A stretch of DNA of 64,000 bases from Sphingomonas endolithica (GTDB lineage: Bacteria > Pseudomonadota > Alphaproteobacteria > Sphingomonadales > Sphingomonadaceae): positions 2,249,001-2,313,000 of the forward strand of contig NZ_CP103057.1 of the NCBI RefSeq assembly GCF_025231525.1, given 5' to 3'. Below are positions 1 to 64,000 of the stretch, one piece after another. A program made the translations under genes and the position numbers. The notes below the pieces were generated by a model. The model made no database searches. It saw only the letters and a program-made list of their open reading frames with translations, and had not been told where the DNA came from. Within the stretch, counting starts at the first letter, position 1; every line of letters begins with the position of its first letter.

Positions 1-27
1 GCGCCGCAAGGAGCATTGTCAGAAGGA

Positions 28-711
28 TCATTGACGCCGACCAAACGTGTGCACGAGACGCAGCCCGAGATTGTCGATCCCAGGATTCTGTTTTGAGAAC
101 AGCTGGCGGTGGCTGAAATGCTCCCACGTCGCCTCGACTGCCCAGCCCGGATTCAGGCGCACGCCCAACGACGCATTGGGATTGAACAGAAGCTGCGAAC
201 CAAACGCGGTGCGCGTGCGATAGATGTGATATCGCCGCCGGGCCTCGCCGATCGGCAGGGTGGGGTCGAACGGATCAGGGGTGAAGCGATAGCCGTCGTG
301 GATGGTCAGCCCAATCCCGACCTGCCCATACATCCGGCCGTGGAGGACGTGCTGCCGCCATTCCGCGCCCACGCTGGCGAAACTGGTGCGGCCAGCGGTG
401 TTGACCTGCACCTTGCCGGTCAGCCGCGGCTTTAGCGCCCAGGGTAACGGGGCGCTGCGATAGACAAGCTGGACGTCGACCGTGCCATCCTCCTCGCCGC
501 CTTCATATATTTGCCCGGCCGGCAGATCGGGAAATACCAACTCGTCGCCCAACGGATGAAAGTTCGAGCCGTGCTCAAGCAGCCCGATAGCGACCTCCGA
601 TCCGGCCCATCGCGACGTCCGGTCTCGCGGTGGAGCATTGTCTTGCGCCATAGCGCAGGTGGAGGCGAGCGCCATTACAGCGCCAACGGCGCTCTTTTTC
701 CAACACATCAT
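28..711 (-). CDS. Acyloxyacyl hydrolase / lipid A 3-O-deacylase (PagL-like)
   Basis: The 227-residue product starts with a signal peptide (MMCWKK, then a hydrophobic run ending in CAMA-Q) and then reads as a small outer-membrane beta barrel. The C-terminal part carries the PagL signature: WEHFSH with the His-x-Ser pair, then NPGIDNLGLR and a final aromatic-Gly-Arg-Arg end. The family removes an ester-linked 3-O acyl chain from lipid A in the outer membrane. The usual Glu after NPG is an Asp here, a conservative change. I chose the ATG at 711 because AAGGGGGG lies just upstream and the signal peptide begins there; the frame is open further upstream. It is a monocistronic gene divergent from the DUF2975 gene. 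Confidence 0.8.
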   Translation of the reverse strand: MMCWKKSAVGAVMALASTCAMAQDNAPPRDRTSRWAGSEVAIGLLEHGSNFHPLGDELVFPDLPAGQIYEGGEEDGTVDVQLVYRSAPLPWALKPRLTGKVQVNTAGRTSFASVGAEWRQHVLHGRMYGQVGIGLTIHDGYRFTPDPFDPTLPIGEARRRYHIYRTRTAFGSQLLFNPNASLGVRLNPGWAVEATWEHFSHRQLFSKQNPGIDNLGLRLVHTFGRRQ

Positions 712-793
712 GTGTCCCCCCTTGCGAAGGGCCGTCGCACCGACGATGACAATGGTGTATTCTGGCAAGTAATTTTCGTCAAACAGAAAGAAT

Positions 794-1423
794 ATGATGA
801 GTGACAGCTATTCTCTTCCTTCCGGGAAGGCGCGTGTCTGCCGCATCGCAGGGATCGTATTCCTTCTAGTGGCGACGATGTGGGGAGTGGCGACGGTGGC
901 GCAGTCGATCGTGCCGGGCTGGTCGATTTCGTGCGGCAACCAGCAGGGATGTCGCCAAGGTGCCGATCTCATCGGTTTGTTACCGGTCGCCGAACAAGCC
1001 TCGGTTTCCGGTGACCCCGCGGCGCACGCGCGCTTTGCCGCCTATGTTGGCCAGCCATCCGTGCGACTAGGTCTGGCAGGTCTGAGCCTGTTCGACGAGG
1101 GTTTCCTGGTCTTCCTGTTCGTGGCCGTCGGATTGACCTTGCGCCGGCTTGGAGGACGCGGCGGGCCTGTGCTGGCGCGTGCCTTGCCTTGGCTCAGGCG
1201 TGGAGCGCTCTCCGCGGTACTGTGGGCAGTTGCGCAGCCGCTGACTGACAGCTTGCAGGCGATGCTGCTGTTCCCGGGCACGCCCAGCGGTGCCTCTTGG
1301 TATATCGCGCTCGATCTGACCGTTGCCGGGCCGGCGCTGTTGCTGGCAATCGCGGCCTACGCCACCGCGTGGGCGTTGGAGGCGGGGATGCGAGCCGAGC
1401 GCGACCTGGCCGACTTCGTCTGA
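794..1423 (+). CDS. DUF2975-type four-helix membrane protein
   Basis: The 209-residue protein has about four hydrophobic segments (near residues 18-38, 95-115, 133-155 and 168-192). A short extracytoplasmic loop holds the CGNQQGC cysteine pair after the first. This layout, followed directly by a small Cro/CI-type HTH gene, is typical of DUF2975 proteins. The family's molecular role is not established. Its stop codon overlaps the start of the HTH gene (TGATG), which indicates translational coupling. Two adjacent ATGs (794 and 797) are possible starts. Confidence 0.7.
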   Translation: MMSDSYSLPSGKARVCRIAGIVFLLVATMWGVATVAQSIVPGWSISCGNQQGCRQGADLIGLLPVAEQASVSGDPAAHARFAAYVGQPSVRLGLAGLSLFDEGFLVFLFVAVGLTLRRLGGRGGPVLARALPWLRRGALSAVLWAVAQPLTDSLQAMLLFPGTPSGASWYIALDLTVAGPALLLAIAAYATAWALEAGMRAERDLADFV

Positions 1424-1659
1424 TGCCCGTCATCGTCAACCTGGACGTGATGCTGGCCCGCCGCAAGGTGCGCTCCAAGGAACTCGCCGAGGCCATCGGG
1501 ATCACCGAATCGAACTTGTCGTTGCTCAAGTCGGGCAAGGTCAAGGGTGTGCGCTTCTCCACCCTTGCCGCGATTTGCCGTTATCTTGACTGTGCGCCGG
1601 GCGACATCTTGGCTTACGAGATTTCGGATGACGATCTTCGCCCAGGTGACGGCGAGTAA
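1423..1659 (+). CDS. Small Cro/CI-type HTH regulator (YozG-like)
   Basis: The 78-residue protein is almost only a helix-turn-helix domain: MLARRKVRSKELAEAIGI, then SNLSLLKSGK as the recognition helix, then RFSTLAAICRYLDCAPGDIL. This is the YozG/HTH_26 family that regularly follows DUF2975 genes, so the two probably act together as a membrane protein and its cytoplasmic DNA-binding partner. The start ATG at 1423 overlaps the DUF2975 stop codon. A longer upstream reading of the same frame lies inside the previous gene and has no coding character. Confidence 0.82.
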   Translation: MPVIVNLDVMLARRKVRSKELAEAIGITESNLSLLKSGKVKGVRFSTLAAICRYLDCAPGDILAYEISDDDLRPGDGE

Positions 1660-1773
1660 GACGCGCTCACGCGATTTTCGAACCACCATCGCTTTTTCGG
1701 GACGGCATCCATCGCCTACGTCAGGCTGCCGATGTTCAACCCCTTCACCGACCCACTCCCCCAAACGCCCTCC

Positions 1774-3723
1774 TCAGACCATCACCTGCTCGCCCAGCTC
1801 CAGCACCTTGCCCGGCGGGATCTTCAGGAAATCGGTCGGGTCGCTCGCGTTGCGCTGCAGGAACATGAACAGATGGTCTTGCCATAGCGGCATGCCTTCC
1901 TTGGCCGACGGCTTCAGCGTGTTGCGCCCGATGAAATAGCTCGTCTTGGCGGGGTTCAGCACCTTCTTCGCTGCTGCCGCCTGGAAACCCAGGTCCGCCG
2001 GCACGTCGGGCGTCTCCATGAAGCCATAGGTCAGCATCACGATCACGAAATTGTCGTCCACCCGCTCCAGCTTCACGCGGTCCTCGTCCGCTGCCACCGG
2101 CCGGTCGGTGGTGCGGATGCTGACCACCAGATTGCGCTCGTGCAGCACCTTGTTGTGCTTCAGGTTGTGCAGCAAGGCGCCCGGCGCACTATGCGGGTTG
2201 GCGGTCAGGAACACCGCCGTGCCCTCGACCCGTTCGGGCGGCCGCTTGGCCAGCGCTGCGGCGAGATCGCTCAGCGGCACGCTCTGCCGCTCCTCGAACG
2301 CGCGCACGATGCCGCGGCCGCGCACCCAGGTATAGATCAGCAGCCCGATCGCCGCCGCCACCACCAGCGGCACCCATCCGCCCTCGATCACGCGCAGGAT
2401 GTTGGCGCCGAAGAAGATCAGGTCGAGCAGGAAGAACGGGGCGATCACCGCGATCGCCACCGGCCGCCGCCAGTTCCAGCGATGCCGCGCGACGATATAG
2501 GCAAGGCACGTCGTCACCACCATCGTGCCGGTCACCGCAATGCCGTACGCCGCGGCCATCGCGGTCGAGCTGCGGAACTGCACCACCAGCACCAGGACAC
2601 CCGCCAGCAACAGCCAGTTGATCGCTGGCAGGTAGATCTGCCCGGCATGGCGCGCCGATGTCTGGCGGATGCGCAGGCGCGGCAGCAGCCCAAGCTGGAT
2701 CGCCTGCTGAGTCAGCGAATAGGCCCCGGTGATCACCGCCTGGCTCGCGATCACCGTCGCCGCCAGCGACAGGCCGACGAGCCACGGCCGGAACCGCTCC
2801 GGCGCCATCAGGAAGAACCAGTCCTGGTTGGCGAACTTGCCGCCCGATGCCTGTGCCGCCTCCAGCGTCGCCAGCGCGAACGCGCCTTGGCCGAGATAAT
2901 TGAGGCACAATGCCGGAAACACCAGGAAGAACCAGCCGAGCCGGATCGGCGCGCGCCCGAAATGCCCCATGTCGGCGGTCAGCGCTTCCGCGCCCGTCAC
3001 CGTCAGGAACACCGCGCCGAGCACGAACAGCCCGGTCACGCCGTGCGTGACGAGGAACATCACGCCGTAATGCGGCGAGAAGACGCGCAGGATCGATGGC
3101 TCGTCGGCGATATGCCACAGCCCGATTCCGCCGATCACCACGAACCACACTAGGCACACCGGCCCGAACAGCGCCGAGACGCGCGCCGTACCGCGCGCCT
3201 GGATCAGGAACAGCCCGACCAGGATGACGATCGTCAGCAGCAGGATGCTCTGCTCGCTGATTCCCTGCCCCACGCCCGGCAGCGTGCGCAGCCCCTCGAC
3301 CGCCGACAGCACCGACAGCGCCGGGGTAATGATCGCATCGCCATAGAATAATGATGCCCCCGCCGCGCCGAGCACGATCGCGACCATCGATCTCTTGCCC
3401 AGCGCCCGCCTAGCCAATGCCGTCAGCGCCAGCACGCCGCCTTCGCCCTGATTGTCCGCGCGCATCAGGAACACGACATATTTGACGGTCACGACCAGGA
3501 TCAGCGACCACAAGGCAAGGCTCAGCACGCCCAATATCTCGCTCGCGTCGATCCCGTCCTTGCCGCTCTGGCCGAGCGCCTCGCGGAAGGCATAAAGCGG
3601 GCTGGTGCCGATATCGCCGAACACGACACCGATCGCACCGATCGTCAGCACGATCAGCGCAGGGTGGGCGTGTGGGGCGGATGGCGATGGCGCCTGCCCG
3701 GGCGTCGCTACGGCGGAAGACAT
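1774..3723 (-). CDS. kup: Low-affinity potassium transporter Kup
   Basis: The product has 649 residues. It begins with a Pro/Ala-rich cytosolic stretch and then LTIGAIGVVFGDIGTSPLYA, the hallmark first helix of Kup/HAK/KT proteins, and has about twelve transmembrane segments and a cytosolic C-terminal domain ending in the conserved FLKIPPGKVLELG region. It takes up K+ (proton-coupled in the family) across the inner membrane. The ATG at 3723 gives the usual family length; the frame is open to 3780. It is convergent with the HTH gene and divergent from pdeM. Confidence 0.95.
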   Translation of the reverse strand: MSSAVATPGQAPSPSAPHAHPALIVLTIGAIGVVFGDIGTSPLYAFREALGQSGKDGIDASEILGVLSLALWSLILVVTVKYVVFLMRADNQGEGGVLALTALARRALGKRSMVAIVLGAAGASLFYGDAIITPALSVLSAVEGLRTLPGVGQGISEQSILLLTIVILVGLFLIQARGTARVSALFGPVCLVWFVVIGGIGLWHIADEPSILRVFSPHYGVMFLVTHGVTGLFVLGAVFLTVTGAEALTADMGHFGRAPIRLGWFFLVFPALCLNYLGQGAFALATLEAAQASGGKFANQDWFFLMAPERFRPWLVGLSLAATVIASQAVITGAYSLTQQAIQLGLLPRLRIRQTSARHAGQIYLPAINWLLLAGVLVLVVQFRSSTAMAAAYGIAVTGTMVVTTCLAYIVARHRWNWRRPVAIAVIAPFFLLDLIFFGANILRVIEGGWVPLVVAAAIGLLIYTWVRGRGIVRAFEERQSVPLSDLAAALAKRPPERVEGTAVFLTANPHSAPGALLHNLKHNKVLHERNLVVSIRTTDRPVAADEDRVKLERVDDNFVIVMLTYGFMETPDVPADLGFQAAAAKKVLNPAKTSYFIGRNTLKPSAKEGMPLWQDHLFMFLQRNASDPTDFLKIPPGKVLELGEQVMV

Positions 3724-3844
3724 TGCATTCGGCCTGTGATGAAGGACGGCGCGCTCTACGCCTGTTGCACTGCAGCGCAAGGGAATAGTGTATTAACGCC
3801 CGCATGGCGTTGATCCACCACGCATTTACCGTCATAGCCCGGCA

Positions 3845-4504
3845 ATGGTTCCCTTTTCGTTCGCCGGCCACGATCTTTTTGCCCTGCCGCAAGGCGCGCT
3901 CTTCTGGCCCGCGCGCCAAGCGCTGCTGGTCGCCGACCTGCATTTCGAAAAAGCCAGCTGGTACGCACTACGCGGGCAGATGCTGCCGCCCTATGACAGC
4001 ATGGCGACATTGGCGGATCTGACCGCGCTGGCCACCGCCACGCAGGCGCGGGAGATCTGGTGCCTGGGTGACAGCTTCCACGATTCCGCCGGCTGCGATC
4101 GCCTGCCGCACGCCGCGCAGGACATGCTGCGCGCGCTGACCGGTGCGCGCCGCTGGATCTGGATCACCGGCAATCACGATCCGCACATCGATCGCTGCGG
4201 CGGCGAGGTGCTGCCCGAGGCGGTCGTCGACGGCCTGGTGCTGCGCCATGAAGCGGACCCCACCGATCCCCGTCCGGAACTGTCGGGCCATTTCCATCCC
4301 AAATTGCGCATCCGCGTTCGCGGCCGCCTCGTCTCGCGTCGCTGCTTCGTGATGACGTCGAGCAAGATGATCTTTCCCGCCTTCGGGTCGCTCACCGGCG
4401 GCCTGGATGCCGACCACCGCGAGATCGTGCGCGCGGTGGGCGGCGGCGCACAGGCGGTGATCGCGGTCGAGGATCGACTATTACGCTTCCCGCTCGCCGC
4501 CTGA
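3845..4504 (+). CDS. pdeM: Ligase-associated DNA damage response endonuclease PdeM
   Basis: This 219-residue calcineurin-type metallophosphoesterase carries the metal-binding blocks in order: VADLHFEKA (near residue 30), CLGDSFHD (near 77), ITGNHD (near 107) and ELSGHFHPK (near 148). The PdeM subfamily is usually found beside an ATP-dependent DNA ligase, an Lhr-like helicase and an MBL-fold exonuclease; none of them is adjacent here. Role by family: phosphoesterase/endonuclease in DNA repair. A LexA-like motif overlaps the start codon region. It is divergent from kup, with about 120 bp between them. Confidence 0.88.
   Translation: MVPFSFAGHDLFALPQGALFWPARQALLVADLHFEKASWYALRGQMLPPYDSMATLADLTALATATQAREIWCLGDSFHDSAGCDRLPHAAQDMLRALTGARRWIWITGNHDPHIDRCGGEVLPEAVVDGLVLRHEADPTDPRPELSGHFHPKLRIRVRGRLVSRRCFVMTSSKMIFPAFGSLTGGLDADHREIVRAVGGGAQAVIAVEDRLLRFPLAA
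3848..3862. promoter_or_regulatory. LexA-like GTTC-N7-GTTC overlapping the pdeM start
   Basis: The sequence GTTC, seven bases, GTTC matches the alphaproteobacterial SOS-box consensus. It covers codons 2-6 of pdeM. The same pattern lies upstream of imuA at 31910. One or two chance matches are expected in a window this size, so the call rests on the gene being a DNA-damage gene. Confidence 0.3.
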
Positions 4505-4558
4505 TCGCGAGAGCAGGGGGCTGAGCTCCAGCTAGACCACGGACGCTCCACTCACACA

Positions 4559-4745
4559 CCCGTTCGTGCTGAGTAGAGACCGAGTAGGCCGCAGGCCGTA
4601 TCGAGGGCTCGTATCGAAGCACTGATGGAGCGCGGGGCGCGTGTCTTTCGATACGCCCTGTCGATACGCCCTGCGGGCTACTCGATGCCTGTCCTGAGCG
4701 CCTGCCCTTGCAGGCAGTCGAAGGGGCACCTCAAGACGAACGGGG
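4559..4745. repeat. Dispersed GATACG...CTACTCG...GACGAACGG repeat, two copies
   Basis: Two head-to-head degenerate copies sit here: 4559-4616 (CCGTTCGTGCTGAGTAGAGA, then GAGTAGGCCGCAGGCCGTAT) and 4649-4745 (CGATACGCCCTGCGGGCTAC, then a TGCC-rich hairpin, then GACGAACGGG). Related copies occur at 21463-21514 inside a coding sequence and at 21807-21868. No gene is visible in 4505-4925. Confidence 0.65.
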
Positions 4746-4775
4746 TGGTTAACTCCAGTTTCTGGACTATCCTCC

Positions 4776-4870
4776 GTCACCCCGGACTTGTTCCGGGGTC
4801 CACTGTTCCGCATGCTCGCGGGCCAGCGGACGAGAGGCTAAGTGGCCCCCGGAACAAGTCCGGGGTGACG
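4776..4870. repeat. Inverted pair of GTCACCCCGGACTTGTTCCGGGG palindromic repeats
   Basis: A REP-like unit (GTCACCCCGGACTTG plus TTCCGGGGTCCAC) at 4776-4802 is repeated in inverted orientation at 4842-4870. Each unit can itself fold through CCCCGGA/TCCGGGG. The same unit occurs at 13959, 20422, 20500 and 20671. Confidence 0.8.
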
Positions 4871-4925
4871 ACGATGCCTCGCACTCAGCAGAACGTCGCG
4901 CTTAGCCGCCCCGCCCACCCCCGCC

Positions 4926-5426
4926 TCACTCCTCCACCGGCGCCTCGCGCCGCTTCCGCACCACGCCGACCAGCGCCACCGATCCCACGATCAGGCCCAG
5001 CACGCCGATCTTCTTGGCCAGCCCGCTCTTGTTGTGCTGCCACTCGGCGCGCGCGCCCATTTCTGCCGGGATGTTCGGCACCTTGCCGTGCGCCAGGTCA
5101 TCGACGATGCCCTCGACGACGTTGATCCGGTCGGCCCCCATCAACAGCAGCCAGTGCCACCAGTCGGATTCGCTGCGCTTGAACGCGACGCGCCGGATCA
5201 TGCCGCTGATCCCGCTCGGCGGGGTCGACGTGCCGGTGACCGCCGGCATGTGCTTGTACTCGATCGATTCCAGCACCTCGACATCGGGTTGCTGCTGCAC
5301 CGGCCGCGCCCAGGTGTCGCCGCGCGTCTGGTCCTCGATATGACGCATCGGATAGGTCGGGTCGTTCTCGGGATCGGCATCGGTCCCCCAGCCCGGTATC
5401 TTCGACGTATCGACAAGGTTGGTCAT
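4926..5426 (-). CDS. Conserved hypothetical protein with C-terminal membrane anchor
   Basis: The 166-residue protein is soluble for about 130 residues (rich in D, P, R and W; WWHWLLLMGADRINVVEGIV in the middle) and ends with one hydrophobic helix (IGVLGLIVGSVALVGVV) followed by a short basic cytosolic tail. No catalytic motif is evident. It starts 11 bp downstream of the alcohol dehydrogenase stop codon, behind a GAAGGGA ribosome-binding site, so the two are almost certainly cotranscribed. I do not recognise a function. Confidence 0.75.
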   Translation of the reverse strand: MTNLVDTSKIPGWGTDADPENDPTYPMRHIEDQTRGDTWARPVQQQPDVEVLESIEYKHMPAVTGTSTPPSGISGMIRRVAFKRSESDWWHWLLLMGADRINVVEGIVDDLAHGKVPNIPAEMGARAEWQHNKSGLAKKIGVLGLIVGSVALVGVVRKRREAPVEE

Positions 5427-5437
5427 GATCGGTCCCT

Positions 5438-6586
5438 TCAGGCGCCGTTGGGAAGCAGGACCGGCTTGATGCAGCCGTCGAGCTTGCCCGAGAAGATGTG
5501 ATAGGCGTCGGCGATATGCTCCAGCGGCACGCGGTGCGTGATCATCTGCTTGGGGTCCAGCCGGCCCTCGCGAATATGCTCGATCAGCCGGGGCAGCAGC
5601 CGCTTGACCGATGCCTGGTTGGCGCGGATCGTGATGCCCTTGTTCACGACGTTGCCGATGGGCACGATGTTGCCGGTCGGGCCGTACACGCCGACGATCG
5701 AGACGATCCCGCCCTTCTTGACCGAATTGATCGCCCAATGCAGCGCGATCGCGTTGCCGGCGACCAGCTTCAGCTTGGTGCCGAGCAGCCATTGCGTGCC
5801 GTTGCCGGTGGCATCCCCGCCGACCGCGTCGATGCACACGTCGGCGCCCAGGCCGTCGGTCTGCTTCTTCATGAACACCGCAATGTCGTCGATCTCGCGG
5901 AAATTATAGACTTCGGCATGCGCAAAGCGCTTGGCGAACTCCAGCCGGTATTCGAGCTCGTCGAACACGATCACGCGGCCGGCACCGAACAGCCAGGCGG
6001 ACTTGGCGGCCATCAGCCCCACCGGACCCGCGCCGAACACCGCCACCGTATCGCCGCGCTTGATGCCGCCCATTTCGGCCGCCTGATAGCCGGTCGGCAC
6101 GACGTCGGTCAGCAGCACGGCATCGTCCGGGTCCATCCAGTCGGGGATGACGGTGGGCCCGACATCGGCATAGGGCACGCGGACATATTGCGCCTGCCCG
6201 CCATCATAGCCGCCGGCGGTATGCGAATAGCCGTAGATGCCGCCGACCGCCGTCGCCTGCGCGTTCGATTCGTGGCAATTGCCGAACAGCCCCTGCTGGC
6301 AGAAATGGCATTTGCCACACGCAATGTTGAACGGCACCAGCACATGGTCGCCGACCTTCAGGTTCTCGACCGCCGGCCCGACCTCCTCGACGATGCCGCA
6401 GAATTCATGGCCGAAGGTCGTGCCGATGCGCGTGTCGGGCACCATGCCATGATACAGATGCAGATCGGAGCCGCAGATGCATGACCGCGTCACGCGGACG
6501 ATGGCGTCCTCCGGATGCTGGATCGTCGGCATCGGCTTTTCATCGGCTCGTACCCGGTATGGACCGCGGTAGTTCATTGCCAGCAT
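5438..6586 (-). CDS. Zinc-dependent alcohol dehydrogenase (FDH-like MDR family)
   Basis: This 382-residue medium-chain dehydrogenase has the catalytic-zinc residues in CICGSDLH and FGHEFCG, the four-cysteine structural-zinc lobe (CGKCHFCQQGLFGNC) and the nucleotide-binding GAGPVGLMAAK. The insertion pattern and the AVGGDATG region resemble glutathione-independent formaldehyde-dehydrogenase-like enzymes, but the substrate cannot be read from sequence. The start is behind GAGGAATT. It forms an operon with the downstream anchor protein and is divergent from a LacI-type regulator, which is its likely controller. Confidence 0.87.
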   Translation of the reverse strand: MLAMNYRGPYRVRADEKPMPTIQHPEDAIVRVTRSCICGSDLHLYHGMVPDTRIGTTFGHEFCGIVEEVGPAVENLKVGDHVLVPFNIACGKCHFCQQGLFGNCHESNAQATAVGGIYGYSHTAGGYDGGQAQYVRVPYADVGPTVIPDWMDPDDAVLLTDVVPTGYQAAEMGGIKRGDTVAVFGAGPVGLMAAKSAWLFGAGRVIVFDELEYRLEFAKRFAHAEVYNFREIDDIAVFMKKQTDGLGADVCIDAVGGDATGNGTQWLLGTKLKLVAGNAIALHWAINSVKKGGIVSIVGVYGPTGNIVPIGNVVNKGITIRANQASVKRLLPRLIEHIREGRLDPKQMITHRVPLEHIADAYHIFSGKLDGCIKPVLLPNGA

Positions 6587-6726
6587 GTTGAAATTCCTCG
6601 CTTAGTCGAGGGCACAAGCGCTGGTGCCAGGCGATGGTTCCTCGGAATTCACCGCGACATGATGCACATTAGCATGTTCGAACCGGCACCCTTTTTGCCT
6701 TGCCAAGTCCGGTTGGCCGCCGCCAA

Positions 6727-6758
6727 AATGGCAACGTTGGTCAACCATGACCGACCAA
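6727..6758. promoter_or_regulatory. Possible LacI-type operator region
   Basis: In the divergent adh/lacI spacer, 6732-6739 is an 8-bp perfect palindrome with the central CG typical of LacI-family operators (CAACGTTG). It is followed by TTGGTC-N10-GACCAA (6737-6758). It lies 27-53 bp upstream of the regulator start, which would fit autoregulation. No experimental support. Confidence 0.35.
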
Positions 6759-6784
6759 TGCCGATCACGCGCCGGGGAGCCCGC

Positions 6785-7816
6785 ATGTCAGCCACGTCAC
6801 CGCTCGACCATGGCCGCCGCGCGACGATCATCGATGTGGCGCGGGAGGCGGAAGTCTCGATCAAGACCGTCTCGCGCGTGTTCAACGATGCGCCGAACGT
6901 CACGCCCAAGATGCGCGACAAGGTGATGAAGGTGGCAACCGCGCTGCATTACCATCCCAATGTCGTGGCGCAGGGGCTGGTCGGGCGGCGCTCCTACCTC
7001 CTCGGGCTGTTCTACGAGAATCCCAGCCCCAATTACGTCGTGGAGCTACAGCAAGGCGCGCTCGCGCGGCTGCATGGCGAGAAATACCGCCTCGTGGTGC
7101 TCCCCGTAGAGCAGGTCGCGGCGGTCGCCGACAACATCCTCGGGCTGGTCCGCTCGACCGCGCTCGACGGGATCGTGCTGACGCCGCCGGCGTCGGATCA
7201 TCCGGTGATCCTCGAACGCCTGGCCCAGGCACGCTTCCCCTTCGTGCGCATCGCCCCGACCCACTCGCCCGATCTCGGCCCGCGCACGATCACCGACGAT
7301 GTCGGCGCGGCGCGGCTGATGACCGAATACCTCATCTCGCTCGGCCATCGCCGCATCGGCACGATCAAGGGCGATCCCAGCCATCCCTCCAGCGCGGCCC
7401 GCTTGCTCGGCTTCAACCATGCTTTGGCCGCCGCGGGATTGACGGTGCAGCCCCACCATCTCGGCGACGGCCTGTTCACCTTCGACAGCGGCTTCGCCGC
7501 AGCGCGCGCGATGCTCGCCTCGCCCGACCGCCCGAGCGCGATCTTCGCGCAGAATGACGACATGGCGGCGGGCGCGATCATGGCGGCGCACGATTTGGGA
7601 CTAAAGGTGCCGGGCGACGTCTCCATTGCCGGCTTCGACGACAGCGCCATCGCGCGCATCGTCTGGCCGCGCATCACCACCATCCACCAGCCGGTATTCG
7701 ACATGGCGCGCGACGCCACCGACATGCTCGTCGCGATGCTGGAAAAGCAACCCTATGCCCCGGTCGTCGATCACCCGTTCACGCTCGTCCCGCGCCAGTC
7801 GACCGGCCCGGCCTAG
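6785..7816 (+). CDS. LacI-family transcriptional regulator
   Basis: The 343-residue protein opens with the LacI headpiece (ATIIDVAREAEVSIKTVSRV, then FNDAPNVTPKMRDKV and the hinge helix). A periplasmic-binding-type sugar-sensing domain follows (LLGLFYENPSPNYV..., ending in the DDMAAGAIMAAHDLG and IAGFDDSAIARIVWP blocks). The start at 6785 sits behind GGGGAG at normal spacing; the frame is open upstream but lacks an RBS and headpiece homology. It probably regulates the divergent dehydrogenase operon. The inducer is unknown. Confidence 0.9.
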   Translation: MSATSPLDHGRRATIIDVAREAEVSIKTVSRVFNDAPNVTPKMRDKVMKVATALHYHPNVVAQGLVGRRSYLLGLFYENPSPNYVVELQQGALARLHGEKYRLVVLPVEQVAAVADNILGLVRSTALDGIVLTPPASDHPVILERLAQARFPFVRIAPTHSPDLGPRTITDDVGAARLMTEYLISLGHRRIGTIKGDPSHPSSAARLLGFNHALAAAGLTVQPHHLGDGLFTFDSGFAAARAMLASPDRPSAIFAQNDDMAAGAIMAAHDLGLKVPGDVSIAGFDDSAIARIVWPRITTIHQPVFDMARDATDMLVAMLEKQPYAPVVDHPFTLVPRQSTGPA

Positions 7817-7818
7817 CG

Positions 7819-8463
7819 TCAGTCCATCGCCGCGCGCATCGCTGCCCCGGCCACGAACGGAGCGCCCGCCAGCAGCACCAGGCTGACCGCCGCCAGCAGC
7901 TTCACCGCCCCCGCGCCACCGTCGATCGAGCCGGCGCCAAAGATCAGCAGCGGCACCGCCAGCGGCAGCATGACCAGCCCCGCGACTGCGCCCGCACCGC
8001 GCACGCCGGCCACGAGCGCGGCGGTGGCGACCGCGAGCGCCGCCAGCCCCGGCGTGCCGATCAGCAGTCCGAGCTCGACCGCCAGCAGCGTGGATGGCGC
8101 CACGCCCAGCAAGCCGGCCGCGATCACCGCCGCCAGCATCACCGGCGGCCCGAAGCTCAGCCAGTGCGCGACGATCTTGGCGGCGGCAACGCTCGCCATG
8201 CTCATCCCGCGCACCGCCAACTGGTCGAGCACGCCGGCCTCCGCATCGGGCGCGATCAGCCGCTCGACCGGCAGCAACGCCGCCAGCAACGCCGCCGCCC
8301 AGATCACCCCGCCGCCGACCCGCGCCAGCAGCGTGGCATCCGGCCCGATCGCGAACGGAAACAGGATCGCGACGAGCAGGAAGAAGGCGACGACCAACGT
8401 CACGCCGCCGCCCGCCCAGGCGCGCCGCACGTCGCGCGCGATCAATGCCGCCAGCACGCTCAT
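7819..8463 (-). CDS. ccmB: Heme exporter protein CcmB
   Basis: The 214-residue integral membrane protein has six predicted helices. It opens with a cytosolic MSVLAALIARDVRRAW segment and then FLLVAILFPFAIGPD, as in CcmB. With CcmA it forms the ATP-driven part of the cytochrome c maturation machinery that delivers heme to CcmE. Its ATG overlaps the ccmA stop (ATGA). Only ccmA and ccmB are here; the remaining ccm genes are not in the window. Confidence 0.88.
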   Translation of the reverse strand: MSVLAALIARDVRRAWAGGGVTLVVAFFLLVAILFPFAIGPDATLLARVGGGVIWAAALLAALLPVERLIAPDAEAGVLDQLAVRGMSMASVAAAKIVAHWLSFGPPVMLAAVIAAGLLGVAPSTLLAVELGLLIGTPGLAALAVATAALVAGVRGAGAVAGLVMLPLAVPLLIFGAGSIDGGAGAVKLLAAVSLVLLAGAPFVAGAAMRAAMD

Positions 8464-9038
8464 GGCGCATGCACCAGATCGACCGGCTGCGCGCCATCGA
8501 CCCGGATCGGCAGATGGCTGGCGAGCAGCACGATTCCCCCGCCCCCGCGATGTCGGGCGATCGCCTCTTCCAGCAGCGCCGTCGCCGCCGCGTCGAGCCC
8601 GTTGGCGGGTTCGTCGAGCAACCAGATCGCCGCACCACTTGCCACGACCCGCGCCAGCCCGGCACGCTTGCGCTGCCCGGTCGAGAGCAAGCGCACCGGT
8701 ACCTCGGCCAACGCCGACAGACCGAAAGCGGCGAGCGCCTCGTCGATCGACGCGACACCATCGATCCGCGCCCAGAACCTCAACGCTTTGCCCAGCGGCA
8801 GCTCGGCATCCAGCGCCGCCATCTCGGTCAGCAACGCCCGCCGCCCCACTGCCGTGACCGCGCCCGCGCGCGGCGCCAGCAGGCCCGCGGCGATGCGCAC
8901 CAGGCTCGACTTGCCGATGCCGTTCGGCCCGCTCACCAATGCGGCATCGCCCGGCTCGAGCACAAACGACAGATCGGTGAACAAGGTCCGCCCGCCGCGC
9001 ACGCACGTGACGCGCTCGGCCCGCAGCGCCGCGCTCAA
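8460..9038 (-). CDS. ccmA: Heme exporter ATP-binding protein CcmA
   Basis: This short ABC ATPase (192 residues) has Walker A GPNGIGKSS, a CcmA-style signature LSTGQRKR, Walker B IWLLDEPANGLD and a switch His (LLASHLP). I chose a TTG start at 9038, which overlaps the stop of the upstream metallopeptidase (TTGA) and has GGAGG about ten bases upstream. The frame reads on inside the previous gene, but those residues have no ABC character. It pairs with CcmB. Confidence 0.9.
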   Translation of the reverse strand: MSAALRAERVTCVRGGRTLFTDLSFVLEPGDAALVSGPNGIGKSSLVRIAAGLLAPRAGAVTAVGRRALLTEMAALDAELPLGKALRFWARIDGVASIDEALAAFGLSALAEVPVRLLSTGQRKRAGLARVVASGAAIWLLDEPANGLDAAATALLEEAIARHRGGGGIVLLASHLPIRVDGAQPVDLVHAP

Positions 9039-9457
9039 GCGGCCGCATCCTCCAGCGCGTGCATGTCGGCGTCCGACAGGCCGAAATGATGGCCGATCTC
9101 GTGGATCATCACGTGCGACACCAGCTCCTGCAGCCCCACGCCGGTCTCGATCCATTCCTGCAGGATCGCGCGGCGGTACAGGTGGATGCGATCGGGCAGC
9201 GCGCCGGAATCACCCGACGATTTCTCGCCGACCGGGCGGCCATGATAGACGCCGGTCAGGTCGAGCGGATGCTCGACGCCCAGCGCCCGCAGCGTCGCGT
9301 CATCGGCGAAGTCTTCGACGATCAGCACGATATCGCCGAGATGCGCGCGGAACTCGCGCGGCAATGCGCCAAGCGTCGCCAGCGCGACATCCTCGATCGC
9401 GGCGATGTCCGGCGCGGTGAAGGCGGGAGCGGGGACTGGTGGAGCGGGATCGGCCAT
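9035..9457 (-). CDS. Zinicin-type metallopeptidase family protein
   Basis: The 140-residue protein has the zinc motif HEIGHHFGLSD near residue 119 and the PREFRAHLGDIVLIVEDFAD and LYRRAILQEW blocks of the DUF1025/zinicin-like metallopeptidase family. It is cytosolic, and its substrate is unknown in the family. It is first in an operon with ccmA and ccmB; overlapping stop and start codons couple it to ccmA. Confidence 0.85.
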   Translation of the reverse strand: MADPAPPVPAPAFTAPDIAAIEDVALATLGALPREFRAHLGDIVLIVEDFADDATLRALGVEHPLDLTGVYHGRPVGEKSSGDSGALPDRIHLYRRAILQEWIETGVGLQELVSHVMIHEIGHHFGLSDADMHALEDAAA

Positions 9458-9506
9458 GCTCTAAGCCTTACCGACTAGCGGCGGCGGGCGCCAGACGGAG
9501 GGATAT

Positions 9507-9803
9507 GTGACGATCGAGCAGTTGAGCGAGGAGGAACGCGCCGAGGCGCTCGATGCACTGGACGAATGGGACTATGACGAAGCGCGCGATGCCATCACGC
9601 GCACGCTGACCTTCGCCGATTTCAGCCAGGCCTTCGCCTTCATGACCCGCGTCGCGCTGCTCGCCGAAAAGGCCGATCACCATCCCGAATGGTCCAACGT
9701 GTGGAACCGCGTCGACATCCTGCTGACCACGCACGACGCCGCCGGCCTCTCCCACCGCGACGTCGACCTGGCCACCGCGATCGATCGCCTGCTCACCGAC
9801 TGA
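9507..9803 (+). CDS. phhB: 4a-hydroxytetrahydrobiopterin dehydratase
   Basis: The 98-residue protein carries the family signature ([20 protein letters not shown], then [11 protein letters not shown]). The enzyme dehydrates the 4a-carbinolamine of tetrahydrobiopterin formed by aromatic amino acid hydroxylases. The start is a GTG at 9507 with GGAGGG just upstream. It is convergent with the SDR gene, which ends 1 bp after it. Confidence 0.92.
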
Positions 9804-9804
9804 G

Positions 9805-10596
9805 CTATTTCGCCGCGCGCCCGCGCCGCATCTGCTGGCGCAGCTTGCCCGGCATCCAGCGTGCGGCAAACGCCATGCGGTGCGCGGTCTTGCCGACAAA
9901 GGTGTGGACCCGGTCGCCATGTACTGCCGACCACGCCGCCTTGGCGACCTCTTCCACCGGCGTCAGTTCGAGGCCCGCCGCCGTCACCGTCTCGCGGATC
10001 GACCGGTTCGAACCACCCGCCGGGCTCTGCAGCAGCGGCGTGTCGATGAAGCTCGGCACGATCGCGCGCACCTTGATTCCCGCTCCCGCCCATTCGCCGT
10101 CCAGCCCCTCGGTCATCGCGCGCACCGCGAACTTGGTCATCGAATAGGGCACCAGTCCCGCCGAGCCGTAGATCGCCGACGCCGAAGCGCTGTTGAGCAA
10201 ACAAGACCCCGGCGTGCGCGCCAGATAGGCATAACCGATCCTGGCGCCGTTCAGCGCACCCATCAGGTTCACCGCCACCACGCGGTCGATCTCGGCGAAA
10301 TCGGCCTCGGCCAGCGGCCCGCCCGTGCCGATCCCGGCATTGTTGAACAAGACGTCCAATCGCCCACCGCTCGTCGCGGTAAACGCATCGAGCGTCGTCA
10401 CCCACGCCTCCCGGTCGCGCACGTCCATCTGATAGGTCGACACCATGTCCGCCGGCAGCAACGCCGCCGTCCCCGCCAGCCCCGCCGCATCGACATCCGC
10501 CAACCCGACCCGCCAGCCGCGGGCGGCGAACAGCAAGGCAGTCGCGCGGCCGATGCCGGATCCGCCCCCGGTGATGAAGATCGCCTGTTCGGTCAT
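9805..10596 (-). CDS. SDR-family oxidoreductase
   Basis: The 263-residue short-chain dehydrogenase has the nucleotide site TGGGSGIGRATA, the NNAGIG block, a catalytic Ser in NSASASAIYG and the YSMTK catalytic Tyr-Lys. The C-terminal end (RMAFAARWMPGKLRQQM, then basic residues) suggests membrane association of the classical SDR type acting on lipids or steroids, but the substrate is not readable. The start at 10596 follows AAGGGGACG. It is divergent from the ABC importer. Confidence 0.88.
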   Translation of the reverse strand: MTEQAIFITGGGSGIGRATALLFAARGWRVGLADVDAAGLAGTAALLPADMVSTYQMDVRDREAWVTTLDAFTATSGGRLDVLFNNAGIGTGGPLAEADFAEIDRVVAVNLMGALNGARIGYAYLARTPGSCLLNSASASAIYGSAGLVPYSMTKFAVRAMTEGLDGEWAGAGIKVRAIVPSFIDTPLLQSPAGGSNRSIRETVTAAGLELTPVEEVAKAAWSAVHGDRVHTFVGKTAHRMAFAARWMPGKLRQQMRRGRAAK

Positions 10597-10663
10597 GCCC
10601 GTCCCCTTATGCTCTGCGCTTGTCGTTTGACGCCGGGGATAGCGTCCCGCACAAACGCCGTCG

Positions 10664-11446
10664 ATGCCGGATAGCACCTCCTCCCGCGGACCCTCGGTCG
10701 CCTTTAGCGGCGTGACCAAACGCTATGGCGCGACCATCGCGGTGGACGACGCCTCGGTGGAGATCGCCGGCGGCAGCTTCGTGGCGCTGGTCGGCACGTC
10801 GGGTTCGGGCAAGTCGACCCTCCTCAAGACGATCAACCGGCTGATCGATCCGACCGCGGGCAGCATCACCATCGCCGGTGAGGACGTCACCGCCGCCGAG
10901 CCGCACACGCTGCGTCGCCGCATCGGCTATGTGTTCCAGAATATCGGCCTGTTCCCGCATCTGACCGTCGCCGAGAACATCGCCATCGGCCGCCGCATCG
11001 CCGGCGACCGAGACAATGACCGACGCGTTGCCGAACTGCTCGCCTTGGTCGATCTCCCCGCCGAGCTCGCTACCCGCATGCCCGACGCGCTCTCCGGCGG
11101 GCAGCGCCAGCGCGTCGGCGTGGCGCGTGCGCTTGCCACCGCGCCCGGGCTGATGCTGATGGACGAGCCGTTCGGTGCGCTCGACCCGGTCACGCGCGAT
11201 CAATTGGGCGCGCGGGTCCGCGAGCTGCACGATCGGCTGGCGCTCACCACGATCATGGTCACGCACGACATGGCCGAGGCCTTGTTGCTCGCCGATCGCG
11301 TGCTGGTCATGGCGCAGGGCCGGATCGTCGCCGATGCCACGCCGCGCGCGCTGCTGGCGGGCGACGGCGGCGCCGCGGCCGACGCGCTAGTCGCCGTCCC
11401 GCGCGAACAAAGCCGCCGACTGCAGGCGCTGGAACGGGCGCCATGA
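10664..11446 (+). CDS. Osmoprotectant-type ABC transporter ATPase (OpuBA/OsmV-like)
   Basis: The 260-residue ATPase has Walker A GTSGSGKST, the Q-loop VFQNIGLFPH, signature LSGGQRQR and Walker B LMLMDEPFGALDP with THDMAEA. The NIGLFPHLTVAENI wording is characteristic of the glycine betaine/choline importer class. No C-terminal CBS pair is present. It overlaps the following permease gene by 4 bp (ATGA) and works with it at the inner membrane. Confidence 0.88.
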   Translation: MPDSTSSRGPSVAFSGVTKRYGATIAVDDASVEIAGGSFVALVGTSGSGKSTLLKTINRLIDPTAGSITIAGEDVTAAEPHTLRRRIGYVFQNIGLFPHLTVAENIAIGRRIAGDRDNDRRVAELLALVDLPAELATRMPDALSGGQRQRVGVARALATAPGLMLMDEPFGALDPVTRDQLGARVRELHDRLALTTIMVTHDMAEALLLADRVLVMAQGRIVADATPRALLAGDGGAAADALVAVPREQSRRLQALERAP

Positions 11447-12981
11447 GCCCGTTTCTCGAAGCCATGGGCCGCGTGCCCGATCTGCTCGCATCGCACCTGC
11501 TGCTCGCCGCCTCGGCGCTGCTGCTCGGCCTCATCATCAGCCTGCCGCTCACCGTCTGGTCGGCACGTCACCCCAATGTCGCGCGTGTCACACTCGGCCT
11601 GGCAAGCCTCGTCCAGACCATCCCCAGCCTGGCGCTGCTGGCCCTGTTCTATCCGCTGCTGCTGTCGCTGTCGGCGCTGGTCGGCGGCGGCATCCCCGCG
11701 CTCGGCTTCCTGCCATCCTTGCTCGCGCTCACGCTCTACGCGCTGCTGCCGATCCTCCGCAACGGCGTGACCGGGCTGACCGGGCTCGATCCCGCGGTGA
11801 TCGAGGCCGCCGACGGCATCGGCATGACGCCCTGGCAAAAGCTTCGTCTGGTCGAGACGCCACTCGTCGCGCCCGTGCTGATGGCCGGCATCCGCACCGC
11901 CGCGGTCTGGACGATCGGCGCGGCGACGCTCTCCACCACCGTCGGCCAGCCGAGCCTCGGCGACATGATCTTCGCCGGGCTCCAGACGCAGAATTGGGCC
12001 CTGGTGCTCGCCGGCTGCCTCACCGCGGCCGCGCTCGCGCTGGCGGTCGATGCGTTGCTGGGGTTGATCGAGCACGGCATCCGCCATCGCCGCCGCGCAC
12101 GCATCTGGATACCCGCCGGCATCCTCGGGCTCGGCATCGTCATCGCACTCGCGCCTTTATGGCCGCGCGGCGACGGTGATCGCACCGTAACGATCGGCGC
12201 TAAGGGCTTTGCCGAGCAATATATCCTCGCGCGGCTGGTCGGCCACCGCCTGGAGCGTGCCGGCTACCGCGTGCGCTACCGCGACGGGCTCGGCTCGGCG
12301 GTCGTGTTCGGCGCGCTGAAGGCCGGCGATATCGATATCTCGGTCGATTACTCGGGCACGATCTGGACCAACGAGATGCGCCGCACCGACGTGCCGGAGC
12401 GCGCGCCGATGCTGGCCGCGATCGCCGCCTGGGAAAAAAGCAACAACGTCACGATGCTCGGCGCGCTCGGTTTCGAAAACGCCTATTGCTTCGCCATGCG
12501 CGGCGCCGACGCCCGGCAGCGTGGCATCGCGACGATCGACGATCTCGTGCCCGTCGCCGGTACCATGGCGCTCGCCTCCGATCCCGAATTTCTCGAACGG
12601 CCCGAATGGGCGGCGATCCGCCGGCTCTACGCGCTCAACTTCAGATCGACCCAGGCATACAGCCCGACCTTCATGTACCGCGCGCTCGACAGCAAAACCG
12701 CCGACGTGATCTCCGCCTACACCTCCGACGGGCGCATCGCCGCGCAGGACTTGGTGGTGCTGACCGACCCACGCCGCGCAATCCCACGCTACGATGCGAT
12801 CCTGCAGATTTCCGCCAAGGCGGCACGCGACCCGCGGCTCACTGGTGCGTTGTCGCCATTGATCGGGCGCATCGGCGTCGAGCATATGCGGAGCGCGAAT
12901 TACATGGTGGACCGCGACGCGGACAAGAAATCGCCCGACGCGGCGGCCATCTGGCTCGAGCAGCAGGCGGGCCTGCGCTGA
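11443..12981 (+). CDS. Fused ABC permease / substrate-binding protein for quaternary amines
   Basis: The 512-residue protein joins two parts. The first 220 residues are an OpuBB-type permease with about six helices and the conserved cytosolic loop (AADGIGMTPWQKLRLVETPL). Residues 250-512 are an OpuAC-type binding domain (VTIGAKGFAEQYILARLVG, then DISVDYSGTIW and SAYTSDGRIAAQDLVVL). The two are linked by one transmembrane helix (GILGLGIVIALAPLW), so the receptor is tethered on the periplasmic side. With the upstream ATPase this makes a complete importer from two genes. Substrate by family: glycine betaine, choline or similar. Confidence 0.88.
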   Translation: MSPFLEAMGRVPDLLASHLLLAASALLLGLIISLPLTVWSARHPNVARVTLGLASLVQTIPSLALLALFYPLLLSLSALVGGGIPALGFLPSLLALTLYALLPILRNGVTGLTGLDPAVIEAADGIGMTPWQKLRLVETPLVAPVLMAGIRTAAVWTIGAATLSTTVGQPSLGDMIFAGLQTQNWALVLAGCLTAAALALAVDALLGLIEHGIRHRRRARIWIPAGILGLGIVIALAPLWPRGDGDRTVTIGAKGFAEQYILARLVGHRLERAGYRVRYRDGLGSAVVFGALKAGDIDISVDYSGTIWTNEMRRTDVPERAPMLAAIAAWEKSNNVTMLGALGFENAYCFAMRGADARQRGIATIDDLVPVAGTMALASDPEFLERPEWAAIRRLYALNFRSTQAYSPTFMYRALDSKTADVISAYTSDGRIAAQDLVVLTDPRRAIPRYDAILQISAKAARDPRLTGALSPLIGRIGVEHMRSANYMVDRDADKKSPDAAAIWLEQQAGLR

Positions 12982-13832
12982 TGGACCTGGCCGCACTCTC
13001 GCCCTTCCGACAGGTCAAGCGCGCCCTGGTCGGTGAGGTACGCGCGATCTTCAACGATACCAATCGCGGCCAGCAACCGGTGCAACGCCGCACCGACGGG
13101 CTGTTCGGCCCGCACGCCGCCGCCTGGACGGTGCACGGCGACGTCACCACGATGATGGTCGGCGGCATCACCTCGCTGCTGCTGCAGATGCTCCATCCGG
13201 CCGTGCTGGCGGGTGTGTGGGATCACAGCAATTTCCGCGAGGACATGCTCGGGCGCCTGCGCCGCACCGCGCGCTTCATCGCCATCACCACCTATGGCTC
13301 GCGCGGCGATGCCGAAGCCGTCATTGCCCGCGTGCGCGGCATCCACGGCCACGTCTCGGGCACGCTACCCAATGGCACGCCCTATGTCGCCGACGATCCG
13401 CGCCTGCTCGCCTGGGTACACGTCACCGAGATGACCAGCTTCCTCGATGCCTGGCTGACCTATGGCAACCCGTCGATGCCGCGCGCCGAACAGGACCGCT
13501 ATTTCGCCGAAGTCGCGCTGATCGCCGAGAAACTAGGCGCGGATCCGATCCCACGGACCAGAGCGGAGGCACAGGCGCTGATCCAGTCGATGCGCCCGGA
13601 ACTGGTCAGCGACGCCCGCACGCGCGAAGTGGCCCAGCTCGTATTGTCGCAACGCGCCCCCAAACGCGCCGCGCAACCGGTTCAGGCGATCACCTTCCAG
13701 GCCGCCGTCGATCTGCTCCCGGCCTGGGCGCGCGAGATGCACGGCCTGCCCACCTCCGGCCTCGGCCGCCCACTCGTCGCCGCCGGCACGTTCGGTCTCG
13801 CCAAGACATTACGCTGGGCGTTCCAGGACTGA
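12981..13832 (+). CDS. Oxygenase MpaB family protein (DUF2236)
   Basis: The 283-residue protein has family blocks: LQMLHPAVLAGVWDHSNF with the conserved His, RRTARFIAITTYGSRGDAEA, HVTEMTSFLDAWLTYG. DUF2236 proteins are heme-dependent oxygenases related to latex-clearing protein and fungal MpaB; the bacterial substrate is generally unknown. The ATG overlaps the importer stop (TGATG), so the gene belongs to that operon. A functional link to the importer is not evident. Confidence 0.85.
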   Translation: MDLAALSPFRQVKRALVGEVRAIFNDTNRGQQPVQRRTDGLFGPHAAAWTVHGDVTTMMVGGITSLLLQMLHPAVLAGVWDHSNFREDMLGRLRRTARFIAITTYGSRGDAEAVIARVRGIHGHVSGTLPNGTPYVADDPRLLAWVHVTEMTSFLDAWLTYGNPSMPRAEQDRYFAEVALIAEKLGADPIPRTRAEAQALIQSMRPELVSDARTREVAQLVLSQRAPKRAAQPVQAITFQAAVDLLPAWAREMHGLPTSGLGRPLVAAGTFGLAKTLRWAFQD

Positions 13833-13890
13833 AGCCGCGGGCAAGCGGGTAGAGCTGACCTCACACCAACCCGTCGAAGCCGCGCTCGAT

Positions 13891-14101
13891 GTTCCCCGGC
13901 GAAGGCCGGGGCCTAGGAGGACAGGCCGCAGTGTGGCGCGCTGCACATCAACCAGGCCGTCACCCCGGACCTCCTCGGCAGTTGTACCGCTCGAACAAGG
14001 CATGCGCTGTCATCCCCGCGTAGGCGGGGATCCATATACTCACACGTCAGGATTCAGCCGCGAAGCCGGCCGCTATGGATCCCCGCCTTCGCGGGGATGA
14101 C
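13891..14101. repeat. Cluster of palindromic intergenic repeats
   Basis: The 313-bp gap between mpaB and the MarR gene holds no gene. It contains CCCCGGCGAAGGCCGGGG (from 13893), a partial GTCACCCCGGAC unit (13959), and an inverted pair of GTCATCCCCGCGTAGGCGGG / CCCGCCTTCGCGGGGATGAC units at 14009-14036 and 14073-14101. These could act as a bidirectional transcription stop between the convergent genes. Confidence 0.78.
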
Positions 14102-14145
14102 GAACCATGTCTGAAGGGGATAGCCGACCTGTTCGGGTCCAACCC

Positions 14146-14607
14146 TCACGGCATCCCGCCTTCACTCAAATAGCGCGTCATCGCTTCATGACCGCGCTCG
14201 CTCAGCGAGACGTCGATCCGCCGCCGGTCCATCGGATCGGTCACTCGGTCGATCAGCCCCGATCTGTGCAGATGCTCGATCCAGCGCTGCGACGTCGTGG
14301 CCGGCGCGTCGCTGCACGATACCAATTGCTTGACGTTCAACGTGTGCTCGGTGTCGTGGATGATATACAGCGCGACGAGCATCTCCCACGCCGGCTCATG
14401 GAACAGCTCTGTCGGGAAATATCGGCGCCTGGCCTTGCGATCCGCCATCATCGCCCGCGCGCGGGCGACCAGGTCCACCTGCTGCCCGTTGGCCGCCGCC
14501 CGCGCCTTGGTCGAGGCGAGCATATCATCAGCGCGTGTTTTATATTCGTTGGCGATCGCGCCCAGTTTCGCCGTCAGATCCCGCATCAGATCGTCGACAG
14601 TATCCAT
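14146..14607 (-). CDS. MarR-type winged-helix regulator
   Basis: The 153-residue protein has a basic N-terminal helical region and then a winged helix: EPAWEMLVALYIIHDTEHTL, LVSCSDAPATTSQRWIEHL (recognition helix) and the wing DRVTDPMDRRRIDVSLSERG. Such MarR-like proteins sense small molecules or replace MarR at their targets; the ligand is unknown. It is transcribed away from a 270-bp spacer that leads to a small protein gene on the other strand. Confidence 0.85.
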   Translation of the reverse strand: MDTVDDLMRDLTAKLGAIANEYKTRADDMLASTKARAAANGQQVDLVARARAMMADRKARRRYFPTELFHEPAWEMLVALYIIHDTEHTLNVKQLVSCSDAPATTSQRWIEHLHRSGLIDRVTDPMDRRRIDVSLSERGHEAMTRYLSEGGMP

Positions 14608-14877
14608 CTAACTCGTTCCACCCGTTCCGATCAGGACAGCCGCCGAACACATCCTTAGACGTTTGTGACACGCGTCTCCGCCACAAATGTTAAGTACGTG
14701 CAGGCAGTTCGACGATGATAGCAGCGGCGATCGACAGCAATACAACCGATGCGGATAAATCACGTCGTCTCGTTGCGGCACGAAGACTTCCAGGATGCAC
14801 CTTCCGCCCGCCCGCCCAACGCGGTATTACCGACTCGGGGTGCTACCTACCGGGCCGTCACCCGAGCGGAGGCAGTG

Positions 14878-15036
14878 ATGGACGCGGTACTGGTCTATTC
14901 CATGTTGCACGATGCCTGCATCGCGCTCGATCAAGCGCAGGAATTTGCCGCCGCGGCGTATGTCGATCAGGCCATGGCCCTGTTGCGAGATAAATATGGC
15001 GTCGGCGCAGAGGTCGAGCTGCCGAAATACGATTGA
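14878..15036 (+). CDS. Small conserved hypothetical protein
   Basis: The 52-residue protein (MDAVLVYSMLHDACIALDQA, then a helical stretch ending in ELPKYD) is acidic and probably all-helical. The ATG at 14878 is preceded by GGAGG at ideal spacing, whereas the longer reading of this frame from 14749 has no RBS. The function is unknown. Confidence 0.6.
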   Translation: MDAVLVYSMLHDACIALDQAQEFAAAAYVDQAMALLRDKYGVGAEVELPKYD

Positions 15037-15109
15037 TCGCTATGCCGGCATGATCCGGCGCGCCCATGCCGCACGACCTCGCGACCGCCCCCTCGCGGAG
15101 GCGGCCCCC

Positions 15110-15958
<849 letters not shown>

Positions 15959-16044
15959 GCACAGGCATGTAGCGGCTCGTTGCTGACTTTTAAATCGCCG
16001 AGATGCGACATCGTCGTTTCGGGCACGCGCGGCCGCGGCCGATC

Positions 16045-16355
16045 CTATCGCGCCACCCAGGCGCGTGCGGCGGGGTGCGTGATGTTCAGCAGCATCGCCT
16101 GCGCCAGCGCGATATCGCTGACGCCATTGGCTTACGCGCCGAGCTGGCGCACGAGCGATTGCTTGTCACGCGCCTATTCGTAGCAAGCGAAAGGCAGTTC
16201 CGCTTGGCCGTGCGCCACTTCCGCCTTTGCCGATCCCGTCACCAACCCGGCGGCGCGCAAGGTGATGCTGGCGCAGCCCGCGGCGCATCCGCCGGCACCA
16301 TGGCAAGCAGCCCCGCCAAGAGGATTGGCGCCACAAGCAGACGGTGAACGAGCAT
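16045..16355 (-). pseudogene. Decayed small secreted protein gene between aguA and aguB
   Basis: An ATG at 16355 starts a good signal peptide (MLVHRLLVAPILLAGLLAMV, ending PADAPRAAP) that reaches a stop after about 38 codons. A +1 shift then gives a coding-like frame, AGLVTGSAKAEVAHGQAELP, broken by TAG and TAA. It continues through IALAQAMLLNITHPAARAWVAR to a stop at 16045. The pattern of one frameshift and two in-frame stops suggests a dead gene. No homologue is recognised. Confidence 0.4.
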
Positions 16356-16479
16356 GATCGCGCGACTCCCCTGGGGAACAAGCGGTCAGATCACGGTCGG
16401 CGCAGGCGTGTCAACGCCGACAGGGCGGTGACGCCCCAGCCGGCGTTGCTCCCACGCCGACCATCCACTAAACTCTTCG

Positions 16480-17454
16480 TCAGGCGGGAATCTGCTGGCT
16501 GATACAGTGGAAACTGCCACCCCCGGTCAGGATCGCATCCGCGCGCAAGCCTACGGTCTCACGATCCGGGAACAGGGCACCGATCGCCGCCACCGCCGCG
16601 GCGTCGTTGGGTGCTCCGTACAAGGGCACGACCACCGCGGCATTGCCGATATAGAAGTTCATGTAGCTCGCCGGCACGATCTCCTCGTCGCGCAGCACGC
16701 GACCCGGTGACGGGATCGAGACCACCTCCACCCCGGCGTCCTCGGCGCGACGCCGCGCCTGCTGGTACACCTGCCAATTGGGATCGTTGTCCGTGCCCTC
16801 GGGCAGCGCCAACCGGTTCGGCCCGACGAAACGCGCGAGATTGTCGACATGGCCGTCGGTATGATCGTTGACCAACCCCTCCCCCAGCCACAGCACGCGG
16901 CCGAACCCCAGATCGTCGCGCAACCGCGTCTCGATCTCGCCTCGCGACAGGCCGGGATTGCGGTTGGGATTGAGCAGGCATTGCTCGGTCGTGACGACCA
17001 GCCCCGTCCCGTCCCCGTCGATTGCTCCGCCTTCCAGAATCCAGTCGCGCCGCTCGGCCACGATCCCGCGCCGCGCCGCCAGGCGCAGGCCGACATCGTC
17101 GTCGCCCGGCAAATCGTATTTGCCGCCCCAGCCATTGAAGCGGAAATCGCGCGCGCTGCCATCCGACAGCAGGATTGCCGCCGTATCGCGCAGCCAGATA
17201 TCGCCGAACGGCTCGACCACCACCTCCGCCGCATCGCCGGCCAATCCCCGGGCCGCCGCCGCCGCCTCGTCGTCCGCCGCGACCAGGATCACGCGCTCGC
17301 CCTTGCCCCCGGCATGCACCGCCTGCGCAAAGGCGGTAACTTCCGCCTGCGCCTGGTCGAGATCCTCCAGCCACAGATCGGCATGGCTCGGAAAACCGAT
17401 CCACACCGCCCGGTGCGGCGCCCATTCGGCCGGCTGTATCACGTGGTCGGTCAT
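16480..17454 (-). CDS. aguA: Agmatine deiminase
   Basis: The 324-residue guanidino-group-modifying enzyme has the family opening EWAPHRAVWIGFPSH, the substrate-binding GDIWLRDTA and NGWGGKYDL blocks, NDHTDGHVDN with the catalytic His, and the nucleophile Cys in GGGSFHCISQQIPA at the C terminus. It converts agmatine to N-carbamoylputrescine, the substrate of AguB downstream. The ATG at 17454 lies 1 bp from the stop of the M28 peptidase gene. The frame upstream overlaps that gene and is not part of the protein. Confidence 0.94.
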   Translation of the reverse strand: MTDHVIQPAEWAPHRAVWIGFPSHADLWLEDLDQAQAEVTAFAQAVHAGGKGERVILVAADDEAAAAARGLAGDAAEVVVEPFGDIWLRDTAAILLSDGSARDFRFNGWGGKYDLPGDDDVGLRLAARRGIVAERRDWILEGGAIDGDGTGLVVTTEQCLLNPNRNPGLSRGEIETRLRDDLGFGRVLWLGEGLVNDHTDGHVDNLARFVGPNRLALPEGTDNDPNWQVYQQARRRAEDAGVEVVSIPSPGRVLRDEEIVPASYMNFYIGNAAVVVPLYGAPNDAAAVAAIGALFPDRETVGLRADAILTGGGSFHCISQQIPA

Positions 17455-17455
17455 C

Positions 17456-19093
17456 CTATTTCGCCCCGGCACGGCTCTTGTCGCGGATTTCGCGGAATTC
17501 AGCGGTCGGATACCAGTTGGGCCAGCGGTCGCTCTCCGCCAGGCTATGCCCCAGCGCATAATAGATGGTGAGGTCGGATACCGCGCCATCCCACTTCCAC
17601 TTGGGATCATATTCGTCCTGCGGCTTGTGGTAGCGGTTGACGGTATAATCCTCCGCCGCCGCACGCCCCGCCGCCGTCCCGCCGACCACCAGATCGTCGC
17701 CGCTCTCCCCGTACAGCATCGGCACGCCCAGCTTCGCCATGCTGAAATGGTCGGAGCGGTAATAATAGCCCTTCTCCGGCGTCGGCTCGAGCGCGATCAC
17801 GCGTCCTTCGGCCGCAACCAGCGGCTTGACCATGTCTTCGAGCTCGGACTTGCCCGCGCCGACCAGCACGAAGTCCTTCGCCTTGCCGACCACGTTCAGC
17901 CCGTCCATGTTCACCCCGCCCACCGTCTGCGCCAGCGGATAGACCGGGTTCTCGGCATAGAATTTGGAACCGAGCAGCCCCGATTCCTCGCCCGTCACCG
18001 CCAGGAAGACCTGGCTCCGCTTGGCGGGGCCGGCCTTGGCCGATGCCTCGGCGATCGCCACCAGCCCGGCAATGCCCGAGGCATTGTCGACCGCGCCGTT
18101 GCAGATATCGTCGCCCTTCACCGCATCGCAGCGGCCGAGATGGTCCCAATGCGCCGAATACAGCACCACCTCGTCCGGCTTGGCGGTGCCCGGCAGGATA
18201 CCGATGACGTTCTTCGACGCCTGCCGCCGCACGGTGTTGGTGAAGCCGACGCTCGCCTTCACCCCCAGCGGCACGGCCTTGAAACCCTTGCTCGCTGCCG
18301 CCCGCGACAGCGCGCCGAAATCCTTGCCCGCGCTCGCGAACAACGCCTCCGCCACCGGCTTCTGGATCCAGCCCACCGCCTCGCTCTGGTCCATATGATC
18401 GCCCGGCGTATCCTGTTCCAGCTGCGGCCCGGTCCAGGACGATTGCACCACGCCCCAGCCATAGGCCGCCGGCTCGGTATCATGCACGATGATCGCCGCC
18501 GCCGCGCCCTGCCGCGCCGCTTCCTCGAACTTGTAGGTCCAGCGCCCGTAATAGTTCATCGCGCGGCCGCCGAAATCGCCGGTCAGGCCCTGTGTCTGCC
18601 AATCGGGATCGTTGATCAGGATGACCACCGTCTTGCCCTTCACATCCACCCCGGCATAATCGTTCCAGCCCCGCTCCGGCGCGTTCACGCCGTAGCCGAC
18701 GAACACCACGTCGCTGTTCCTGATCGCCACCTTGGGCGTCACACGGTAGGTCGCGATCACCAGATCGCTGCGATACGCCGCCGTGACCGGCGTCTTGCCC
18801 CCGGTGAAGGTCAGCGGCGTCACGTCGCTCGCGCTGATCTCGACCAGCGGCACGTCCTGATACCAGCTGCCCTTATTGCCCGGCTTCAACCCGGCCTGCT
18901 TGAACCGCTCGACGATATAGCCAGTGGTCTTCGCCTCGGCCGGCGTGGTCGGCGCCCGCCCCTCATAGGCATCCGAGGATAGCGTCTGCGTCACCGTCTT
19001 CAGCGTATCGACCGAGATGGCGGGCTTTGGCGCGCCTTGCGCAAACGCGGGGAGAGCAAGGGCGGCGGAGGCGAGGAACAAGGCAGCGCGCAT
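17456..19093 (-). CDS. Secreted M28-family metallopeptidase
   Basis: The 545-residue protein has a signal peptide (MRAALFLASAALALPAFAQG). It then has a PA-type insert domain (about residues 110-270) and an M28 catalytic domain with zinc ligands in SAHWDHLG, NGAVDNASG, GEESGLLGS, NMDGLN and YRSDHFSMAKLG. It probably acts as a periplasmic or exported aminopeptidase. The start at 19093 gives a clean signal peptide; an ATG at 19120 is possible. aguA follows after 1 bp, so the two are cotranscribed. Confidence 0.9.
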   Translation of the reverse strand: MRAALFLASAALALPAFAQGAPKPAISVDTLKTVTQTLSSDAYEGRAPTTPAEAKTTGYIVERFKQAGLKPGNKGSWYQDVPLVEISASDVTPLTFTGGKTPVTAAYRSDLVIATYRVTPKVAIRNSDVVFVGYGVNAPERGWNDYAGVDVKGKTVVILINDPDWQTQGLTGDFGGRAMNYYGRWTYKFEEAARQGAAAAIIVHDTEPAAYGWGVVQSSWTGPQLEQDTPGDHMDQSEAVGWIQKPVAEALFASAGKDFGALSRAAASKGFKAVPLGVKASVGFTNTVRRQASKNVIGILPGTAKPDEVVLYSAHWDHLGRCDAVKGDDICNGAVDNASGIAGLVAIAEASAKAGPAKRSQVFLAVTGEESGLLGSKFYAENPVYPLAQTVGGVNMDGLNVVGKAKDFVLVGAGKSELEDMVKPLVAAEGRVIALEPTPEKGYYYRSDHFSMAKLGVPMLYGESGDDLVVGGTAAGRAAAEDYTVNRYHKPQDEYDPKWKWDGAVSDLTIYYALGHSLAESDRWPNWYPTAEFREIRDKSRAGAK

Positions 19094-19163
19094 CGGCTTG
19101 GATACTCCGGAAGAGGGCATGCCGCTTTCTTGGCGAAGCGGAGCGCTCTTGTCCACGAACGAG

Positions 19164-19193
19164 AAAGGGCGGCCCGTTGCCGGACCGCCCTTT
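19164..19193 (-). terminator. Intrinsic terminator after rpsD
   Basis: AAAGGGCGG (19164-19172) pairs with CCGCCCTTT (19185-19193) across a 12-nt loop, 27 bp downstream of the rpsD stop codon. The stem is symmetrical enough to act in both directions. Confidence 0.7.
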
Positions 19194-19219
19194 CTGTACG
19201 CCTTGATGTCGAAGAGAGC

Positions 19220-19834
19220 TCAGCGCGAATAGAATTCCACGACGAGGTTCGGTTCCATCTTCACCGGATAAGGCACTTCGTCCAGCGTCGGCACGCGGGT
19301 GAAGGTCACCTTCGCATTGCCGTCGGGCGCGACATAATCGGGGATTTCGCGCTCGGCCAGGCTCTGCGCTTCCATCACCAGGGCCATTTCCTTGGCCTTG
19401 TTGCCAAGCGTGATCTCCATGCCCGGGAAGCAGCGGCGCGACGCGATGTTGCACTTGATGCCGTTGACGCGGATGTGGCCGTGCGAGACGAGCTGGCGTG
19501 CAGCGAACACGGTCGGCGCGAACTTGGCGCGATAGACCAGCATGTCGAGGCGCTGCTCGAGCAGGCCGATCAGGTTCTGGCCGGTATCGCCCTTCATGCG
19601 TGCGGCTTCGGTGTAGCAAGCGCGGAACTGCTTCTCGGTCACGTCGCCATAATAGCCCTTGAGCTTCTGCTTGGCGCGCAGCTGGATGCCGAAATCGCTG
19701 ACCTTGCCCTTGCGGCGCTGGCCGTGCTGGCCGGGGCCATATTCACGCTTGTTGACCGGCGACTTGGGCCGGCCCCAGATGTTCTCGCCCATGCGGCGAT
19801 CGAGTTTATGCTTTGCGGATGAACGCTTCGACAT
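19220..19834 (-). CDS. rpsD: 30S ribosomal protein S4
   Basis: The 204-residue protein begins [20 protein letters not shown] and holds the S4 RNA-binding domain ([20 protein letters not shown], then [14 protein letters not shown]). S4 is a primary 16S rRNA binder that nucleates the 30S body. The C-terminal VVEFYSR is the family end. The ATG at 19834 is the canonical start; the frame is open for six more codons upstream. It is transcribed alone, as often in Alphaproteobacteria. Confidence 0.97.
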
Positions 19835-20049
19835 CGTAAAATTACCTTGCAAGTGCCAATAACAAGACCCGCTTCGCCGATGAGAGCTCAGCTGATCGAT
19901 ACCCGGTCATCGCTCCGCTGACATCTGGGACGTCAACAGGGCCACCGCTTCACCGGGGTGCGGCGCCATTTGCGAAGGCGGGCGATTAGCCGGGGTGCGC
20001 CGTTGAGTCAAGCTGGACAGGCGCCGCGTGCCTCGGCAAGACCCATGTC

Positions 20050-20361
20050 ATGACCGATCCGATCCTGTCCGGCCCCGATTGCACCACGATGGCCGAGGTC
20101 CGCGCCGGCGTCGACCAGGTCGATCGCGAGCTGATCGCGCTGCTCGCCCGCCGCTTCGCCTATATGGACGCCGCCGCGCGCATCAAGCCGGATCGCGGCG
20201 CGGTGCGCGACGAAGACCGCAAGGCGCAAGTCGTCTCCAACGCGATCACCGCCGCCGAAGCCGCCGGCCTGCCCGCAGATGCCATCGCCGATCTGTGGGA
20301 TGCGCTGGTCGAGGCCTCGATCAGCTATGAGCTGAAGGCATTCGACCGGCGTAGGGACTAA
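20050..20361 (+). CDS. Chorismate mutase (AroQ type)
   Basis: The 103-residue all-helical protein has the AroQ signature: RAGVDQVDRELIALLARRFA with the active-site Arg, the Lys of ARIKPD, DEDRKAQVVS, and ALVEASISYELKAFDRRRD at the end. It converts chorismate to prephenate for phenylalanine and tyrosine synthesis. It is a stand-alone mutase domain, not fused to prephenate dehydratase. Confidence 0.9.
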   Translation: MTDPILSGPDCTTMAEVRAGVDQVDRELIALLARRFAYMDAAARIKPDRGAVRDEDRKAQVVSNAITAAEAAGLPADAIADLWDALVEASISYELKAFDRRRD

Positions 20362-20421
20362 ACAACAATCAGCCGATCCGGTGGTCCTGCAGCCGTCTGG
20401 TCAGCTGGCATCAGCCAAGCC

Positions 20422-20690
20422 GTCACCCCGGACCTGTTCCGGGGTCCACCGTGCCGCACGCTCTGGCTTCAAGGCACTATCGACACAGAAAGCCGCTTGG
20501 TGGACCCCGGAACAAGTCGGCGACTATCCCTTTCAGACATAGTTCGTCATCCCCGCGAAGGCGGGGATCCATAATGGCGGGCTTAGCGGCTGAAATGCAG
20601 ACGTTCGAGTATATGGATCCCCGCCTACGCGGGGATGACGGCGAGTTACTTGTTCGAAGGGTACAACCGCCGAACAAGTCCGGGGTGACG
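20422..20690. repeat. Nested palindromic repeats in the chorismate mutase / trmJ gap
   Basis: Four repeat units form a nested array: unit A (GTCACCCCGGACCTGTTCC) at 20422-20448, its inverse at 20500-20520 (GGACCCCGGAACAAG), unit B (GTCATCCCCGCGAAGGCGGG) at 20546-20573 with its inverse at 20612-20640, then another inverse unit A at 20671-20690. The region lies between convergent genes and encodes no protein. Confidence 0.8.
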
Positions 20691-20712
20691 GTCCTGAGAT
20701 CGGAAGCTTGTC

Positions 20713-21801
20713 CTACCCCCGCGGCCCCTTCTTCCCCGACAGCGCACTCAACACCCCGCGCATCGTGCGCACTTCCTGGCTCGACCAACCCGGCTTGGTC
20801 AGCAACGTGCGCAACGTTCGCTTGGTCACCGGGGTGCGCGCCGGCGGATAGAAGAAGTTCGCCGCCTCCAGCATCGCATCCAGCTGGGCGATCATGCCCT
20901 CGAGCTCCTCCTGCGGCGCCGGATCGGGCAGGTCGGTTTCCGGCGGCGAGGCGAGGCCCGTCCCCTTCGACCATTCATAAGCGACCAGGATCACCGCCTG
21001 TGCCAGGTTGAGCGAGCCGAACTCGGCATTGATCGGCACGGTGATGATCTCGCGGGCAAGCGCGACATCGTCCGTCTCCAGCCCCGACCGCTCGGGCCCG
21101 AACAGGATCGCCGACCGCCCCACCGCATCATGGATCGCCACCGCCGCCTGTTCCGGCGTTACCACCGGCTTGGTCACCCCGCGCTTGCGCACCGTGGTGG
21201 CATAGACATGGCGGCAATCGGCCACCGCCGCGGCCACGCTGTCATACACCTGCGCCCGTTCCAGCACGACATCCGCGCCACTGGCGGCCGGCCCGGCGGA
21301 AGGATTGGGCCAGCCATCGCGCGGCGTGACGAGGCGCATCTCGACCAACCCGAAATTGAGCATCGCCCGCGCGGCCTTGCCGATATTCTCGCCGAGCTGC
21401 GGGCGGACGAGGACGATGACGGGGGGCAGGTTAGTGACTTGTCCGTCAGTCTCACCCTCAACCCGTTCGTCTCGAGTAGGCGTCGAGCTTGTCGAAACGT
21501 CGTATCGAGAGACAAGAGCGGCCTTCGGTTTCTTGGCAGCTGCCGACAGCGCCTCCCAATCACCTCTAAACAGGGCTTCTTTCTTCTTCCGCGACCAATC
21601 CTTGACTCGATGCTCGGCTTCCAGCGCCTCGATCCGCGATCCAAAATCCTGCGACCACATGAGCGTCACCGGGCGTCGCGCATGGGTATATCCCTCGATC
21701 TCTCCAGCTTGGTGCTGCCCAACGCGCTGCTCAAGATTGTCCGTGTGCCCGGTATAGTAACTGCCGTCGCTGCAGCGAAGGATATAGGTCCAGAACGTCA
21801 T
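20713..21801 (-). CDS. trmJ: GIY-YIG nuclease domain fused to TrmJ-type tRNA methyltransferase
   Basis: The 362-residue protein joins two normally separate proteins. Residues 1-90 are a complete small GIY-YIG domain (WTYILRCSDGSYYTGHTDNL, Arg in EQRVGQH, Glu in IEALEAEHRVKDW). Residues 125-362 are a SPOUT methyltransferase of the TrmJ/LasT class (GENIGKAARAMLNFGL, ILFGPERSGLETDD, INAEFGSLNLAQAVILVAYE), which 2'-O-methylates position 32 of tRNA. Residues 97-120 are encoded by a copy of the dispersed intergenic repeat, read in frame. No ATG, GTG or TTG occurs in frame between the domains, so the methyltransferase part has no start of its own. Confidence 0.85.
   Translation of the reverse strand: MTFWTYILRCSDGSYYTGHTDNLEQRVGQHQAGEIEGYTHARRPVTLMWSQDFGSRIEALEAEHRVKDWSRKKKEALFRGDWEALSAAAKKPKAALVSRYDVSTSSTPTRDERVEGETDGQVTNLPPVIVLVRPQLGENIGKAARAMLNFGLVEMRLVTPRDGWPNPSAGPAASGADVVLERAQVYDSVAAAVADCRHVYATTVRKRGVTKPVVTPEQAAVAIHDAVGRSAILFGPERSGLETDDVALAREIITVPINAEFGSLNLAQAVILVAYEWSKGTGLASPPETDLPDPAPQEELEGMIAQLDAMLEAANFFYPPARTPVTKRTLRTLLTKPGWSSQEVRTMRGVLSALSGKKGPRG
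21463..21514 (-). repeat. Dispersed repeat forming the coding linker of the fusion
   Basis: On the minus strand this reads TCTCGATACGACGTTTCGAC, then AAGCTCGACGCCTACTCGAG and ACGAACGGG, matching the repeat at 21807-21868 (AAGCTCGATGGCTACTCGGG, then ACGAACGG) and those at 4559-4745. It encodes the linker residues SRYDVSTSSTPTRDER. Confidence 0.75.
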
Positions 21802-21806
21802 TCGCT

Positions 21807-21868
21807 ATGCCCTATCCCTCGATATGCCATCTCGACAAGCTCGATGGCTACTCGGGACGAACGGTGCG
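21807..21868 (+). repeat. Dispersed repeat upstream of the GIY-YIG module
   Basis: This copy is inverted relative to the one at 21463-21514 and ends just before the GIY-YIG start codon, so the nuclease module is bracketed by an inverted pair. The 123-bp gap to nrdR holds no other feature. Confidence 0.7.
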
Positions 21869-21924
21869 ATTAAAAGGCTCGGCGACAACCGCCCTGAACA
21901 CGGTAGCCCACGCGGCAAGCGATC

Positions 21925-22386
21925 CTATTCCTGCCCCACCGAACTCACATTCCCGGCAAATTCCTCGAAGTCGCGCGCCTCGCGAAAGTCCTTATACACG
22001 CTGGCAAAGCGGATATAGGCAACAGAATCCATCCCCTTCAGCCCCTCCATCACCAGCTCTCCGATGCGCTTGGCGGGGATTTCGTTCTCGCCCTGCGTCT
22101 CCAGCTGGCGCTGGATGCTGGAGACGAGCTTTTCCAGCCGCGCCGCCTCGACCGGGCGCTTGCGCGCCGCGATCGAGACCGAGCGGAGGAGCTTCTCGCG
22201 GTCGAAGGGTTCGCGCTTGTTCTCGCTTTTCAGCACGTACAAGTCGCGCAGCTGGATGCGCTCGAACGTCGTGAAACGGGCGGCGCAATCCTCGCACTGC
22301 CGCCTGCGGCGGATCGCGGCACCATCGTCGGTCGGCCGCGAATCCTTTACCTGGCTGTCTTCATGGCCGCAGAATGGACAGCGCAT
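21925..22386 (-). CDS. nrdR: Transcriptional repressor NrdR
   Basis: The 153-residue protein has an N-terminal zinc ribbon (Cys3, Cys6, Cys31, Cys34) and an ATP-cone ([18 protein letters not shown], then [17 protein letters not shown] and [13 protein letters not shown]). NrdR senses adenine nucleotides and represses ribonucleotide reductase genes at NrdR boxes. It lies downstream of glyA and a small membrane protein on the same strand; its ATG overlaps the small gene's stop (TGATG). Confidence 0.95.
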
Positions 22387-22553
22387 CAGCTCTTGTTGCG
22401 CTTGAAATAGGCGTAGCCGGCGCCGGCCGCCGCACCAATGATCGGGCCGACGAACGGCACCGGGATCGCCACGACGGCACCCAGCGCCGCCCATTTCGCC
22501 ATGCTCTTGCCGAGCTTGGGATCGGATTGCAGTTCGGATTTGAAATCGGCCAT
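22386..22553 (-). CDS. Small membrane protein between glyA and nrdR
   Basis: The 55-residue protein starts [20 protein letters not shown], then has one glycine-rich hydrophobic segment ([20 protein letters not shown], then AAGAGYAYF) and a basic end. It could be a hairpin or single-span membrane protein. The ATG at 22553 is only 3 bp past the glyA stop, and the gene overlaps nrdR, so it is part of the operon. The function is unknown. Confidence 0.7.
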
Positions 22554-22555
22554 GG

Positions 22556-23872
22556 TCAGATACCTTCCGGGTAGATCGGGAATCGATCGCACAGCGCCCT
22601 AACGCGCGTGCGCACCGCATGCTCCACCTGCGGATCGCCCTGCTCGCCCTTTTCGCGCAAACCTTCCAGCACGTCGGCGACCATATTACCGATTTCGCGG
22701 AACTCGGCGGGGCCGAAGCCGCGCGTCGTGCCGGCGGGCGAGCCGACGCGGATGCCGCTGGTCTTGGTCGGCGGCAGCGGATCGCCCGGAATGCCGTTCT
22801 TGTTGCAGGTGATGCCGGCGCGCTCCAGCGCCTCGTCGGCATCCTTGCCGGTAACGCCGAGCGGGGTCAGGTCGACCAAGGCCAGATGCGTGTCGGTGCC
22901 GCCCGAGACGATGTCCGCGCCACGTTCCTTCAGCGTCGCGGCCAGGATCTTGGCGTTCTCCACCACCGCGGCGATGTAGCTCTTGTAATCGGGCTGCAGC
23001 GCTTCGCCGAAGGCGACTGCCTTTGCCGCGATGACGTGCATCAGCGGGCCGCCCTGCAGCCCCGGGAACACGGCCGAATTGATCTTCTTGGCAATGGCCT
23101 CGTCATTGGTCAGCACCATGCCGCCACGGGGCCCGCGCAGCGTCTTGTGCGTCGTGGTGGTGACGACATGCGCATGGGGCAGCGGCGACGGGTGCAGCCC
23201 AGCGGCGACGATGCCGGCGAAATGCGCCATGTCGACCATGAAATAGGCGCCGACCTCATCGGCGATGGCGCGGAAGCGGGCGAAATCGATCGCGCGCGGA
23301 TAGGCCGAGCCGCCGGCGATGATCAGCTTCGGCTTGTGCTCGCGTGCGAGGCCCTCGACCTGGTCGAAATCAATCAGGTGCGTCACCGGATCGACGCCAT
23401 ATTGCACCGCGTTGAACCATTTGCCGCTCATCGCCGCGCGCGCGCCGTGCGTCAGGTGGCCGCCGGCATCCAGGCTCATGCCCAGGATCGTCTCGCCCGG
23501 CTTGACCAGTGCCAGCATCACCGCGCCATTGGCTTGCGCGCCGGAATGCGGCTGCACGTTGGCGAAGCCACAGTCGAACAATTGCTTGGCGCGTTCGATC
23601 GCCAGCGTCTCGACCTCGTCGGACGGCGCGCAGCCCTGGTAATAGCGCTTGCCCGGATAGCCTTCGGCATATTTGTTGGTGAAGACAGACCCTTGTGCCT
23701 GCAGCACCGCCTTGGAGACGATATTCTCGCTGGCGATCAGTTCGATCTGCGTCTGCTCGCGGTTCAGCTCGTGCGAGACGCCGGCGAACACGGCGGGGTC
23801 GGCATCGGCCAGCGTGCGCGTGAAGAAGCCATCCGGCTGCACGTCGGACAAGGTCTGCGGGTTGGTGCTCAT
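22556..23872 (-). CDS. glyA: Serine hydroxymethyltransferase
   Basis: The 438-residue PLP enzyme has all family blocks: [36 protein letters not shown], the PLP lysine in [14 protein letters not shown], and the [15 protein letters not shown] end block. It interconverts serine and glycine while loading one-carbon units on tetrahydrofolate. Its ATG overlaps the rpiB stop (ATGA). Confidence 0.97.
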
Positions 23873-24321
23873 GCGGATAACTCCTCGAATTGCGGATGGC
23901 TGAGTTTGTCGATGCGGCCGGCATGGCGCCCGCCGGCGAATTCGGCGACCAGGAAGGCGGCGATGCACGCCTTGGCCATGTCCTCGCCGGTGAGCCGCGC
24001 GCCGAGCGCGATCACGTTGGCGTCGTTATGCTCGCGCGCCAGCATCGCCGAATACGGCTCGCCGACCAAGGCGCAACGCATGGCGGGGTGGCGGTTCACG
24101 GCGATCGAGATGCCGATCCCCGATCCGCACAAGGCGATCCCGCGCGCGGCCTTGCCCGAGGCGACCGCCTCGGCCAGCTTGTAGCCGTAATCGGGATAGT
24201 CCACCCGGTCGGTACCGCTCGGGCCAAGATCGATCACGTCATGGCCGTCGCCCGACAACCAAGCCGACAGGACGGCCTTGAGATCGAATGCGGCATGGTC
24301 GGAGGCGATGGCGATGCGCAT
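23869..24321 (-). CDS. rpiB: Ribose-5-phosphate isomerase B
   Basis: The 150-residue protein has [18 protein letters not shown], the [17 protein letters not shown] block, the active-site Cys in [17 protein letters not shown] and the family His in [14 protein letters not shown]. It interconverts ribulose-5-phosphate and ribose-5-phosphate. It is first in the operon rpiB-glyA-small protein-nrdR, a frequent alphaproteobacterial order. Confidence 0.95.
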
Positions 24322-24456
24322 GGCCGGGGGTTCCTGGGCGATAAGCGAATGCGGCGCTATTACGCAAAGGTCCGCCAAAACGCCACTGCCGATACGCTTG
24401 GGTAATCTGCAGCAATTGCCGCCGTCGATCATCCCCGCTAGCTTCTGCGCCGAGTG

Positions 24457-25044
24457 ATGAAACCCCACCCCGATATGCCGGCCGACGCGCCGACGCTGCA
24501 GCAGCGGCGCCAGCGTCTGGTGGAGGTCCTCGTCGCCGCGGGGGAGGAAGACCGCGGCGCCTTTCGCGAGCTCTACCGGCTCACCTCGGCGAAACTGTTC
24601 GGCATCACGCTGCGGATCTGCGGCGACCGGCAGGCGGCGGAAGACGTGCTGCACGATGTATACCTGACGATCTGGAAGCGCGCCGGCGCCTATGAACCGT
24701 CCCGCGCCAGCCCGATCACCTGGCTGGCGACGATCGCACGCAACCGGGCGATCGACTGGCGCCGCGCGCAGACGATCCGCCGCACCACCCCGCTGGACGA
24801 CACCCAGCCGATCGTCGACACCCGCCCCTCGGCGCTTGAGGCGCTGAGCGCGGACCAGGACGCGCACCTGCTGCACGACTGCCTCGATACGCTGGAGGAT
24901 CGCCAGCGCGACTCGATCCGCACCGCCTTCTTCGACGGCCTGACCTATGCCGAACTGGCCGAGCGCCGGAACACCCCGCTCGGCACGGTCAAGAGCTGGG
25001 TCCGCCGCGGACTGATGAAGCTCAGGGAGTGTCTCGAGCAGTGA
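24457..25044 (+). CDS. ECF-type RNA polymerase sigma factor
   Basis: The 195-residue protein has region 2 (FRELYRLTSAKLFGITLRIC, then AAEDVLHDVYLTIWKRAGAY and WLATIARNRAIDWRR) and region 4 (LEDRQRDSIRTAFFDGLTYA, then ELAERRNTPLGTVKSWVRRG). It is followed by an overlapping anti-sigma gene, the usual arrangement of SigK/RskA-like pairs. A GTG at 24454 is an alternative start. No autoregulatory promoter could be identified with confidence upstream. Confidence 0.9.
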   Translation: MKPHPDMPADAPTLQQRRQRLVEVLVAAGEEDRGAFRELYRLTSAKLFGITLRICGDRQAAEDVLHDVYLTIWKRAGAYEPSRASPITWLATIARNRAIDWRRAQTIRRTTPLDDTQPIVDTRPSALEALSADQDAHLLHDCLDTLEDRQRDSIRTAFFDGLTYAELAERRNTPLGTVKSWVRRGLMKLRECLEQ

Positions 25045-25883
25045 GCGACGATACGATCCTCGAGACGGGTTCGGATCCAGATGTCGCCGCCGCCGAACTG
25101 GCGCTGGGCGTGCTGGAGGGCGAGGAGCGCGGGGCGGCGCTGCGCCGCGTGATGGCCGAACCCGGCTTTGCGCAGGCGGTCGAGCAATGGCGCCATTACC
25201 TGGCCACTTTGTTCGATCTCTGGCCGGAACACGCGCCGCCCGCGGCGCTGTCGGCGCGGGTGGAGCGCTCGCTCGACGCGCTGCAGGCGCCGCCGCCGGC
25301 CGCGTCGTCGCGCTACTGGCCGGCCGCCGCTGCGGTGATGAGCGCGGTCGCCGCCGCGTTGCTGCTGGTGATCGTGCTGCGCCCGCTGCCAGCACCAGTG
25401 CGCGTGCCGGTCGGCGTGCCCGTGCGCGTGCCGGTGCCGGTGCCGGCGCCCACCCCGACACAGGCGCCCGTGGAGTCCCCGCCGACTCCGGCGCCGGTCG
25501 TGACGCCCGAGCCCGCCCCCACGCCCCGGGCATTGCCGGTGATGCCCGACGCGCTGCTCGCCGCGGCCATCGCACCGGTCAAGAAGGGTGCGCCGGTCAC
25601 CGCCATCTACGATCCGGGCTCGGGCGCGCTCAGGATTGCCGAGACGACTCTGGCCGACGACCGGCGCAGCGCGCAATTGTGGGTCATCGGCGCCGACGGC
25701 ACGCCACATTCGCTCGGCCTGCTGCGCACGGTCGGCGCGACGGCGCTTAACGTCGCGGCGGCGAACCGCGCGCGATTGGCCACCGGTGCCACGCTGGCGA
25801 TCAGCCTGGAGGCGCTGGGTGGATCATCCACCGACGTACCGCAGGGTCCGGTCGTCGCAACGGGTGTCGTGTCACCCGTATGA
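25041..25883 (+). CDS. Anti-sigma factor, RskA-like, with proline/valine repeat
   Basis: The 280-residue protein has a cytosolic zinc-less anti-sigma domain (VAAAELALGVLEGEERGAAL, with LRRVMAEPGFAQAVEQW) and one transmembrane helix near residues 96-112. A periplasmic part follows with about 45 residues of Pro-Val repeats (VRVPVGVPVRVPVPVPAP, TPTQAPVESPPTP). The end is an RskA C-terminal domain (VTAIYDPGSGALRIAETTLA, then LWVIGADGTPHSLGLL). It should hold the upstream sigma factor at the membrane until proteolysis or release. A GTG start overlapping the sigma stop (GTGA) couples the two. Confidence 0.85.
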   Translation: MSDDTILETGSDPDVAAAELALGVLEGEERGAALRRVMAEPGFAQAVEQWRHYLATLFDLWPEHAPPAALSARVERSLDALQAPPPAASSRYWPAAAAVMSAVAAALLLVIVLRPLPAPVRVPVGVPVRVPVPVPAPTPTQAPVESPPTPAPVVTPEPAPTPRALPVMPDALLAAAIAPVKKGAPVTAIYDPGSGALRIAETTLADDRRSAQLWVIGADGTPHSLGLLRTVGATALNVAAANRARLATGATLAISLEALGGSSTDVPQGPVVATGVVSPV

Positions 25884-26065
25884 CCGCGCCAGCCGGCGCG
25901 GCGGGCGGCCACATCCGCGGCACGCCGATAAGGCCCGACTAAACTTTATCGCGCCGCTGCATCCGTCAGCCGCCCGTCCACGTATCTTCGCCCGTCCTCT
26001 ACCCCAATCTAGATGGACGTGTACGGGACGCCCCATCTCCTCCGTTGGAGCGTCCCTGGCGTAAC

Positions 26066-26096
26066 GGACCTGCCGGATACCCACACCGGCAGGTCC
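26066..26096. terminator. Strong hairpin between convergent genes
   Basis: GGACCTGCCGG (26066-26076) and CCGGCAGGTCC (26086-26096) form an 11-bp perfect stem with a 9-nt loop, between the convergent anti-sigma and dnaE2 genes. There is no T-run, so a terminator role is inferred only from position. The rest of the 251-bp gap shows nothing else. Confidence 0.4.
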
Positions 26097-26134
26097 ACAC
26101 GCCCCCGATCGCAACCCTGGTCGCCTCGTCCACA

Positions 26135-29100
26135 TCAATGAAAATCGCGCGACTTGGGCAGGATGCGCACGTCGCGCGGATGGCCGTGGCGTGCCGTATC
26201 GCGTGCCGAGCGCGGCGCCGCGCCACCCGGATAACGCGGCGGCTGGGGATGTTCGAACGCGTCGGAGCGCAACAGCCGCACCTTGGCCTGGTCGATCTCC
26301 GACAGATGATCGAGCAATTCGGTGCGATCGTATACGCGCGACGCCATCAGGTGGATCACGCCTTCCGGGCTGCGCTGCACCTCGCCCTCCACTTCCATCA
26401 GCCGCGCCGCCATCACCTGGCGCCGATACGTCTCGAACAACCTGGCCCACAGCACGATGTTGGTGATGCCGGTCTCGTCCTCGATCGTCACGAAGATCGC
26501 ATTGCCGTTGCCCGGCCGCTGCCGCACCAGCACGATCCCGGCGACCCGCACGCGCGCGCCGTTCTTGGCCGCCGATACCGCGGCACAGCTCGAGACATGG
26601 TGCCGGTCCAGGATCCCGCGCAGGAACCGCATCGGATGATCCTTCAGCGACAATCGCGTCATCTGGTAATCGGCCACGACATGCTCGGCCGGCGACATGG
26701 CGGGTAGCGCCTGATCCTCTTCCTCGCCCAGCTCGCGCGCCGCCGCCGCGGCAAACAGCGGCAGCGCGGCATCGGGCGTCCGCCGCACGTCCCACAACGC
26801 CGCCCGCCGATCGAGCGCCAGCGAGCGGAACGCATCGGCATCGGCCAGCAGCCGCAGCGCACGCTGCGGCAAATGCGCGCGGCGCGCCAGCGACTCGATC
26901 GTATCGTATGGCCCGGCCTGCCGCGCCTCGGCCAGCGCCGCGGCCCAGCTCTGCTTGAACCCGGTGATCACCCGCAACCCGAGCCGCAGCGCCAGCCCCT
27001 GCCCCGCGCCATCACCCGCCGGCTCCAGGCTGTTGTCCCAGTCGCTCGCATTCACGTCCAGGCCGCGCACCTCGACATCATGTTCGCGCGCATCGCGCAC
27101 GATCTGCGCCGGGGCATAGAAGCCCATCGGCTGCGAATTGAGCAAGGCGCAGGCGAACACCGCCGGCTGGTGGCATTTGATCCAGGAGGAGATGTAGACC
27201 AGGATCGCGAACGACAAGGCATGGCTTTCGGGAAAGCCATAGCTGCCGAACCCCTTGATCTGCTCGTAGCACCGCCGTGCGAACGCCTCGTCATAGCCGC
27301 GCGCCGTCATGCCGCCGACCATCTTGGTCTCGAAATCCTCCATGCCGCCGACATGGCGGAACGTCGCCATCGCCTTGCGCAGGCGGTTGGCTTCGTCTGG
27401 CGTGAACTTGGCCGCGACGATCGCGAGCTTCATCGCCTGTTCCTGGAACAGCGGCACGCCCTTGGTCTTGCCGAGCAGGTCGTACAATTCGCTTGCCGGC
27501 CCGAATGCCGGATCGGGCGAGGGATAATGGACCTTCTCGATCCCCGATCGGCGGCGCAGATAGGGATGCACCATGTCGCCCTGGATCGGCCCCGGCCGCA
27601 CGATCGCCACCTGGATCACGAGATCGTACAATTCGCGCGGTTTCAACCGCGGCAGCATGTTGATCTGCGCCCGGCTCTCGACCTGGAAAACGCCGATACT
27701 GTCGCCGCGGCACAGCATGTCGTACACGACCGGGTCGCCCTGAGGGATCGATTTCAGCTCGTGATCGCCCAGATCGTGCTGCCGCATCAGATCGAAGCTC
27801 TTCTGGATGCAGGTCAGCATCCCCAGCGCCAGGATATCGACCTTCATCAGCTGCAGTGCGTCGATATCGTCCTTGTCCCATTCGATGAACGTGCGATCCG
27901 CCATCGCGCCGTTATGGATCGGCACGGTCTCGTCCAGCCGGTCCTGCGTCAGCACGAACCCGCCGACATGCTGCGACAGGTGACGGGGAAATTGCAGGAT
28001 CTGGTCGACCAGCAGCTTCAGCCGCGCGATCTCCGGGCTGCGCAGGTCGAACCCGGTTTCGGCGAAGCGCTGATCCTCGATCTCGCCGGCAAAGCTGCCC
28101 CATACGGTGCTGCTGATCCGCGAGGTGACATCCTCCGACAGGCCAAGCGCCTTGCCGACCTCGCCGACCGCGCTGCGCGGCCGGAAATGGATCACCGTCG
28201 CGGCGATCCCGGCACGCTCGCGGCCATAGCGATCGTAGATGTACTGCATCACGATCTCGCGCCGCTCATGCTCGAAATCCACGTCGATATCGGGCGGCTC
28301 GTCGCGTTCGCTCGACACGAAGCGCGAGAATAACAGGTCGTATTCCATCGGATCGACCGAAGTGACGCCGAGCAGGAAGCAGACCACCGAATTGGCCGCC
28401 GATCCCCGCCCCTGGCACAATATCGGTGGATCGACCGATCGTGCGAAGCGCACCACATCGTACACGGTCAGGAAATAATAGGCATAGTTGCGGTCGCGGA
28501 TGAGCCCGAACTCTTCATAGAGCAGGCGGCACATCTTGCCCGGCAGGCCGCCGGGATAGCGCCGCAGCGCGGCTTGCAGGACGATGTTCTGCAGCCAATC
28601 CTGCGCGTTCCATCCCTCGGGCACGGCTTCGTGCGGATATTCGTATTTGAGCTGCCCGAGATCGAATTGAATGCGGGCCAGGAAAGCGACCGTCTCTGCT
28701 ACCGCGTCCGGTCGGTCGGCAAACAGGCGCGCCATCGTGTCGCCCGGCAGCAGATAGCGTTCGCCATTGGCGGCAAGCAGCCGCCCGGCTTGCTGCACCT
28801 TCACGCCCTCGCGGATACAGGTGACGACATCGTGCAGCGGGCGGGCCTGGGCATCGGCATACAGCGCGTCGCGCGTCGCGATCAGCGGAATGCCGAGCGT
28901 GTCGGCCATCTCGGCCAGCCGTTGGAAACGGCGCCGGTCATTGCCCCGGTGCGGCATGGTGATGCCCAGCCAGACGCGATCAGGGGCAGCACGCTGCAGC
29001 CGGAACAGCGTGCCCTGCAGCCCGCTCTCGTTGCGCAGCGGCTGCCAATATCGTGGCGCCGGCGGCGCTGCGGGGGGATCGAACCCGGGCAAGGGGATGA

Positions 29101-29704
29101 CGTTGTCGCCCGGATCGGCCGGCTGGTGCTGGTGGCGCCCCGGCATCCGCTCCGCCGCCATCGCCGCATTCTCGGTGGCGACGAAGCTGCTGTCGGTCAG
29201 CACGATCAGCAACAGCTCGTCGAGATGCGCGAACAGGTCGCTGATCTCCAGCAGGCACCCGCCCTTGCCGGCGCGCCGGTTGCCGACGGTCAGCAGCCGC
29301 GTCAGCCGCCCCCAGCCGAAACGCGTGGCGGGATAGGCGACGATGTCCGGCGTGCCGTCGGCGAACACCAGCCGCGCACCGACGATCAGCCGCAGATCGA
29401 CCTCGCAGGCGGCATTTTCCGCTGCACTCAGCACGGGCGATTGGCCGGCGGCTTCCTTGGCCTTGCTCAGCGCGGCACGCGCCGTCTCTGGCGCATCGCG
29501 CAGCGCCACCCAGGCGCGCACCACGCCCGCCACGGTGTTGCGATCGGCGATGCCGATGCCGGTCATGCCCAGCCGGTGCGCCTCGGATACCATGTCGGAG
29601 GGGTGGCTGGCACCGCGCAGGAAGGAATAATTGGTCGCCGCGACCAGTTCCGCAAAAGGCGTTGGCGGTGGTGCTGGTGGTGGCGGCGCCGCCTCCTCGC
29701 TCAC
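26135..29704 (-). CDS. dnaE2: Error-prone DNA polymerase DnaE2
   Basis: This C-family polymerase has 1189 residues. It carries an N-terminal PHP domain (FAELVAATNYSFLRGASHPS), the catalytic palm with two aspartates in DEPPDIDVDFEHERREIV, the finger block FLLGVTSVDPMEYDLLFSRF, and a C-terminal OB fold (VRVAGIVLVRQRPGNGNAIF). It is the translesion polymerase of the ImuA-ImuB-DnaE2 mutasome, used after DNA damage. I chose the GTG at 29704, which overlaps the imuB stop (GTGA); the PHP domain starts close behind, and the open frame further upstream lies within imuB. No ATG fits. Confidence 0.95.
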   Translation of the reverse strand: MSEEAAPPPPAPPPTPFAELVAATNYSFLRGASHPSDMVSEAHRLGMTGIGIADRNTVAGVVRAWVALRDAPETARAALSKAKEAAGQSPVLSAAENAACEVDLRLIVGARLVFADGTPDIVAYPATRFGWGRLTRLLTVGNRRAGKGGCLLEISDLFAHLDELLLIVLTDSSFVATENAAMAAERMPGRHQHQPADPGDNVIPLPGFDPPAAPPAPRYWQPLRNESGLQGTLFRLQRAAPDRVWLGITMPHRGNDRRRFQRLAEMADTLGIPLIATRDALYADAQARPLHDVVTCIREGVKVQQAGRLLAANGERYLLPGDTMARLFADRPDAVAETVAFLARIQFDLGQLKYEYPHEAVPEGWNAQDWLQNIVLQAALRRYPGGLPGKMCRLLYEEFGLIRDRNYAYYFLTVYDVVRFARSVDPPILCQGRGSAANSVVCFLLGVTSVDPMEYDLLFSRFVSSERDEPPDIDVDFEHERREIVMQYIYDRYGRERAGIAATVIHFRPRSAVGEVGKALGLSEDVTSRISSTVWGSFAGEIEDQRFAETGFDLRSPEIARLKLLVDQILQFPRHLSQHVGGFVLTQDRLDETVPIHNGAMADRTFIEWDKDDIDALQLMKVDILALGMLTCIQKSFDLMRQHDLGDHELKSIPQGDPVVYDMLCRGDSIGVFQVESRAQINMLPRLKPRELYDLVIQVAIVRPGPIQGDMVHPYLRRRSGIEKVHYPSPDPAFGPASELYDLLGKTKGVPLFQEQAMKLAIVAAKFTPDEANRLRKAMATFRHVGGMEDFETKMVGGMTARGYDEAFARRCYEQIKGFGSYGFPESHALSFAILVYISSWIKCHQPAVFACALLNSQPMGFYAPAQIVRDAREHDVEVRGLDVNASDWDNSLEPAGDGAGQGLALRLGLRVITGFKQSWAAALAEARQAGPYDTIESLARRAHLPQRALRLLADADAFRSLALDRRAALWDVRRTPDAALPLFAAAAARELGEEEDQALPAMSPAEHVVADYQMTRLSLKDHPMRFLRGILDRHHVSSCAAVSAAKNGARVRVAGIVLVRQRPGNGNAIFVTIEDETGITNIVLWARLFETYRRQVMAARLMEVEGEVQRSPEGVIHLMASRVYDRTELLDHLSEIDQAKVRLLRSDAFEHPQPPRYPGGAAPRSARDTARHGHPRDVRILPKSRDFH

Positions 29705-31251
29705 GCGAACAGGCCGTGCATGTACCAGCCGGGATTTTTCCGCTCGGTCTCGTACAGGCCATGGCGGAACACCCAGAAGCGGCGGCCCAGCGCGTCTTCT
29801 ATGCGGTAATAATCGCGCGTCGGCTTGGCGCCAGCATCGTGCCACCATTCGGCGGCGATCCGTTCGGGCCCCTCGAAGCGAGTCACGTCGTGCAACGTGC
29901 GCCGCCAGCGGAACTGCCGCGGCGGCCCGTCCGGCACCTGCGCGGTGACCTGGATCGGCTGCGGCGGATCGAACAGGTGCAGCGGGCGGAGCGGCGGCTC
30001 GCCCGGCACCGGCTCTGGCCAGTTCGCCGGTTCGGTCGCCTCGACCGCCGGCAAGGCGAGCACCGCTTGCTCCGGATTGTGCGTGTCGCGCGGCGCCATG
30101 CGGCGAAACCGGCCGCGCCCCATCCGCGTGCTCAGGCGATCGATCAGCGCGGCCAATTCCCCTTGCGCCACCGCACCGCCTTCCAGCAGCAATTGCGTCG
30201 GCGCGAGCGGCGCCAGCGTGGGGACCGCCAGCCGGATCAGGTCGAAGCCGAAGCCCGGATCGATCGGATCGGCCAGGCTGCCCAGGCGATCGTCGAACAG
30301 GCGCATCACCACCGCGGGATCGCGCACCGGCAGGCTGGTCTCGACCGCAAGATCGATCGCCAGGCCGTCGCTGCGGAAGAAGCGCGCGACGAAGCGGCGT
30401 CCGCCCAGATGCCGCTGCTCCATCTGCTCGCCGGCCTCGGCCGCCAGCTCGCCCAGGATCATCAGCGCCTGTTCGGTGCGCGCGATCGGCTCGGCCAGGC
30501 GGCGTTCGACCAGCAAGGCGGGCGCCACGCGCCGCGCGACGATGCGGCTGTCCGATTTGCCGATCAGGCAGGCGAGCGCGCCGGTCATGGCATCGCCGAA
30601 GCGCGCGGCCAGCGGCCCGGTCGGCCGTCCGGCGAGATCGCCGATCGTCTTCAGCCCGGCGCGGCGCAGCGCCAGCTCGGTCGCATCGTCCAGGCGCAAG
30701 GCGGCAACGCTCAGGCGGCGCACCGCGCCTGCTTCGTCGGTCGCCGGCATGGTCTGGAACCGCGCCAGCGCCTGTGCCGCCTCGGGCGTGGCGGCCAGTG
30801 CATGGCGCGCCTGCAGCCCGTACGCCGCCAGCCGCGCGACCAGATCCTCGGCCAGCGCCGCCTCGCCGTCGAACAGATGCGCGCAACCGGTGATGTCCAG
30901 CGTCAGGCCGTCGGGCGGGTCGATCGCCACCAGCGGCGTATAGCGGTCGCAGCCATCGGCGACTCGCTCCAGCAACAGGTGATCGGCGATCGGATCATGA
31001 TCGATCGCCACCAGATCGGGCACCTGCGCCCGGGCATCGGCAAGCGTCAGGCCGGGCGCGATGCCCAGCGCCAGCGCGCGGGCATCGACCGCGGCAAGCC
31101 GTATCGCCCCGCGCACCTTCTCGACCAGCGCGAACGGCGCATCAGCCGGCGCTGCGCCGGCCCGCTGCAGCCGTTCGGCCGACAGCCGGGGAAACCACAA
31201 TGCCAGGTGGCGGCGGCCCGCTTTGCCTGCCGCCGCTTTGGGGTATTTCAC
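29701..31251 (-). CDS. imuB: Mutasome Y-family polymerase-like protein ImuB
   Basis: The 516-residue protein has the ImuB opening RRHLALWFPRLSAERLQRA, in which the metal-binding acidic residues of active Y-family polymerases are missing, plus LTLDITGCAHLFDGEAAL and the helix-hairpin-helix region (LKTIGDLAGRPTGPLAARFG). ImuB is a scaffold linking the beta clamp, ImuA and DnaE2. A GTG at 31251 behind AAGGAAG is the best start. It overlaps imuA by about 110 bp in another frame. Confidence 0.92.
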   Translation of the reverse strand: MKYPKAAAGKAGRRHLALWFPRLSAERLQRAGAAPADAPFALVEKVRGAIRLAAVDARALALGIAPGLTLADARAQVPDLVAIDHDPIADHLLLERVADGCDRYTPLVAIDPPDGLTLDITGCAHLFDGEAALAEDLVARLAAYGLQARHALAATPEAAQALARFQTMPATDEAGAVRRLSVAALRLDDATELALRRAGLKTIGDLAGRPTGPLAARFGDAMTGALACLIGKSDSRIVARRVAPALLVERRLAEPIARTEQALMILGELAAEAGEQMEQRHLGGRRFVARFFRSDGLAIDLAVETSLPVRDPAVVMRLFDDRLGSLADPIDPGFGFDLIRLAVPTLAPLAPTQLLLEGGAVAQGELAALIDRLSTRMGRGRFRRMAPRDTHNPEQAVLALPAVEATEPANWPEPVPGEPPLRPLHLFDPPQPIQVTAQVPDGPPRQFRWRRTLHDVTRFEGPERIAAEWWHDAGAKPTRDYYRIEDALGRRFWVFRHGLYETERKNPGWYMHGLFA

Positions 31252-31834
31252 AGAAGCTTCCTTCGTCACGATTCCACTCCATAATCCAGCGCCCGCCGGC
31301 CCGGCCGCCACGCTGGCGCAACAGCTCCACGTCGAGCGCGGCATGGCCCGGCGCATTCGCCTCCAGCGGCACCGACGGCACCGCGCGCACCGCCCAGCGT
31401 GTCGCCGCAGCGCTGGGTGCCGGGGTTCCCGCCACCCGCAGCAGCAAGGCGGTCACCCCCGAGCTCTGCGCCGCCATCGCCAATCGCCGCGTCGCGGTGA
31501 GATCGAGCACGCGAGGATCTTTCCACAGCTCGATCACCACCACGCCGACCTCGGGGCACCGCGCCAGGTCGGCGGCCGCCTTCAGCACCGCCAGCGGATC
31601 GGGCAGGATGCCGATCACCAGGTCGCTGCCGCCCGCGACCAGGTCGAGCAGTCCGGGCAGGTACAACGCGCCGCCCTCGGCATGCGCCTGTTCCTGCCGC
31701 AGCCACACCACCGCCGACGCCTCGCACTCGGCACGGCGCAGCATCATCGCCGCAAACCCCGCCGCGCTACTGGCGTCCGCCGCCTCCAGCGCGAAGATCT
31801 CATGCAAGTGCCCGCGTTCCAGCTCATCCTCCAT
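31142..31834 (-). CDS. imuA: Mutasome protein ImuA
   Basis: The 230-residue protein is RecA-fold-like: LHEIFALEAADASSAAGFAA at the start, SAVVWLRQEQAHAEGGALY, LVIGILPDPLAVLKAAADLA and VVVIELWKDPRVLDLTATRR. It is the first gene of the DNA-damage mutasome operon, and an SOS box lies 76 bp upstream. The last 35 residues (after RWIMEWNRDEGSF) are Gly/Arg/Pro-rich, are encoded entirely inside imuB in another frame, and look unlike the family end. Confidence 0.9.
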   Translation of the reverse strand: MEDELERGHLHEIFALEAADASSAAGFAAMMLRRAECEASAVVWLRQEQAHAEGGALYLPGLLDLVAGGSDLVIGILPDPLAVLKAAADLARCPEVGVVVIELWKDPRVLDLTATRRLAMAAQSSGVTALLLRVAGTPAPSAAATRWAVRAVPSVPLEANAPGHAALDVELLRQRGGRAGGRWIMEWNRDEGSFCEIPQSGGRQSGPPPPGIVVSPAVGRTAAAGRRSAG

Positions 31835-31909
31835 CGATCTCGAGCCCGAGCAAAGTCGGTCGCCCGCCCTGCGAATCACGATGATACGCAGCCGGTCGGC
31901 GACTCACTT

Positions 31910-31924
31910 GTTCACTATTTGTTC
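31910..31924. promoter_or_regulatory. LexA (SOS) box upstream of imuA
   Basis: GTTCACTATTTGTTC is a perfect match to the alphaproteobacterial LexA site GTTC-N7-GTTC and lies 76 bp upstream of the imuA start codon. Damage-inducible control of imuA-imuB-dnaE2 by LexA is well known in Caulobacter and relatives. Confidence 0.85.
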
Positions 31925-31964
31925 TGTGGCGCTCAACCCATTGACGAGTCAAGCGATGTGCGGC

Positions 31965-32345
31965 TTACCCGCAGCGACCGTCGCGGATCGGGGCCGTCCC
32001 GCTGCGGGTCTGCCAGGCGCCATCGGGCGCGCGGTACTTTTCGCCCGGCTGCGTCTGCTGGATCAGGTTGCAGCCGCTGGTGAACGCCATCTGCTCGACG
32101 GTCGCACCGCTCGCCTGCGCGCTCTGCGTGTACTTGGCCTTGCGCTGGATATTGATGTTGCTGACCAGCGCCCGCAACTCGGCCGAGCCGGCGCCGACCA
32201 CGCCCAGATAGCCATCGGGCTGCTCGCCCACCTGCCCCGCCGATCGCGCCGCGGCATAGGCCGGATCGCGCTGCGCCGCTGCCGGAACCGCGAGGCTGAG
32301 AAACGCCGTTGCACCAAAAGCGATCAGGATGGCTTTGCTCGTCAT
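31965..32345 (-). CDS. ydbL: YdbL-family periplasmic protein (DUF1318)
   Basis: The 126-residue protein has a signal peptide (ending VPAAAQR) and the DUF1318 core: AGQVGEQPDGYLGVVGAGSA, ELRALVSNINIQRKAKY and the C-terminal CNLIQQTQPGEKYRAPDGAW. YdbL works with YnbE and YdbH, the trio linked to phospholipid transport to the outer membrane in enterobacteria. It follows ynbE after 1 bp, last in the ydbH-ynbE-ydbL operon. Confidence 0.88.
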   Translation of the reverse strand: MTSKAILIAFGATAFLSLAVPAAAQRDPAYAAARSAGQVGEQPDGYLGVVGAGSAELRALVSNINIQRKAKYTQSAQASGATVEQMAFTSGCNLIQQTQPGEKYRAPDGAWQTRSGTAPIRDGRCG

Positions 32346-32346
32346 G

Positions 32347-32550
32347 TTAGAAAATCCCCGGATTCTTCTCGATCAGCGACTTGGCCTGGCTATCCAGCCG
32401 ATACACCACTTGTTGCGTAACGTTGATATTAAGATTGATTTCAATCGGCTTATCAGGCGCACTAATACTCACGCATCCCGTCGTCGCGATCAATACGCCT
32501 ATCAAGCTCGATCTCATCATCTTGCGATGTTTGGTAACCGGCCTCGTCAT
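32347..32550 (-). CDS. ynbE: YnbE-family lipoprotein
   Basis: The 67-residue protein has a lipobox (LIGVLIATTGC), then the conserved PDKPIEINLNINVTQQVVYR and the end KSLIEKNPGIF. YnbE is an outer-membrane lipoprotein thought to stack with the C terminus of YdbH to bridge the envelope. The ATG at 32550 has GAAGGA upstream; ATGs at 32520 and 32517 would give a shorter signal peptide. Confidence 0.88.
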   Translation of the reverse strand: MTRPVTKHRKMMRSSLIGVLIATTGCVSISAPDKPIEINLNINVTQQVVYRLDSQAKSLIEKNPGIF

Positions 32551-32563
32551 CTTCGATGGTCCT

Positions 32564-35500
32564 TCATGGCATGGGGTCGCTTGCGGCAGGCTGAATGGAA
32601 CTGATCGGTGGAGCGAGTGGCTCGGCGCGGAGTCCGGTCGCGTTCTGCTGTTGCAGCAGCGCCGGCAGGTTGCGCTCGATCAGCCGCGAGGGATCGTAGA
32701 AGGATTGTGTCGCATCGATCAGCCCGCGGAACGGCGCGCGGATGCGGATGTTGAAGACGAAGGGCAATTTCTGCAGCCGACGGACCAGGAAGTTCGATTT
32801 CGCGCCCTTGCCCTGGCTGATGCCGGCAAACCGCACCTCGGTGATCATCTCGCCCGCCAGCGGGCCGTTCATGGTGATGGCAAGATCGCGATAGTCGATC
32901 GAGCGCAGCGCCTGGAAGGCGATGTTGCCCCAGATGCCGAGATCCTTTTGCGTGAGTTCGCCGACATAGGCGATGTTGCCGCCGCCCGGCCGCACCTTGA
33001 GGTGCCCGCCTTCGATCCGCCCGCCCGTCGCGTCAAAGATCATCGGCAGGGTGCCGTCGAAGGTGCCCGTCGCACTCAGATTGCCAAAGTCGAATTGCTG
33101 CAGGAATTGCGCGGCATTGACGGCCTGCAACTCGAACGTCAGTCGGCGGTCGCGGGCGCCGGCCAGATCGAGCATCGTCGGTTGCAGCACCAGCGTGCCG
33201 CCCGCGAACGGCCACCGCCCGCTCGCCACATGCACCCGGCTGTTCGCCAAGGTACGATAGACGACGCGACCGTCGGTGACCGGTATGCCAGGATTGATCG
33301 ACGCCACCGTCGCGACCTGATCGGGGGCGCTTTCCAGCGCGAGCAGATCGGTGAAGCGGATCGTGCCGGCAAGCCCGGCGACCGGGCCGAAGGCGGCGGC
33401 CAGATCGAGCCCGTCGGTGCGGAAGGTGCCGGTGCTGGTGACGCCTTGTGCCGTCCAGTCGATCCGCGCGTCACCCGAGATGGCGCCACGCACATCGGCG
33501 ATCACGCCATAGGTCATCGGCGTCAGGTCGTCCGGCTGGAATGCATCGTCGAAGGCAAGTTTGGGGACGGCGAGTGTCGCCCGCCCCGTGTCGCTGCCGA
33601 GATCGTGCTTGATCGTGACGTCCGCCACGTGAACCGACTTGCCCGGCACGGCGAGCGCCGCAGACGCATTGATCGCGCCGCCGACGAGCCGCAGCTGGAC
33701 CGCATCGGCATGCAATGGCTGGAACCGCGCCTTAGCAGCGGAATCCGCCACGTCGGCGGTGCCGGACAACGCTAATGCGTCGTCTTTCATCCGCCAGTTG
33801 CCGCCCGCGTGCGAGATCAGCAACGGCACCTTGCCGATCTGGCCGCCTGCTTGCTCGAAACGGCCGCCCAGCCCCGCTGCGGACACGGCACCGGCGAGCC
33901 GCCCGACGTCCAGCCGAGTCACCGACTCGCCTTGGCCGAGCCGCACCGCAACGTCGTGCGCGGTGATGCCGCCCGAGTTCAGCGAGAAGCGGGCATCATC
34001 CGCCGCCAAGGTCAGCGGCGTGGATCCCAGGCGGCCCGCCAGACGAAGCATGGGCGCACGGCCCTCCACATCGATCTTGCCCCCCGCGACACGCACCAAG
34101 GCGGCGCCGCTCGGGCACAGCGGCACGCTTCCGCTGCGCAGGCGCAACGTGGATAGGGCGAGTTGATCGTAGGACAATGTGATACAGTCCGGGTTGAGGC
34201 TCAGCACCCCCGCGCCGTTCCACGCCGCCTCGAGCGGCAGACGCAGGCCCTCGACACGTCCGTCGGCTAGCGGGCCGGAGAGCGTCGCGACGGTCGCCAT
34301 GCGCCCGCCAGCGCCATCGGCCGTAAAGCGTACCGGATCGAGCGCCAGCCGGGCACCCCCGGCGGCATAAGGGAGGATCGTGGCGACGCCGTGGATCGGC
34401 CCGCGCGACCGAGCCTGGGCAAGCCGCACCGTCACCGACGGCAGGCCGCCGCCCGACAGTCGTGCGATGCCCGCAATCGCCGGCATCGTGCCCCAGGCGA
34501 AATCGACCGGACGATCGGGTGCGAAGCTGGCGGCGGCACCGGATCGCGCCATGCTGTCGACGCGCGAAAAGGTGATGCCGCCGCGGGTCAGGGCAAGGTC
34601 GGCGGCGACATCGAAGTCACGGCCGGCAACCACCACCGCGTCGCTTGCCCGGGCGAGCAGCGGAGCGATCGGCGTTGCCGGTGCGGCTTGCCCCTGGCGG
34701 CGGATGGCGGCGAGCATGGTCGCCGGGAGCGAGATGCCGTCCGCCCGGGCGCGACCGGCAAACCCCGGATCGCGGCCCAGGCGATAGCGTCCGTTCAATG
34801 CCAGCGATCGTGTAGCAATCCCGCGGAGCGTGGCCGGTCCGCTCACTAGCGCCACCTTTCCCGTGGTGGTGGCGGCAGTACCGGCAAAGGTGATCCTGCC
34901 CCTCGCCTGGCTGACCGCGAGCGATGATGCGGCGAGCCGCCCGGTACGCAGCGTGGCGCTGCCCTGCCAATGGGCCATGCCCGCAGACAGGCTCGCCGCC
35001 AGGTCGATGGCGACGCGCTCGGCGGTGGTGCCGGGGCACAGCAGTCGATCGGCCATGAGCGGACCCGACAGGTGCACCGCGGCCCTGGTTGTCCAGACCA
35101 TGGTCGCCGCGCCCACGCCGCGCACCAGGCAGCCACCCGCCGTCAACTGCCGACTTGCTGCCTGCAGCCGCCCGCTGAAGCCATGGTCGAGACGTCCTTG
35201 GCCGGTGAGCGCAAGATCGACGATCCCCGCCGGCACGGTCAGGTGCAAGCGGCCGTCCGTGACTTCAAGGTCGATCGCCGGCAACCGGAACGTGCCGCCG
35301 CCGGTGGACTGAGGCAGAAGCCGGTCGATCGCGCCCAGCGACAATGTGCCCCGGACGAAGGCTGCCCGCAGCCGCAGGCCGCCGGCGCGCACGCCGGTCA
35401 CCCGCGCGCCATCCAGGCCGATATGCGTGCCAAGCTCCAGCCAGTCGGCGGTGAGATCCGGGCGGGCCGGATCGCCGACCACCACATCGATCAGCCGCTG

Positions 35501-35743
35501 CCCTCCGAAGCCCAGATCGACGATGCGGTAGCGCGCCTGCACATGTGCCTGCGCCAGCTTGCGATCGATCACCGCGGTGGTGATCGACCGCCGCTCCAGC
35601 CAGAGCCCGACCAGCGACGCCGACACGAACAATGTCGCCGCACCACCGATGCGCAGCGCGCGCCTCCTGTGCCACGGCCGCGCCACCTGCTCGTCCGGCA
35701 CCTCGGCCGCTACTGGTTCGCTCCCACTCACGCCCGCTCGCAT
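32564..35743 (-). CDS. ydbH: YdbH-family AsmA-like envelope protein
   Basis: The 1059-residue protein has a short cytosolic N terminus, one transmembrane helix (near residues 30-50) and a very long periplasmic beta-rich region of the AsmA/TamB/YdbH type. It ends with the DctA-YdbH block (GGNIAYVGELTQKDLGIWGN, then FQALRSIDYRDLAITMNGPL) and a Pro-rich tail. These proteins form hydrophobic grooves that carry phospholipid between membranes. ynbE and ydbL follow. The ATG at 35743 was preferred to an upstream TTG (35767). Confidence 0.9.
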   Translation of the reverse strand: MRAGVSGSEPVAAEVPDEQVARPWHRRRALRIGGAATLFVSASLVGLWLERRSITTAVIDRKLAQAHVQARYRIVDLGFGGQRLIDVVVGDPARPDLTADWLELGTHIGLDGARVTGVRAGGLRLRAAFVRGTLSLGAIDRLLPQSTGGGTFRLPAIDLEVTDGRLHLTVPAGIVDLALTGQGRLDHGFSGRLQAASRQLTAGGCLVRGVGAATMVWTTRAAVHLSGPLMADRLLCPGTTAERVAIDLAASLSAGMAHWQGSATLRTGRLAASSLAVSQARGRITFAGTAATTTGKVALVSGPATLRGIATRSLALNGRYRLGRDPGFAGRARADGISLPATMLAAIRRQGQAAPATPIAPLLARASDAVVVAGRDFDVAADLALTRGGITFSRVDSMARSGAAASFAPDRPVDFAWGTMPAIAGIARLSGGGLPSVTVRLAQARSRGPIHGVATILPYAAGGARLALDPVRFTADGAGGRMATVATLSGPLADGRVEGLRLPLEAAWNGAGVLSLNPDCITLSYDQLALSTLRLRSGSVPLCPSGAALVRVAGGKIDVEGRAPMLRLAGRLGSTPLTLAADDARFSLNSGGITAHDVAVRLGQGESVTRLDVGRLAGAVSAAGLGGRFEQAGGQIGKVPLLISHAGGNWRMKDDALALSGTADVADSAAKARFQPLHADAVQLRLVGGAINASAALAVPGKSVHVADVTIKHDLGSDTGRATLAVPKLAFDDAFQPDDLTPMTYGVIADVRGAISGDARIDWTAQGVTSTGTFRTDGLDLAAAFGPVAGLAGTIRFTDLLALESAPDQVATVASINPGIPVTDGRVVYRTLANSRVHVASGRWPFAGGTLVLQPTMLDLAGARDRRLTFELQAVNAAQFLQQFDFGNLSATGTFDGTLPMIFDATGGRIEGGHLKVRPGGGNIAYVGELTQKDLGIWGNIAFQALRSIDYRDLAITMNGPLAGEMITEVRFAGISQGKGAKSNFLVRRLQKLPFVFNIRIRAPFRGLIDATQSFYDPSRLIERNLPALLQQQNATGLRAEPLAPPISSIQPAASDPMP

Positions 35744-35853
35744 AAAGGCAGCATCGTCGAGCGGCAACGCCCGGGGAGTTACCCCGGAATCCCTGGTTAA
35801 GTGCCACCTCGGCAGACGCCGGCATCCTCAAGGCAGAGGCATGACAATGACAT

Positions 35854-36333
35854 CTAGCGCTCGGGCTTGGGGAGAAGTCGGTACGAAGACCAACACGGCT
35901 GAACGGTCGCGATCATCCTGTCTACAAAAGCGGCAAGCGGCGTTCCGATGTTAGAACGCAGTTCAAGCGGCCCGCCAAGTTGAGAGCCGTACCGCGCGGA
36001 AAAGCGCACCGAGTAAGCGACGCCGTCCATCACGATCTCTGTTGCATCCCGTGGCATCTGGACGCTTGGGAAAGGTACGGACCCGAGTGCCTCTACCGCC
36101 TCCTGCACGCCGCGGCAGGTACGGCTCGTCGCCCACCTGTTAGTGGTCAATCCCGCAGGATCGTGGACGGTCAGGCGAAGCGTATACTCGCCCTCCGCCG
36201 CGTCCGCGTCGTCCCGGATGAAATCGATGGTCGTGGAGGATCGAGCAAGCGCGACGTCCGCCGAAATTCTCGCCCACGCATCATCCGGCAGAAATGACGG
36301 CGATGAGGATTGCAGGAGAATTGGTAAAAGCAT
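35854..36333 (-). CDS. Hypothetical exported protein
   Basis: The 159-residue protein has a hydrophobic start (MLLPILLQSSSPSFLP) that may be a short signal or anchor sequence, then a soluble beta-rich-looking domain (YTLRLTVHDPAGLTTNRWAT, SRTCRGVQEAVEALGSVPFP, MDGVAYSVRFSARYGS) with two cysteines that could pair. GAGG precedes the ATG at 36333. No family is recognised. Confidence 0.65.
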   Translation of the reverse strand: MLLPILLQSSSPSFLPDDAWARISADVALARSSTTIDFIRDDADAAEGEYTLRLTVHDPAGLTTNRWATSRTCRGVQEAVEALGSVPFPSVQMPRDATEIVMDGVAYSVRFSARYGSQLGGPLELRSNIGTPLAAFVDRMIATVQPCWSSYRLLPKPER

Positions 36334-36450
36334 GCCTGCCTCGCGATCAGTGCAATCGTCATCCTACATTTGCCAAGGCATTTGGGAAGAAGGGTCCGAC
36401 CCATCGGCTTGTTGTTTGACCGATGCCGAACCCACGGTAGGATCGATACG

Positions 36451-37635
36451 ATGGGGGACGAATCACAATCGCCACCGGCGCTCGAGCCGCTTGCTTACCA
36501 TCGCCTGATCGTCGAGCATCTGCGAGAGAACGAGCCGGAAATCTGGGCCTGGGGCTGCTCGCACCAGACGCGTGACGAGCAGGTGCAGGAAATGCGCTCC
36601 TATCTGTTGCGCGAAACCTACCGCATCGATGCAGCAGCGCACCCGCACGTGCATGAGGATTGCGCCGCCGTGCTCGCAAAGCTGGGGCTCGATGCGCCGG
36701 CAACGCTGTATCAGGCGTCGGACGGGGCGATGAACGCCGCTTTGTGCTTCGTGCCGGGTGAAATCCATCTCCTGTTCCACGGCCCGGTGCTGGAGAAGCT
36801 GTCACGTGACGAGCGCATTGCGTTGCTCGGCCATGAACTTGCACATTACCGGCTATGGTCGATCGAAGACGGCGCCTTTTACGCGGCGACGACGATCCTC
36901 GATCATGCACTGGCCTATCCCGGCGCCGCGCCCAGCCATGTCGAGACCGCGCGACTATATCGGCTGCACACCGAACTCTATGCCGATCGCGGCAGCGCGG
37001 TCGCGACCGGCGCGCCCGATCCGGCAATCGCCACGCTAGTGAAGACGATGACCGGCCTGACGGCGGTCGATCCGCAAGCCTATTTGCGGCAGGCTGCCGA
37101 AGCCGAGAGCGACGCCCGCGGCTCGCAAGGCGACACCCATCCGGAAATCTTCCTGCGCGCCCAGGCACTCGACAAATGGTGGCGCGGCGATGCCGAGACC
37201 GATGCGTGGATCGAGCAGCGCATCCGCGGGCCGCTGTCGATCGCGGCGCTCGATCTGCCACGCCAGCACGAGGCGACGTCGATCACGCGGCGCTTCCTGA
37301 CCCGGCTCTCCGCCGATCCTGCCGCCGATGCCGAAGCGACCGGCAACCTCATTCGTCGCTTCTTCCCGGATTGGCGCGCCGACGAGGAAGCGATCGAGGA
37401 TGCCGCCTTGGCCGGGCGTATCGATGGCCCGTTCCGCGACTATCTCGTCGCGCTCAGCCTCGATGTCGCGATGGCCGATCCGGACGGCCGGGATGCGATG
37501 CTCACTGCCGGCGCGCGCCTTGCCGCAAGCTATGACGGCGAAAGCGCGTTCCGCGCGGCGCTGAAACGCGATCTGAAAATGACGAAGGCCGCGATCGAGC
37601 GCGTCTTCTCGCCGCTCAAGAAGGCATCGGCATGA
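36451..37635 (+). CDS. M48-like cytosolic zinc protease, partner of the large helicase
   Basis: The 394-residue protein has an M48-type active site: HELAH at residues 128-132, the third zinc ligand in ELYADR (Glu175), and an M48-like THPEIFLR block at 229-236. There is no signal peptide or membrane segment, unlike HtpX or Oma1, so it should act in the cytosol. The C-terminal 150 residues are helical. The start at 36451 follows AGGA. Its stop overlaps the start of the 1808-residue helicase gene by 4 bp, which indicates a coupled two-gene unit. Its substrate is unknown; the partner protein is one possibility. Confidence 0.82.
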   Translation: MGDESQSPPALEPLAYHRLIVEHLRENEPEIWAWGCSHQTRDEQVQEMRSYLLRETYRIDAAAHPHVHEDCAAVLAKLGLDAPATLYQASDGAMNAALCFVPGEIHLLFHGPVLEKLSRDERIALLGHELAHYRLWSIEDGAFYAATTILDHALAYPGAAPSHVETARLYRLHTELYADRGSAVATGAPDPAIATLVKTMTGLTAVDPQAYLRQAAEAESDARGSQGDTHPEIFLRAQALDKWWRGDAETDAWIEQRIRGPLSIAALDLPRQHEATSITRRFLTRLSADPAADAEATGNLIRRFFPDWRADEEAIEDAALAGRIDGPFRDYLVALSLDVAMADPDGRDAMLTAGARLAASYDGESAFRAALKRDLKMTKAAIERVFSPLKKASA

Positions 37636-40600
37636 GCGAGGGCGATCCCGTCACGCTGGCGCAGCACCTGGCCGAAGGCAGAGTGCTGCCCGCCGAGGAC
37701 CTGCTTCACGTAATGCTGCCGCTGATGCGCGCGGTGGCCGCACTGCATGCGGCAGAGCGCGTCGCCGAGCTTGGTGGCGATGCGGTAATCGATTGTGGGA
37801 ACGGCCGGCTGGCGCTGGCGCAGCCTGACGGGCGCCGGCCCAGCTACGACGAAGCACGCCTGCGGGAGGTGCAACCGCCGCCAGGATCGGCACTGCGCAT
37901 CGTCGGCGAATATCGCGTCTCGACCGGTGTCGATACCGGCAGCAAGGTCGAGGATCTGCGCGCGCGTGGCGATCAGGAGGAGACGGCGTTCAAACCGGCT
38001 TACCTCACCGGCTATCGCGCGTGGGAACAGGCGATCGGCCATCACGACGAGCAGACCGACATCTTCGTCATCGGCCTGATCCTCGCCAGCCTCGCCTGCG
38101 GGCTGGACCTGAACGACGTGGAAGACGTCGCGCGTTTCTCCGGCGCGCAGGGCAATCTGTTCCGCCTTAACGACGCGCTCCATCCGGTGATCGCTGCGCT
38201 AATCGGCGAGATGACCGCGCTCAACCGTCACGAACGGGCAAGCGATCTCGCCGCGCTCGCGCAACGGCTGGAAGATTATCGCGACCAGCCGGCCGGTATC
38301 GATGTCGAGCGCGCGCTGGCTGCGGCGACGGGCACGAAGGGGCGCCGCGGCGCGGTGCTCACGCATTTGCGCGACCGGCTGTTCGATCTGTCGCGCCGCA
38401 ATCGCCTGATCCACTTCCGCCCGACCCAGGCCAGCGTGAACCTCACCGTTGCCAGCGTGCCGGTGGTGATGCGGCTGGAATCGATCGGCGGCGATCAGCT
38501 GTGCAGTTGGAACGGCAAGTTCGCCGCCGACATCCTGGGCGGTACCCAGATCCCGCTCGCCAAATGGCTGCGTTTCGAGGACCAGCCCTATCTGCCGTCC
38601 GCCTTCGACCGGATCATCCAGGAGACGCGGCGCGACCGCGCGGAATACGGCTTCAGCCATCTCCGGCTCGTGGTCGCCTTTCTCCACTGGCACAATCTGA
38701 AGGACGCGCCGGCCGAGCGGATCCTGTCGCCCTTGTTATGGCTGCCGGTCGAGGTGATCAAGAAGAAGGGCGTGCGCGATCAATATCTGCTGCGCTGCCC
38801 CGGTAGCGAGGCCGAGTTCAATCCGGCACTGCGGCATTATCTGCGCCAGCTCTACGATATCCGGCTGCCGGAAACGGTCGATCTGGCGCACAGTTCGATC
38901 GAGCAGGTCCATGCCGACATCGCCGCACAGATCCACCGCAGCGAGCCGGGGGTAACGCTAGCAGTCACCGACAAGCCGCAGGTTGAATTGATCCACCAGA
39001 AGGCGGTGCAGCGGCTGAAGCTGTTCCAGCGACGCAAGCAGCGCACCGCGCGGGCCAGCGGCGTCGCACGGCCGGAGTTCAGCTACGAACGCGACGATTA
39101 TCGCCCGCTCGGCCTGGCCCTGTTCGAGAAATATGTCCGCCCGACGCCGCTGCCGCAGCGGCTCGCGGTCGGCGGCCGCATGCCCGCGCGGCCGGACCGG
39201 ATGGTGGCGAACGGCGATGCCGAGGCGCTCACCTACGCGCTCGCCGGCGGCGACGGGCATCGGCACAAATGGGAGATCGATCTCACCCAGGTCACGCTGG
39301 CGAACTTCAACTACAAGAAGATGTCGCTGGTGCGCGACTATAACCAGCTGATCGACGATGCCGTGCCACCGTCGGCGTTCGACCGGATTTTCTCGATCGA
39401 GCCTCGTGAACTGGAAAGCGAAGCACCGCCGGCATTGCCGCTTGCCGAACTCAATTCGGTCGTACCGGCCGACGCGACGCAGGATGCGGCAGTGGCGATG
39501 GCGCGATCGGGCCTCAGCTTCATCATCCAGGGCCCGCCCGGCACCGGCAAGTCGCAGACGATCACCAACCTGATCGCCGACTATGCCGCGCGCGGCAAGC
39601 GCGTGCTGTTCGTCTGCGAAAAGCGTGCGGCGCTGGACGTGGTGTTCAACCGCCTGCGCTCGGCGGGGCTCGATCGCTTGTCGTGCCTGATCCACGATTC
39701 GCAGGAGGACAAGAAGGCCTTCGTCCACGATCTGAAAGATAGTTATGAGCGCTGGACCAAGCAGGACGATGCGCTCGATGCACAACAGGCGATGCGCCAG
39801 CGCACGATCGACGCGCTGACGCGGCACCTGGAACGCATCACCGCGTTCGAGACCGCCACCAGACGTGTTCCGGAAGCGACCGGCGCCAGCGTGCGCGCGA
39901 TGGTTCGCCGCCGCGCTGCCTTGCCCGAAGTCCAGCCACTCGGCCCCGCCGTGCGCGAGCGCCTGCCGCTGCTTACCGAATGGGACACGCATCACGCGCT
40001 GGTCCAGCGCATCCACCGCACGATGATCGAGAGCTTCGGCGTCGCCAGCTTGGCCGAGCATCCGTTCGCCCGGCTCGCCCCCGCAATGGTGGCGAGCGAT
40101 CGCGCTTATGCCGAGGCCGAAGCGGCGATCGCCGAAGGCGAGCGGCTGATCGACCTGCTCGATGCAGCGCTGGAGGATGGCGCCACCCTGCTGTCTGCCG
40201 ACACGCGCCTTGCCGACGCGCTGCAGCTGGTGCGCGCGGCACGACGTGCGATCGACACCAATCTTGCCGGCAATCTGGCGCTGCTCGATCCGGCATCGGC
40301 GCTGTCCGGCGATTTCGCCGCCGGACGCCTCTCGCTCGATCGCGCGCATGACGAGGCAGAGCTTGCCGCCGCGGCTGCGGTCAATTGGCGTGAGCCGTTG
40401 ACGCCCGACGATACCGTAGCGGCGCTGGATCAGGCGCGACGCCAGGAGCCATCCTTCTTCAAGTTCTTCAGCGGTGCCTGGCGGCGGCTGAAGCGTACGG
40501 TGCGCGAGCGCTATGATTTTGACGCCCATGCGGTGGAACCCAGCGTTACCGTCGTGCTCGAACGACTGGCCGCGCGGCATGCCGCCGCCGCCGCCGAGAC

Positions 40601-43058
40601 CGACGCGCGCCGCGCGTTTGCCGGGCGCTTCGCCACGCCCGACGCCGAAGCATTGGCCGCCGCCCGCGACGATTGGGCGGGGGCGTCCGCGCCGATGCTG
40701 CGGACGCTGATTGTCCATGCCGGTTCCGCCGCGGATCCCGTCGCCTTGATAGCGCGCGAGGCAGCGCCCGTTGCGCCGGTCGAAGCCTTGGCAGCGCTCT
40801 GCGCACGCTTCCTGACCGTGGCGGGGGACATGGCGATCGGCGCAGTGTCGGAGGCGATCCGGGACATGCGCGAAGGCCTGGAGGAATTGCCGGATCTGCT
40901 GCCACTGCTCGCGGCGGCCGATGCCGCAGGTCCGGGCATTGCCTTTGCCATGCGCACCCTGCCGCTCACCCCGACCGCGATCGAGGCCCATGTGCTCGAA
41001 GAAGCCTTTGCACGCACGCTGCGCGACGAGCCCGCACTGCAGCGCTTCGACGCCGCCGAGCTTGCCTCCGCATCCCGCCGCGCGGCCAAGGCACGCGACC
41101 TGCTCCAGAACGACAATTCGGCGGCCATCCTCGCCACCAACCATCGGCGATTCCGCGATCACGTGAAGCAGTCGATGATGTCGGTAACGCAACTCGATGC
41201 AGTAGGACGCGAGTTCAAGCGCATCTATTCGATCGGCAGGCGCGAGCTGGAGCATGAATTCGGCAAGACCATGCGCTATCGCTCGATCCGCGATCTGTCG
41301 GACGACGAGACCGGGCCGGTGGTGATCGATCTCAAGCCGATCTGGCTGATGAGCCCGCTCTCGGTATCGGACACGCTGCCGCTCCATCCCGAATTGTTCG
41401 ACGTGGTGATCTTCGACGAAGCAAGCCAGATCCCGACCGAAGAGGCCGTTCCCGCTTTATCGCGCGCACCGCAGGTGATCGTCGTCGGCGACGAGATGCA
41501 ATTGCCGCCCACCAGCTTCTTCGCCTCGGCGCGCGACGAGGACGACATGCACGTCACGGCGGAAGAGGATGGCGAAGCGGTAGCAATCATCCTCGATGCC
41601 GACAGCCTGCTCAATCAGGCCGCGCGCAGCCTGCCCGCGAACCTCCTCGCCTGGCATTATCGCAGCCGCTCCGAAGCGCTGATCAGCTTCTCGAATGCCG
41701 CTTTCTATGACGGACGCCTGATCACGATCCCGGATCTGGTGATCGGCAATGCGTCCGATGCGCCTTCGCCGCTCCGTTCGGACGACGCGGCATCCGCGCC
41801 GACGGCGGTCGACCGGCTGCTGGCGCGCGCGATCAGTTTCCATCCGGTGGCGGACGGCATCTATGACAAGCGCATCAACGATCCCGAAGCGCGGCTGATC
41901 GCGGCGATGGTCCGCGACCTGTTGTTTCGCGAGACCGGCCTCAGCATCGGCATCGTCGCCTTTTCGGAAGCACAGCAGACCGAGATCGAAGACGAGCTCG
42001 ATACGCTGGCGGCCGACGACAAGGCATTCGCTGCGCGGCTCGAGGCCGAATATTTGCGCGAGGATGACGGGCAGATCAACGGCCTGTTCATCAAGAATCT
42101 CGAAAACGTGCAGGGTGACGAGCGCGACGTGATCCTGCTCAGCATCTGCTACGCGCCCGACGCCAGTGGCCGCATGGCGATGAATTTTGGGCCGATCAAC
42201 CAGCGCGGCGGCGAGAAGCGGCTCAACGTCATCTTCAGCCGCGCCCGCCGTCACATGGCTGTGGTATCGACGATTCGCGCCGAGGCGATCACCAACACGC
42301 ATAACGATGGTGCCCGCGCGCTGCGCACCTTCCTGTCCTTTGCCGAGGCGCAGTCGCGCGGCGATACTGCGCACGGACAGGCGGTACTGGCGACGCTCAA
42401 TCCCGAGGCGCAACGCGTCTTCGCCCGCCCTGCCCCGGCCGACGCCGTGCGGGACGCGGTAGCGGCAGCGCTGGCCGCGCGCGGCCATGACGTCCGGGTC
42501 GATGTCGGCAGCGCCAGCTTCCGCTGCGATCTTGCCATCATGTCGCCGGGTGGCGGCGGGTATCGACTTGCCATCCTGCTCGACGGGAATGGCCGCGGCG
42601 CGGTCCAGGATCGCTATGTCTTCCAGCCGGCGATCCTGCGCAGCTTCGGCTGGAAGGTGATAGACGTGCCGTCGCACAGCTGGCTGCGTGACCCCGGGCA
42701 GGTGATCGCCCAGATCGAAGCCGCGTTGCACCGTGAACCGGTGGAGGGCGATGACGATCCCTTCGATGGTGCGCCATTGCCGCTGGCCGTGCCGACCGCC
42801 CTCAGCGAGCCAACGGCCGAACCCGCGCCTCAATCGCCACACGAGACCGCGATCTTTAGCGAGTTCCGCTTCCAGCAAGGCAGCTCGGACAAGTTCTGGA
42901 AGATCGCCGTGGCCGATCTGGATGTGACGGTGGTGTTCGGCCGGATGGGAACGAAGGGCAGCACCATGGTCAAATCGTTCGAGACCAATGAGCGGGCCAA
43001 ACGGGAAGCGACCAAGCTGATCGCCGAGAAAGTGCGCAAGGGTTACGTGGAAGTTTAG
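37632..43058 (+). CDS. Giant kinase-like/DUF4011/SF1 helicase/nuclease-like/WGR protein
   Basis: The 1808-residue protein is read in order as follows. Residues 1-225 resemble a protein-kinase C-lobe without HRD or DFG (HHDEQTDIFVIGLILASLAC, then a DLAALAQRL end). DUF4011 begins at about 246 (LRDRLFDLSRRNRLIHFRPT). The SF1 helicase has Walker A GPPGTGKSQT (about 634), DEASQIP (about 1260), VVGDEMQLPP, QGDERDVILLS (about 1492) and RLNVIFSRARRHM (about 1530). A PD-(D/E)XK-like region lies at about 1610-1720 (FRCDLAIMSPGGGGYRLAIL). A WGR domain lies at 1740-1808 (VVFGRMGTKGSTMVKSF). DUF4011-helicase-nuclease proteins are known as anti-phage genes (Hhe class). It is coupled to the M48-like protease. 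Confidence 0.85.
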   Translation: MSEGDPVTLAQHLAEGRVLPAEDLLHVMLPLMRAVAALHAAERVAELGGDAVIDCGNGRLALAQPDGRRPSYDEARLREVQPPPGSALRIVGEYRVSTGVDTGSKVEDLRARGDQEETAFKPAYLTGYRAWEQAIGHHDEQTDIFVIGLILASLACGLDLNDVEDVARFSGAQGNLFRLNDALHPVIAALIGEMTALNRHERASDLAALAQRLEDYRDQPAGIDVERALAAATGTKGRRGAVLTHLRDRLFDLSRRNRLIHFRPTQASVNLTVASVPVVMRLESIGGDQLCSWNGKFAADILGGTQIPLAKWLRFEDQPYLPSAFDRIIQETRRDRAEYGFSHLRLVVAFLHWHNLKDAPAERILSPLLWLPVEVIKKKGVRDQYLLRCPGSEAEFNPALRHYLRQLYDIRLPETVDLAHSSIEQVHADIAAQIHRSEPGVTLAVTDKPQVELIHQKAVQRLKLFQRRKQRTARASGVARPEFSYERDDYRPLGLALFEKYVRPTPLPQRLAVGGRMPARPDRMVANGDAEALTYALAGGDGHRHKWEIDLTQVTLANFNYKKMSLVRDYNQLIDDAVPPSAFDRIFSIEPRELESEAPPALPLAELNSVVPADATQDAAVAMARSGLSFIIQGPPGTGKSQTITNLIADYAARGKRVLFVCEKRAALDVVFNRLRSAGLDRLSCLIHDSQEDKKAFVHDLKDSYERWTKQDDALDAQQAMRQRTIDALTRHLERITAFETATRRVPEATGASVRAMVRRRAALPEVQPLGPAVRERLPLLTEWDTHHALVQRIHRTMIESFGVASLAEHPFARLAPAMVASDRAYAEAEAAIAEGERLIDLLDAALEDGATLLSADTRLADALQLVRAARRAIDTNLAGNLALLDPASALSGDFAAGRLSLDRAHDEAELAAAAAVNWREPLTPDDTVAALDQARRQEPSFFKFFSGAWRRLKRTVRERYDFDAHAVEPSVTVVLERLAARHAAAAAETDARRAFAGRFATPDAEALAAARDDWAGASAPMLRTLIVHAGSAADPVALIAREAAPVAPVEALAALCARFLTVAGDMAIGAVSEAIRDMREGLEELPDLLPLLAAADAAGPGIAFAMRTLPLTPTAIEAHVLEEAFARTLRDEPALQRFDAAELASASRRAAKARDLLQNDNSAAILATNHRRFRDHVKQSMMSVTQLDAVGREFKRIYSIGRRELEHEFGKTMRYRSIRDLSDDETGPVVIDLKPIWLMSPLSVSDTLPLHPELFDVVIFDEASQIPTEEAVPALSRAPQVIVVGDEMQLPPTSFFASARDEDDMHVTAEEDGEAVAIILDADSLLNQAARSLPANLLAWHYRSRSEALISFSNAAFYDGRLITIPDLVIGNASDAPSPLRSDDAASAPTAVDRLLARAISFHPVADGIYDKRINDPEARLIAAMVRDLLFRETGLSIGIVAFSEAQQTEIEDELDTLAADDKAFAARLEAEYLREDDGQINGLFIKNLENVQGDERDVILLSICYAPDASGRMAMNFGPINQRGGEKRLNVIFSRARRHMAVVSTIRAEAITNTHNDGARALRTFLSFAEAQSRGDTAHGQAVLATLNPEAQRVFARPAPADAVRDAVAAALAARGHDVRVDVGSASFRCDLAIMSPGGGGYRLAILLDGNGRGAVQDRYVFQPAILRSFGWKVIDVPSHSWLRDPGQVIAQIEAALHREPVEGDDDPFDGAPLPLAVPTALSEPTAEPAPQSPHETAIFSEFRFQQGSSDKFWKIAVADLDVTVVFGRMGTKGSTMVKSFETNERAKREATKLIAEKVRKGYVEV

Positions 43059-43100
43059 CCGCTACGAAACTCGAACGGCAACAGATCGCACGCGCTGGAA

Positions 43101-43136
43101 CGAGAAAGGGGCACCCCATGCGGGATGCCCCTCTCG
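43101..43136. terminator. Bidirectional terminator between helicase and stress-protein genes
   Basis: GAGAAAGGGGCACCCC and GGGATGCCCCTCTC form a long stem around ATGC, 43-78 bp past the helicase stop and just before the end of the convergent gene at 43160. Confidence 0.7.
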
Positions 43137-43159
43137 GTTCGGTCTGAGAACGCCGGTGC

Positions 43160-43684
43160 TTACGCGGTGGCGATCCGCGAGCGCGATGCATTGTGCCCGC
43201 CCGCACGGTACAGCATGTCGGCTGCTACTTCGGGGCTGACGCCGGCATCGCTAGTGTCGATCGAGACGAACACGCCGCCGTCATTAACCCGGCCTTCGTA
43301 ATAACGGGCATCATCCTGGCTGACACCGTGATCGGTCATGACCTTCTCCAGGCCACCAACGGCACCGCCCAGCGCCGCGCCGGTAACGGCCGCAGCTGGA
43401 ATAGCGGCCGATGCGATCGCACCGGCGGCAACGAGCGGCCCGACGCCCGGGATGGCGAGCGCGGCGATGCCCAGGATCGTGCCGATCCCGGCCCCAGCAG
43501 CGACCTTGCCGACGAACTCCTGCGTGTCCGCACCGCTACCATCGGTGGTGGTGTTCTTGCCTTCATGCTGGGCGACGATCGAAATCGCGCTGTCGCTGAC
43601 CCCAGCGGCTCGCAACTCGGAGAGCGCACGCTCTGCATCGGCGTGATTGTCGAAGACGGCGGATACGAGGTTCGAATTCATCAT
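43160..43684 (-). CDS. Stress-induced membrane-associated protein (YflT/GsiB-like 'general stress protein 17M' domain)
   Basis: The 174-residue protein opens with the GSP-17M-type domain (VSAVFDNHADAERALSELRA, with AGVSDSAISIVAQ). It continues with a Gly/Ala-rich hydrophobic hairpin of about 60 residues (AAGAGIGTILGIAALAIPGV, then AAGAIASAAIPAAAVTGAAL) and ends with a second small domain (ARYYEGRVNDGGVFVSIDTS). The hairpin could sit in or on the membrane. I chose the ATG at 43684 (AGGA upstream). The exact role is unknown; relatives respond to stress in other bacteria. Confidence 0.75.
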   Translation of the reverse strand: MMNSNLVSAVFDNHADAERALSELRAAGVSDSAISIVAQHEGKNTTTDGSGADTQEFVGKVAAGAGIGTILGIAALAIPGVGPLVAAGAIASAAIPAAAVTGAALGGAVGGLEKVMTDHGVSQDDARYYEGRVNDGGVFVSIDTSDAGVSPEVAADMLYRAGGHNASRSRIATA

Positions 43685-43877
43685 GATTCCTGTCGCTGTT
43701 AGAAGCTGCTGACAGAACCAGAAGCCGCGAAGGGCGCCTAACGTTCCACACATTCGGCGTTAGCCAGCCGCTAACCCCGAATGCGGGGGCGCAGGAATCT
43801 TAAAAAAGTCGCTGTCGATCGCGCTCTGCAAGATCGGAGGAAATCGCCGATTTTCCGCTTTGCATGTCGGCGAAGTA

Positions 43878-43924
43878 AATGGTGCCGCTTACAGGACTCG
43901 AATCTGTGACCCCCGCATTACGAA
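43878..43924 (-). other. Outer attachment-site copy: 3' half of tRNA-Thr
   Basis: These 47 bp match 57906-57952, the 3' half of tRNA-Thr(CGT) including CCA, T-arm and half the anticodon stem, with one mismatch at 43903. The tRNA 5' half is absent, so this is not a tRNA gene. It marks the left end of the outer island. Confidence 0.85.
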
Positions 43925-44228
43925 GGCTACTAACGCTTCAATAAATAACCTTTTTGTTCAACGGCTTACTACCGATACAGAGCTGACACTGTTACACAAC
44001 CCAGCCGCTTCCCAAACTCACGAGAGATCGCGCAATTGGCGTCCCCTAGGCAAAGCGCTTTGGAAGGAAACTTCTGCGAAAACAGACCTCCGCCATACCT
44101 ACTTTGCCGCTTGGATATTTAACCCAGAACAATCGTCGCTTTTAGTACGAGCATGCGACTGCCTCAGATTGGTACCAGCCGGTCGCGAGCCTCTCGCCAA
44201 GCTCATCCAGTTCGGCCCTTACGCGCCC

Positions 44229-44390
44229 ATGTCCGAGCGCGCCGACGCAGCCTACGTGCTCATCTTCGCCCTGCTGCTGGCGGCTGTGCTTGGCGTTCGA
44301 TGGTGGCGCAAGTCGCAACGAGCGCGACAACGGGGAGAGCGGCACGGAGAGGTAATCCGGGTGAACACACCGGATGACAGGCGGGGTTAG
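44229..44390 (+). CDS. Possible single-span membrane protein
   Basis: The 53-residue frame reads MSERADAAYVLIFALLLAAV, then LGVRWWRKSQRARQRG and a polar end, a plausible signal-anchor peptide. No clear ribosome-binding site precedes the ATG. The same frame extends left to 43860, but that part is only the translated tRNA fragment and its flank. Confidence 0.35.
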   Translation: MSERADAAYVLIFALLLAAVLGVRWWRKSQRARQRGERHGEVIRVNTPDDRRG

Positions 44391-44518
44391 ACGAGCGCTT
44401 GAACGTGGCGTAGTTAGTGTTAGCATCCCGCCTGTTGCTGTGGCGGGAGGGATCGCCTAAACTTGAGCGATCGCGTGCGTTGCTGCCTCGCCGCGGCAAC
44501 ACCTTCCTGCTGACTCGT

Positions 44519-44686
44519 TTATGCGGCGTCTACTGGAGTGGGGGCGACCCATTCAATCTCGGGAATGATGAAAGGCGCAGAACCCTTACGGCGCACCATG
44601 GCATACCCTTCTTTTGCCACAACCAAGCGCGCCCGAACAAAGATGCCGTGATGTGATAGGAGCCGGTACTCGTGCTTCTTGGTCAC
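44519..44686 (-). CDS. Small hypothetical protein (55 aa)
   Basis: A GTG at 44686 opens a frame reading MTKKHEYRLLSHHGIFVRAR, then LVVAKEGYAMVRRKGSAPFI and IPEIEWVAPTPVDAA. The composition is that of a real small folded protein (alternating beta-like hydrophobics, no low-complexity runs). The RBS is weak (GAAAGAA, about 10 bases upstream). It lies just downstream of the first PEP-CTERM gene on the same strand. No family is recognised. Confidence 0.5.
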   Translation of the reverse strand: MTKKHEYRLLSHHGIFVRARLVVAKEGYAMVRRKGSAPFIIPEIEWVAPTPVDAA

Positions 44687-44763
44687 GTCGTTGGTTCTTT
44701 CGCGGTCTTGGCATGGCCCGCGGTGAGGGGCCGCCCATCACTCGCTGGTTTAGTGCAAAGCAA

Positions 44764-44790
44764 AAGCCGCCAGCCTTCGGCCGGCGGCTT
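44764..44790 (-). terminator. Terminator after the first PEP-CTERM gene
   Basis: AAGCCGCC (44764-44771) pairs with GGCGGCTT (44783-44790), followed on the minus strand by TTTGCTTTGC. It lies 25 bp past the stop codon. Confidence 0.75.
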
Positions 44791-44814
44791 CTCTACCGCG
44801 TGACGAAGCGAAGC

Positions 44815-45492
44815 TTAAGCGTAGCTGACGGTAGTCTTAACTGCGCTACGACGACGCATGGCGAAGCCGACCGCGCCCATGCCAACGATCATCATTGCCC
44901 ACGTGGCTGGCTCAGGGACGGCGCCGGTGGCAGCGAAGGAGTTGAAGGAGAAGGAGGCCGGGTCAGCGGTGGTGCTGCCGCTGAAGTTAACGCGACCGAC
45001 CGATCCATCGCTGAACGTGCCCGTTAGCGTATTGGCGCCATTGAACAACACGTTGCGGAAATCAACGCTGGCGCTTGGGTTGGCAGTGGTGCCGAAGTTT
45101 ACGCGGAATGCAGAGTAGGCGCCAGGATCGAAGTTAGTCGCCCCGTAGGTCAGCATCGCCGTCTTGGAAGGAAGCAGCGTCTCCGAAGGCGTTCCGACAC
45201 CTGGCGAATTATCAGTGCCGCCGTTGATGGAGCCACCACCAAAGTTGTCGATGTTTGTGATGTTGTAGATCGAGCCACCATCGAGCGTAAGTGCAAGGCT
45301 GGTGAGATACGGTGTTGTGTCAGATCCAGCGGTGGTGTTAGTCACGCGGAACTTGGGCTGATCCACACCGCTGCCTGTGCCATTCGGGCTGCCTAGGTTC
45401 GTGCCCACCTCGACCAGAAACGTACCCGCATAGGCTGGGGCTGCGCTAAGCGTTAGAGCACCGACCAGCGCGGTTGCCATCATTTTCTTCAT
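44815..45492 (-). CDS. PEPxxWA-CTERM sorted surface protein
   Basis: The 225-residue protein has a signal peptide (MKKMMATALVGALTLSAAPA) and a Thr/Gly/Asn-rich beta domain. It ends in the sorting signal VPEPATWAMMIVGMGAVGFA, an Arg cluster, and SAVKTTVSYA. Proteins of this type are cleaved and exported through an exosortase (not in this window) and are often tied to exopolysaccharide. A TTAA-N7-TTAA site lies 36 bp upstream of the ATG, and a terminator follows. Confidence 0.9.
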   Translation of the reverse strand: MKKMMATALVGALTLSAAPAYAGTFLVEVGTNLGSPNGTGSGVDQPKFRVTNTTAGSDTTPYLTSLALTLDGGSIYNITNIDNFGGGSINGGTDNSPGVGTPSETLLPSKTAMLTYGATNFDPGAYSAFRVNFGTTANPSASVDFRNVLFNGANTLTGTFSDGSVGRVNFSGSTTADPASFSFNSFAATGAVPEPATWAMMIVGMGAVGFAMRRRSAVKTTVSYA

Positions 45493-45527
45493 TAAAGTTT
45501 CCCTATCCTACCGTGAGCCAACTTGGC

Positions 45528-45546
45528 GATTAACCTGCTGTTAATC
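45528..45546. promoter_or_regulatory. Palindromic TTAAC-N5-GTTAA site (CtrA-like), gene at 45492
   Basis: GATTAACCTGCTGTTAATC is a perfect inverted repeat and also a full TTAA-N7-TTAA CtrA-type box, 36 bp upstream of the start codon. Related sites precede the other three PEP-CTERM genes. Confidence 0.6.
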
Positions 45547-45730
45547 TTTCCGGTAGTGGAGGAGTCACATGGCGGTCAACGAGGGAAGATGGGGCCATCG
45601 TCTCTTTCTTGAACATTTCTATGCGGTAACAGTAAACAAAAATTAACCTGTGCCGAACTGGCACATAGCCCTTTGCTCTTAGGTGCGACAAGATCAGCGT
45701 CATAGGTCGGAGAGCCGATCGTGCCGTGTC

Positions 45731-45913
45731 TTAGCCTCCCACGCTGACATACGGGTGCGCAGCCCGCACCACCTCGGCAGCCTTCTCGATCGCCGCCAAC
45801 TCGGTGGCGCTGCCGGTCGGGTGGGTCGCCCAGTTCGATTTGACGTTGAACGCGAGCGAGCAGCGTCCCGCGTTCAGCCCGGCAGCGAATAGGCCGCTGC
45901 GGGGAACTATGCA
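45731..45913 (-). pseudogene. C-terminal fragment of an unidentified gene
   Basis: The minus-strand frame ending at 45731 reads LFAAGLNAGRCSLAFNVKSN, WATHPTGSATELAAIEKAAE, VVRAAHPYVSVGG, with coding-like composition. It has no start codon before an upstream TAA at 45914-45916. It looks like the 3' remnant of a deleted gene. The rest of 45493-46003 shows nothing else. Confidence 0.4.
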
Positions 45914-46003
45914 TTATGCCGTGACGAGCCTCGGTTGGAACGCAGCAGTAGCGGCGGCCAACAGCACTAACCAGTCGTAGTCCGAGCCGCTAAGGGCCGG
46001 CTG

Positions 46004-46294
46004 ATGGATTCCCTAATCATCGTGCTGATCGTTCTGGTCGCAGTCTTGCTCATCTCCATCCGTATGGCAGGAGCAGAGAAACGGCGGCGCCAACGGGCGT
46101 GGGCAAGCTACTTCCAACAGCCTGAGCCACAGCATCGCCAGAAAAAGGCGGAGGCATCAACGGCGAGTGCGTTCGGTGCAAGCACCACCTCGACCAGCAA
46201 ACGCGCCAGCACGATGAAGCGGACCCTCTGGTTTGCCATTCCGATCGGCATCATGCTGTGGTGCCTCATCGTTTGGGCGGTGATCGGTCTCTAA
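46004..46294 (+). CDS. Small two-helix membrane protein
   Basis: The 96-residue protein has hydrophobic helices at both ends (LIIVLIVLVAVLLISIRMAG and LWFAIPIGIMLWCLIVWAVI). They are joined by a polar Arg/Gln/Ser/Thr-rich stretch (KRRRQRAWASYFQQPEPQHR). No family is recognised. It converges on and slightly overlaps the small gene on the other strand. Confidence 0.55.
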   Translation: MDSLIIVLIVLVAVLLISIRMAGAEKRRRQRAWASYFQQPEPQHRQKKAEASTASAFGASTTSTSKRASTMKRTLWFAIPIGIMLWCLIVWAVIGL

Positions 46295-46434
46295 AGGTCG
46301 AGCCAGCGGCGCTGGAGCTTAGCAAGTAGCCGACGAGCCTCTGCGCTCGCGCCATCCGTGCGTTGGTATGCCGCCAGCAGATCGGCGCCAGTCATCTCCT
46401 GAATGAACGCCTCGTCAGTGTGCGGCTCGATCAT
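46291..46434 (-). CDS. Small acidic-start hypothetical protein (47 aa)
   Basis: It reads MIEPHTDEAFIQEMTGADLL, then AAYQRTDGASAEARRLLAKL and QRRWLDL, with helical character. An ATG at 46434 is used here; the frame is open to 46482. No family is recognised. Confidence 0.45.
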   Translation of the reverse strand: MIEPHTDEAFIQEMTGADLLAAYQRTDGASAEARRLLAKLQRRWLDL

Positions 46435-46507
46435 GCGGGCACGGTACACTTGCCGTGATGAGTCAGAACGCGCGGACGTCACTTCGCCGGATCATAAGCA
46501 AGCAAAA

Positions 46508-46532
46508 AGCCGCCAACCTTTCGGCCAGCGGC
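46508..46532 (-). terminator. Terminator after the second PEP-CTERM gene
   Basis: AGCCGC and GCGGCT arms enclose a TTTCGG loop and are followed on the minus strand by TTTTTGCTTG, 29 bp past the stop codon at 46561. Confidence 0.65.
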
Positions 46533-46560
46533 TCTCTTTTGCTTGTCTGACGGATGGTGC

Positions 46561-47151
46561 TTACGCGGCGGCGATCGCGCGCACCTTGTTGGTGAAGTTC
46601 ACCTCCGAAACCTTGATGCGACGACGCATCGCAAACCCAACTGCACCCATGCCGAGGATCATCATGGCCCAGGTCGCAGGCTCAGGCACGGCGCCGGAGG
46701 TGGCAAGTCGCACAGTGCCAGGACCAGCGGCCGTCAGTGTGAAGGCGCCCCGATCAGAGTTGGCGTAAGACGTAAAGACAATGTTGTAGGCAGCCCCGGC
46801 GAGGAGGTTGGCCGTGAGCTGAGCGTTGGAGCCGACGCCGCTATCATCATCAACGGCAGTAATATTGGTCAGTGCCGATGATGGGTTAAACGCACCCGTA
46901 TATAGGGACAGAAAATTGTCAAATGCGCTAACGGCATCAAAGGTGTAAGCGCCTGCTGCGTCGACAGTGAACGAGAAGGACTGATAGGCGACGTTCGTAC
47001 CGGCTCCCGACAACGTGGTCGTGGTAAATGCTCGATTGTACGTAGGCGCGGTCGTAGTGTTACCCGAAAAAACTACCGTCGCCGCGTTAGCAGCACTGCC
47101 GAAAGACGCGGCTAGAACAACAGCAGCCCCAATGTTACGGATCATCTTCAT
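46561..47151 (-). CDS. PEPxxWA-CTERM sorted surface protein
   Basis: The 196-residue protein has a signal peptide (MKMIRNIGAAVVLAASFGSA, then ANA). Its beta domain resembles a prepeptidase-type fold (FTVDAAGAYTFDAVSAFDNF, LSLYTGAFNPSSALTNITAV, DDDSGVGSNAQLTANLLAGA). The sorting end is VPEPATWAMMILGMGAVGFA plus RRR. The tail after the arginines (IKVSEVNFTNKVRAIAAA) is longer than in its neighbours. Confidence 0.9.
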   Translation of the reverse strand: MKMIRNIGAAVVLAASFGSAANAATVVFSGNTTTAPTYNRAFTTTTLSGAGTNVAYQSFSFTVDAAGAYTFDAVSAFDNFLSLYTGAFNPSSALTNITAVDDDSGVGSNAQLTANLLAGAAYNIVFTSYANSDRGAFTLTAAGPGTVRLATSGAVPEPATWAMMILGMGAVGFAMRRRIKVSEVNFTNKVRAIAAA

Positions 47152-47195
47152 TTTAGGTCCCCTCTGTGCCTCGCACAGCGCGGGGCTGTTGGTGT

Positions 47196-47214
47196 TGTTA
47201 ACCTGCCGTTCACC
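47196..47214. promoter_or_regulatory. TTAAC-N5-GTTCA site, gene at 47151
   Basis: TGTTAACCTGCCGTTCACC is nearly identical in its core to the site at 45528 and lies 45 bp upstream of the start codon. The surrounding gap 47152-47784 holds no convincing gene. Confidence 0.5.
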
Positions 47215-47667
47215 AAAAGAAAACGTCTTTTCTCGATCTTATTCACGCCTGTTCCATTTCGTCACAGAAGCAGGCGCCGGCGGTAGGCGCTGTCGTACTT
47301 GAACGGCTAGCGGCCGAACTACGCGGTGTACCCTCCAACCCCGTCGAGACCGTCGCCCCAACAAAAAGGGATGGCGGTAACCAGATCATTCGGGAGGCCG
47401 GTGACGAAGTTCTTTTACCCCAACCGGCACAAGGCAGGCCAGCCGCAATACGGGGCGCGCGCTCGGCTGCGTTGCACCCGATTACTAGCGACGGCCTGGA
47501 ACTGATCGCCCCAGCACGGCGCGCCGCTATGATCCAATCGTCGGCAGAAGATAGGCCAGAGTGCAGGCGCGCTGGGCACCTCCGAGGCACTGCGCTCTAG
47601 GTTTAGGTGGCGTTAGGTGTGGCCAAATAGACACGACGGGCCGCTATCGTATTAAATTTGTAAAACT

Positions 47668-47686
47668 GGTTAACAATTGGTTGCGA
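47668..47686. promoter_or_regulatory. TTAAC-N5-GTT site, gene at 47785
   Basis: GGTTAACAATTGGTTGCGA carries the same core, 99 bp upstream of the metalloprotease start codon. Confidence 0.45.
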
Positions 47687-47784
47687 GGAAGTCCGGCGCG
47701 ATTAGAAGTTACGGTGAATCGGCCGCTGCAGCCGTACGATCTAATTGCTCGTTCAGCACCGGTCAAACTACAGGGGGAAGCGAA

Positions 47785-49008
47785 ATGCTCAATATGAAGA
47801 CTAGACTGGCAGCAGCTGCGGCTTTGGCGATGGTGATCGGCACGCCAGCGATGGCTAGTGTGACGTTTCAGCTGGTTGATTACAATGGCTCTGTGACCGG
47901 CACGGCTGCTGCACAAGGTTTCAAGATTGCAACCGACTATTGGGCATCGGTACTGACGACGTCCGCCGACGTAGGCGATGTGACCGTCCGCCTAGAGACT
48001 GGCTACAATCCTCTAGCCACCGGCGTGATCGGGTCGACCGGCAGTACGCGTTATCTCGTGGGCACTTCAGACATTTATGAACAACTCGGTGCGACTGGTG
48101 TTGGGGCGCTTGACGCAAAAGCAAACGCCAGTCTGAGCCCGCTCACTGCTGCAGGTGATCTCCAGGCGATTACCAGTGGCTATGGCAATCCTGCTACGAA
48201 ACTTGGCGTCGACTGGACGACCAAGATCTTCGACAACGACGATAGTCTCAACAATACTCAGATGGTTGTTAATGGCGCGACGTTGAAGGCCCTGGGTTAC
48301 ACTGGATTCAACCCTGCCCAGCGTGATGCGCAGGTCAACTTTAGCAGCAACTTCGCCTTCGATTTCAACCCAACTGACGGCATCACGGCTGGCACTTTCG
48401 ATTTTATCGGCGTCGCCATCCATGAAATCGGCCACGCGCTTGGCTTTGTCAGCGGCGTCGATCAGTATGATACCGGCAGCGCTACAGGGTTTAATCGCGA
48501 CGCAGGGGGCGCGGGTGGCTTCTCCACGCTCGACCTGTTCCGCTACAGCGCCGACTCTACGAACATCGCACCCGGCACCGGACCGGCGCTTGACCTCGCA
48601 GTGGGCTCCGCAGCCTATTTTTCGATTGATGGGGGCCAGACCCAATTCAACGGTAGCTCGCTGTTCTCGACTGGTCGCAACCGTGGCGATGGCCAGCAGG
48701 CCTCGCACTTTAAGGATTTAGGCGGTTGCACCGGGCAGATCGGCATCATGGACCCAAACTTCTGCTTTGGCCAAATGGGCGAAGTGAGCGCGACCGATCT
48801 GGCGGCGTTTGATGCCCTAGGTTGGAACCTCAAATTCGACGTTTTGGCGAACACAGGCTACAAGGTTACGTCTGCCGACATCTACACCCAGTTTGCACAG
48901 TCCGTCCCGGAGCCCACCACATGGGCGATGATGCTGGTCGGCTTCGGCGTGATCGGTGGGGCCATGCGCCGCCGGGGTAAGGTCAAGACGACCGTCAGCT
49001 ACGCATAA
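47785..49008 (+). CDS. NF038122-type metalloprotease with PEP-CTERM signal
   Basis: The 407-residue protein has a signal peptide (MKTRLAAAAALAMVIGTPAM) and a zinc-protease motif AIHEIGHALGFVSGVD. The region NFCFGQMGEVSATDLAAFDA, then LGWNL, is the metzincin-like end, as in the NF038122 PEP-CTERM metalloproteases. It ends VPEPTTWAMMLVGFGVIGGA, RRR, GKVKTTVSYA. GGGGGAAG precedes the ATG at 47785. It is presumably sorted to the surface and acts outside the cell. Confidence 0.9.
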   Translation: MLNMKTRLAAAAALAMVIGTPAMASVTFQLVDYNGSVTGTAAAQGFKIATDYWASVLTTSADVGDVTVRLETGYNPLATGVIGSTGSTRYLVGTSDIYEQLGATGVGALDAKANASLSPLTAAGDLQAITSGYGNPATKLGVDWTTKIFDNDDSLNNTQMVVNGATLKALGYTGFNPAQRDAQVNFSSNFAFDFNPTDGITAGTFDFIGVAIHEIGHALGFVSGVDQYDTGSATGFNRDAGGAGGFSTLDLFRYSADSTNIAPGTGPALDLAVGSAAYFSIDGGQTQFNGSSLFSTGRNRGDGQQASHFKDLGGCTGQIGIMDPNFCFGQMGEVSATDLAAFDALGWNLKFDVLANTGYKVTSADIYTQFAQSVPEPTTWAMMLVGFGVIGGAMRRRGKVKTTVSYA

Positions 49009-49031
49009 GGTTGGATTCGTCACGCGAGCCG

Positions 49032-49060
49032 GAAGCCGCTGGTCGAAAGACTGGCGGTTT
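49032..49060 (+). terminator. Terminator after the metalloprotease gene
   Basis: CCGCTGGTC and GACTGGCGG pair around GAAA and are followed by TTTTTGCTG, 24 bp past the stop. Confidence 0.75.
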
Positions 49061-49087
49061 TTGCTGTGTGAAATCGGCCTGTCGCGA

Positions 49088-49220
49088 TCAGCTTAGGCGC
49101 GACGCCAGATATTTCAGGGCGTCTCGCACCTTCGTCACCGATAGCTCGATGATCGTCTGTTTTGCATAGATGCCGGACGTAGTGTTGCTGCGGTGGTCTA
49201 GCGATGGCGGCCAGCCTAAT
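49088..49220 (-). pseudogene. Tyrosine-recombinase (integrase) C-terminal remnant
   Basis: The minus-strand frame to a stop at 49088 reads VARLGWPPSLDHRSNTTSGI, then YAKQTIIELSVTKVRDALKY and LASRLS. The LDH followed nine residues later by the nucleophile-type Tyr in GIYAK is the end of a phage-type integrase (compare the usual LGH...IYA). Upstream the HxLRR box is damaged (PLLRCRQ) and the frame hits a TGA near 49276. Everything before it is gone. The remaining part of 49009-49350 shows no other gene. Confidence 0.65.
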
Positions 49221-49350
49221 CGGGCGACCGGCAACTGTCGGCACCGTAGCAACGGTCCCCCTTTGGCGCGGTGTCAGGAGGAGCAATCAGCTCGCGCGCT
49301 TTGTCGTTTCTGATCAGCTCGACAACGTGGCAATAAGCTCCAGAACAAAG

Positions 49351-49668
49351 CTATCCGCACTCTTTCAAACCATAGCGCTGCCATGCCACATTCGAACGGA
49401 TGCCCGCATTAGACTTGACCAGAGTGCAGGCCAGGTCGGATCGATCCGGGGGCGTGCATTGCGCCACGATAAAGGGTCCTTCGTTTCCCGCGGGCAAGCA
49501 GGATACCTTCTTGCCAATCGTGAGCCTCGTCAGAACGCCTCGTGCCTTCGTGGGTACGAGTTTGCCCACTTCCAAGCCCGCGATGCGAATTCGTGTGCTG
49601 TCGCTGCAAACCATCGTGGTGCCGTTCGGCACGCTCGCGACCAGACACAAGATTACTGCAGCCATCAT
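49351..49668 (-). CDS. Small secreted nuclease-like (SNase-fold) protein
   Basis: The 105-residue protein has a hydrophobic start (MMAAVILCLVASVPNG), then CSDSTRIRIAGLEVGKLVPT, LTRLTIGKKVSCLPAGNEGP, FIVAQCTPPDRSDLACTLVK. The order of these pieces matches small thermonuclease-type proteins (DGDTIRIxG, then V.C, then YGR.VA.C, then DLA..LV). The catalytic Asp of DGDT is replaced by Ser-Thr and the YGR Arg region by GPF, so activity is doubtful. The gap 49669-49961 holds nothing convincing. Confidence 0.55.
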   Translation of the reverse strand: MMAAVILCLVASVPNGTTMVCSDSTRIRIAGLEVGKLVPTKARGVLTRLTIGKKVSCLPAGNEGPFIVAQCTPPDRSDLACTLVKSNAGIRSNVAWQRYGLKECG

Positions 49669-49961
49669 ATTGCAGCCTCCTTGTTCGGCCTCCGAGATCC
49701 GGCGGAAGCCAATAGCGCCTTCTTCGGCTCGAGTACCTCTCTAGTCCCCCACTACGCTGCTAGCCAGTGTCCTAGCGCTGGCTTTGCACGTTGATTGCTG
49801 TGGTGCAGGCGAGCGACCCATGAACCGAAACAACGCGCCGGTGGCGGTATGGCGAAGGCGTTGAGGATCGCCTGACAGGTAGGTCTCGTGGCATCCGTTA
49901 AGGCTTTCCGCAAATCTGTTTTGCAGTAATACGCATCTTCCCCCCGCCAAAGGTTCCAGCC

Positions 49962-50453
49962 GTGGAAAACGTTATTGATCCTGTTACCCTGGCAGCCGAG
50001 CTCACGATCGCATGGCTGTCCAACTCAAACACTCGCGCCGCATCGGAAGATGTCCCAGCGTTCCTCACCTCAATGCACACTGCGGTGAAGTCTTTGGCCG
50101 CTCCCGAGGCCAGTGTTGAGCCAGAAGCTCCCGCACCCGAGCACAAACCGGCCGTGACGGCCCGCAAGTCACTAGCCAGCCCCGATTACATTATTTCGAT
50201 GATAGACGGGAAGCCATACAGAACCCTTGCCCGGCACCTTGCGGCCAATGGGCTCAGGCCGGCTGAATACCGGCAGCGGTATGGCCTCAAACCCGACTAC
50301 CCGATGACGGCCGCAACCTACTCAGAAGTTCGCCGCGCGATGGCAAAGAAGATCGGGTTCGGTCGGAAGCTCGGGGAGACGAACGCCGCACGTGCGGCAA
50401 AGGACAAAGCTCCCGGGCGCCGCGGTCGCAAGCCAGCGGCGAAGAAAGACTAG
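49962..50453 (+). CDS. MucR/Ros-family regulator lacking zinc ligands
   Basis: The 163-residue protein keeps the MucR core (DGKPYRTLARHLAANGLRPA, then EYRQRYGLKPDYPMTAATYS and AMAKKIGFGRKLGE). At the finger, the usual Cys before the LEDGK turn is Ser (YIISMIDGK) and the second His of the RHL..HY block is absent. Some Ros/MucR homologues in Mesorhizobium are reported to fold without zinc, so it may still bind DNA. The N terminus and the Lys/Arg-rich tail are typical. The start is a GTG at 49962. Confidence 0.85.
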   Translation: MENVIDPVTLAAELTIAWLSNSNTRAASEDVPAFLTSMHTAVKSLAAPEASVEPEAPAPEHKPAVTARKSLASPDYIISMIDGKPYRTLARHLAANGLRPAEYRQRYGLKPDYPMTAATYSEVRRAMAKKIGFGRKLGETNAARAAKDKAPGRRGRKPAAKKD

Positions 50454-50624
50454 ATTTAGCCACGACAGCGGCCGACGTCCTTCTTCATGCCTGGGGCAAA
50501 GGACATACTCAGTAGCACCGTTGCCCGCTATCTGACGGCCTTGCGATGGCACCGTCACCGACCGGAGGCAGCGAGCTTTGGGGGCCTGCCCCTTGCTCGT
50601 CATTGGTGGTACGATGATCGCATA

Positions 50625-50807
50625 ATGAAAACACGGATGAAGCGGAACGCTGGGGCGATGAAGCGTCTCACGCAGATCGAGATGTCGATCATAGAACTCG
50701 GAGACGAGGACCTGCTCGATCTCGCCGACATTTACAGGGATAAGTCCGAGACCGTTATCGCGCAGTACGCCTTCGCTGAGATGGCCCGGCGCAAAATTAG
50801 CCTATAA
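50625..50807 (+). CDS. Small helical hypothetical protein (60 aa)
   Basis: It reads MKTRMKRNAGAMKRLTQIEM, then SIIELGDEDLLDLADIYRDK and SETVIAQYAFAEMARRKISL. It is strongly helical with an acidic middle. A longer frame from 50487 is open but has no coding character. No family is recognised. Confidence 0.5.
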   Translation: MKTRMKRNAGAMKRLTQIEMSIIELGDEDLLDLADIYRDKSETVIAQYAFAEMARRKISL

Positions 50808-50933
50808 GCTGCTTGGGCAACTGCGGGCGTATGGCGGCTTCGTCTGGGAGCAGCCGTTCGTCAAAGCGATGAACGCCTACAAATCTTCCGAATGTTCCCG
50901 TTGTAGTCGGGAGCGGAAGGACCAGCGAACGAG

Positions 50934-51863
50934 TCAGGTCGCATAATCAGTTCTGGCCGCCGCCTTCGGTGTGATGACAGCCCAAGTCACGCCGGTCAGC
51001 GCTGCGAGCACGAACGTCTCGACCAAGAATTGCCCTTCGGCGGCGAAGGCCAGCCACCAACTATCCTTGATCCAGAAACTGAATAGGCCGGTTGCGACGA
51101 TCCGCCCTCTCATCAGCAACATAAGCAGGACGAACAGCGCAACACGACGAAACTTCGACCCTTTAAGAACCGGCCACAAAAGGTAGATGATAATAAACGA
51201 GGAAATGGTCGGCTCTATGAACATGCCATAAATGTATTTGTAAACGTAAATTCCGTACGGCATCGTGTGTACTTCAGGAGTCTCAGTCAGGTGCATCATG
51301 GCGGTTACTAGATCCGCAATGAACTTCAGCACCGGCAGCAGTCCAAAATAACCGATGGCGCTTGCAAGAACGACAGCCAAAAGCATTGCCACAGGCCGAT
51401 CCGATCCGACCTTTCGGGCTATGACGACCGCGATGGCACCGCTGTAAAACGACAACAGCGCGTTAGGCAGGCGGGTCATCAGCAGGTAGACCCAGCGCAG
51501 GTCAACCCACCCATCGGAGACGATGTTGTCGACGACTATAACGCGCAGCGTTTCCTGCAGGAGGACGACCAGCAGCCCGAAGAACGCGGCAGCAAAATAG
51601 ATGTTGTGCCGATCGAGATACCAGCTTGCCAGACGGCAAACGTACACCATCGCGCCAAGCCGCACGACTTGCCCGACATACCTAGCCCAAGGAGGGGCAT
51701 CTCCGTCGTTAGGATAGGGGATCCCAAGGTGCGCGATGGCGAGATCGTGTGATCCCAACGCGAGGAATGCCGTGATAATCATCCCGAACGCGAGAATGGT
51801 ACAGTTCTTCACGGTAAGCGTCACTTGCTGAGCCGGCTGAACGTTGGTCACGGAAATCCTCAC
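50934..51863 (-). CDS. Multi-pass membrane protein of unknown function
   Basis: The 309-residue protein has about eight hydrophobic segments (LAFGMIITAFLALGSHDLAI, YFAAAFFGLLVVLLQETLRV, LLAVVLASAIGYFGLLPVLK, ISSFIIIYLLWPVL, RRVALFVLLMLLM and others) with short loops. There are no recognisable transporter or enzyme motifs. It stands alone, with about 130 bp to the small gene at 50807 and about 370 bp to the next PEP-CTERM gene. It is likely cargo of the island. Confidence 0.75.
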   Translation of the reverse strand: MRISVTNVQPAQQVTLTVKNCTILAFGMIITAFLALGSHDLAIAHLGIPYPNDGDAPPWARYVGQVVRLGAMVYVCRLASWYLDRHNIYFAAAFFGLLVVLLQETLRVIVVDNIVSDGWVDLRWVYLLMTRLPNALLSFYSGAIAVVIARKVGSDRPVAMLLAVVLASAIGYFGLLPVLKFIADLVTAMMHLTETPEVHTMPYGIYVYKYIYGMFIEPTISSFIIIYLLWPVLKGSKFRRVALFVLLMLLMRGRIVATGLFSFWIKDSWWLAFAAEGQFLVETFVLAALTGVTWAVITPKAAARTDYAT

Positions 51864-51978
51864 TATGAGCTAGTGTCTTGCCCCTATAAGACAGCAAAGG
51901 ATGGCGCAACGCGCGTTATCTTGCCACGTGCCGGATCACGGCTGCCTTTGGCACCATCTGCCAAAAGCCGCCGGACTG

Positions 51979-52173
51979 CTATCCACCAATTTCGGCCATG
52001 GCAGCTAGCGCCAGAAACGGACATTCGGCCCCTCCCTGCACGATCAGCTCCGTCGCCTTCGTGCCCCCGCCGCTGAGCGCGGCGCAGCGGTCCAGGTGGT
52101 CTGCACACCAGGCTGCGAGAAAGTGATGATTAGCAAAGGTGTCCCAAATAGCGACAAGTACACCATCTGCCAT
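51979..52173 (-). CDS. Possible small protein (64 aa)
   Basis: It reads MADGVLVAIWDTFANHHFLA, then AWCADHLDRCAALSGGGTKA and ELIVQGGAECPFLALAAMAE. The composition is compatible with a real protein, but no ribosome-binding site is evident. The start codon abuts the promoter region of the divergent PEP-CTERM gene. Confidence 0.35.
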   Translation of the reverse strand: MADGVLVAIWDTFANHHFLAAWCADHLDRCAALSGGGTKATELIVQGGAECPFLALAAMAEIGG

Positions 52174-52174
52174 T

Positions 52175-52193
52175 GATTAACGATTCGTTCATC
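52175..52193. promoter_or_regulatory. TTAAC-N5-GTTCA site, gene at 52233
   Basis: GATTAACGATTCGTTCATC matches the sites before the other PEP-CTERM genes and lies 40 bp upstream of the start codon. Confidence 0.5.
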
Positions 52194-52232
52194 CGTACGG
52201 AAATTTCAACATCACACGACCCCGGGGGAATT

Positions 52233-53069
52233 ATGAAGAAGCTTGCTCTTGCAGCCGCGCTGCTCCTTACCACGGCTGCTCCTGCATTGGCTCAGCAGAC
52301 TGTGGCCACCCTCGAAAATGGTGCACTGCCTTCCACCGCCGACGGTCGGACTTTCACGTCTAACCCGGCCGACAATCGCTTGAACGACAACGGGACCGTT
52401 TCGTTTGCGCGCATATCGGCAACGTCGCCGATCAGCACGAACGGCTCCATCGACATCGAAGGTCAGCGGTCGCGTATCTACAACAACATGACCGGACTAG
52501 GCATTGCCGCCAACAGCCTAGGATCGTTCACCGCCGACTATCAGGTGGACAACGGCGGTATTGCTAGCAACCCCCAGTCGCCAGCTTTCCGCGTGAATGT
52601 GAACGGTTCTAACCTCGTCAGCGGTTTCGCGGGCCAAAGCGAGCTGATCTGGGAAGCTGCGAACAACGGTGGCTATACGCTTGGCGTGCCCGGCACGGTT
52701 AAGGCGGCTGACCTGTTCTGGCGGCAAATCGTTGGCCAAGGCTTTGACGGCACGAGCGGTATTGGTTCCGGTGCCTATAACTTGCGCTCCCTATCCGAGT
52801 GGGGCGACCTCCTCGGCGGCAGCGTGCTCGGCATCGGCGTCGGTAACGGCGGCTGCCCCGGCAATTGCTCCACCTTCAGCGCGTTTGCCGACAATCTGTC
52901 CCTGACAACCGACACGAGCACGTACAGCTACAATTTCGGCACTGCTGCGGCCACGGGCGCCGTTCCCGAGCCCGCTACGTGGGCTATGATGCTGACCGGC
53001 TTCGGCGCCATCGGCTTCGGCATGCGTCGTCGCAAGAGCAAGGTTAAAACCAACCTCGCTCTCGCCTAA
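52233..53069 (+). CDS. PEPxxWA-CTERM sorted surface protein
   Basis: The 278-residue protein has a signal peptide (MKKLALAAALLLTTAAPALA) and a large Asn/Ser/Gly-rich beta domain with a CPGNCS cysteine pair. It ends VPEPATWAMMLTGFGAIGFG, an RRRK cluster and KVKTNLALA. GGGGGAA precedes the ATG at 52233; the frame is open for 20 codons upstream but covers the TTAAC regulatory site. Confidence 0.9.
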   Translation: MKKLALAAALLLTTAAPALAQQTVATLENGALPSTADGRTFTSNPADNRLNDNGTVSFARISATSPISTNGSIDIEGQRSRIYNNMTGLGIAANSLGSFTADYQVDNGGIASNPQSPAFRVNVNGSNLVSGFAGQSELIWEAANNGGYTLGVPGTVKAADLFWRQIVGQGFDGTSGIGSGAYNLRSLSEWGDLLGGSVLGIGVGNGGCPGNCSTFSAFADNLSLTTDTSTYSYNFGTAAATGAVPEPATWAMMLTGFGAIGFGMRRRKSKVKTNLALA

Positions 53070-53089
53070 CGCACTCGCTCAGGCTGAAC

Positions 53090-53129
53090 GAAAGCCGTCG
53101 CCCTCCTTGACCCGGGGCGGCGGCTTTCT
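53090..53129 (+). terminator. Terminator after the fourth PEP-CTERM gene
   Basis: GAAAGCCGTCGCCC and GGGGCGGCGGCTTTC pair, followed by TTGTTTG. The following 280 bp to the nuclease-like gene show nothing else. Confidence 0.75.
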
Positions 53130-53411
53130 TGTTTGTAAAAGCTGTCACTGAACGTCCGCTTTCCACGACATCCAGACATTCGCGATCGGCAAAGCAGTCC
53201 GCGAAATGCCGCGCCTGCCGAGTCGGTGCGTTCCTCCGTTTATCGTGAGATCAGCCAGCCACGGCACCATTTGAGGCACTGCCCTGCACCGAGGAAGGCG
53301 ATCGACAGCGGTTCATTGGCGCCGACTCGTTACCCTGTTAATTTGCTGCCGCCGCGCGACGGTTTATTCTACATGGGAACACAGCATGCACGTCATGGCG
53401 AGGTTTCGACG

Positions 53412-53915
53412 GTGAGGATTTCTGAAGCCGAACTCGACCTGAGCTTCGCCGAAGGCCTGCTTCGTTCGCCCACTCTTCTGACAGACGTTCTCCGGGGCGG
53501 CCGTTTCAAACGGTTCGCATCCGAAGCGCATATCTTGGCCGCGGAGCAATCGGCCATCCGGCCAAAGGCAAGCCATTGGTGGAAGCACTGGTGGTGCCGC
53601 CTTCCTGATGGCTCAGAAGGCGAGACAGACGTGTTTGTTGTATTGGAGGCGGAAGGCGAGCGGTTCGCTCTACATGTTGAAAACAAGCCTGCCGACGGCA
53701 AACTGCTCATGAAGCAGGCGGTGGATTATCGACGCCGAGCGGCCCTGAAAGCCAACGATCCGATGTGGCTGAACTACACTGACTTCGAGACGATCCTCAT
53801 GTGTCCTGCTCGCTTTGCTGAGCAGCACGCCGAAAACGCGCTGCAATTCGACCGCGTGCTGTCGTACGAAGACGTCGGGCGTATACTGCCTTTGTTTGCT
53901 GGAGCGGCACTCTGA
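53412..53915 (+). CDS. PD-(D/E)XK nuclease-like protein
   Basis: The 167-residue protein carries a plausible restriction-endonuclease core: GETDVFVVLEAEGERFALHV with the Asp, then ENK (E-x-K) at the next strand, followed by the helix LMKQAVDYRRRAALK. Upstream, SEAHILAAEQSAIRP is a fitting first helix. A GTG at 53412 with GAGG at good spacing is chosen; an ATG at 53373 has no RBS. The C-terminal SYEDVGRILPLF is echoed in the next gene. No specific family is recognised. Confidence 0.65.
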   Translation: MRISEAELDLSFAEGLLRSPTLLTDVLRGGRFKRFASEAHILAAEQSAIRPKASHWWKHWWCRLPDGSEGETDVFVVLEAEGERFALHVENKPADGKLLMKQAVDYRRRAALKANDPMWLNYTDFETILMCPARFAEQHAENALQFDRVLSYEDVGRILPLFAGAAL

Positions 53916-54018
53916 CTTTCGACACAGCAGAAGGAATATTCCTCAGATTGCCTCCCGATGGAGCGGCTGTCGCAACGTCCGGCGCTTCGATATGGACCGC
54001 AAAGCATGGAGAAGCCGG

Positions 54019-54378
54019 ATGACTACCGCCCTACCAGCCGACGCGACGCTACACGATCTGCGTTCCAGCCCTGCCGAACGGGTGGCATTTGCCCGTAAGG
54101 TGCTTGGTGTCATGCACAAGGCGAAGGCGCATGGTACAGTCGTCATGCGGATGGGAATAACGGGCACTGGCCAAGAGCCAAATTACCGCCTCGAAGACGC
54201 GAGCGGGACCCCCTTTCTGGCTCTCGATGGAGCTAATCACCATCCCTGGCCTGAGGGCTCCAATTTTGGCGACCCTAGAAACTGGAGCACAGTCACTATG
54301 TCCTACGAGGACGTCGGCAATGTGATCCGTTCGATAACGGGCTACAAGGGATCATCAGCGATATCAGTAGCGGAATAG
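54019..54378 (+). CDS. Hypothetical partner of the nuclease-like gene
   Basis: The 119-residue protein (MTTALPADATLHDLRSSPAE, then VMRMGITGTGQEPNYRLEDA) ends with SYEDVGNVIRSITGYKG, resembling the nuclease C terminus. GGAG lies 7 bases before the ATG at 54019. It is on the same strand, 103 bp downstream. No domain is recognised. Confidence 0.55.
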   Translation: MTTALPADATLHDLRSSPAERVAFARKVLGVMHKAKAHGTVVMRMGITGTGQEPNYRLEDASGTPFLALDGANHHPWPEGSNFGDPRNWSTVTMSYEDVGNVIRSITGYKGSSAISVAE

Positions 54379-54485
54379 CTAACGAGTGACCGTGATCGTT
54401 GCACCGTCAGGCATTACAACGGCTGTAGTCAGGCCTGCCTACGACCCGTGCAACGAGTCCGATACAGAAAGCAGAGGAATTGGCT

Positions 54486-54617
54486 ATGGCCCCAGGCTGG
54501 ATGATGACCCTCATGGTAGGGGTTGCAACGCAGGGGGTGCAAACAGCCCAGCCTGCTGATGGTAAGCACCGCTCCACGAGCCGGCACCAACAAAGTTCAG
54601 CAGAAACAATGAGTTAG
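54486..54617 (+). CDS. Short possible secreted peptide (43 aa)
   Basis: AGAGGA at good spacing precedes an ATG that opens MAPGWMMTLMVGVATQGVQT, AQPADGKHRSTSRHQQSS and ends AETMS. The start resembles a signal peptide. The stop codon ends 1 bp before the tRNA-Thr repeat, at the very end of the outer island. Confidence 0.4.
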   Translation: MAPGWMMTLMVGVATQGVQTAQPADGKHRSTSRHQQSSAETMS

Positions 54618-54618
54618 G

Positions 54619-54665
54619 ATGGTGCCGCTTACAGGACTCGAACCTGTGACCCCCGCATTACGAAT
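54619..54665 (-). other. Middle attachment-site copy: 3' half of tRNA-Thr
   Basis: These 47 bp are identical to 57906-57952 of the intact tRNA-Thr. The sequence diverges exactly inside the anticodon stem (GAAT then ACTCG instead of GCGAT). It is the junction between the two islands. The region 54666-54881 shows only AT-rich, non-coding sequence. Confidence 0.9.
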
Positions 54666-54881
54666 ACTCGTACTGGAAATAACTCGCTGATTTCACCGCG
54701 AAATTCCGGCACTTTGCCCCTCTTTGACAATCACAGCGATCATTTAAAAACCGCATTAAATTAATCAGTTAGGCGGTTCTAAGTTCGGTAGCTGGCAGTC
54801 ACATTATGCGCACGGTCGGCATCCGTTGTCTCCATTCCTGGTCAGGCGGACGACGTGATCCTCGTACATAGGAGGATCAAC

Positions 54882-55325
54882 ATGACCGTCATTTCTTCAC
54901 TAACAATCGTCTCGGCAAATCCGGCTGCATATCGTGTTCGTGGGATCGCTGCCATGCGGCAGAAACTGCTCGATCGCATCGCCGATCAGATCTCGTTGGC
55001 TGAGGCGTTAGAGGCCGGCAAGTCGTGCCAGCGGGTGAAATATCGCCGGGTCCGTGACCTTGAAAATGACGAGATCTCCGAGGTTCCCGTTCGTACTCGC
55101 ATTCGACCTTGGTGGGTGAACGACAGCGACGGTGGAATGCTCGTTTGGATCAAATACGGCAATCAGGCCTTGGAGCTTCAGAAGGGCAAGAGTGCGATCA
55201 AGGTTCAGTCGAGCACGGAGTTGGTAGAGGTGTTCAAATCGGTAGCCACTGCGGTTCGAGCTGGCGAGCTCGACACGGCGATCGTTGCCGCTGTAGGCAC
55301 CTTCAAAGCTCGATTTTCGAAGTGA
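54882..55325 (+). CDS. DUF6641-like protein
   Basis: The 147-residue protein starts MTVISSLTIVSANPAAYRVR. It then has a basic helical half (MRQKLLDRIADQISLAEALE, KYRRVRDLENDEISEVPVRT) and a beta half (PWWVNDSDGGMLVWIKYGNQ, then KGKSAIKVQSSTELVEVFKS), ending AGELDTAIVAAVGTFKARF. The layout matches the DUF6641 proteins often found in mobile elements; no function is known. AGGAGG six bases before the ATG at 54882 decides the start. Confidence 0.65.
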   Translation: MTVISSLTIVSANPAAYRVRGIAAMRQKLLDRIADQISLAEALEAGKSCQRVKYRRVRDLENDEISEVPVRTRIRPWWVNDSDGGMLVWIKYGNQALELQKGKSAIKVQSSTELVEVFKSVATAVRAGELDTAIVAAVGTFKARFSK

Positions 55326-55426
55326 TGCAAGGACGGTGGTTACGGCCGCCGTCCACGCACGCCGTAATCAGTAAGTCGTGCCGACCTCTATATCGGTAAG
55401 AGTGCCCCCGGCAGCATCGTCCGTGG

Positions 55427-56083
55427 TTAGACGTACAACATTATCGCCTTTGCTGAATCGGACCAACAAAACGGCTCCGGCCCACCTTCCATCGGGTATA
55501 TACAGCCGAAGAAGTTGCTGTTTTTTGTGCATCCGACTCTATCCACGCCCTGTCGTGCGCCGGAATTGGCGCACTGCGAATCCGATTCCCGTTCCATCGG
55601 CTTATAACCTGCGGCAACGAGCCGAGTGGCTGCCACCTCATACCGCATCCGTCGTGTCACCCCTGCCATCGTGACGCCTGCCTCAGCTGCCAAATCATCC
55701 GGCGATCGGGCTTCCTCAGCGTCGGCAGATAGGTCTTTAGCCCGGTCCGATATCGCTTGGGCCATGCAGGGGTTGTCCACTGTTGGAAGCCATAGCCCAT
55801 TGCTATCAACGCAGTTTGGATCGCCTTCGGGCTCCCGCACGGGGAGCCGATTTGCAGCTGCAGTCCGAATTTCCACGTCGCCTATAGCGTTCAGCCGATC
55901 CGCTGTTGCTTGGTTCGCAGCGGATCTCGCCGTCGCCCTCGCTTCAGCCCTGGCCATCACGTTGTCGGGTTCTGGATCAGAACCACAGCCCGCCAAAAGC
56001 GCGATGGCGGCAATAGATCCGAGGTGTGCTGTGCGGATGCATTTTCCTTTAGCGGCAGTTTCCGCCCCACGCCTCAACGACAT
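55427..56083 (-). CDS. Lipoprotein of unknown function
   Basis: The 218-residue protein has a basic N terminus, a signal sequence with lipobox (SIAAIALLAGC), and a helical Ala/Arg-rich segment (EARATARSAANQATADRLNA). Its C-terminal domain is cysteine-containing (CVDSNGLWLPTVDNPC, CANSGARQ, CTKNSNFFGC, CW). The ATG at 56083 overlaps the end of the next-upstream lipoprotein gene. The lipobox region resembles that neighbour, which suggests duplication. Confidence 0.7.
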   Translation of the reverse strand: MSLRRGAETAAKGKCIRTAHLGSIAAIALLAGCGSDPEPDNVMARAEARATARSAANQATADRLNAIGDVEIRTAAANRLPVREPEGDPNCVDSNGLWLPTVDNPCMAQAISDRAKDLSADAEEARSPDDLAAEAGVTMAGVTRRMRYEVAATRLVAAGYKPMERESDSQCANSGARQGVDRVGCTKNSNFFGCIYPMEGGPEPFCWSDSAKAIMLYV

Positions 56084-56838
56084 TCTTCGTCTTTCCCTAA
56101 GTCGGTCGTCACGTACAAATCGGCTTTGCGAGCGAAGTGCACGATCTTGCCAGACCCGCATCGTAGGTCAAAGCCGGCGTGCGTGATGGCAGCAAACTTA
56201 CCGTTTACTCCGATCTGCTCCCTCTGCGAGCCATCGTCGATCTGGCGATAAAGTTTTAGCGCGTGCGGGCCGTCGGGCCGAAGTTCCGCTAGTTCAAACC
56301 AACTTTCGGATCCGCCAGCTCCTACGGCAAACCCTTCGGAATATAGCATTGGGTACGCTGAGAATTTATCGGATACGGACGGCTCTGCTCCGGCGCTGCC
56401 AACGTCCAGCCAGCCGTTTTCCATTTTGAAGACGCCCCCCTGATAGGTCAGATAATGGACGGCGTACTTCCTCCATTGAGGGGCACCATCACCTCCGATG
56501 CTTACGAGCACTGGCCCACGGTCGAGCCAAAGGAGCTTTTCAGGCCTGTACGTGACCTCGGTCATTTCGCCGCCCTCGTCAGCGACCTTAGCTGTAGCCT
56601 CACCTTGGCTGCCGAACGCGGCTTGAAACGCCTCCCCCAACATCCCAGCCGCTGGTCGAGCGTTGGTTGCGATTGCATCGACAATGGCATCTGCGCCTAC
56701 GTCCAATCTACTGGCGTCGGCCTCCAATTTATCTGCGTTGGCATTCGCTTCGTTGGTCAAATTATTGGCATCTGGATTCGAGCCACAGCCGGATAGGACG
56801 GAAATGAAGGCGACCGCCCCAAAGTAAGCTGTACGCAT
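56074..56838 (-). CDS. Lipoprotein of unknown function
   Basis: The 254-residue protein has a lipobox (MRTAYFGAVAFISVLSGC), then Asn/Ala/Asp-rich helices (NNLTNEANANADKLEADASR). A beta domain follows (LVSIGGDGAPQWRKYAVHYL, ESWFELAELRPDGPHALKLY) and the end is CGSGKIVHFARKADLYVTTD. Its 3' end overlaps the second lipoprotein gene by 10 bp. It is divergent from the XRE regulator. Confidence 0.72.
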   Translation of the reverse strand: MRTAYFGAVAFISVLSGCGSNPDANNLTNEANANADKLEADASRLDVGADAIVDAIATNARPAAGMLGEAFQAAFGSQGEATAKVADEGGEMTEVTYRPEKLLWLDRGPVLVSIGGDGAPQWRKYAVHYLTYQGGVFKMENGWLDVGSAGAEPSVSDKFSAYPMLYSEGFAVGAGGSESWFELAELRPDGPHALKLYRQIDDGSQREQIGVNGKFAAITHAGFDLRCGSGKIVHFARKADLYVTTDLGKDEECR

Positions 56839-56949
56839 GTTTTTCTCCCTACGCTGGAGCCCACCATCGTCGGCGGGACGAAATCATACAACGGCAAATG
56901 ACACGGCTGGGGGACAGACCATTACCCGGTACTGGGGCCATCTCCGACG

Positions 56950-57165
56950 ATGGATTTGGTCCGCCAGCTTGGGGAGAATGTGCGCCGCATCCGTAAGGAG
57001 CGTGGCATCTCGCAGGAGGAGCTTGCGTTGGATGCCGGTATGAAACGCAGCTACGTCAGCGACCTAGAACGCGGCACGCGCAATCCAACTGTACGGGCAT
57101 TGGGCAGGCTGGCAGCGGCGCTGAAGGTTCCTCCTGCCATATTAATAAGTAATCCTAGCGAATAA
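56950..57165 (+). CDS. XRE-family HTH regulator
   Basis: The 71-residue single-domain regulator reads LGENVRRIRKERGISQEELA, then DAGMKRSYVSDLERGTRNPT and LGRLAAALKVPPAIL, a textbook Cro/CI fold. Such small regulators are common in islands and in restriction-modification loci. It may control the divergent lipoprotein pair, with which it shares a 111-bp spacer. Confidence 0.9.
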   Translation: MDLVRQLGENVRRIRKERGISQEELALDAGMKRSYVSDLERGTRNPTVRALGRLAAALKVPPAILISNPSE

Positions 57166-57239
57166 ATTTGATGTTAATACGCCCAGCAACCACTCATGAA
57201 ATATTTCATCCAAATCTCGCCGACGAAAGTAGGTTATCA

Positions 57240-57479
57240 CTAGACAGAAAATGGCCATACTTTGAAGTAATGTAATATTGCCAATATAGCTAACATTGCA
57301 GGAGGAGAAACCGTCAAGAGCTGAAAGGACCAGTTATCATTATCCGGATTTGGAAGGTCGTATACTTTGACTTCAGACAGAATACCCTGAATGCAAACCC
57401 GGTCGAATTTTCCCACCGGCCTTGGTTCTTGGGTGTAAATTGGGGTAGAGGTGTGGATGGTCATTTTTAAGTTGCTCAC
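57240..57479 (-). CDS. Small hypothetical protein with C-terminal membrane helix
   Basis: The 79-residue protein reads MSNLKMTIHTSTPIYTQEPR, then GKFDRVCIQGILSEVKVYDL and a hydrophobic end (LTVSPPAMLAILAILHYFKV). The region is clearly richer in A and T than the flanks, a sign of recent acquisition. An internal ATG at 57464 is an alternative start. Confidence 0.5.
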   Translation of the reverse strand: MSNLKMTIHTSTPIYTQEPRPVGKFDRVCIQGILSEVKVYDLPNPDNDNWSFQLLTVSPPAMLAILAILHYFKVWPFSV

Positions 57480-57906
57480 TTTAGTTGATGAGGAGAATTC
57501 CTCCTGATCTGAATACTAAAAGTGTACTTAAAAAGCAAGAAAAGGGATTGTTTTTGGCTGCTAGGAGAGGGAAAATGAGCAGCAAGATCAGAAGCTTACA
57601 CGGCGGCGAAAACTGATTTTGTTTGTCAAAAAAAGATGGCCCGTGATTGCCCTCTGGGATGCTCTAGGAGCCTCGTACGAGGCTTAAAACTGACGGTCTG
57701 AGGGCCACTACAGCAGGAGGTGATTCGCCACCCTAAAAGCAGTTGGACACCGACGTGCCGGATCAGGGGTCTAGGTGATCGATTGTGTGAGTAAGTGGCC
57801 GAATACCGACCAATCAAAGCCACATCTCAGGCCGATCAAAGTCACAGCAGCAACGACCCAGACCTCTCCGGAGGAGATCTGTTAAGTCGTTGATTTCATT
57901 GGATAA
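57480..57906. other. AT-rich stretch next to tRNA-Thr, no gene seen
   Basis: The 427 bp hold no convincing gene. A strong AGGAGAGGG at 57563-57571 precedes a 13-codon frame starting at 57575 (MSSKIRSLHGGEN), and GCCTCGTACGAGGC (57670-57683) is a perfect 14-bp palindrome. This is where an island integrase would normally lie. Confidence 0.5.
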
Positions 57907-57982
57907 TGGTGCCGCTTACAGGACTCGAACCTGTGACCCCCGCATTACGAATGCGATGCTCTACCAACTGAGCTAAAGCGGC
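57907..57982 (-). tRNA. tRNA-Thr (anticodon CGT)
   Basis: The 76-nt gene folds into a normal cloverleaf: acceptor GCCGCTT/AAGCGGC, D-arm AGCTCAGTTGGTAGAGC, anticodon loop TTCGTAA between GCA-type arms, T-arm CAGGTTCGAGTCCTG, and an encoded CCA. It reads the threonine codon ACG. Its 3' half is the target of two successive island insertions. Confidence 0.97.
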
Positions 57983-58150
57983 GCGGCTGGGCTGATGTGC
58001 AGCACAGCGAGGCGGCGCGGTAGCAGGTCGTTGGGGGGGTTACAAGCGCCGTTCATCCCTGCGCCCCTTTACGCATCGTTTACCACGCAGCGCGCACAAG
58101 GTGCCCGACCAACGGATGGGGCGCCCGGTGCCCCCAGGGATGTATGCGCA

Positions 58151-59404
58151 ATGGATAATGTTCGCGGCTTCGAAGAGGATCGGATCGGATCGGATCCCGA
58201 TCCCGACATGGTCGATGATGCGCCGACGCCCGCGATCGGCACGGACGAGCGGCGCATGCATGTCCGCGCGTACAATCATTGGGTGTCGCTGCTGCAAGGC
58301 CGCGCCTACCCCTCGATCGAGGATCTCGATCCGGCCAGCATCGCCGATTTTGGGCCCCATAGCGTGCTGCTGGATTTCTCGCGCGGCAGCGAGGATCCGG
58401 CGATCGCCTTTCTAGGCCGCGCGCTGCGCGACGAATGCGGGCTGGATGGCAGCGCGACGATGATCTCGCACGTGCCGAGCCGGTCATTGCTGTCGCGCCT
58501 GACCGATCATTACCTGCAGATCATCGCCAATCGCGCGCCGATCGGCTTCGAGGCGGAATTCATCTCCTCGCGCGGGCACAACACGATGTATCGCGGCATC
58601 CTGATGCCGTTTTCGTCCGACGAGGACACGATCGATTTCATTTATGGCGTGATCAACTGGAAAGAACTGGTCGACGCCGGCACGCAGGCCGGGCTGGATG
58701 CCGAGATCGAGGCGTCGGTGCGCACCGCGCCGCGGGCGGCTGCCACTGCCCCGGTCTGGGCAGACGGTCCGAGTGCCGAGCGCGACGACCCCGAAGAGGC
58801 GACCGACGCGGCGCCGCGCGCGGCCGGCAGCCTGGCCGATCAGTTGATGCTGGCGCAGCAGACCGCCGCCGCGGTCCGCGCCGCCGACACGCGCAGCCGC
58901 GCCACCTTGTACCGCGCGCTGGGCCGCGCGCACGATTTCGCCGCCGCAGCTGACCAAGATCCGCAAGGCTATGAGGCGCTGCTCGACACGGCCGGGATCA
59001 CGCTGCAGCTGCGCGCGCCGATGACGCCGGTCGCCAAGCTGATCTTCGGCGCGGACTATGACAAGACGCGCCTTACCGAATACGCCACCGTGCTCAGCCA
59101 TGCGCGCCGCATCGGCGTCGGCACCGGCGGGCTGGAGACGTTCCTCGAATCGATCGACGGCGGGATCAAGGGCGTGGTCCAGGCCGAGCGGGGGCTGCGG
59201 CGCCCCGCCACCGGGCCGGCCCGGGATCACAGCGCGGCGTTGCGCGACAGGCCGAGCCTCGCCCGCGTCACGCTGGATACCAAGGTGCAGAGCGGCGGCT
59301 ATGTCGTGCTGCTCGCGCGGGCCGATGACAGCAACACGCTGCAGATCGTCGCCGCGATCGAGGACGAGGCGCTGACCGCCAAAGCGATGCGCGCCGCCGC
59401 CTGA
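58151..59404 (+). CDS. PAS-domain protein upstream of NAD-glutamate dehydrogenase
   Basis: The 417-residue protein has an N-terminal PAS_5-like domain (RMHVRAYNHWVSLLQGRAYP, then IADFGPHSVLLDFSRGSEDP and INWKELVD at its end). A disordered Ala/Pro/Asp-rich middle and a helical C-terminal region follow (LYRALGRAHDFAAAADQDPQ, with YATVLSHARRIGVGTGGLET). No kinase, cyclase or HTH domain is seen. It is cotranscribed with the dehydrogenase gene 58 bp downstream and may sense the state that controls it; that link is inference. The start at 58151 is used; the frame is open to 57995 over tRNA-flank sequence. Confidence 0.75.
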   Translation: MDNVRGFEEDRIGSDPDPDMVDDAPTPAIGTDERRMHVRAYNHWVSLLQGRAYPSIEDLDPASIADFGPHSVLLDFSRGSEDPAIAFLGRALRDECGLDGSATMISHVPSRSLLSRLTDHYLQIIANRAPIGFEAEFISSRGHNTMYRGILMPFSSDEDTIDFIYGVINWKELVDAGTQAGLDAEIEASVRTAPRAAATAPVWADGPSAERDDPEEATDAAPRAAGSLADQLMLAQQTAAAVRAADTRSRATLYRALGRAHDFAAAADQDPQGYEALLDTAGITLQLRAPMTPVAKLIFGADYDKTRLTEYATVLSHARRIGVGTGGLETFLESIDGGIKGVVQAERGLRRPATGPARDHSAALRDRPSLARVTLDTKVQSGGYVVLLARADDSNTLQIVAAIEDEALTAKAMRAAA

Positions 59405-59462
59405 GCGCCAGCCGCCCGCGTCGGGGGTTGAGCAACAAACGGCGCGGGCGCATAGGGCTGGC

Positions 59463-62400
59463 ATGGCCAAGACTATGCTGAAATCGCTGTCGGACGCACT
59501 TGCCGCCCGATTGACCAAGGGTGCTCTGCCGGGCGAGCTGCAGGATTTCGGCAAGGCCGAGCGCGCCGCCGCCGCCGCCTTCGTTGCCGCCACGGCCGAG
59601 ACGCGCGCCCCGGGCGAGCCGGCAATGGAATTGGAGCCGCTGCCGGGGACGGACCTCAGGCGTCGCATGCGGCTGGCGATCATCAATGACGACATGCCGT
59701 TCCTGGTCGATTCGATCGCCGCGACGATCGGCGCGCACGGCATCGGCATCGATCGGATCATCCACCCCGTCTTGCGCGTCACGCGCGATGCCGACGGCAC
59801 GCTGACCGCGGTCGGCGACACCGGCGCGCCCGAATCGATGATCTATATCGAGCTGGAGCGCGCCGATGCACGCGACCGGCGCGATCTGCTCGCCGAACTT
59901 GCCGGCAACCTCGCCGATGTGCGCGCCGCGGTCGCGGACTGGCCGGCCTTGCAGCAGGCAATGGCGGAGGACGCCGACATCCTGCAGGCGAGCAGCCATT
60001 TCGATGGTGACGGCGAGGGCGCCGAGCTGCTGCGCTGGTTGCTCGACGGTAATTTCACCCTGCTGGGCCATGAGAGTTGGACGGATGCGCGCAGCACGAA
60101 CCCGCTCGGCATCGCGCGTACCGCACAGACCGTGCCGATCCTGGCCGACGCTTCGCGCGCGCTGGCGATCGCGCATTTCGGCGCCGGCGGCGACGCGCCG
60201 TTGCTGCTCAAATCGAACCTGATCTCGGGCGTCCACCGCCACGTGCCGCTGGATCTGCTGCTCGTGCCGATCATGACGGGAGACGCGGTCACCGGCCTGT
60301 CGATCCATGCCGGCCTGTGGACCAGCGCGGCGCTCGCCGCGACGCCGCAGGACGTCCCCGTGCTGCGCACGCGGCTCGCGGCGCTGGAGGGGAAGTTCGG
60401 CTTCGATCCCAAGGGCCATACCGGCAAGGCGCTGACGCATGCGCTGGCCGCGTTGCCGCACGATCTGATCACCGCGTTCAACGCGGACGATCTGGAGAAT
60501 CTCGCGCTGACCGCAATGTCGCTGGCGGATCGCCCGCGGCCCAAGCTCGTGCTGGTGCGCTCGACCTTGGGGCGGCACATGTTCGCGTTCGTGTGGCTGC
60601 CGCGCGATGACCTGACCACCGCCCGCCGCGTGGCGATCGGCGAGATGCTGGCCGAGGCATGCAGCGGCGCCTTGCTCAATTGGGGGCTGGCGCTGGAAGA
60701 CGGCACGGTCGCGCTGATCCGCTACACGTTCGATCTGCGCGGCGAAGGCCATATGCCGGACGCCGCGCCGCTCGATGCCCGCCTCGCGCGGATGGTGCGT
60801 GGCTGGGTTCCCGCGGTGGAGGCGGCGCTTGGCGAATTACTGGATCCGTCGCGCGCCGCGCGGCTGGCGCTGCGCCATGCCGCCAGCTTCCCGCAAGGCT
60901 ATCGCAACGGCAACAGCGCGGAGGAAGCGGCGCGCGACATCGTCTGCCTGTCGCGCCTGGATAGCGACGGCGATCGCACCGTGCGCCTGTTCCGCGATGC
61001 ACAGGGCGCCTCCCGGCTGAAAATCTACCGCGAAGGCGGCGCGCTGGCGCTGTCCGATGCCGTGCCGGTGCTGGAAAATTTCGGCTTCCGCGTGATCGAG
61101 GAGATCCCGACCGCGCTCGGCGACGACGCGCACGGCTTCGTGCACGAATTCCTGGTCGAGGCCGCCCGCCGGTTCGACGACGACACCACCACGCTCGAAA
61201 ACGCCATCGCCGCGGTGCTGGAGGGCAAGGCGGAGAACGACGCGTTCAATCGCCTGATCGTCGATGCCGGCATGGCCCCGTCCTCGGTCGTCTTGTTCCG
61301 CGCGTGGTTCCGCTATCTGCGCCAAGCGGGGCTGCCTTACGGGCTGGCGACCGTCGTGGATGCGCTGCGCCGCGCGCCCGATGTCGCAGCGACGTTGATC
61401 GACCGCTTCGCCGCCGCGCATGATCCGGCGCAGAAGGCGACCAGCATCGTGGCAACGGATGCCGCGATCGAGCGCGGGCTCGATGCCGTCTCGGCGATCG
61501 ACGACGACAGAATCCTGCGCGCGCTGCGCAGCGTGATCGCGGCGACGCTGCGCACCAATGCCTTTGCGCCCGCCGGACAGGTGGCCCTCGCCTTCAAGCT
61601 CGACAGTCATCTCGTGCCCGGCCTGCCTGCCCCCGTGCCATGGCGCGAGATCTGGGTTTACTCCCCCCGCGTGGAGGGCATCCATCTGCGCGCCGGCCCC
61701 GTCGCCCGCGGTGGCCTGCGCTGGTCCGACCGGCGCGACGATTTCCGCACCGAGATCCTCGGGCTGATGAAGGCGCAGCGCGTCAAGAATGCGGTGATCG
61801 TGCCGACCGGCGCCAAGGGCGGCTTCTATCCCAAGCAATTGCCGCCCGCGTCCAATCGCGACGCCTGGCTGGCGGAAGGCACCGAAAGCTACCGCATTTT
61901 CATCCGCGCTTTGCTGTCGATCACCGACAATATCGTCGAGAATGCGGTGGTCCACCCGGCGGACGTGACGATCCTGGACGGCGATGATCCGTATTTCGTG
62001 GTGGCCGCCGACAAGGGCACCGCGACGTTCAGCGACGTCGCCAATGCGATAGCGCTCGAACATGATTTCTGGCTCGGCGACGCGTTCGCCAGCGGCGGGT
62101 CGGTCGGCTACGACCACAAGGCGATGGGCATCACCGCCAAGGGTGCATGGCTCTCCGTGCAGCGCCACTTCGCCGAGCGCGGTGTCGACGTGCAAAGCCA
62201 AGCGATCCGCGTGATCGGCTGCGGCGACATGTCGGGCGACGTGTTCGGCAACGGCATGCTGCTGTCCAAGACGCTCAAGATCGTTGCCGCGTTCGATCAC
62301 CGGCATATCTTCCTCGATCCCGATCCCGATCCGGCGGCAAGCTGGGAAGAGCGCAACCGCATGTTCGCGCTGCCGCGCTCAAGCTGGGCGGATTACGACG

Positions 62401-64000
62401 CCAAGCTCATCTCCAAGGGCGGTGGCGTGTTCCCGCGCACCGACAAGACGATCAAGCTCAGCAAGCAGGTGCGCACCGCACTCGGGCTGAATGCCGAGGA
62501 GATGGAGCCGACCGCCTTGATCTCGGCGATCCTCAAGAGCCCGGTCGACCTGATCTGGTTCGGCGGCATCGGCACCTATGTGAAGGCCGCGGCCGAGAAC
62601 AATATCCAGGTCGGCGACCCGGCCAATGATCGGCTGCGCGTTGATGCCGAGGATCTACGCGCCACCGCGATCGGCGAGGGTGCGAATCTGGGCGTCACGC
62701 AAGCCGCGCGCATCGCCTTTGCGGCGCGGGGCGGCCGGATCAACACCGACTTCATCGACAATTCGGCCGGCGTCGATTGCTCGGATAACGAGGTCAACAT
62801 CAAGATCGCGCTCAACCGCGAGATGATCGAGGGCCGCCTCAGCTACGCCAAGCGCAACACCTTCCTGGCCAGCATGACGGACGATGTCACGCATCTGGTG
62901 CTGGAGGATAATCGCCTGCAGACGCTGGCGCTGTCCGTGGCGGAGAATGACGGGCCCCAGACGCTGCCGAGCTATGTCCGCCTGATCGAGATCTTCGAAG
63001 GCGCCGGGCGGCTCGACCGCGCGGTCGAGGGGCTGGCGTCGAACGACGATCTGCTGCGCCGCGTGCAGGAATTGCGCGGGCTTACCCGGCCAGAGCTTGC
63101 CGTGTTGCTCGCCACCGCCAAGCTCGCGCTGCAGGACGCGATCGAGCATAGCGAGCTCGGGCTGGATCCCGAATTGCGGGACGATCTCCATGCCTCCTTC
63201 CCGCGCGCGATGCGCAAGAAGTTCGGCCAGGCGATCGACGACCATCGCCTGCGCGGCGAGATCGTCGCCACCAAACTCGCCAACCGCATCGTCAACCGCA
63301 TGGGCGTGCTCTACCCCTTCGAGCTGGCGGAGGAGGAAGGCGCGGCAATGGCCGACATCGCGTCTTTGTTCGTCGTCGCGGAGCGATTGTTCGACCTGCC
63401 TTCCTTGTGGGCGGAGATCGAGACGGCAGAGATGCCCGAAGCGGCGCGCATCGCCTTGTTCGACGAAGTCGCGGTGGCGACGCGGGCGCAGATCGCGGAT
63501 CTGCTGCGCGTGTCGCGGCCAGGCACCGGTCCGGCCGAGATCCTGGGGCGGCTGGGCACGGGTATCGCCAGCCTGGACAAGCAAACCAAGCACCTGCTGC
63601 TGGCCGAGGCCAGCGCACAGAGCGCGCGGATCGCCGCCAGGTTGGAGGGGGCGGGCGCCTCCAAGAAACTGGTGCAGAAGGTGGTGCGGCTGTTCGAGCT
63701 GGATGGCGCGGTGGGGCTTGCCGATCTGGGTGAGCGCCTGGGCCTGGACGAGCTCGTGCTCACGCGCGCATTCACGCGGCTCGGCCAAGCGCTCGGGCTG
63801 GACTGGGCACAGGCCAATGCCGCCCGCATCACCCCGAGCGATCCGTGGGAGCGGCTGCTCATCGCCGGCCTGGCGCGCGACTTCCAGCAGTTGCGGCTGG
63901 AATTCCTGGGCCGCGGAGCGGGTGATCCGCAGGCCCTGGTCGAAAGCTGGCTGAGCAAGAATGCCGATCGCGTGGCGCAATTCAAATCCGTCGTCGATCG
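59463..64000 (+). CDS. gdhB: NAD-specific glutamate dehydrogenase, large (180-kDa) class, partial
   Basis: The frame starts at ATG 59463 and is open to the window edge (1512 codons), close to the family's roughly 1550-1600 residues. N-terminal ACT-like regions (INDDMPFLVDSIAATIGAHG, YREGGALALSDAVPVLENFG) precede the catalytic domain. That domain has GLRWSDRRDDFRTEILGLMK, the substrate lysines in VPTGAKGGFYPKQ (about residue 785) and the NAD-binding RVIGCGDMSGDVFGNGML. It oxidises glutamate to 2-oxoglutarate and ammonia. The C terminus is missing because the sequence ends, not because the gene is broken. Confidence 0.95.
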   Translation, partial: MAKTMLKSLSDALAARLTKGALPGELQDFGKAERAAAAAFVAATAETRAPGEPAMELEPLPGTDLRRRMRLAIINDDMPFLVDSIAATIGAHGIGIDRIIHPVLRVTRDADGTLTAVGDTGAPESMIYIELERADARDRRDLLAELAGNLADVRAAVADWPALQQAMAEDADILQASSHFDGDGEGAELLRWLLDGNFTLLGHESWTDARSTNPLGIARTAQTVPILADASRALAIAHFGAGGDAPLLLKSNLISGVHRHVPLDLLLVPIMTGDAVTGLSIHAGLWTSAALAATPQDVPVLRTRLAALEGKFGFDPKGHTGKALTHALAALPHDLITAFNADDLENLALTAMSLADRPRPKLVLVRSTLGRHMFAFVWLPRDDLTTARRVAIGEMLAEACSGALLNWGLALEDGTVALIRYTFDLRGEGHMPDAAPLDARLARMVRGWVPAVEAALGELLDPSRAARLALRHAASFPQGYRNGNSAEEAARDIVCLSRLDSDGDRTVRLFRDAQGASRLKIYREGGALALSDAVPVLENFGFRVIEEIPTALGDDAHGFVHEFLVEAARRFDDDTTTLENAIAAVLEGKAENDAFNRLIVDAGMAPSSVVLFRAWFRYLRQAGLPYGLATVVDALRRAPDVAATLIDRFAAAHDPAQKATSIVATDAAIERGLDAVSAIDDDRILRALRSVIAATLRTNAFAPAGQVALAFKLDSHLVPGLPAPVPWREIWVYSPRVEGIHLRAGPVARGGLRWSDRRDDFRTEILGLMKAQRVKNAVIVPTGAKGGFYPKQLPPASNRDAWLAEGTESYRIFIRALLSITDNIVENAVVHPADVTILDGDDPYFVVAADKGTATFSDVANAIALEHDFWLGDAFASGGSVGYDHKAMGITAKGAWLSVQRHFAERGVDVQSQAIRVIGCGDMSGDVFGNGMLLSKTLKIVAAFDHRHIFLDPDPDPAASWEERNRMFALPRSSWADYDAKLISKGGGVFPRTDKTIKLSKQVRTALGLNAEEMEPTALISAILKSPVDLIWFGGIGTYVKAAAENNIQVGDPANDRLRVDAEDLRATAIGEGANLGVTQAARIAFAARGGRINTDFIDNSAGVDCSDNEVNIKIALNREMIEGRLSYAKRNTFLASMTDDVTHLVLEDNRLQTLALSVAENDGPQTLPSYVRLIEIFEGAGRLDRAVEGLASNDDLLRRVQELRGLTRPELAVLLATAKLALQDAIEHSELGLDPELRDDLHASFPRAMRKKFGQAIDDHRLRGEIVATKLANRIVNRMGVLYPFELAEEEGAAMADIASLFVVAERLFDLPSLWAEIETAEMPEAARIALFDEVAVATRAQIADLLRVSRPGTGPAEILGRLGTGIASLDKQTKHLLLAEASAQSARIAARLEGAGASKKLVQKVVRLFELDGAVGLADLGERLGLDELVLTRAFTRLGQALGLDWAQANAARITPSDPWERLLIAGLARDFQQLRLEFLGRGAGDPQALVESWLSKNADRVAQFKSVVD

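Follow-up and report, generated by a model that had tools for sequence, protein, structure and literature searches.

What would a metalloprotease do when its gene runs into that of an 1808-aa helicase? The question arose from a sequence-only reading of a 64,000-nt stretch of DNA (the window, meaning the whole stretch that was analysed), which lies with the gene pair on one 4.09-Mb contig of the Sphingomonas endolithica genome. That reading had described an M48-like protease with HELAH and ELYADR motifs, a 4-bp overlap with a giant protein containing a kinase-like part, DUF4011, SF1 helicase, nuclease-like and WGR regions, and, as a possible new defence design, activation of the protease by the helicase. 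The protease gene (P0001, 394 aa, 36451–37635) and the giant gene (P0002, 1808 aa, 37632–43058) are indeed both on the plus strand and overlap by 4 bp, and the closest relatives of the pair carry Sphingomonas labels. Our analysis of the pair and its fused relatives suggests a helicase-controlled protease, possibly acting in virus defence.

The protease retains its zinc site and active-site plug

The 394-aa protein matched Pfam M48 above the cut-off, and its catalytic residues were invariant in its family. The HELAH zinc/catalytic motif (residues 128–132, 36832–36846, with H128, E129 and H132), the third zinc ligand E175 together with D179 in the ELYAD segment (36973–36987), and H230, P231 and R236 of the HPX4R motif (37138–37158) were each present in 75/75 split-family proteases encoded beside the best 80 of 117 giant matches; these 75 rows represent 73 loci, the window and L005, the last apparently being the same locus as L041. 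In a study of the M48 protease BepA, HPX4R is described as the M48 active-site plug, its histidine is the fourth zinc ligand, and a plug mutant was read by the authors as deregulated (PMC7950410). With both the zinc site and the plug retained, the window protease looks active but is probably latent.

The window protease differs from M48 proteases such as BepA (PMC7950410) in being paired with a helicase, in lacking a strongly hydrophobic segment and in its C-terminal domain. This domain (residues 269–394, 37255–37632) is helical in the predicted structure and may be TerB-like, given a weak hhalign match between the split-protease C-terminal domain and the TerB part of the fused proteins described below (E 1.2e-4, probability 55). 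None of the listed PDB matches covered it, and the PADLOC models gave no match to the 394-aa protease. At one locus the pair is preceded by an additional, incomplete M48 protease copy (L101:184-726).

The giant joins a pseudokinase lobe, DUF4011, an SF1 helicase and a degenerate nuclease domain

Pfam matches to DUF4011, AAA_11/AAA_12, MTES_1575 and WGR bore out the earlier domain description of the giant. The kinase-like part (about residues 21–218, 37692–38285) proved to be a kinase C-lobe only, with no N-lobe, and the HRD and DFG motifs of an active kinase were absent in 47/47 aligned rows. It is followed by DUF4011 (residues 249–404, 38376–38843) and the SF1 helicase, whose Walker A GPPGTGKS (residues 634–641, 39531–39554) and Walker B DEAS (residues 1262–1265, 41415–41426) mark the motifs GPPGTGK and DEAS that were invariant in 78/78 giants among the best 80 of 117 matches. 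The MTES_1575 domain, a PD-(D/E)xK-like fold identified by Pfam (residues 1608–1699, 42453–42728), has Leu1649 aligned with the catalytic Glu.

The C-terminal WGR domain (residues 1745–1807, 42864–43052), a domain that binds a DNA end or break, was detected by Pfam in 54/79 giants from the same best 80 of 117 matches. It was not detected in the other 25 (for example L053, L054, L057, L059–L062, L100 and L106), which comprised whole groups such as the Variovorax and Cellulomonas rows plus a few broken or cut rows, including L104, with WGR in a broken-off frame, and L108, whose sequence is cut. Pairing with the protease was kept in giants without WGR.

Protease and giant form a conserved two-gene unit

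A search of the giant against one genome per species yielded 77 loci, spread over four phyla, from the best 80 of 117 matches, and 73 of these have a gene of the same M48 family directly before the giant in the same orientation. Of the four exceptions, L099, L102 and L105 end at a contig edge, and in L097 the 2.1 kb of upstream sequence gave no sign of the protease. The suspicion that homologues of the giant mostly lack the protease gene was thus not the case, and the two-gene unit proposed from the window alone is a conserved one. With automatic start choice, the overlap was exactly 4 bp in 36/73 pairs. Protease and giant distances were tightly correlated (Mantel r 0.966 for 74 pairs, compared with a best value of 0.12 in 500 permutations), and the correlation remained at 0.937 after pairs above 75% identity were removed.

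The same linkage was apparent in genome samples. Among 199 genomes of the family, the protease occurred in two and the full-length giant in the same two, with 29 more genomes giving partial helicase matches only. Among 398 genomes of the phylum, a profile of the giant's N-terminal kinase lobe matched in three, all of which also had the protease, and the protease profile matched in four, the fourth being a fusion protein (G379). DUF4011 itself was commoner (33/249 genomes). A set of 48 loci that match DUF4011 or the helicase, made up of 28 short loci from partial matches and 20 fetched ones, gave no match to the protease, kinase-lobe or WGR profiles; their flanks are short, and their genomes were also covered by the genome-wide protease and kinase-lobe searches.

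Relatives carry the protease and the helicase in one chain

The G379 fusion is a single 2073-aa protein composed of M48, TerB, DUF4011, SF1 helicase and MTES_1575 parts. Its first 480 residues, used as a query, retrieved 181 proteins at E<=1e-3, and 111 among the 120 listed were fused proteins of at least 1800 aa, with record names including Gilvimarinus, Marinagarivorans, Denitratisoma and Polyangium; some records were named tellurite resistance. Pfam flagged M48 and TerB in some of the fused proteins only; the zinc-site residues were nevertheless present in 110–111 of the 111, and the helicase motifs in 111/111 aligned proteins. Split and fused proteases were homologous over their catalytic domains (hhalign E 9e-31). 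Proteins that are encoded side by side in some genomes and fused in others are classically taken to be coupled, and the M48 protease and the helicase, neighbours in the split family and fused in these relatives, follow that pattern.

On its 115-kb contig, the G379 gene has GajA and GajB genes 174 bp downstream, and the 20 kb fetched around it contained a phage-type integrase and a transposase-like gene. Two other fused loci (L202 and L203) adjoin Hda and M1 aminopeptidase genes, and PADLOC gave no match for the five neighbours inspected there.

Helicases linked to the protease lack the nuclease Glu

In the MTES domain of the split giants (best 80 of 117 matches), the two Asp residues were kept in 75/78 rows each, and the position of the catalytic Glu was occupied by Leu in 73 rows and by Glu in none of the 76 readable ones. 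In the 111 fused proteins, the MTES Asp was replaced by Pro in 88 and was still Asp in 15, and Leu, Met, Val, Phe, Ile or Gln stood at the Glu position (Glu in 0/109 readable rows). In contrast, the D-E-D site was intact in 38/40 protease-less helicases, scored from a set of 41 of which one could not be aligned at the MTES site, and read D-I-D in the remaining two (L183 and L184). Loss of the nuclease site thus goes together with presence of the protease and is rare elsewhere; the nuclease domain of the giant is predicted to be catalytically dead. The Glu-to-Ile change in L183 and L184, both protease-less DUF4011 loci, means that site loss also occurs without a protease.

A helicase tree separated split, fused and classical groups with support of 99–100, and placed the split and fused groups together with L185 on one side (support 99.8). 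A tree with split and fused proteins as a sole clade was not rejected (p-AU 0.264), but L185, a long-branch row, sits among them, so that the protease link may have had one or two origins. In evolutionary terms the contrast between nuclease and protease thus amounts to one or two events, not 200. We read this pattern as a probable swap of the nuclease output for a protease, leaving a helicase that would unlock a protease. L185 itself (L185:4759-11055) resembles the giant in that a kinase domain precedes its DUF4011 helicase, but its kinase has HRD, its MTES D-E-D is intact, and no protease profile matched in the 14.5 kb fetched.

Genomic context points to horizontal movement of the pair

We compared the 10-kb flanks of ten relatives with giants 58–84% identical (L034–L038, L041, L044, L072, L073 and L083) with 31 ORFs of the window, and the pair genes were the only two that they had in common with it. 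Six of them (L035–L037, L044, L072 and L083) had a context common among themselves. Alpha-, beta- and gammaproteobacterial proteins were intermixed in the giant tree, although contamination of some assemblies is possible; this mixing of classes points to transfer, and the pair appears to move horizontally. GC content of the pair was 0.64–0.70 per full kb, similar to that upstream, and was lower downstream (0.57–0.61).

A search for an empty site found ydbH in 6/7 other genomes (7/8 with that of the window) and the opposite flank in 2/7. In the six stretches fetched, the sole matches out of the 31 window ORFs were the ydbH and ydbL genes, which stay together there; these names we give to the ydbH/ydbL-like genes at 31965–35767 on the minus strand of the window. 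The flanks of the nearest relative had one homologue in the window's genome, at 2.18 Mb, the other flank matching distant paralogues only, so that no empty site was shown. The protease had no match in plasmid and phage collections and one short match in viral contigs, where the long ORFs contained neither motif.

The neighbourhood itself was not enriched in defence genes. In 55 loci, PADLOC models matched at most 11/195 (5.6%) of the nearest neighbour ORFs at E<=1e-15, compared with at most 4/85 (4.7%) of the farther ORFs of the same loci, both figures being upper values because counts were made per model. Among the first 110 neighbours, housekeeping Pfam families were the most frequent, namely regulators, TonB receptors and dehydrogenases. 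The idea that the pair might sit in core positions with no defence neighbours thus had a mixed outcome: the positions were sporadic and changing, but defence matches were no more frequent next to the pair than farther away.

No conserved third gene or small substrate ORF was found beyond single clades among ORFs of at least 100 aa within 6 kb (55 loci) or of at least 30 aa within 900 bp (73 loci). A 600–770-aa protein encoded convergently just after the giant was considered as a third gene of the system. It was present in 13 alphaproteobacterial loci (for example L039:15439-17277), of which L005 and L041 are probably the same and L055 is labelled Rhizobium; two copies scanned had no Pfam match. 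It was rejected as a system component, being confined to Alphaproteobacteria and without a match in the window's genome.

Comparison with known systems

The closest named models to the giant are anti-phage ones. PADLOC scored it at 665 bits for PDC-S37 (best stretch 214–1342 of 1550), 303 for Hhe and 124 for MkoA, and the NCBIfam models gave 695 bits against a cut-off of 1500 for antiphage_ProA (NF058533), presumably the Prometheus system, and 453 bits against 2000 for Hhe (NF042953, "DUF4011 domain-containing anti-phage protein"). Scores below the NCBI cut-offs make the giant a relative rather than a member of these anti-phage proteins, in keeping with the earlier remark that it departs from the Hhe description. 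Like the giant, Hhe combines DUF4011, an SF1 helicase and an MTES_1575/Vsr-like fold in one large protein; the window giant differs in adding a pseudokinase, WGR and a conserved protease neighbour, and in having Leu1649 at the Glu position of the Vsr/MTES_1575 site, which is D-E-D in protease-less relatives. ProA and PDC-S37, the top-scoring named models, matched mainly over the helicase–MTES part. The 48 protease-less DUF4011/helicase loci, some of which may be ProA or PDC-S37, differ from the pair by D-E-D in 38/40 and by the lack of any protease, kinase-lobe or WGR profile match, although one of them, L185, has a kinase domain of its own.

DUF4011 helicases in named anti-phage models are already known, and M48 proteases have long been known. 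The few designs known for bacterial immune proteases include trypsin pairs in Hachiman/AVAST and caspase–nuclease loci (PMC12799240) and a CHAT protease in CRISPR III-E (PMC10952713). Hachiman/AVAST nuclease–protease pairs likewise join a protease to a sensor with a helicase (HamB); in Hachiman, a trypsin-like serine protease fused to HamA, whose nuclease motif is lost in the fusions, activates a separate MBL-fold pro-nuclease (PMC12799240). These fusions are a precedent for decay of a nuclease in a branch that carries a protease. The window pair differs in using an M48 metalloprotease and in having no conserved third gene among the loci scanned. The accessible portions of the open-licence literature on DUF4011 described no protease partner, and no title on an M48–DUF4011 helicase pair was among the open-licence matches listed. 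None of those titles dealt with a coupling of the two that comes both as a gene pair and as a fusion and goes with decay of the nuclease.

Proposed role and alternatives

Domain make-up, coupling, fusion and the state of the active sites are observed; beyond these we infer a physical complex of the two proteins that is gated by nucleic acid, with ligand, substrate and an anti-phage role as follows. The pair would be a horizontally moving two-gene system built on a DUF4011 helicase of the SF1 type that carries a pseudokinase lobe and, mostly, WGR. The helicase would recognise an abnormal nucleic-acid structure, for example replicating phage DNA, and use ATP; the signal would pass via the pseudokinase/DUF4011 part, and contact with the partner would displace the HPX4R plug of the latent M48 protease. 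The freed protease would cut phage or host proteins and stop the infection, the nuclease output of DUF4011 relatives having been exchanged for proteolysis. Anti-phage defence appears the likeliest role, judging from the nearest named models and from one fused member that adjoins Gabija. Several results speak against it: the lack of defence enrichment, the two fused loci beside Hda and M1 aminopeptidase genes, the absence of plasmid and phage matches, the lack of a conserved third gene for the protease to activate among the loci scanned, two related M48–TerB proteases that follow SbcC-like genes, the protease-less locus L097, and a nuclease/protease contrast that may reflect one or two events. 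This whole reading, a mobile helicase-gated M48 protease acting against phage with an exchanged nuclease output, we favour tentatively, at a little under an even chance. The broader claim, that a DUF4011 branch swapped its nuclease for a latent M48 protease in two formats and turned sensing of foreign nucleic acid into regulated proteolysis as immunity, seems to us possible but more doubtful. Of the defence design first proposed, the helicase–protease link is thus supported by coupling and fusion, defence enrichment is absent, and the role is drawn from relatives. If the reading is true, the almost one-to-one link between a metalloprotease and an SF1 helicase would add another design to the known immune proteases, and, given the loss of the former nuclease Glu, nature would have provided a clean experiment on how one effector replaces another.

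A serious though unlikely rival is accessory repair, in which the helicase would meet a DNA–protein crosslink, with WGR on the DNA end or break, and the M48 protease would digest the protein, much as SPRTN and Wss1 digest DNA–protein crosslinks in eukaryotes. An SF1 helicase, an active-looking metalloprotease, WGR and a nuclease predicted dead would all suit such a machine. In the class of G379 we found four stand-alone M48–TerB-like relatives (TerB by Pfam in L205), and in two of these, from one genus, the M48–TerB protease lies directly after an SbcC-like gene (L205:4185-8566 and L207:9334-13670; SbcC-like by Pfam in L205 and by likeness to L205 in L207). These proteases are 28% and 31% identical to the G379 N-terminus, and SbcCD processes protein-blocked ends, which is what makes the repair role a serious rival; however, a third genome of the same genus (L204) has other neighbours. 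Also against repair, the alphaproteobacterial LexA-type box occurred upstream of 2/69 pairs versus about 0.8 expected from shuffles, and two other box types upstream of 0/69, so that SOS control of the pair was rejected. Patchiness (2/199 family and 3–4/398 phylum genomes), the 25 giants in which WGR was not found, and anti-phage models as nearest named relatives argue in the same direction. A bacterial helicase–protease machine for protein-blocked DNA would be equally valuable, because it would resemble SPRTN-type repair of eukaryotes.

Quite improbable is that the protease serves as an on-switch, trimming the giant (or some other protein of the host) and so releasing the helicase or a residual activity. 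The near one-to-one pairing with co-inheritance and the HPX4R plug motif would fit it. But the 111 full-length fused proteins (among the 120 listed of 181) carry protease and helicase in one chain, so that trimming by a separate enzyme is not general, and the giant has lost its nuclease Glu; self-cleavage is compatible with both observations.

We give still less weight to a general stress or protein quality-control module without a phage tie, in which a helicase-like ATPase would regulate proteolysis. Housekeeping neighbours, the lack of defence enrichment, TerB in the fused relatives and the tellurite resistance names of some records are in line with it, whereas a sporadic two-gene block in changing positions, and a helicase part closest to anti-phage models, are not. 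Nuclease defence of the usual Hhe/PDC-S37 type, with the protease as a chance neighbour, is suggested by the PDC-S37 and Hhe bit scores but is very improbable. The adjacency and the residue counts already largely refute it: scores are under both NCBI cut-offs, none of the 76 readable split giants has the catalytic Glu, and 73/77 loci have a protease.

Other features of the window

On the minus strand, the window also carries what by eye resembles an imuA–imuB–dnaE2 mutagenesis cassette (26135–31879). The putative imuA promoter has an alphaproteobacterial LexA-type box at 31910–31924, one of two matches in the window, where 1.35 are expected. At 44815–49008, three PEP-CTERM-like proteins recognised by eye are encoded near each other, and the last of them (47677–49008), with its HEIGHALGF motif, resembles a secreted metalloprotease.
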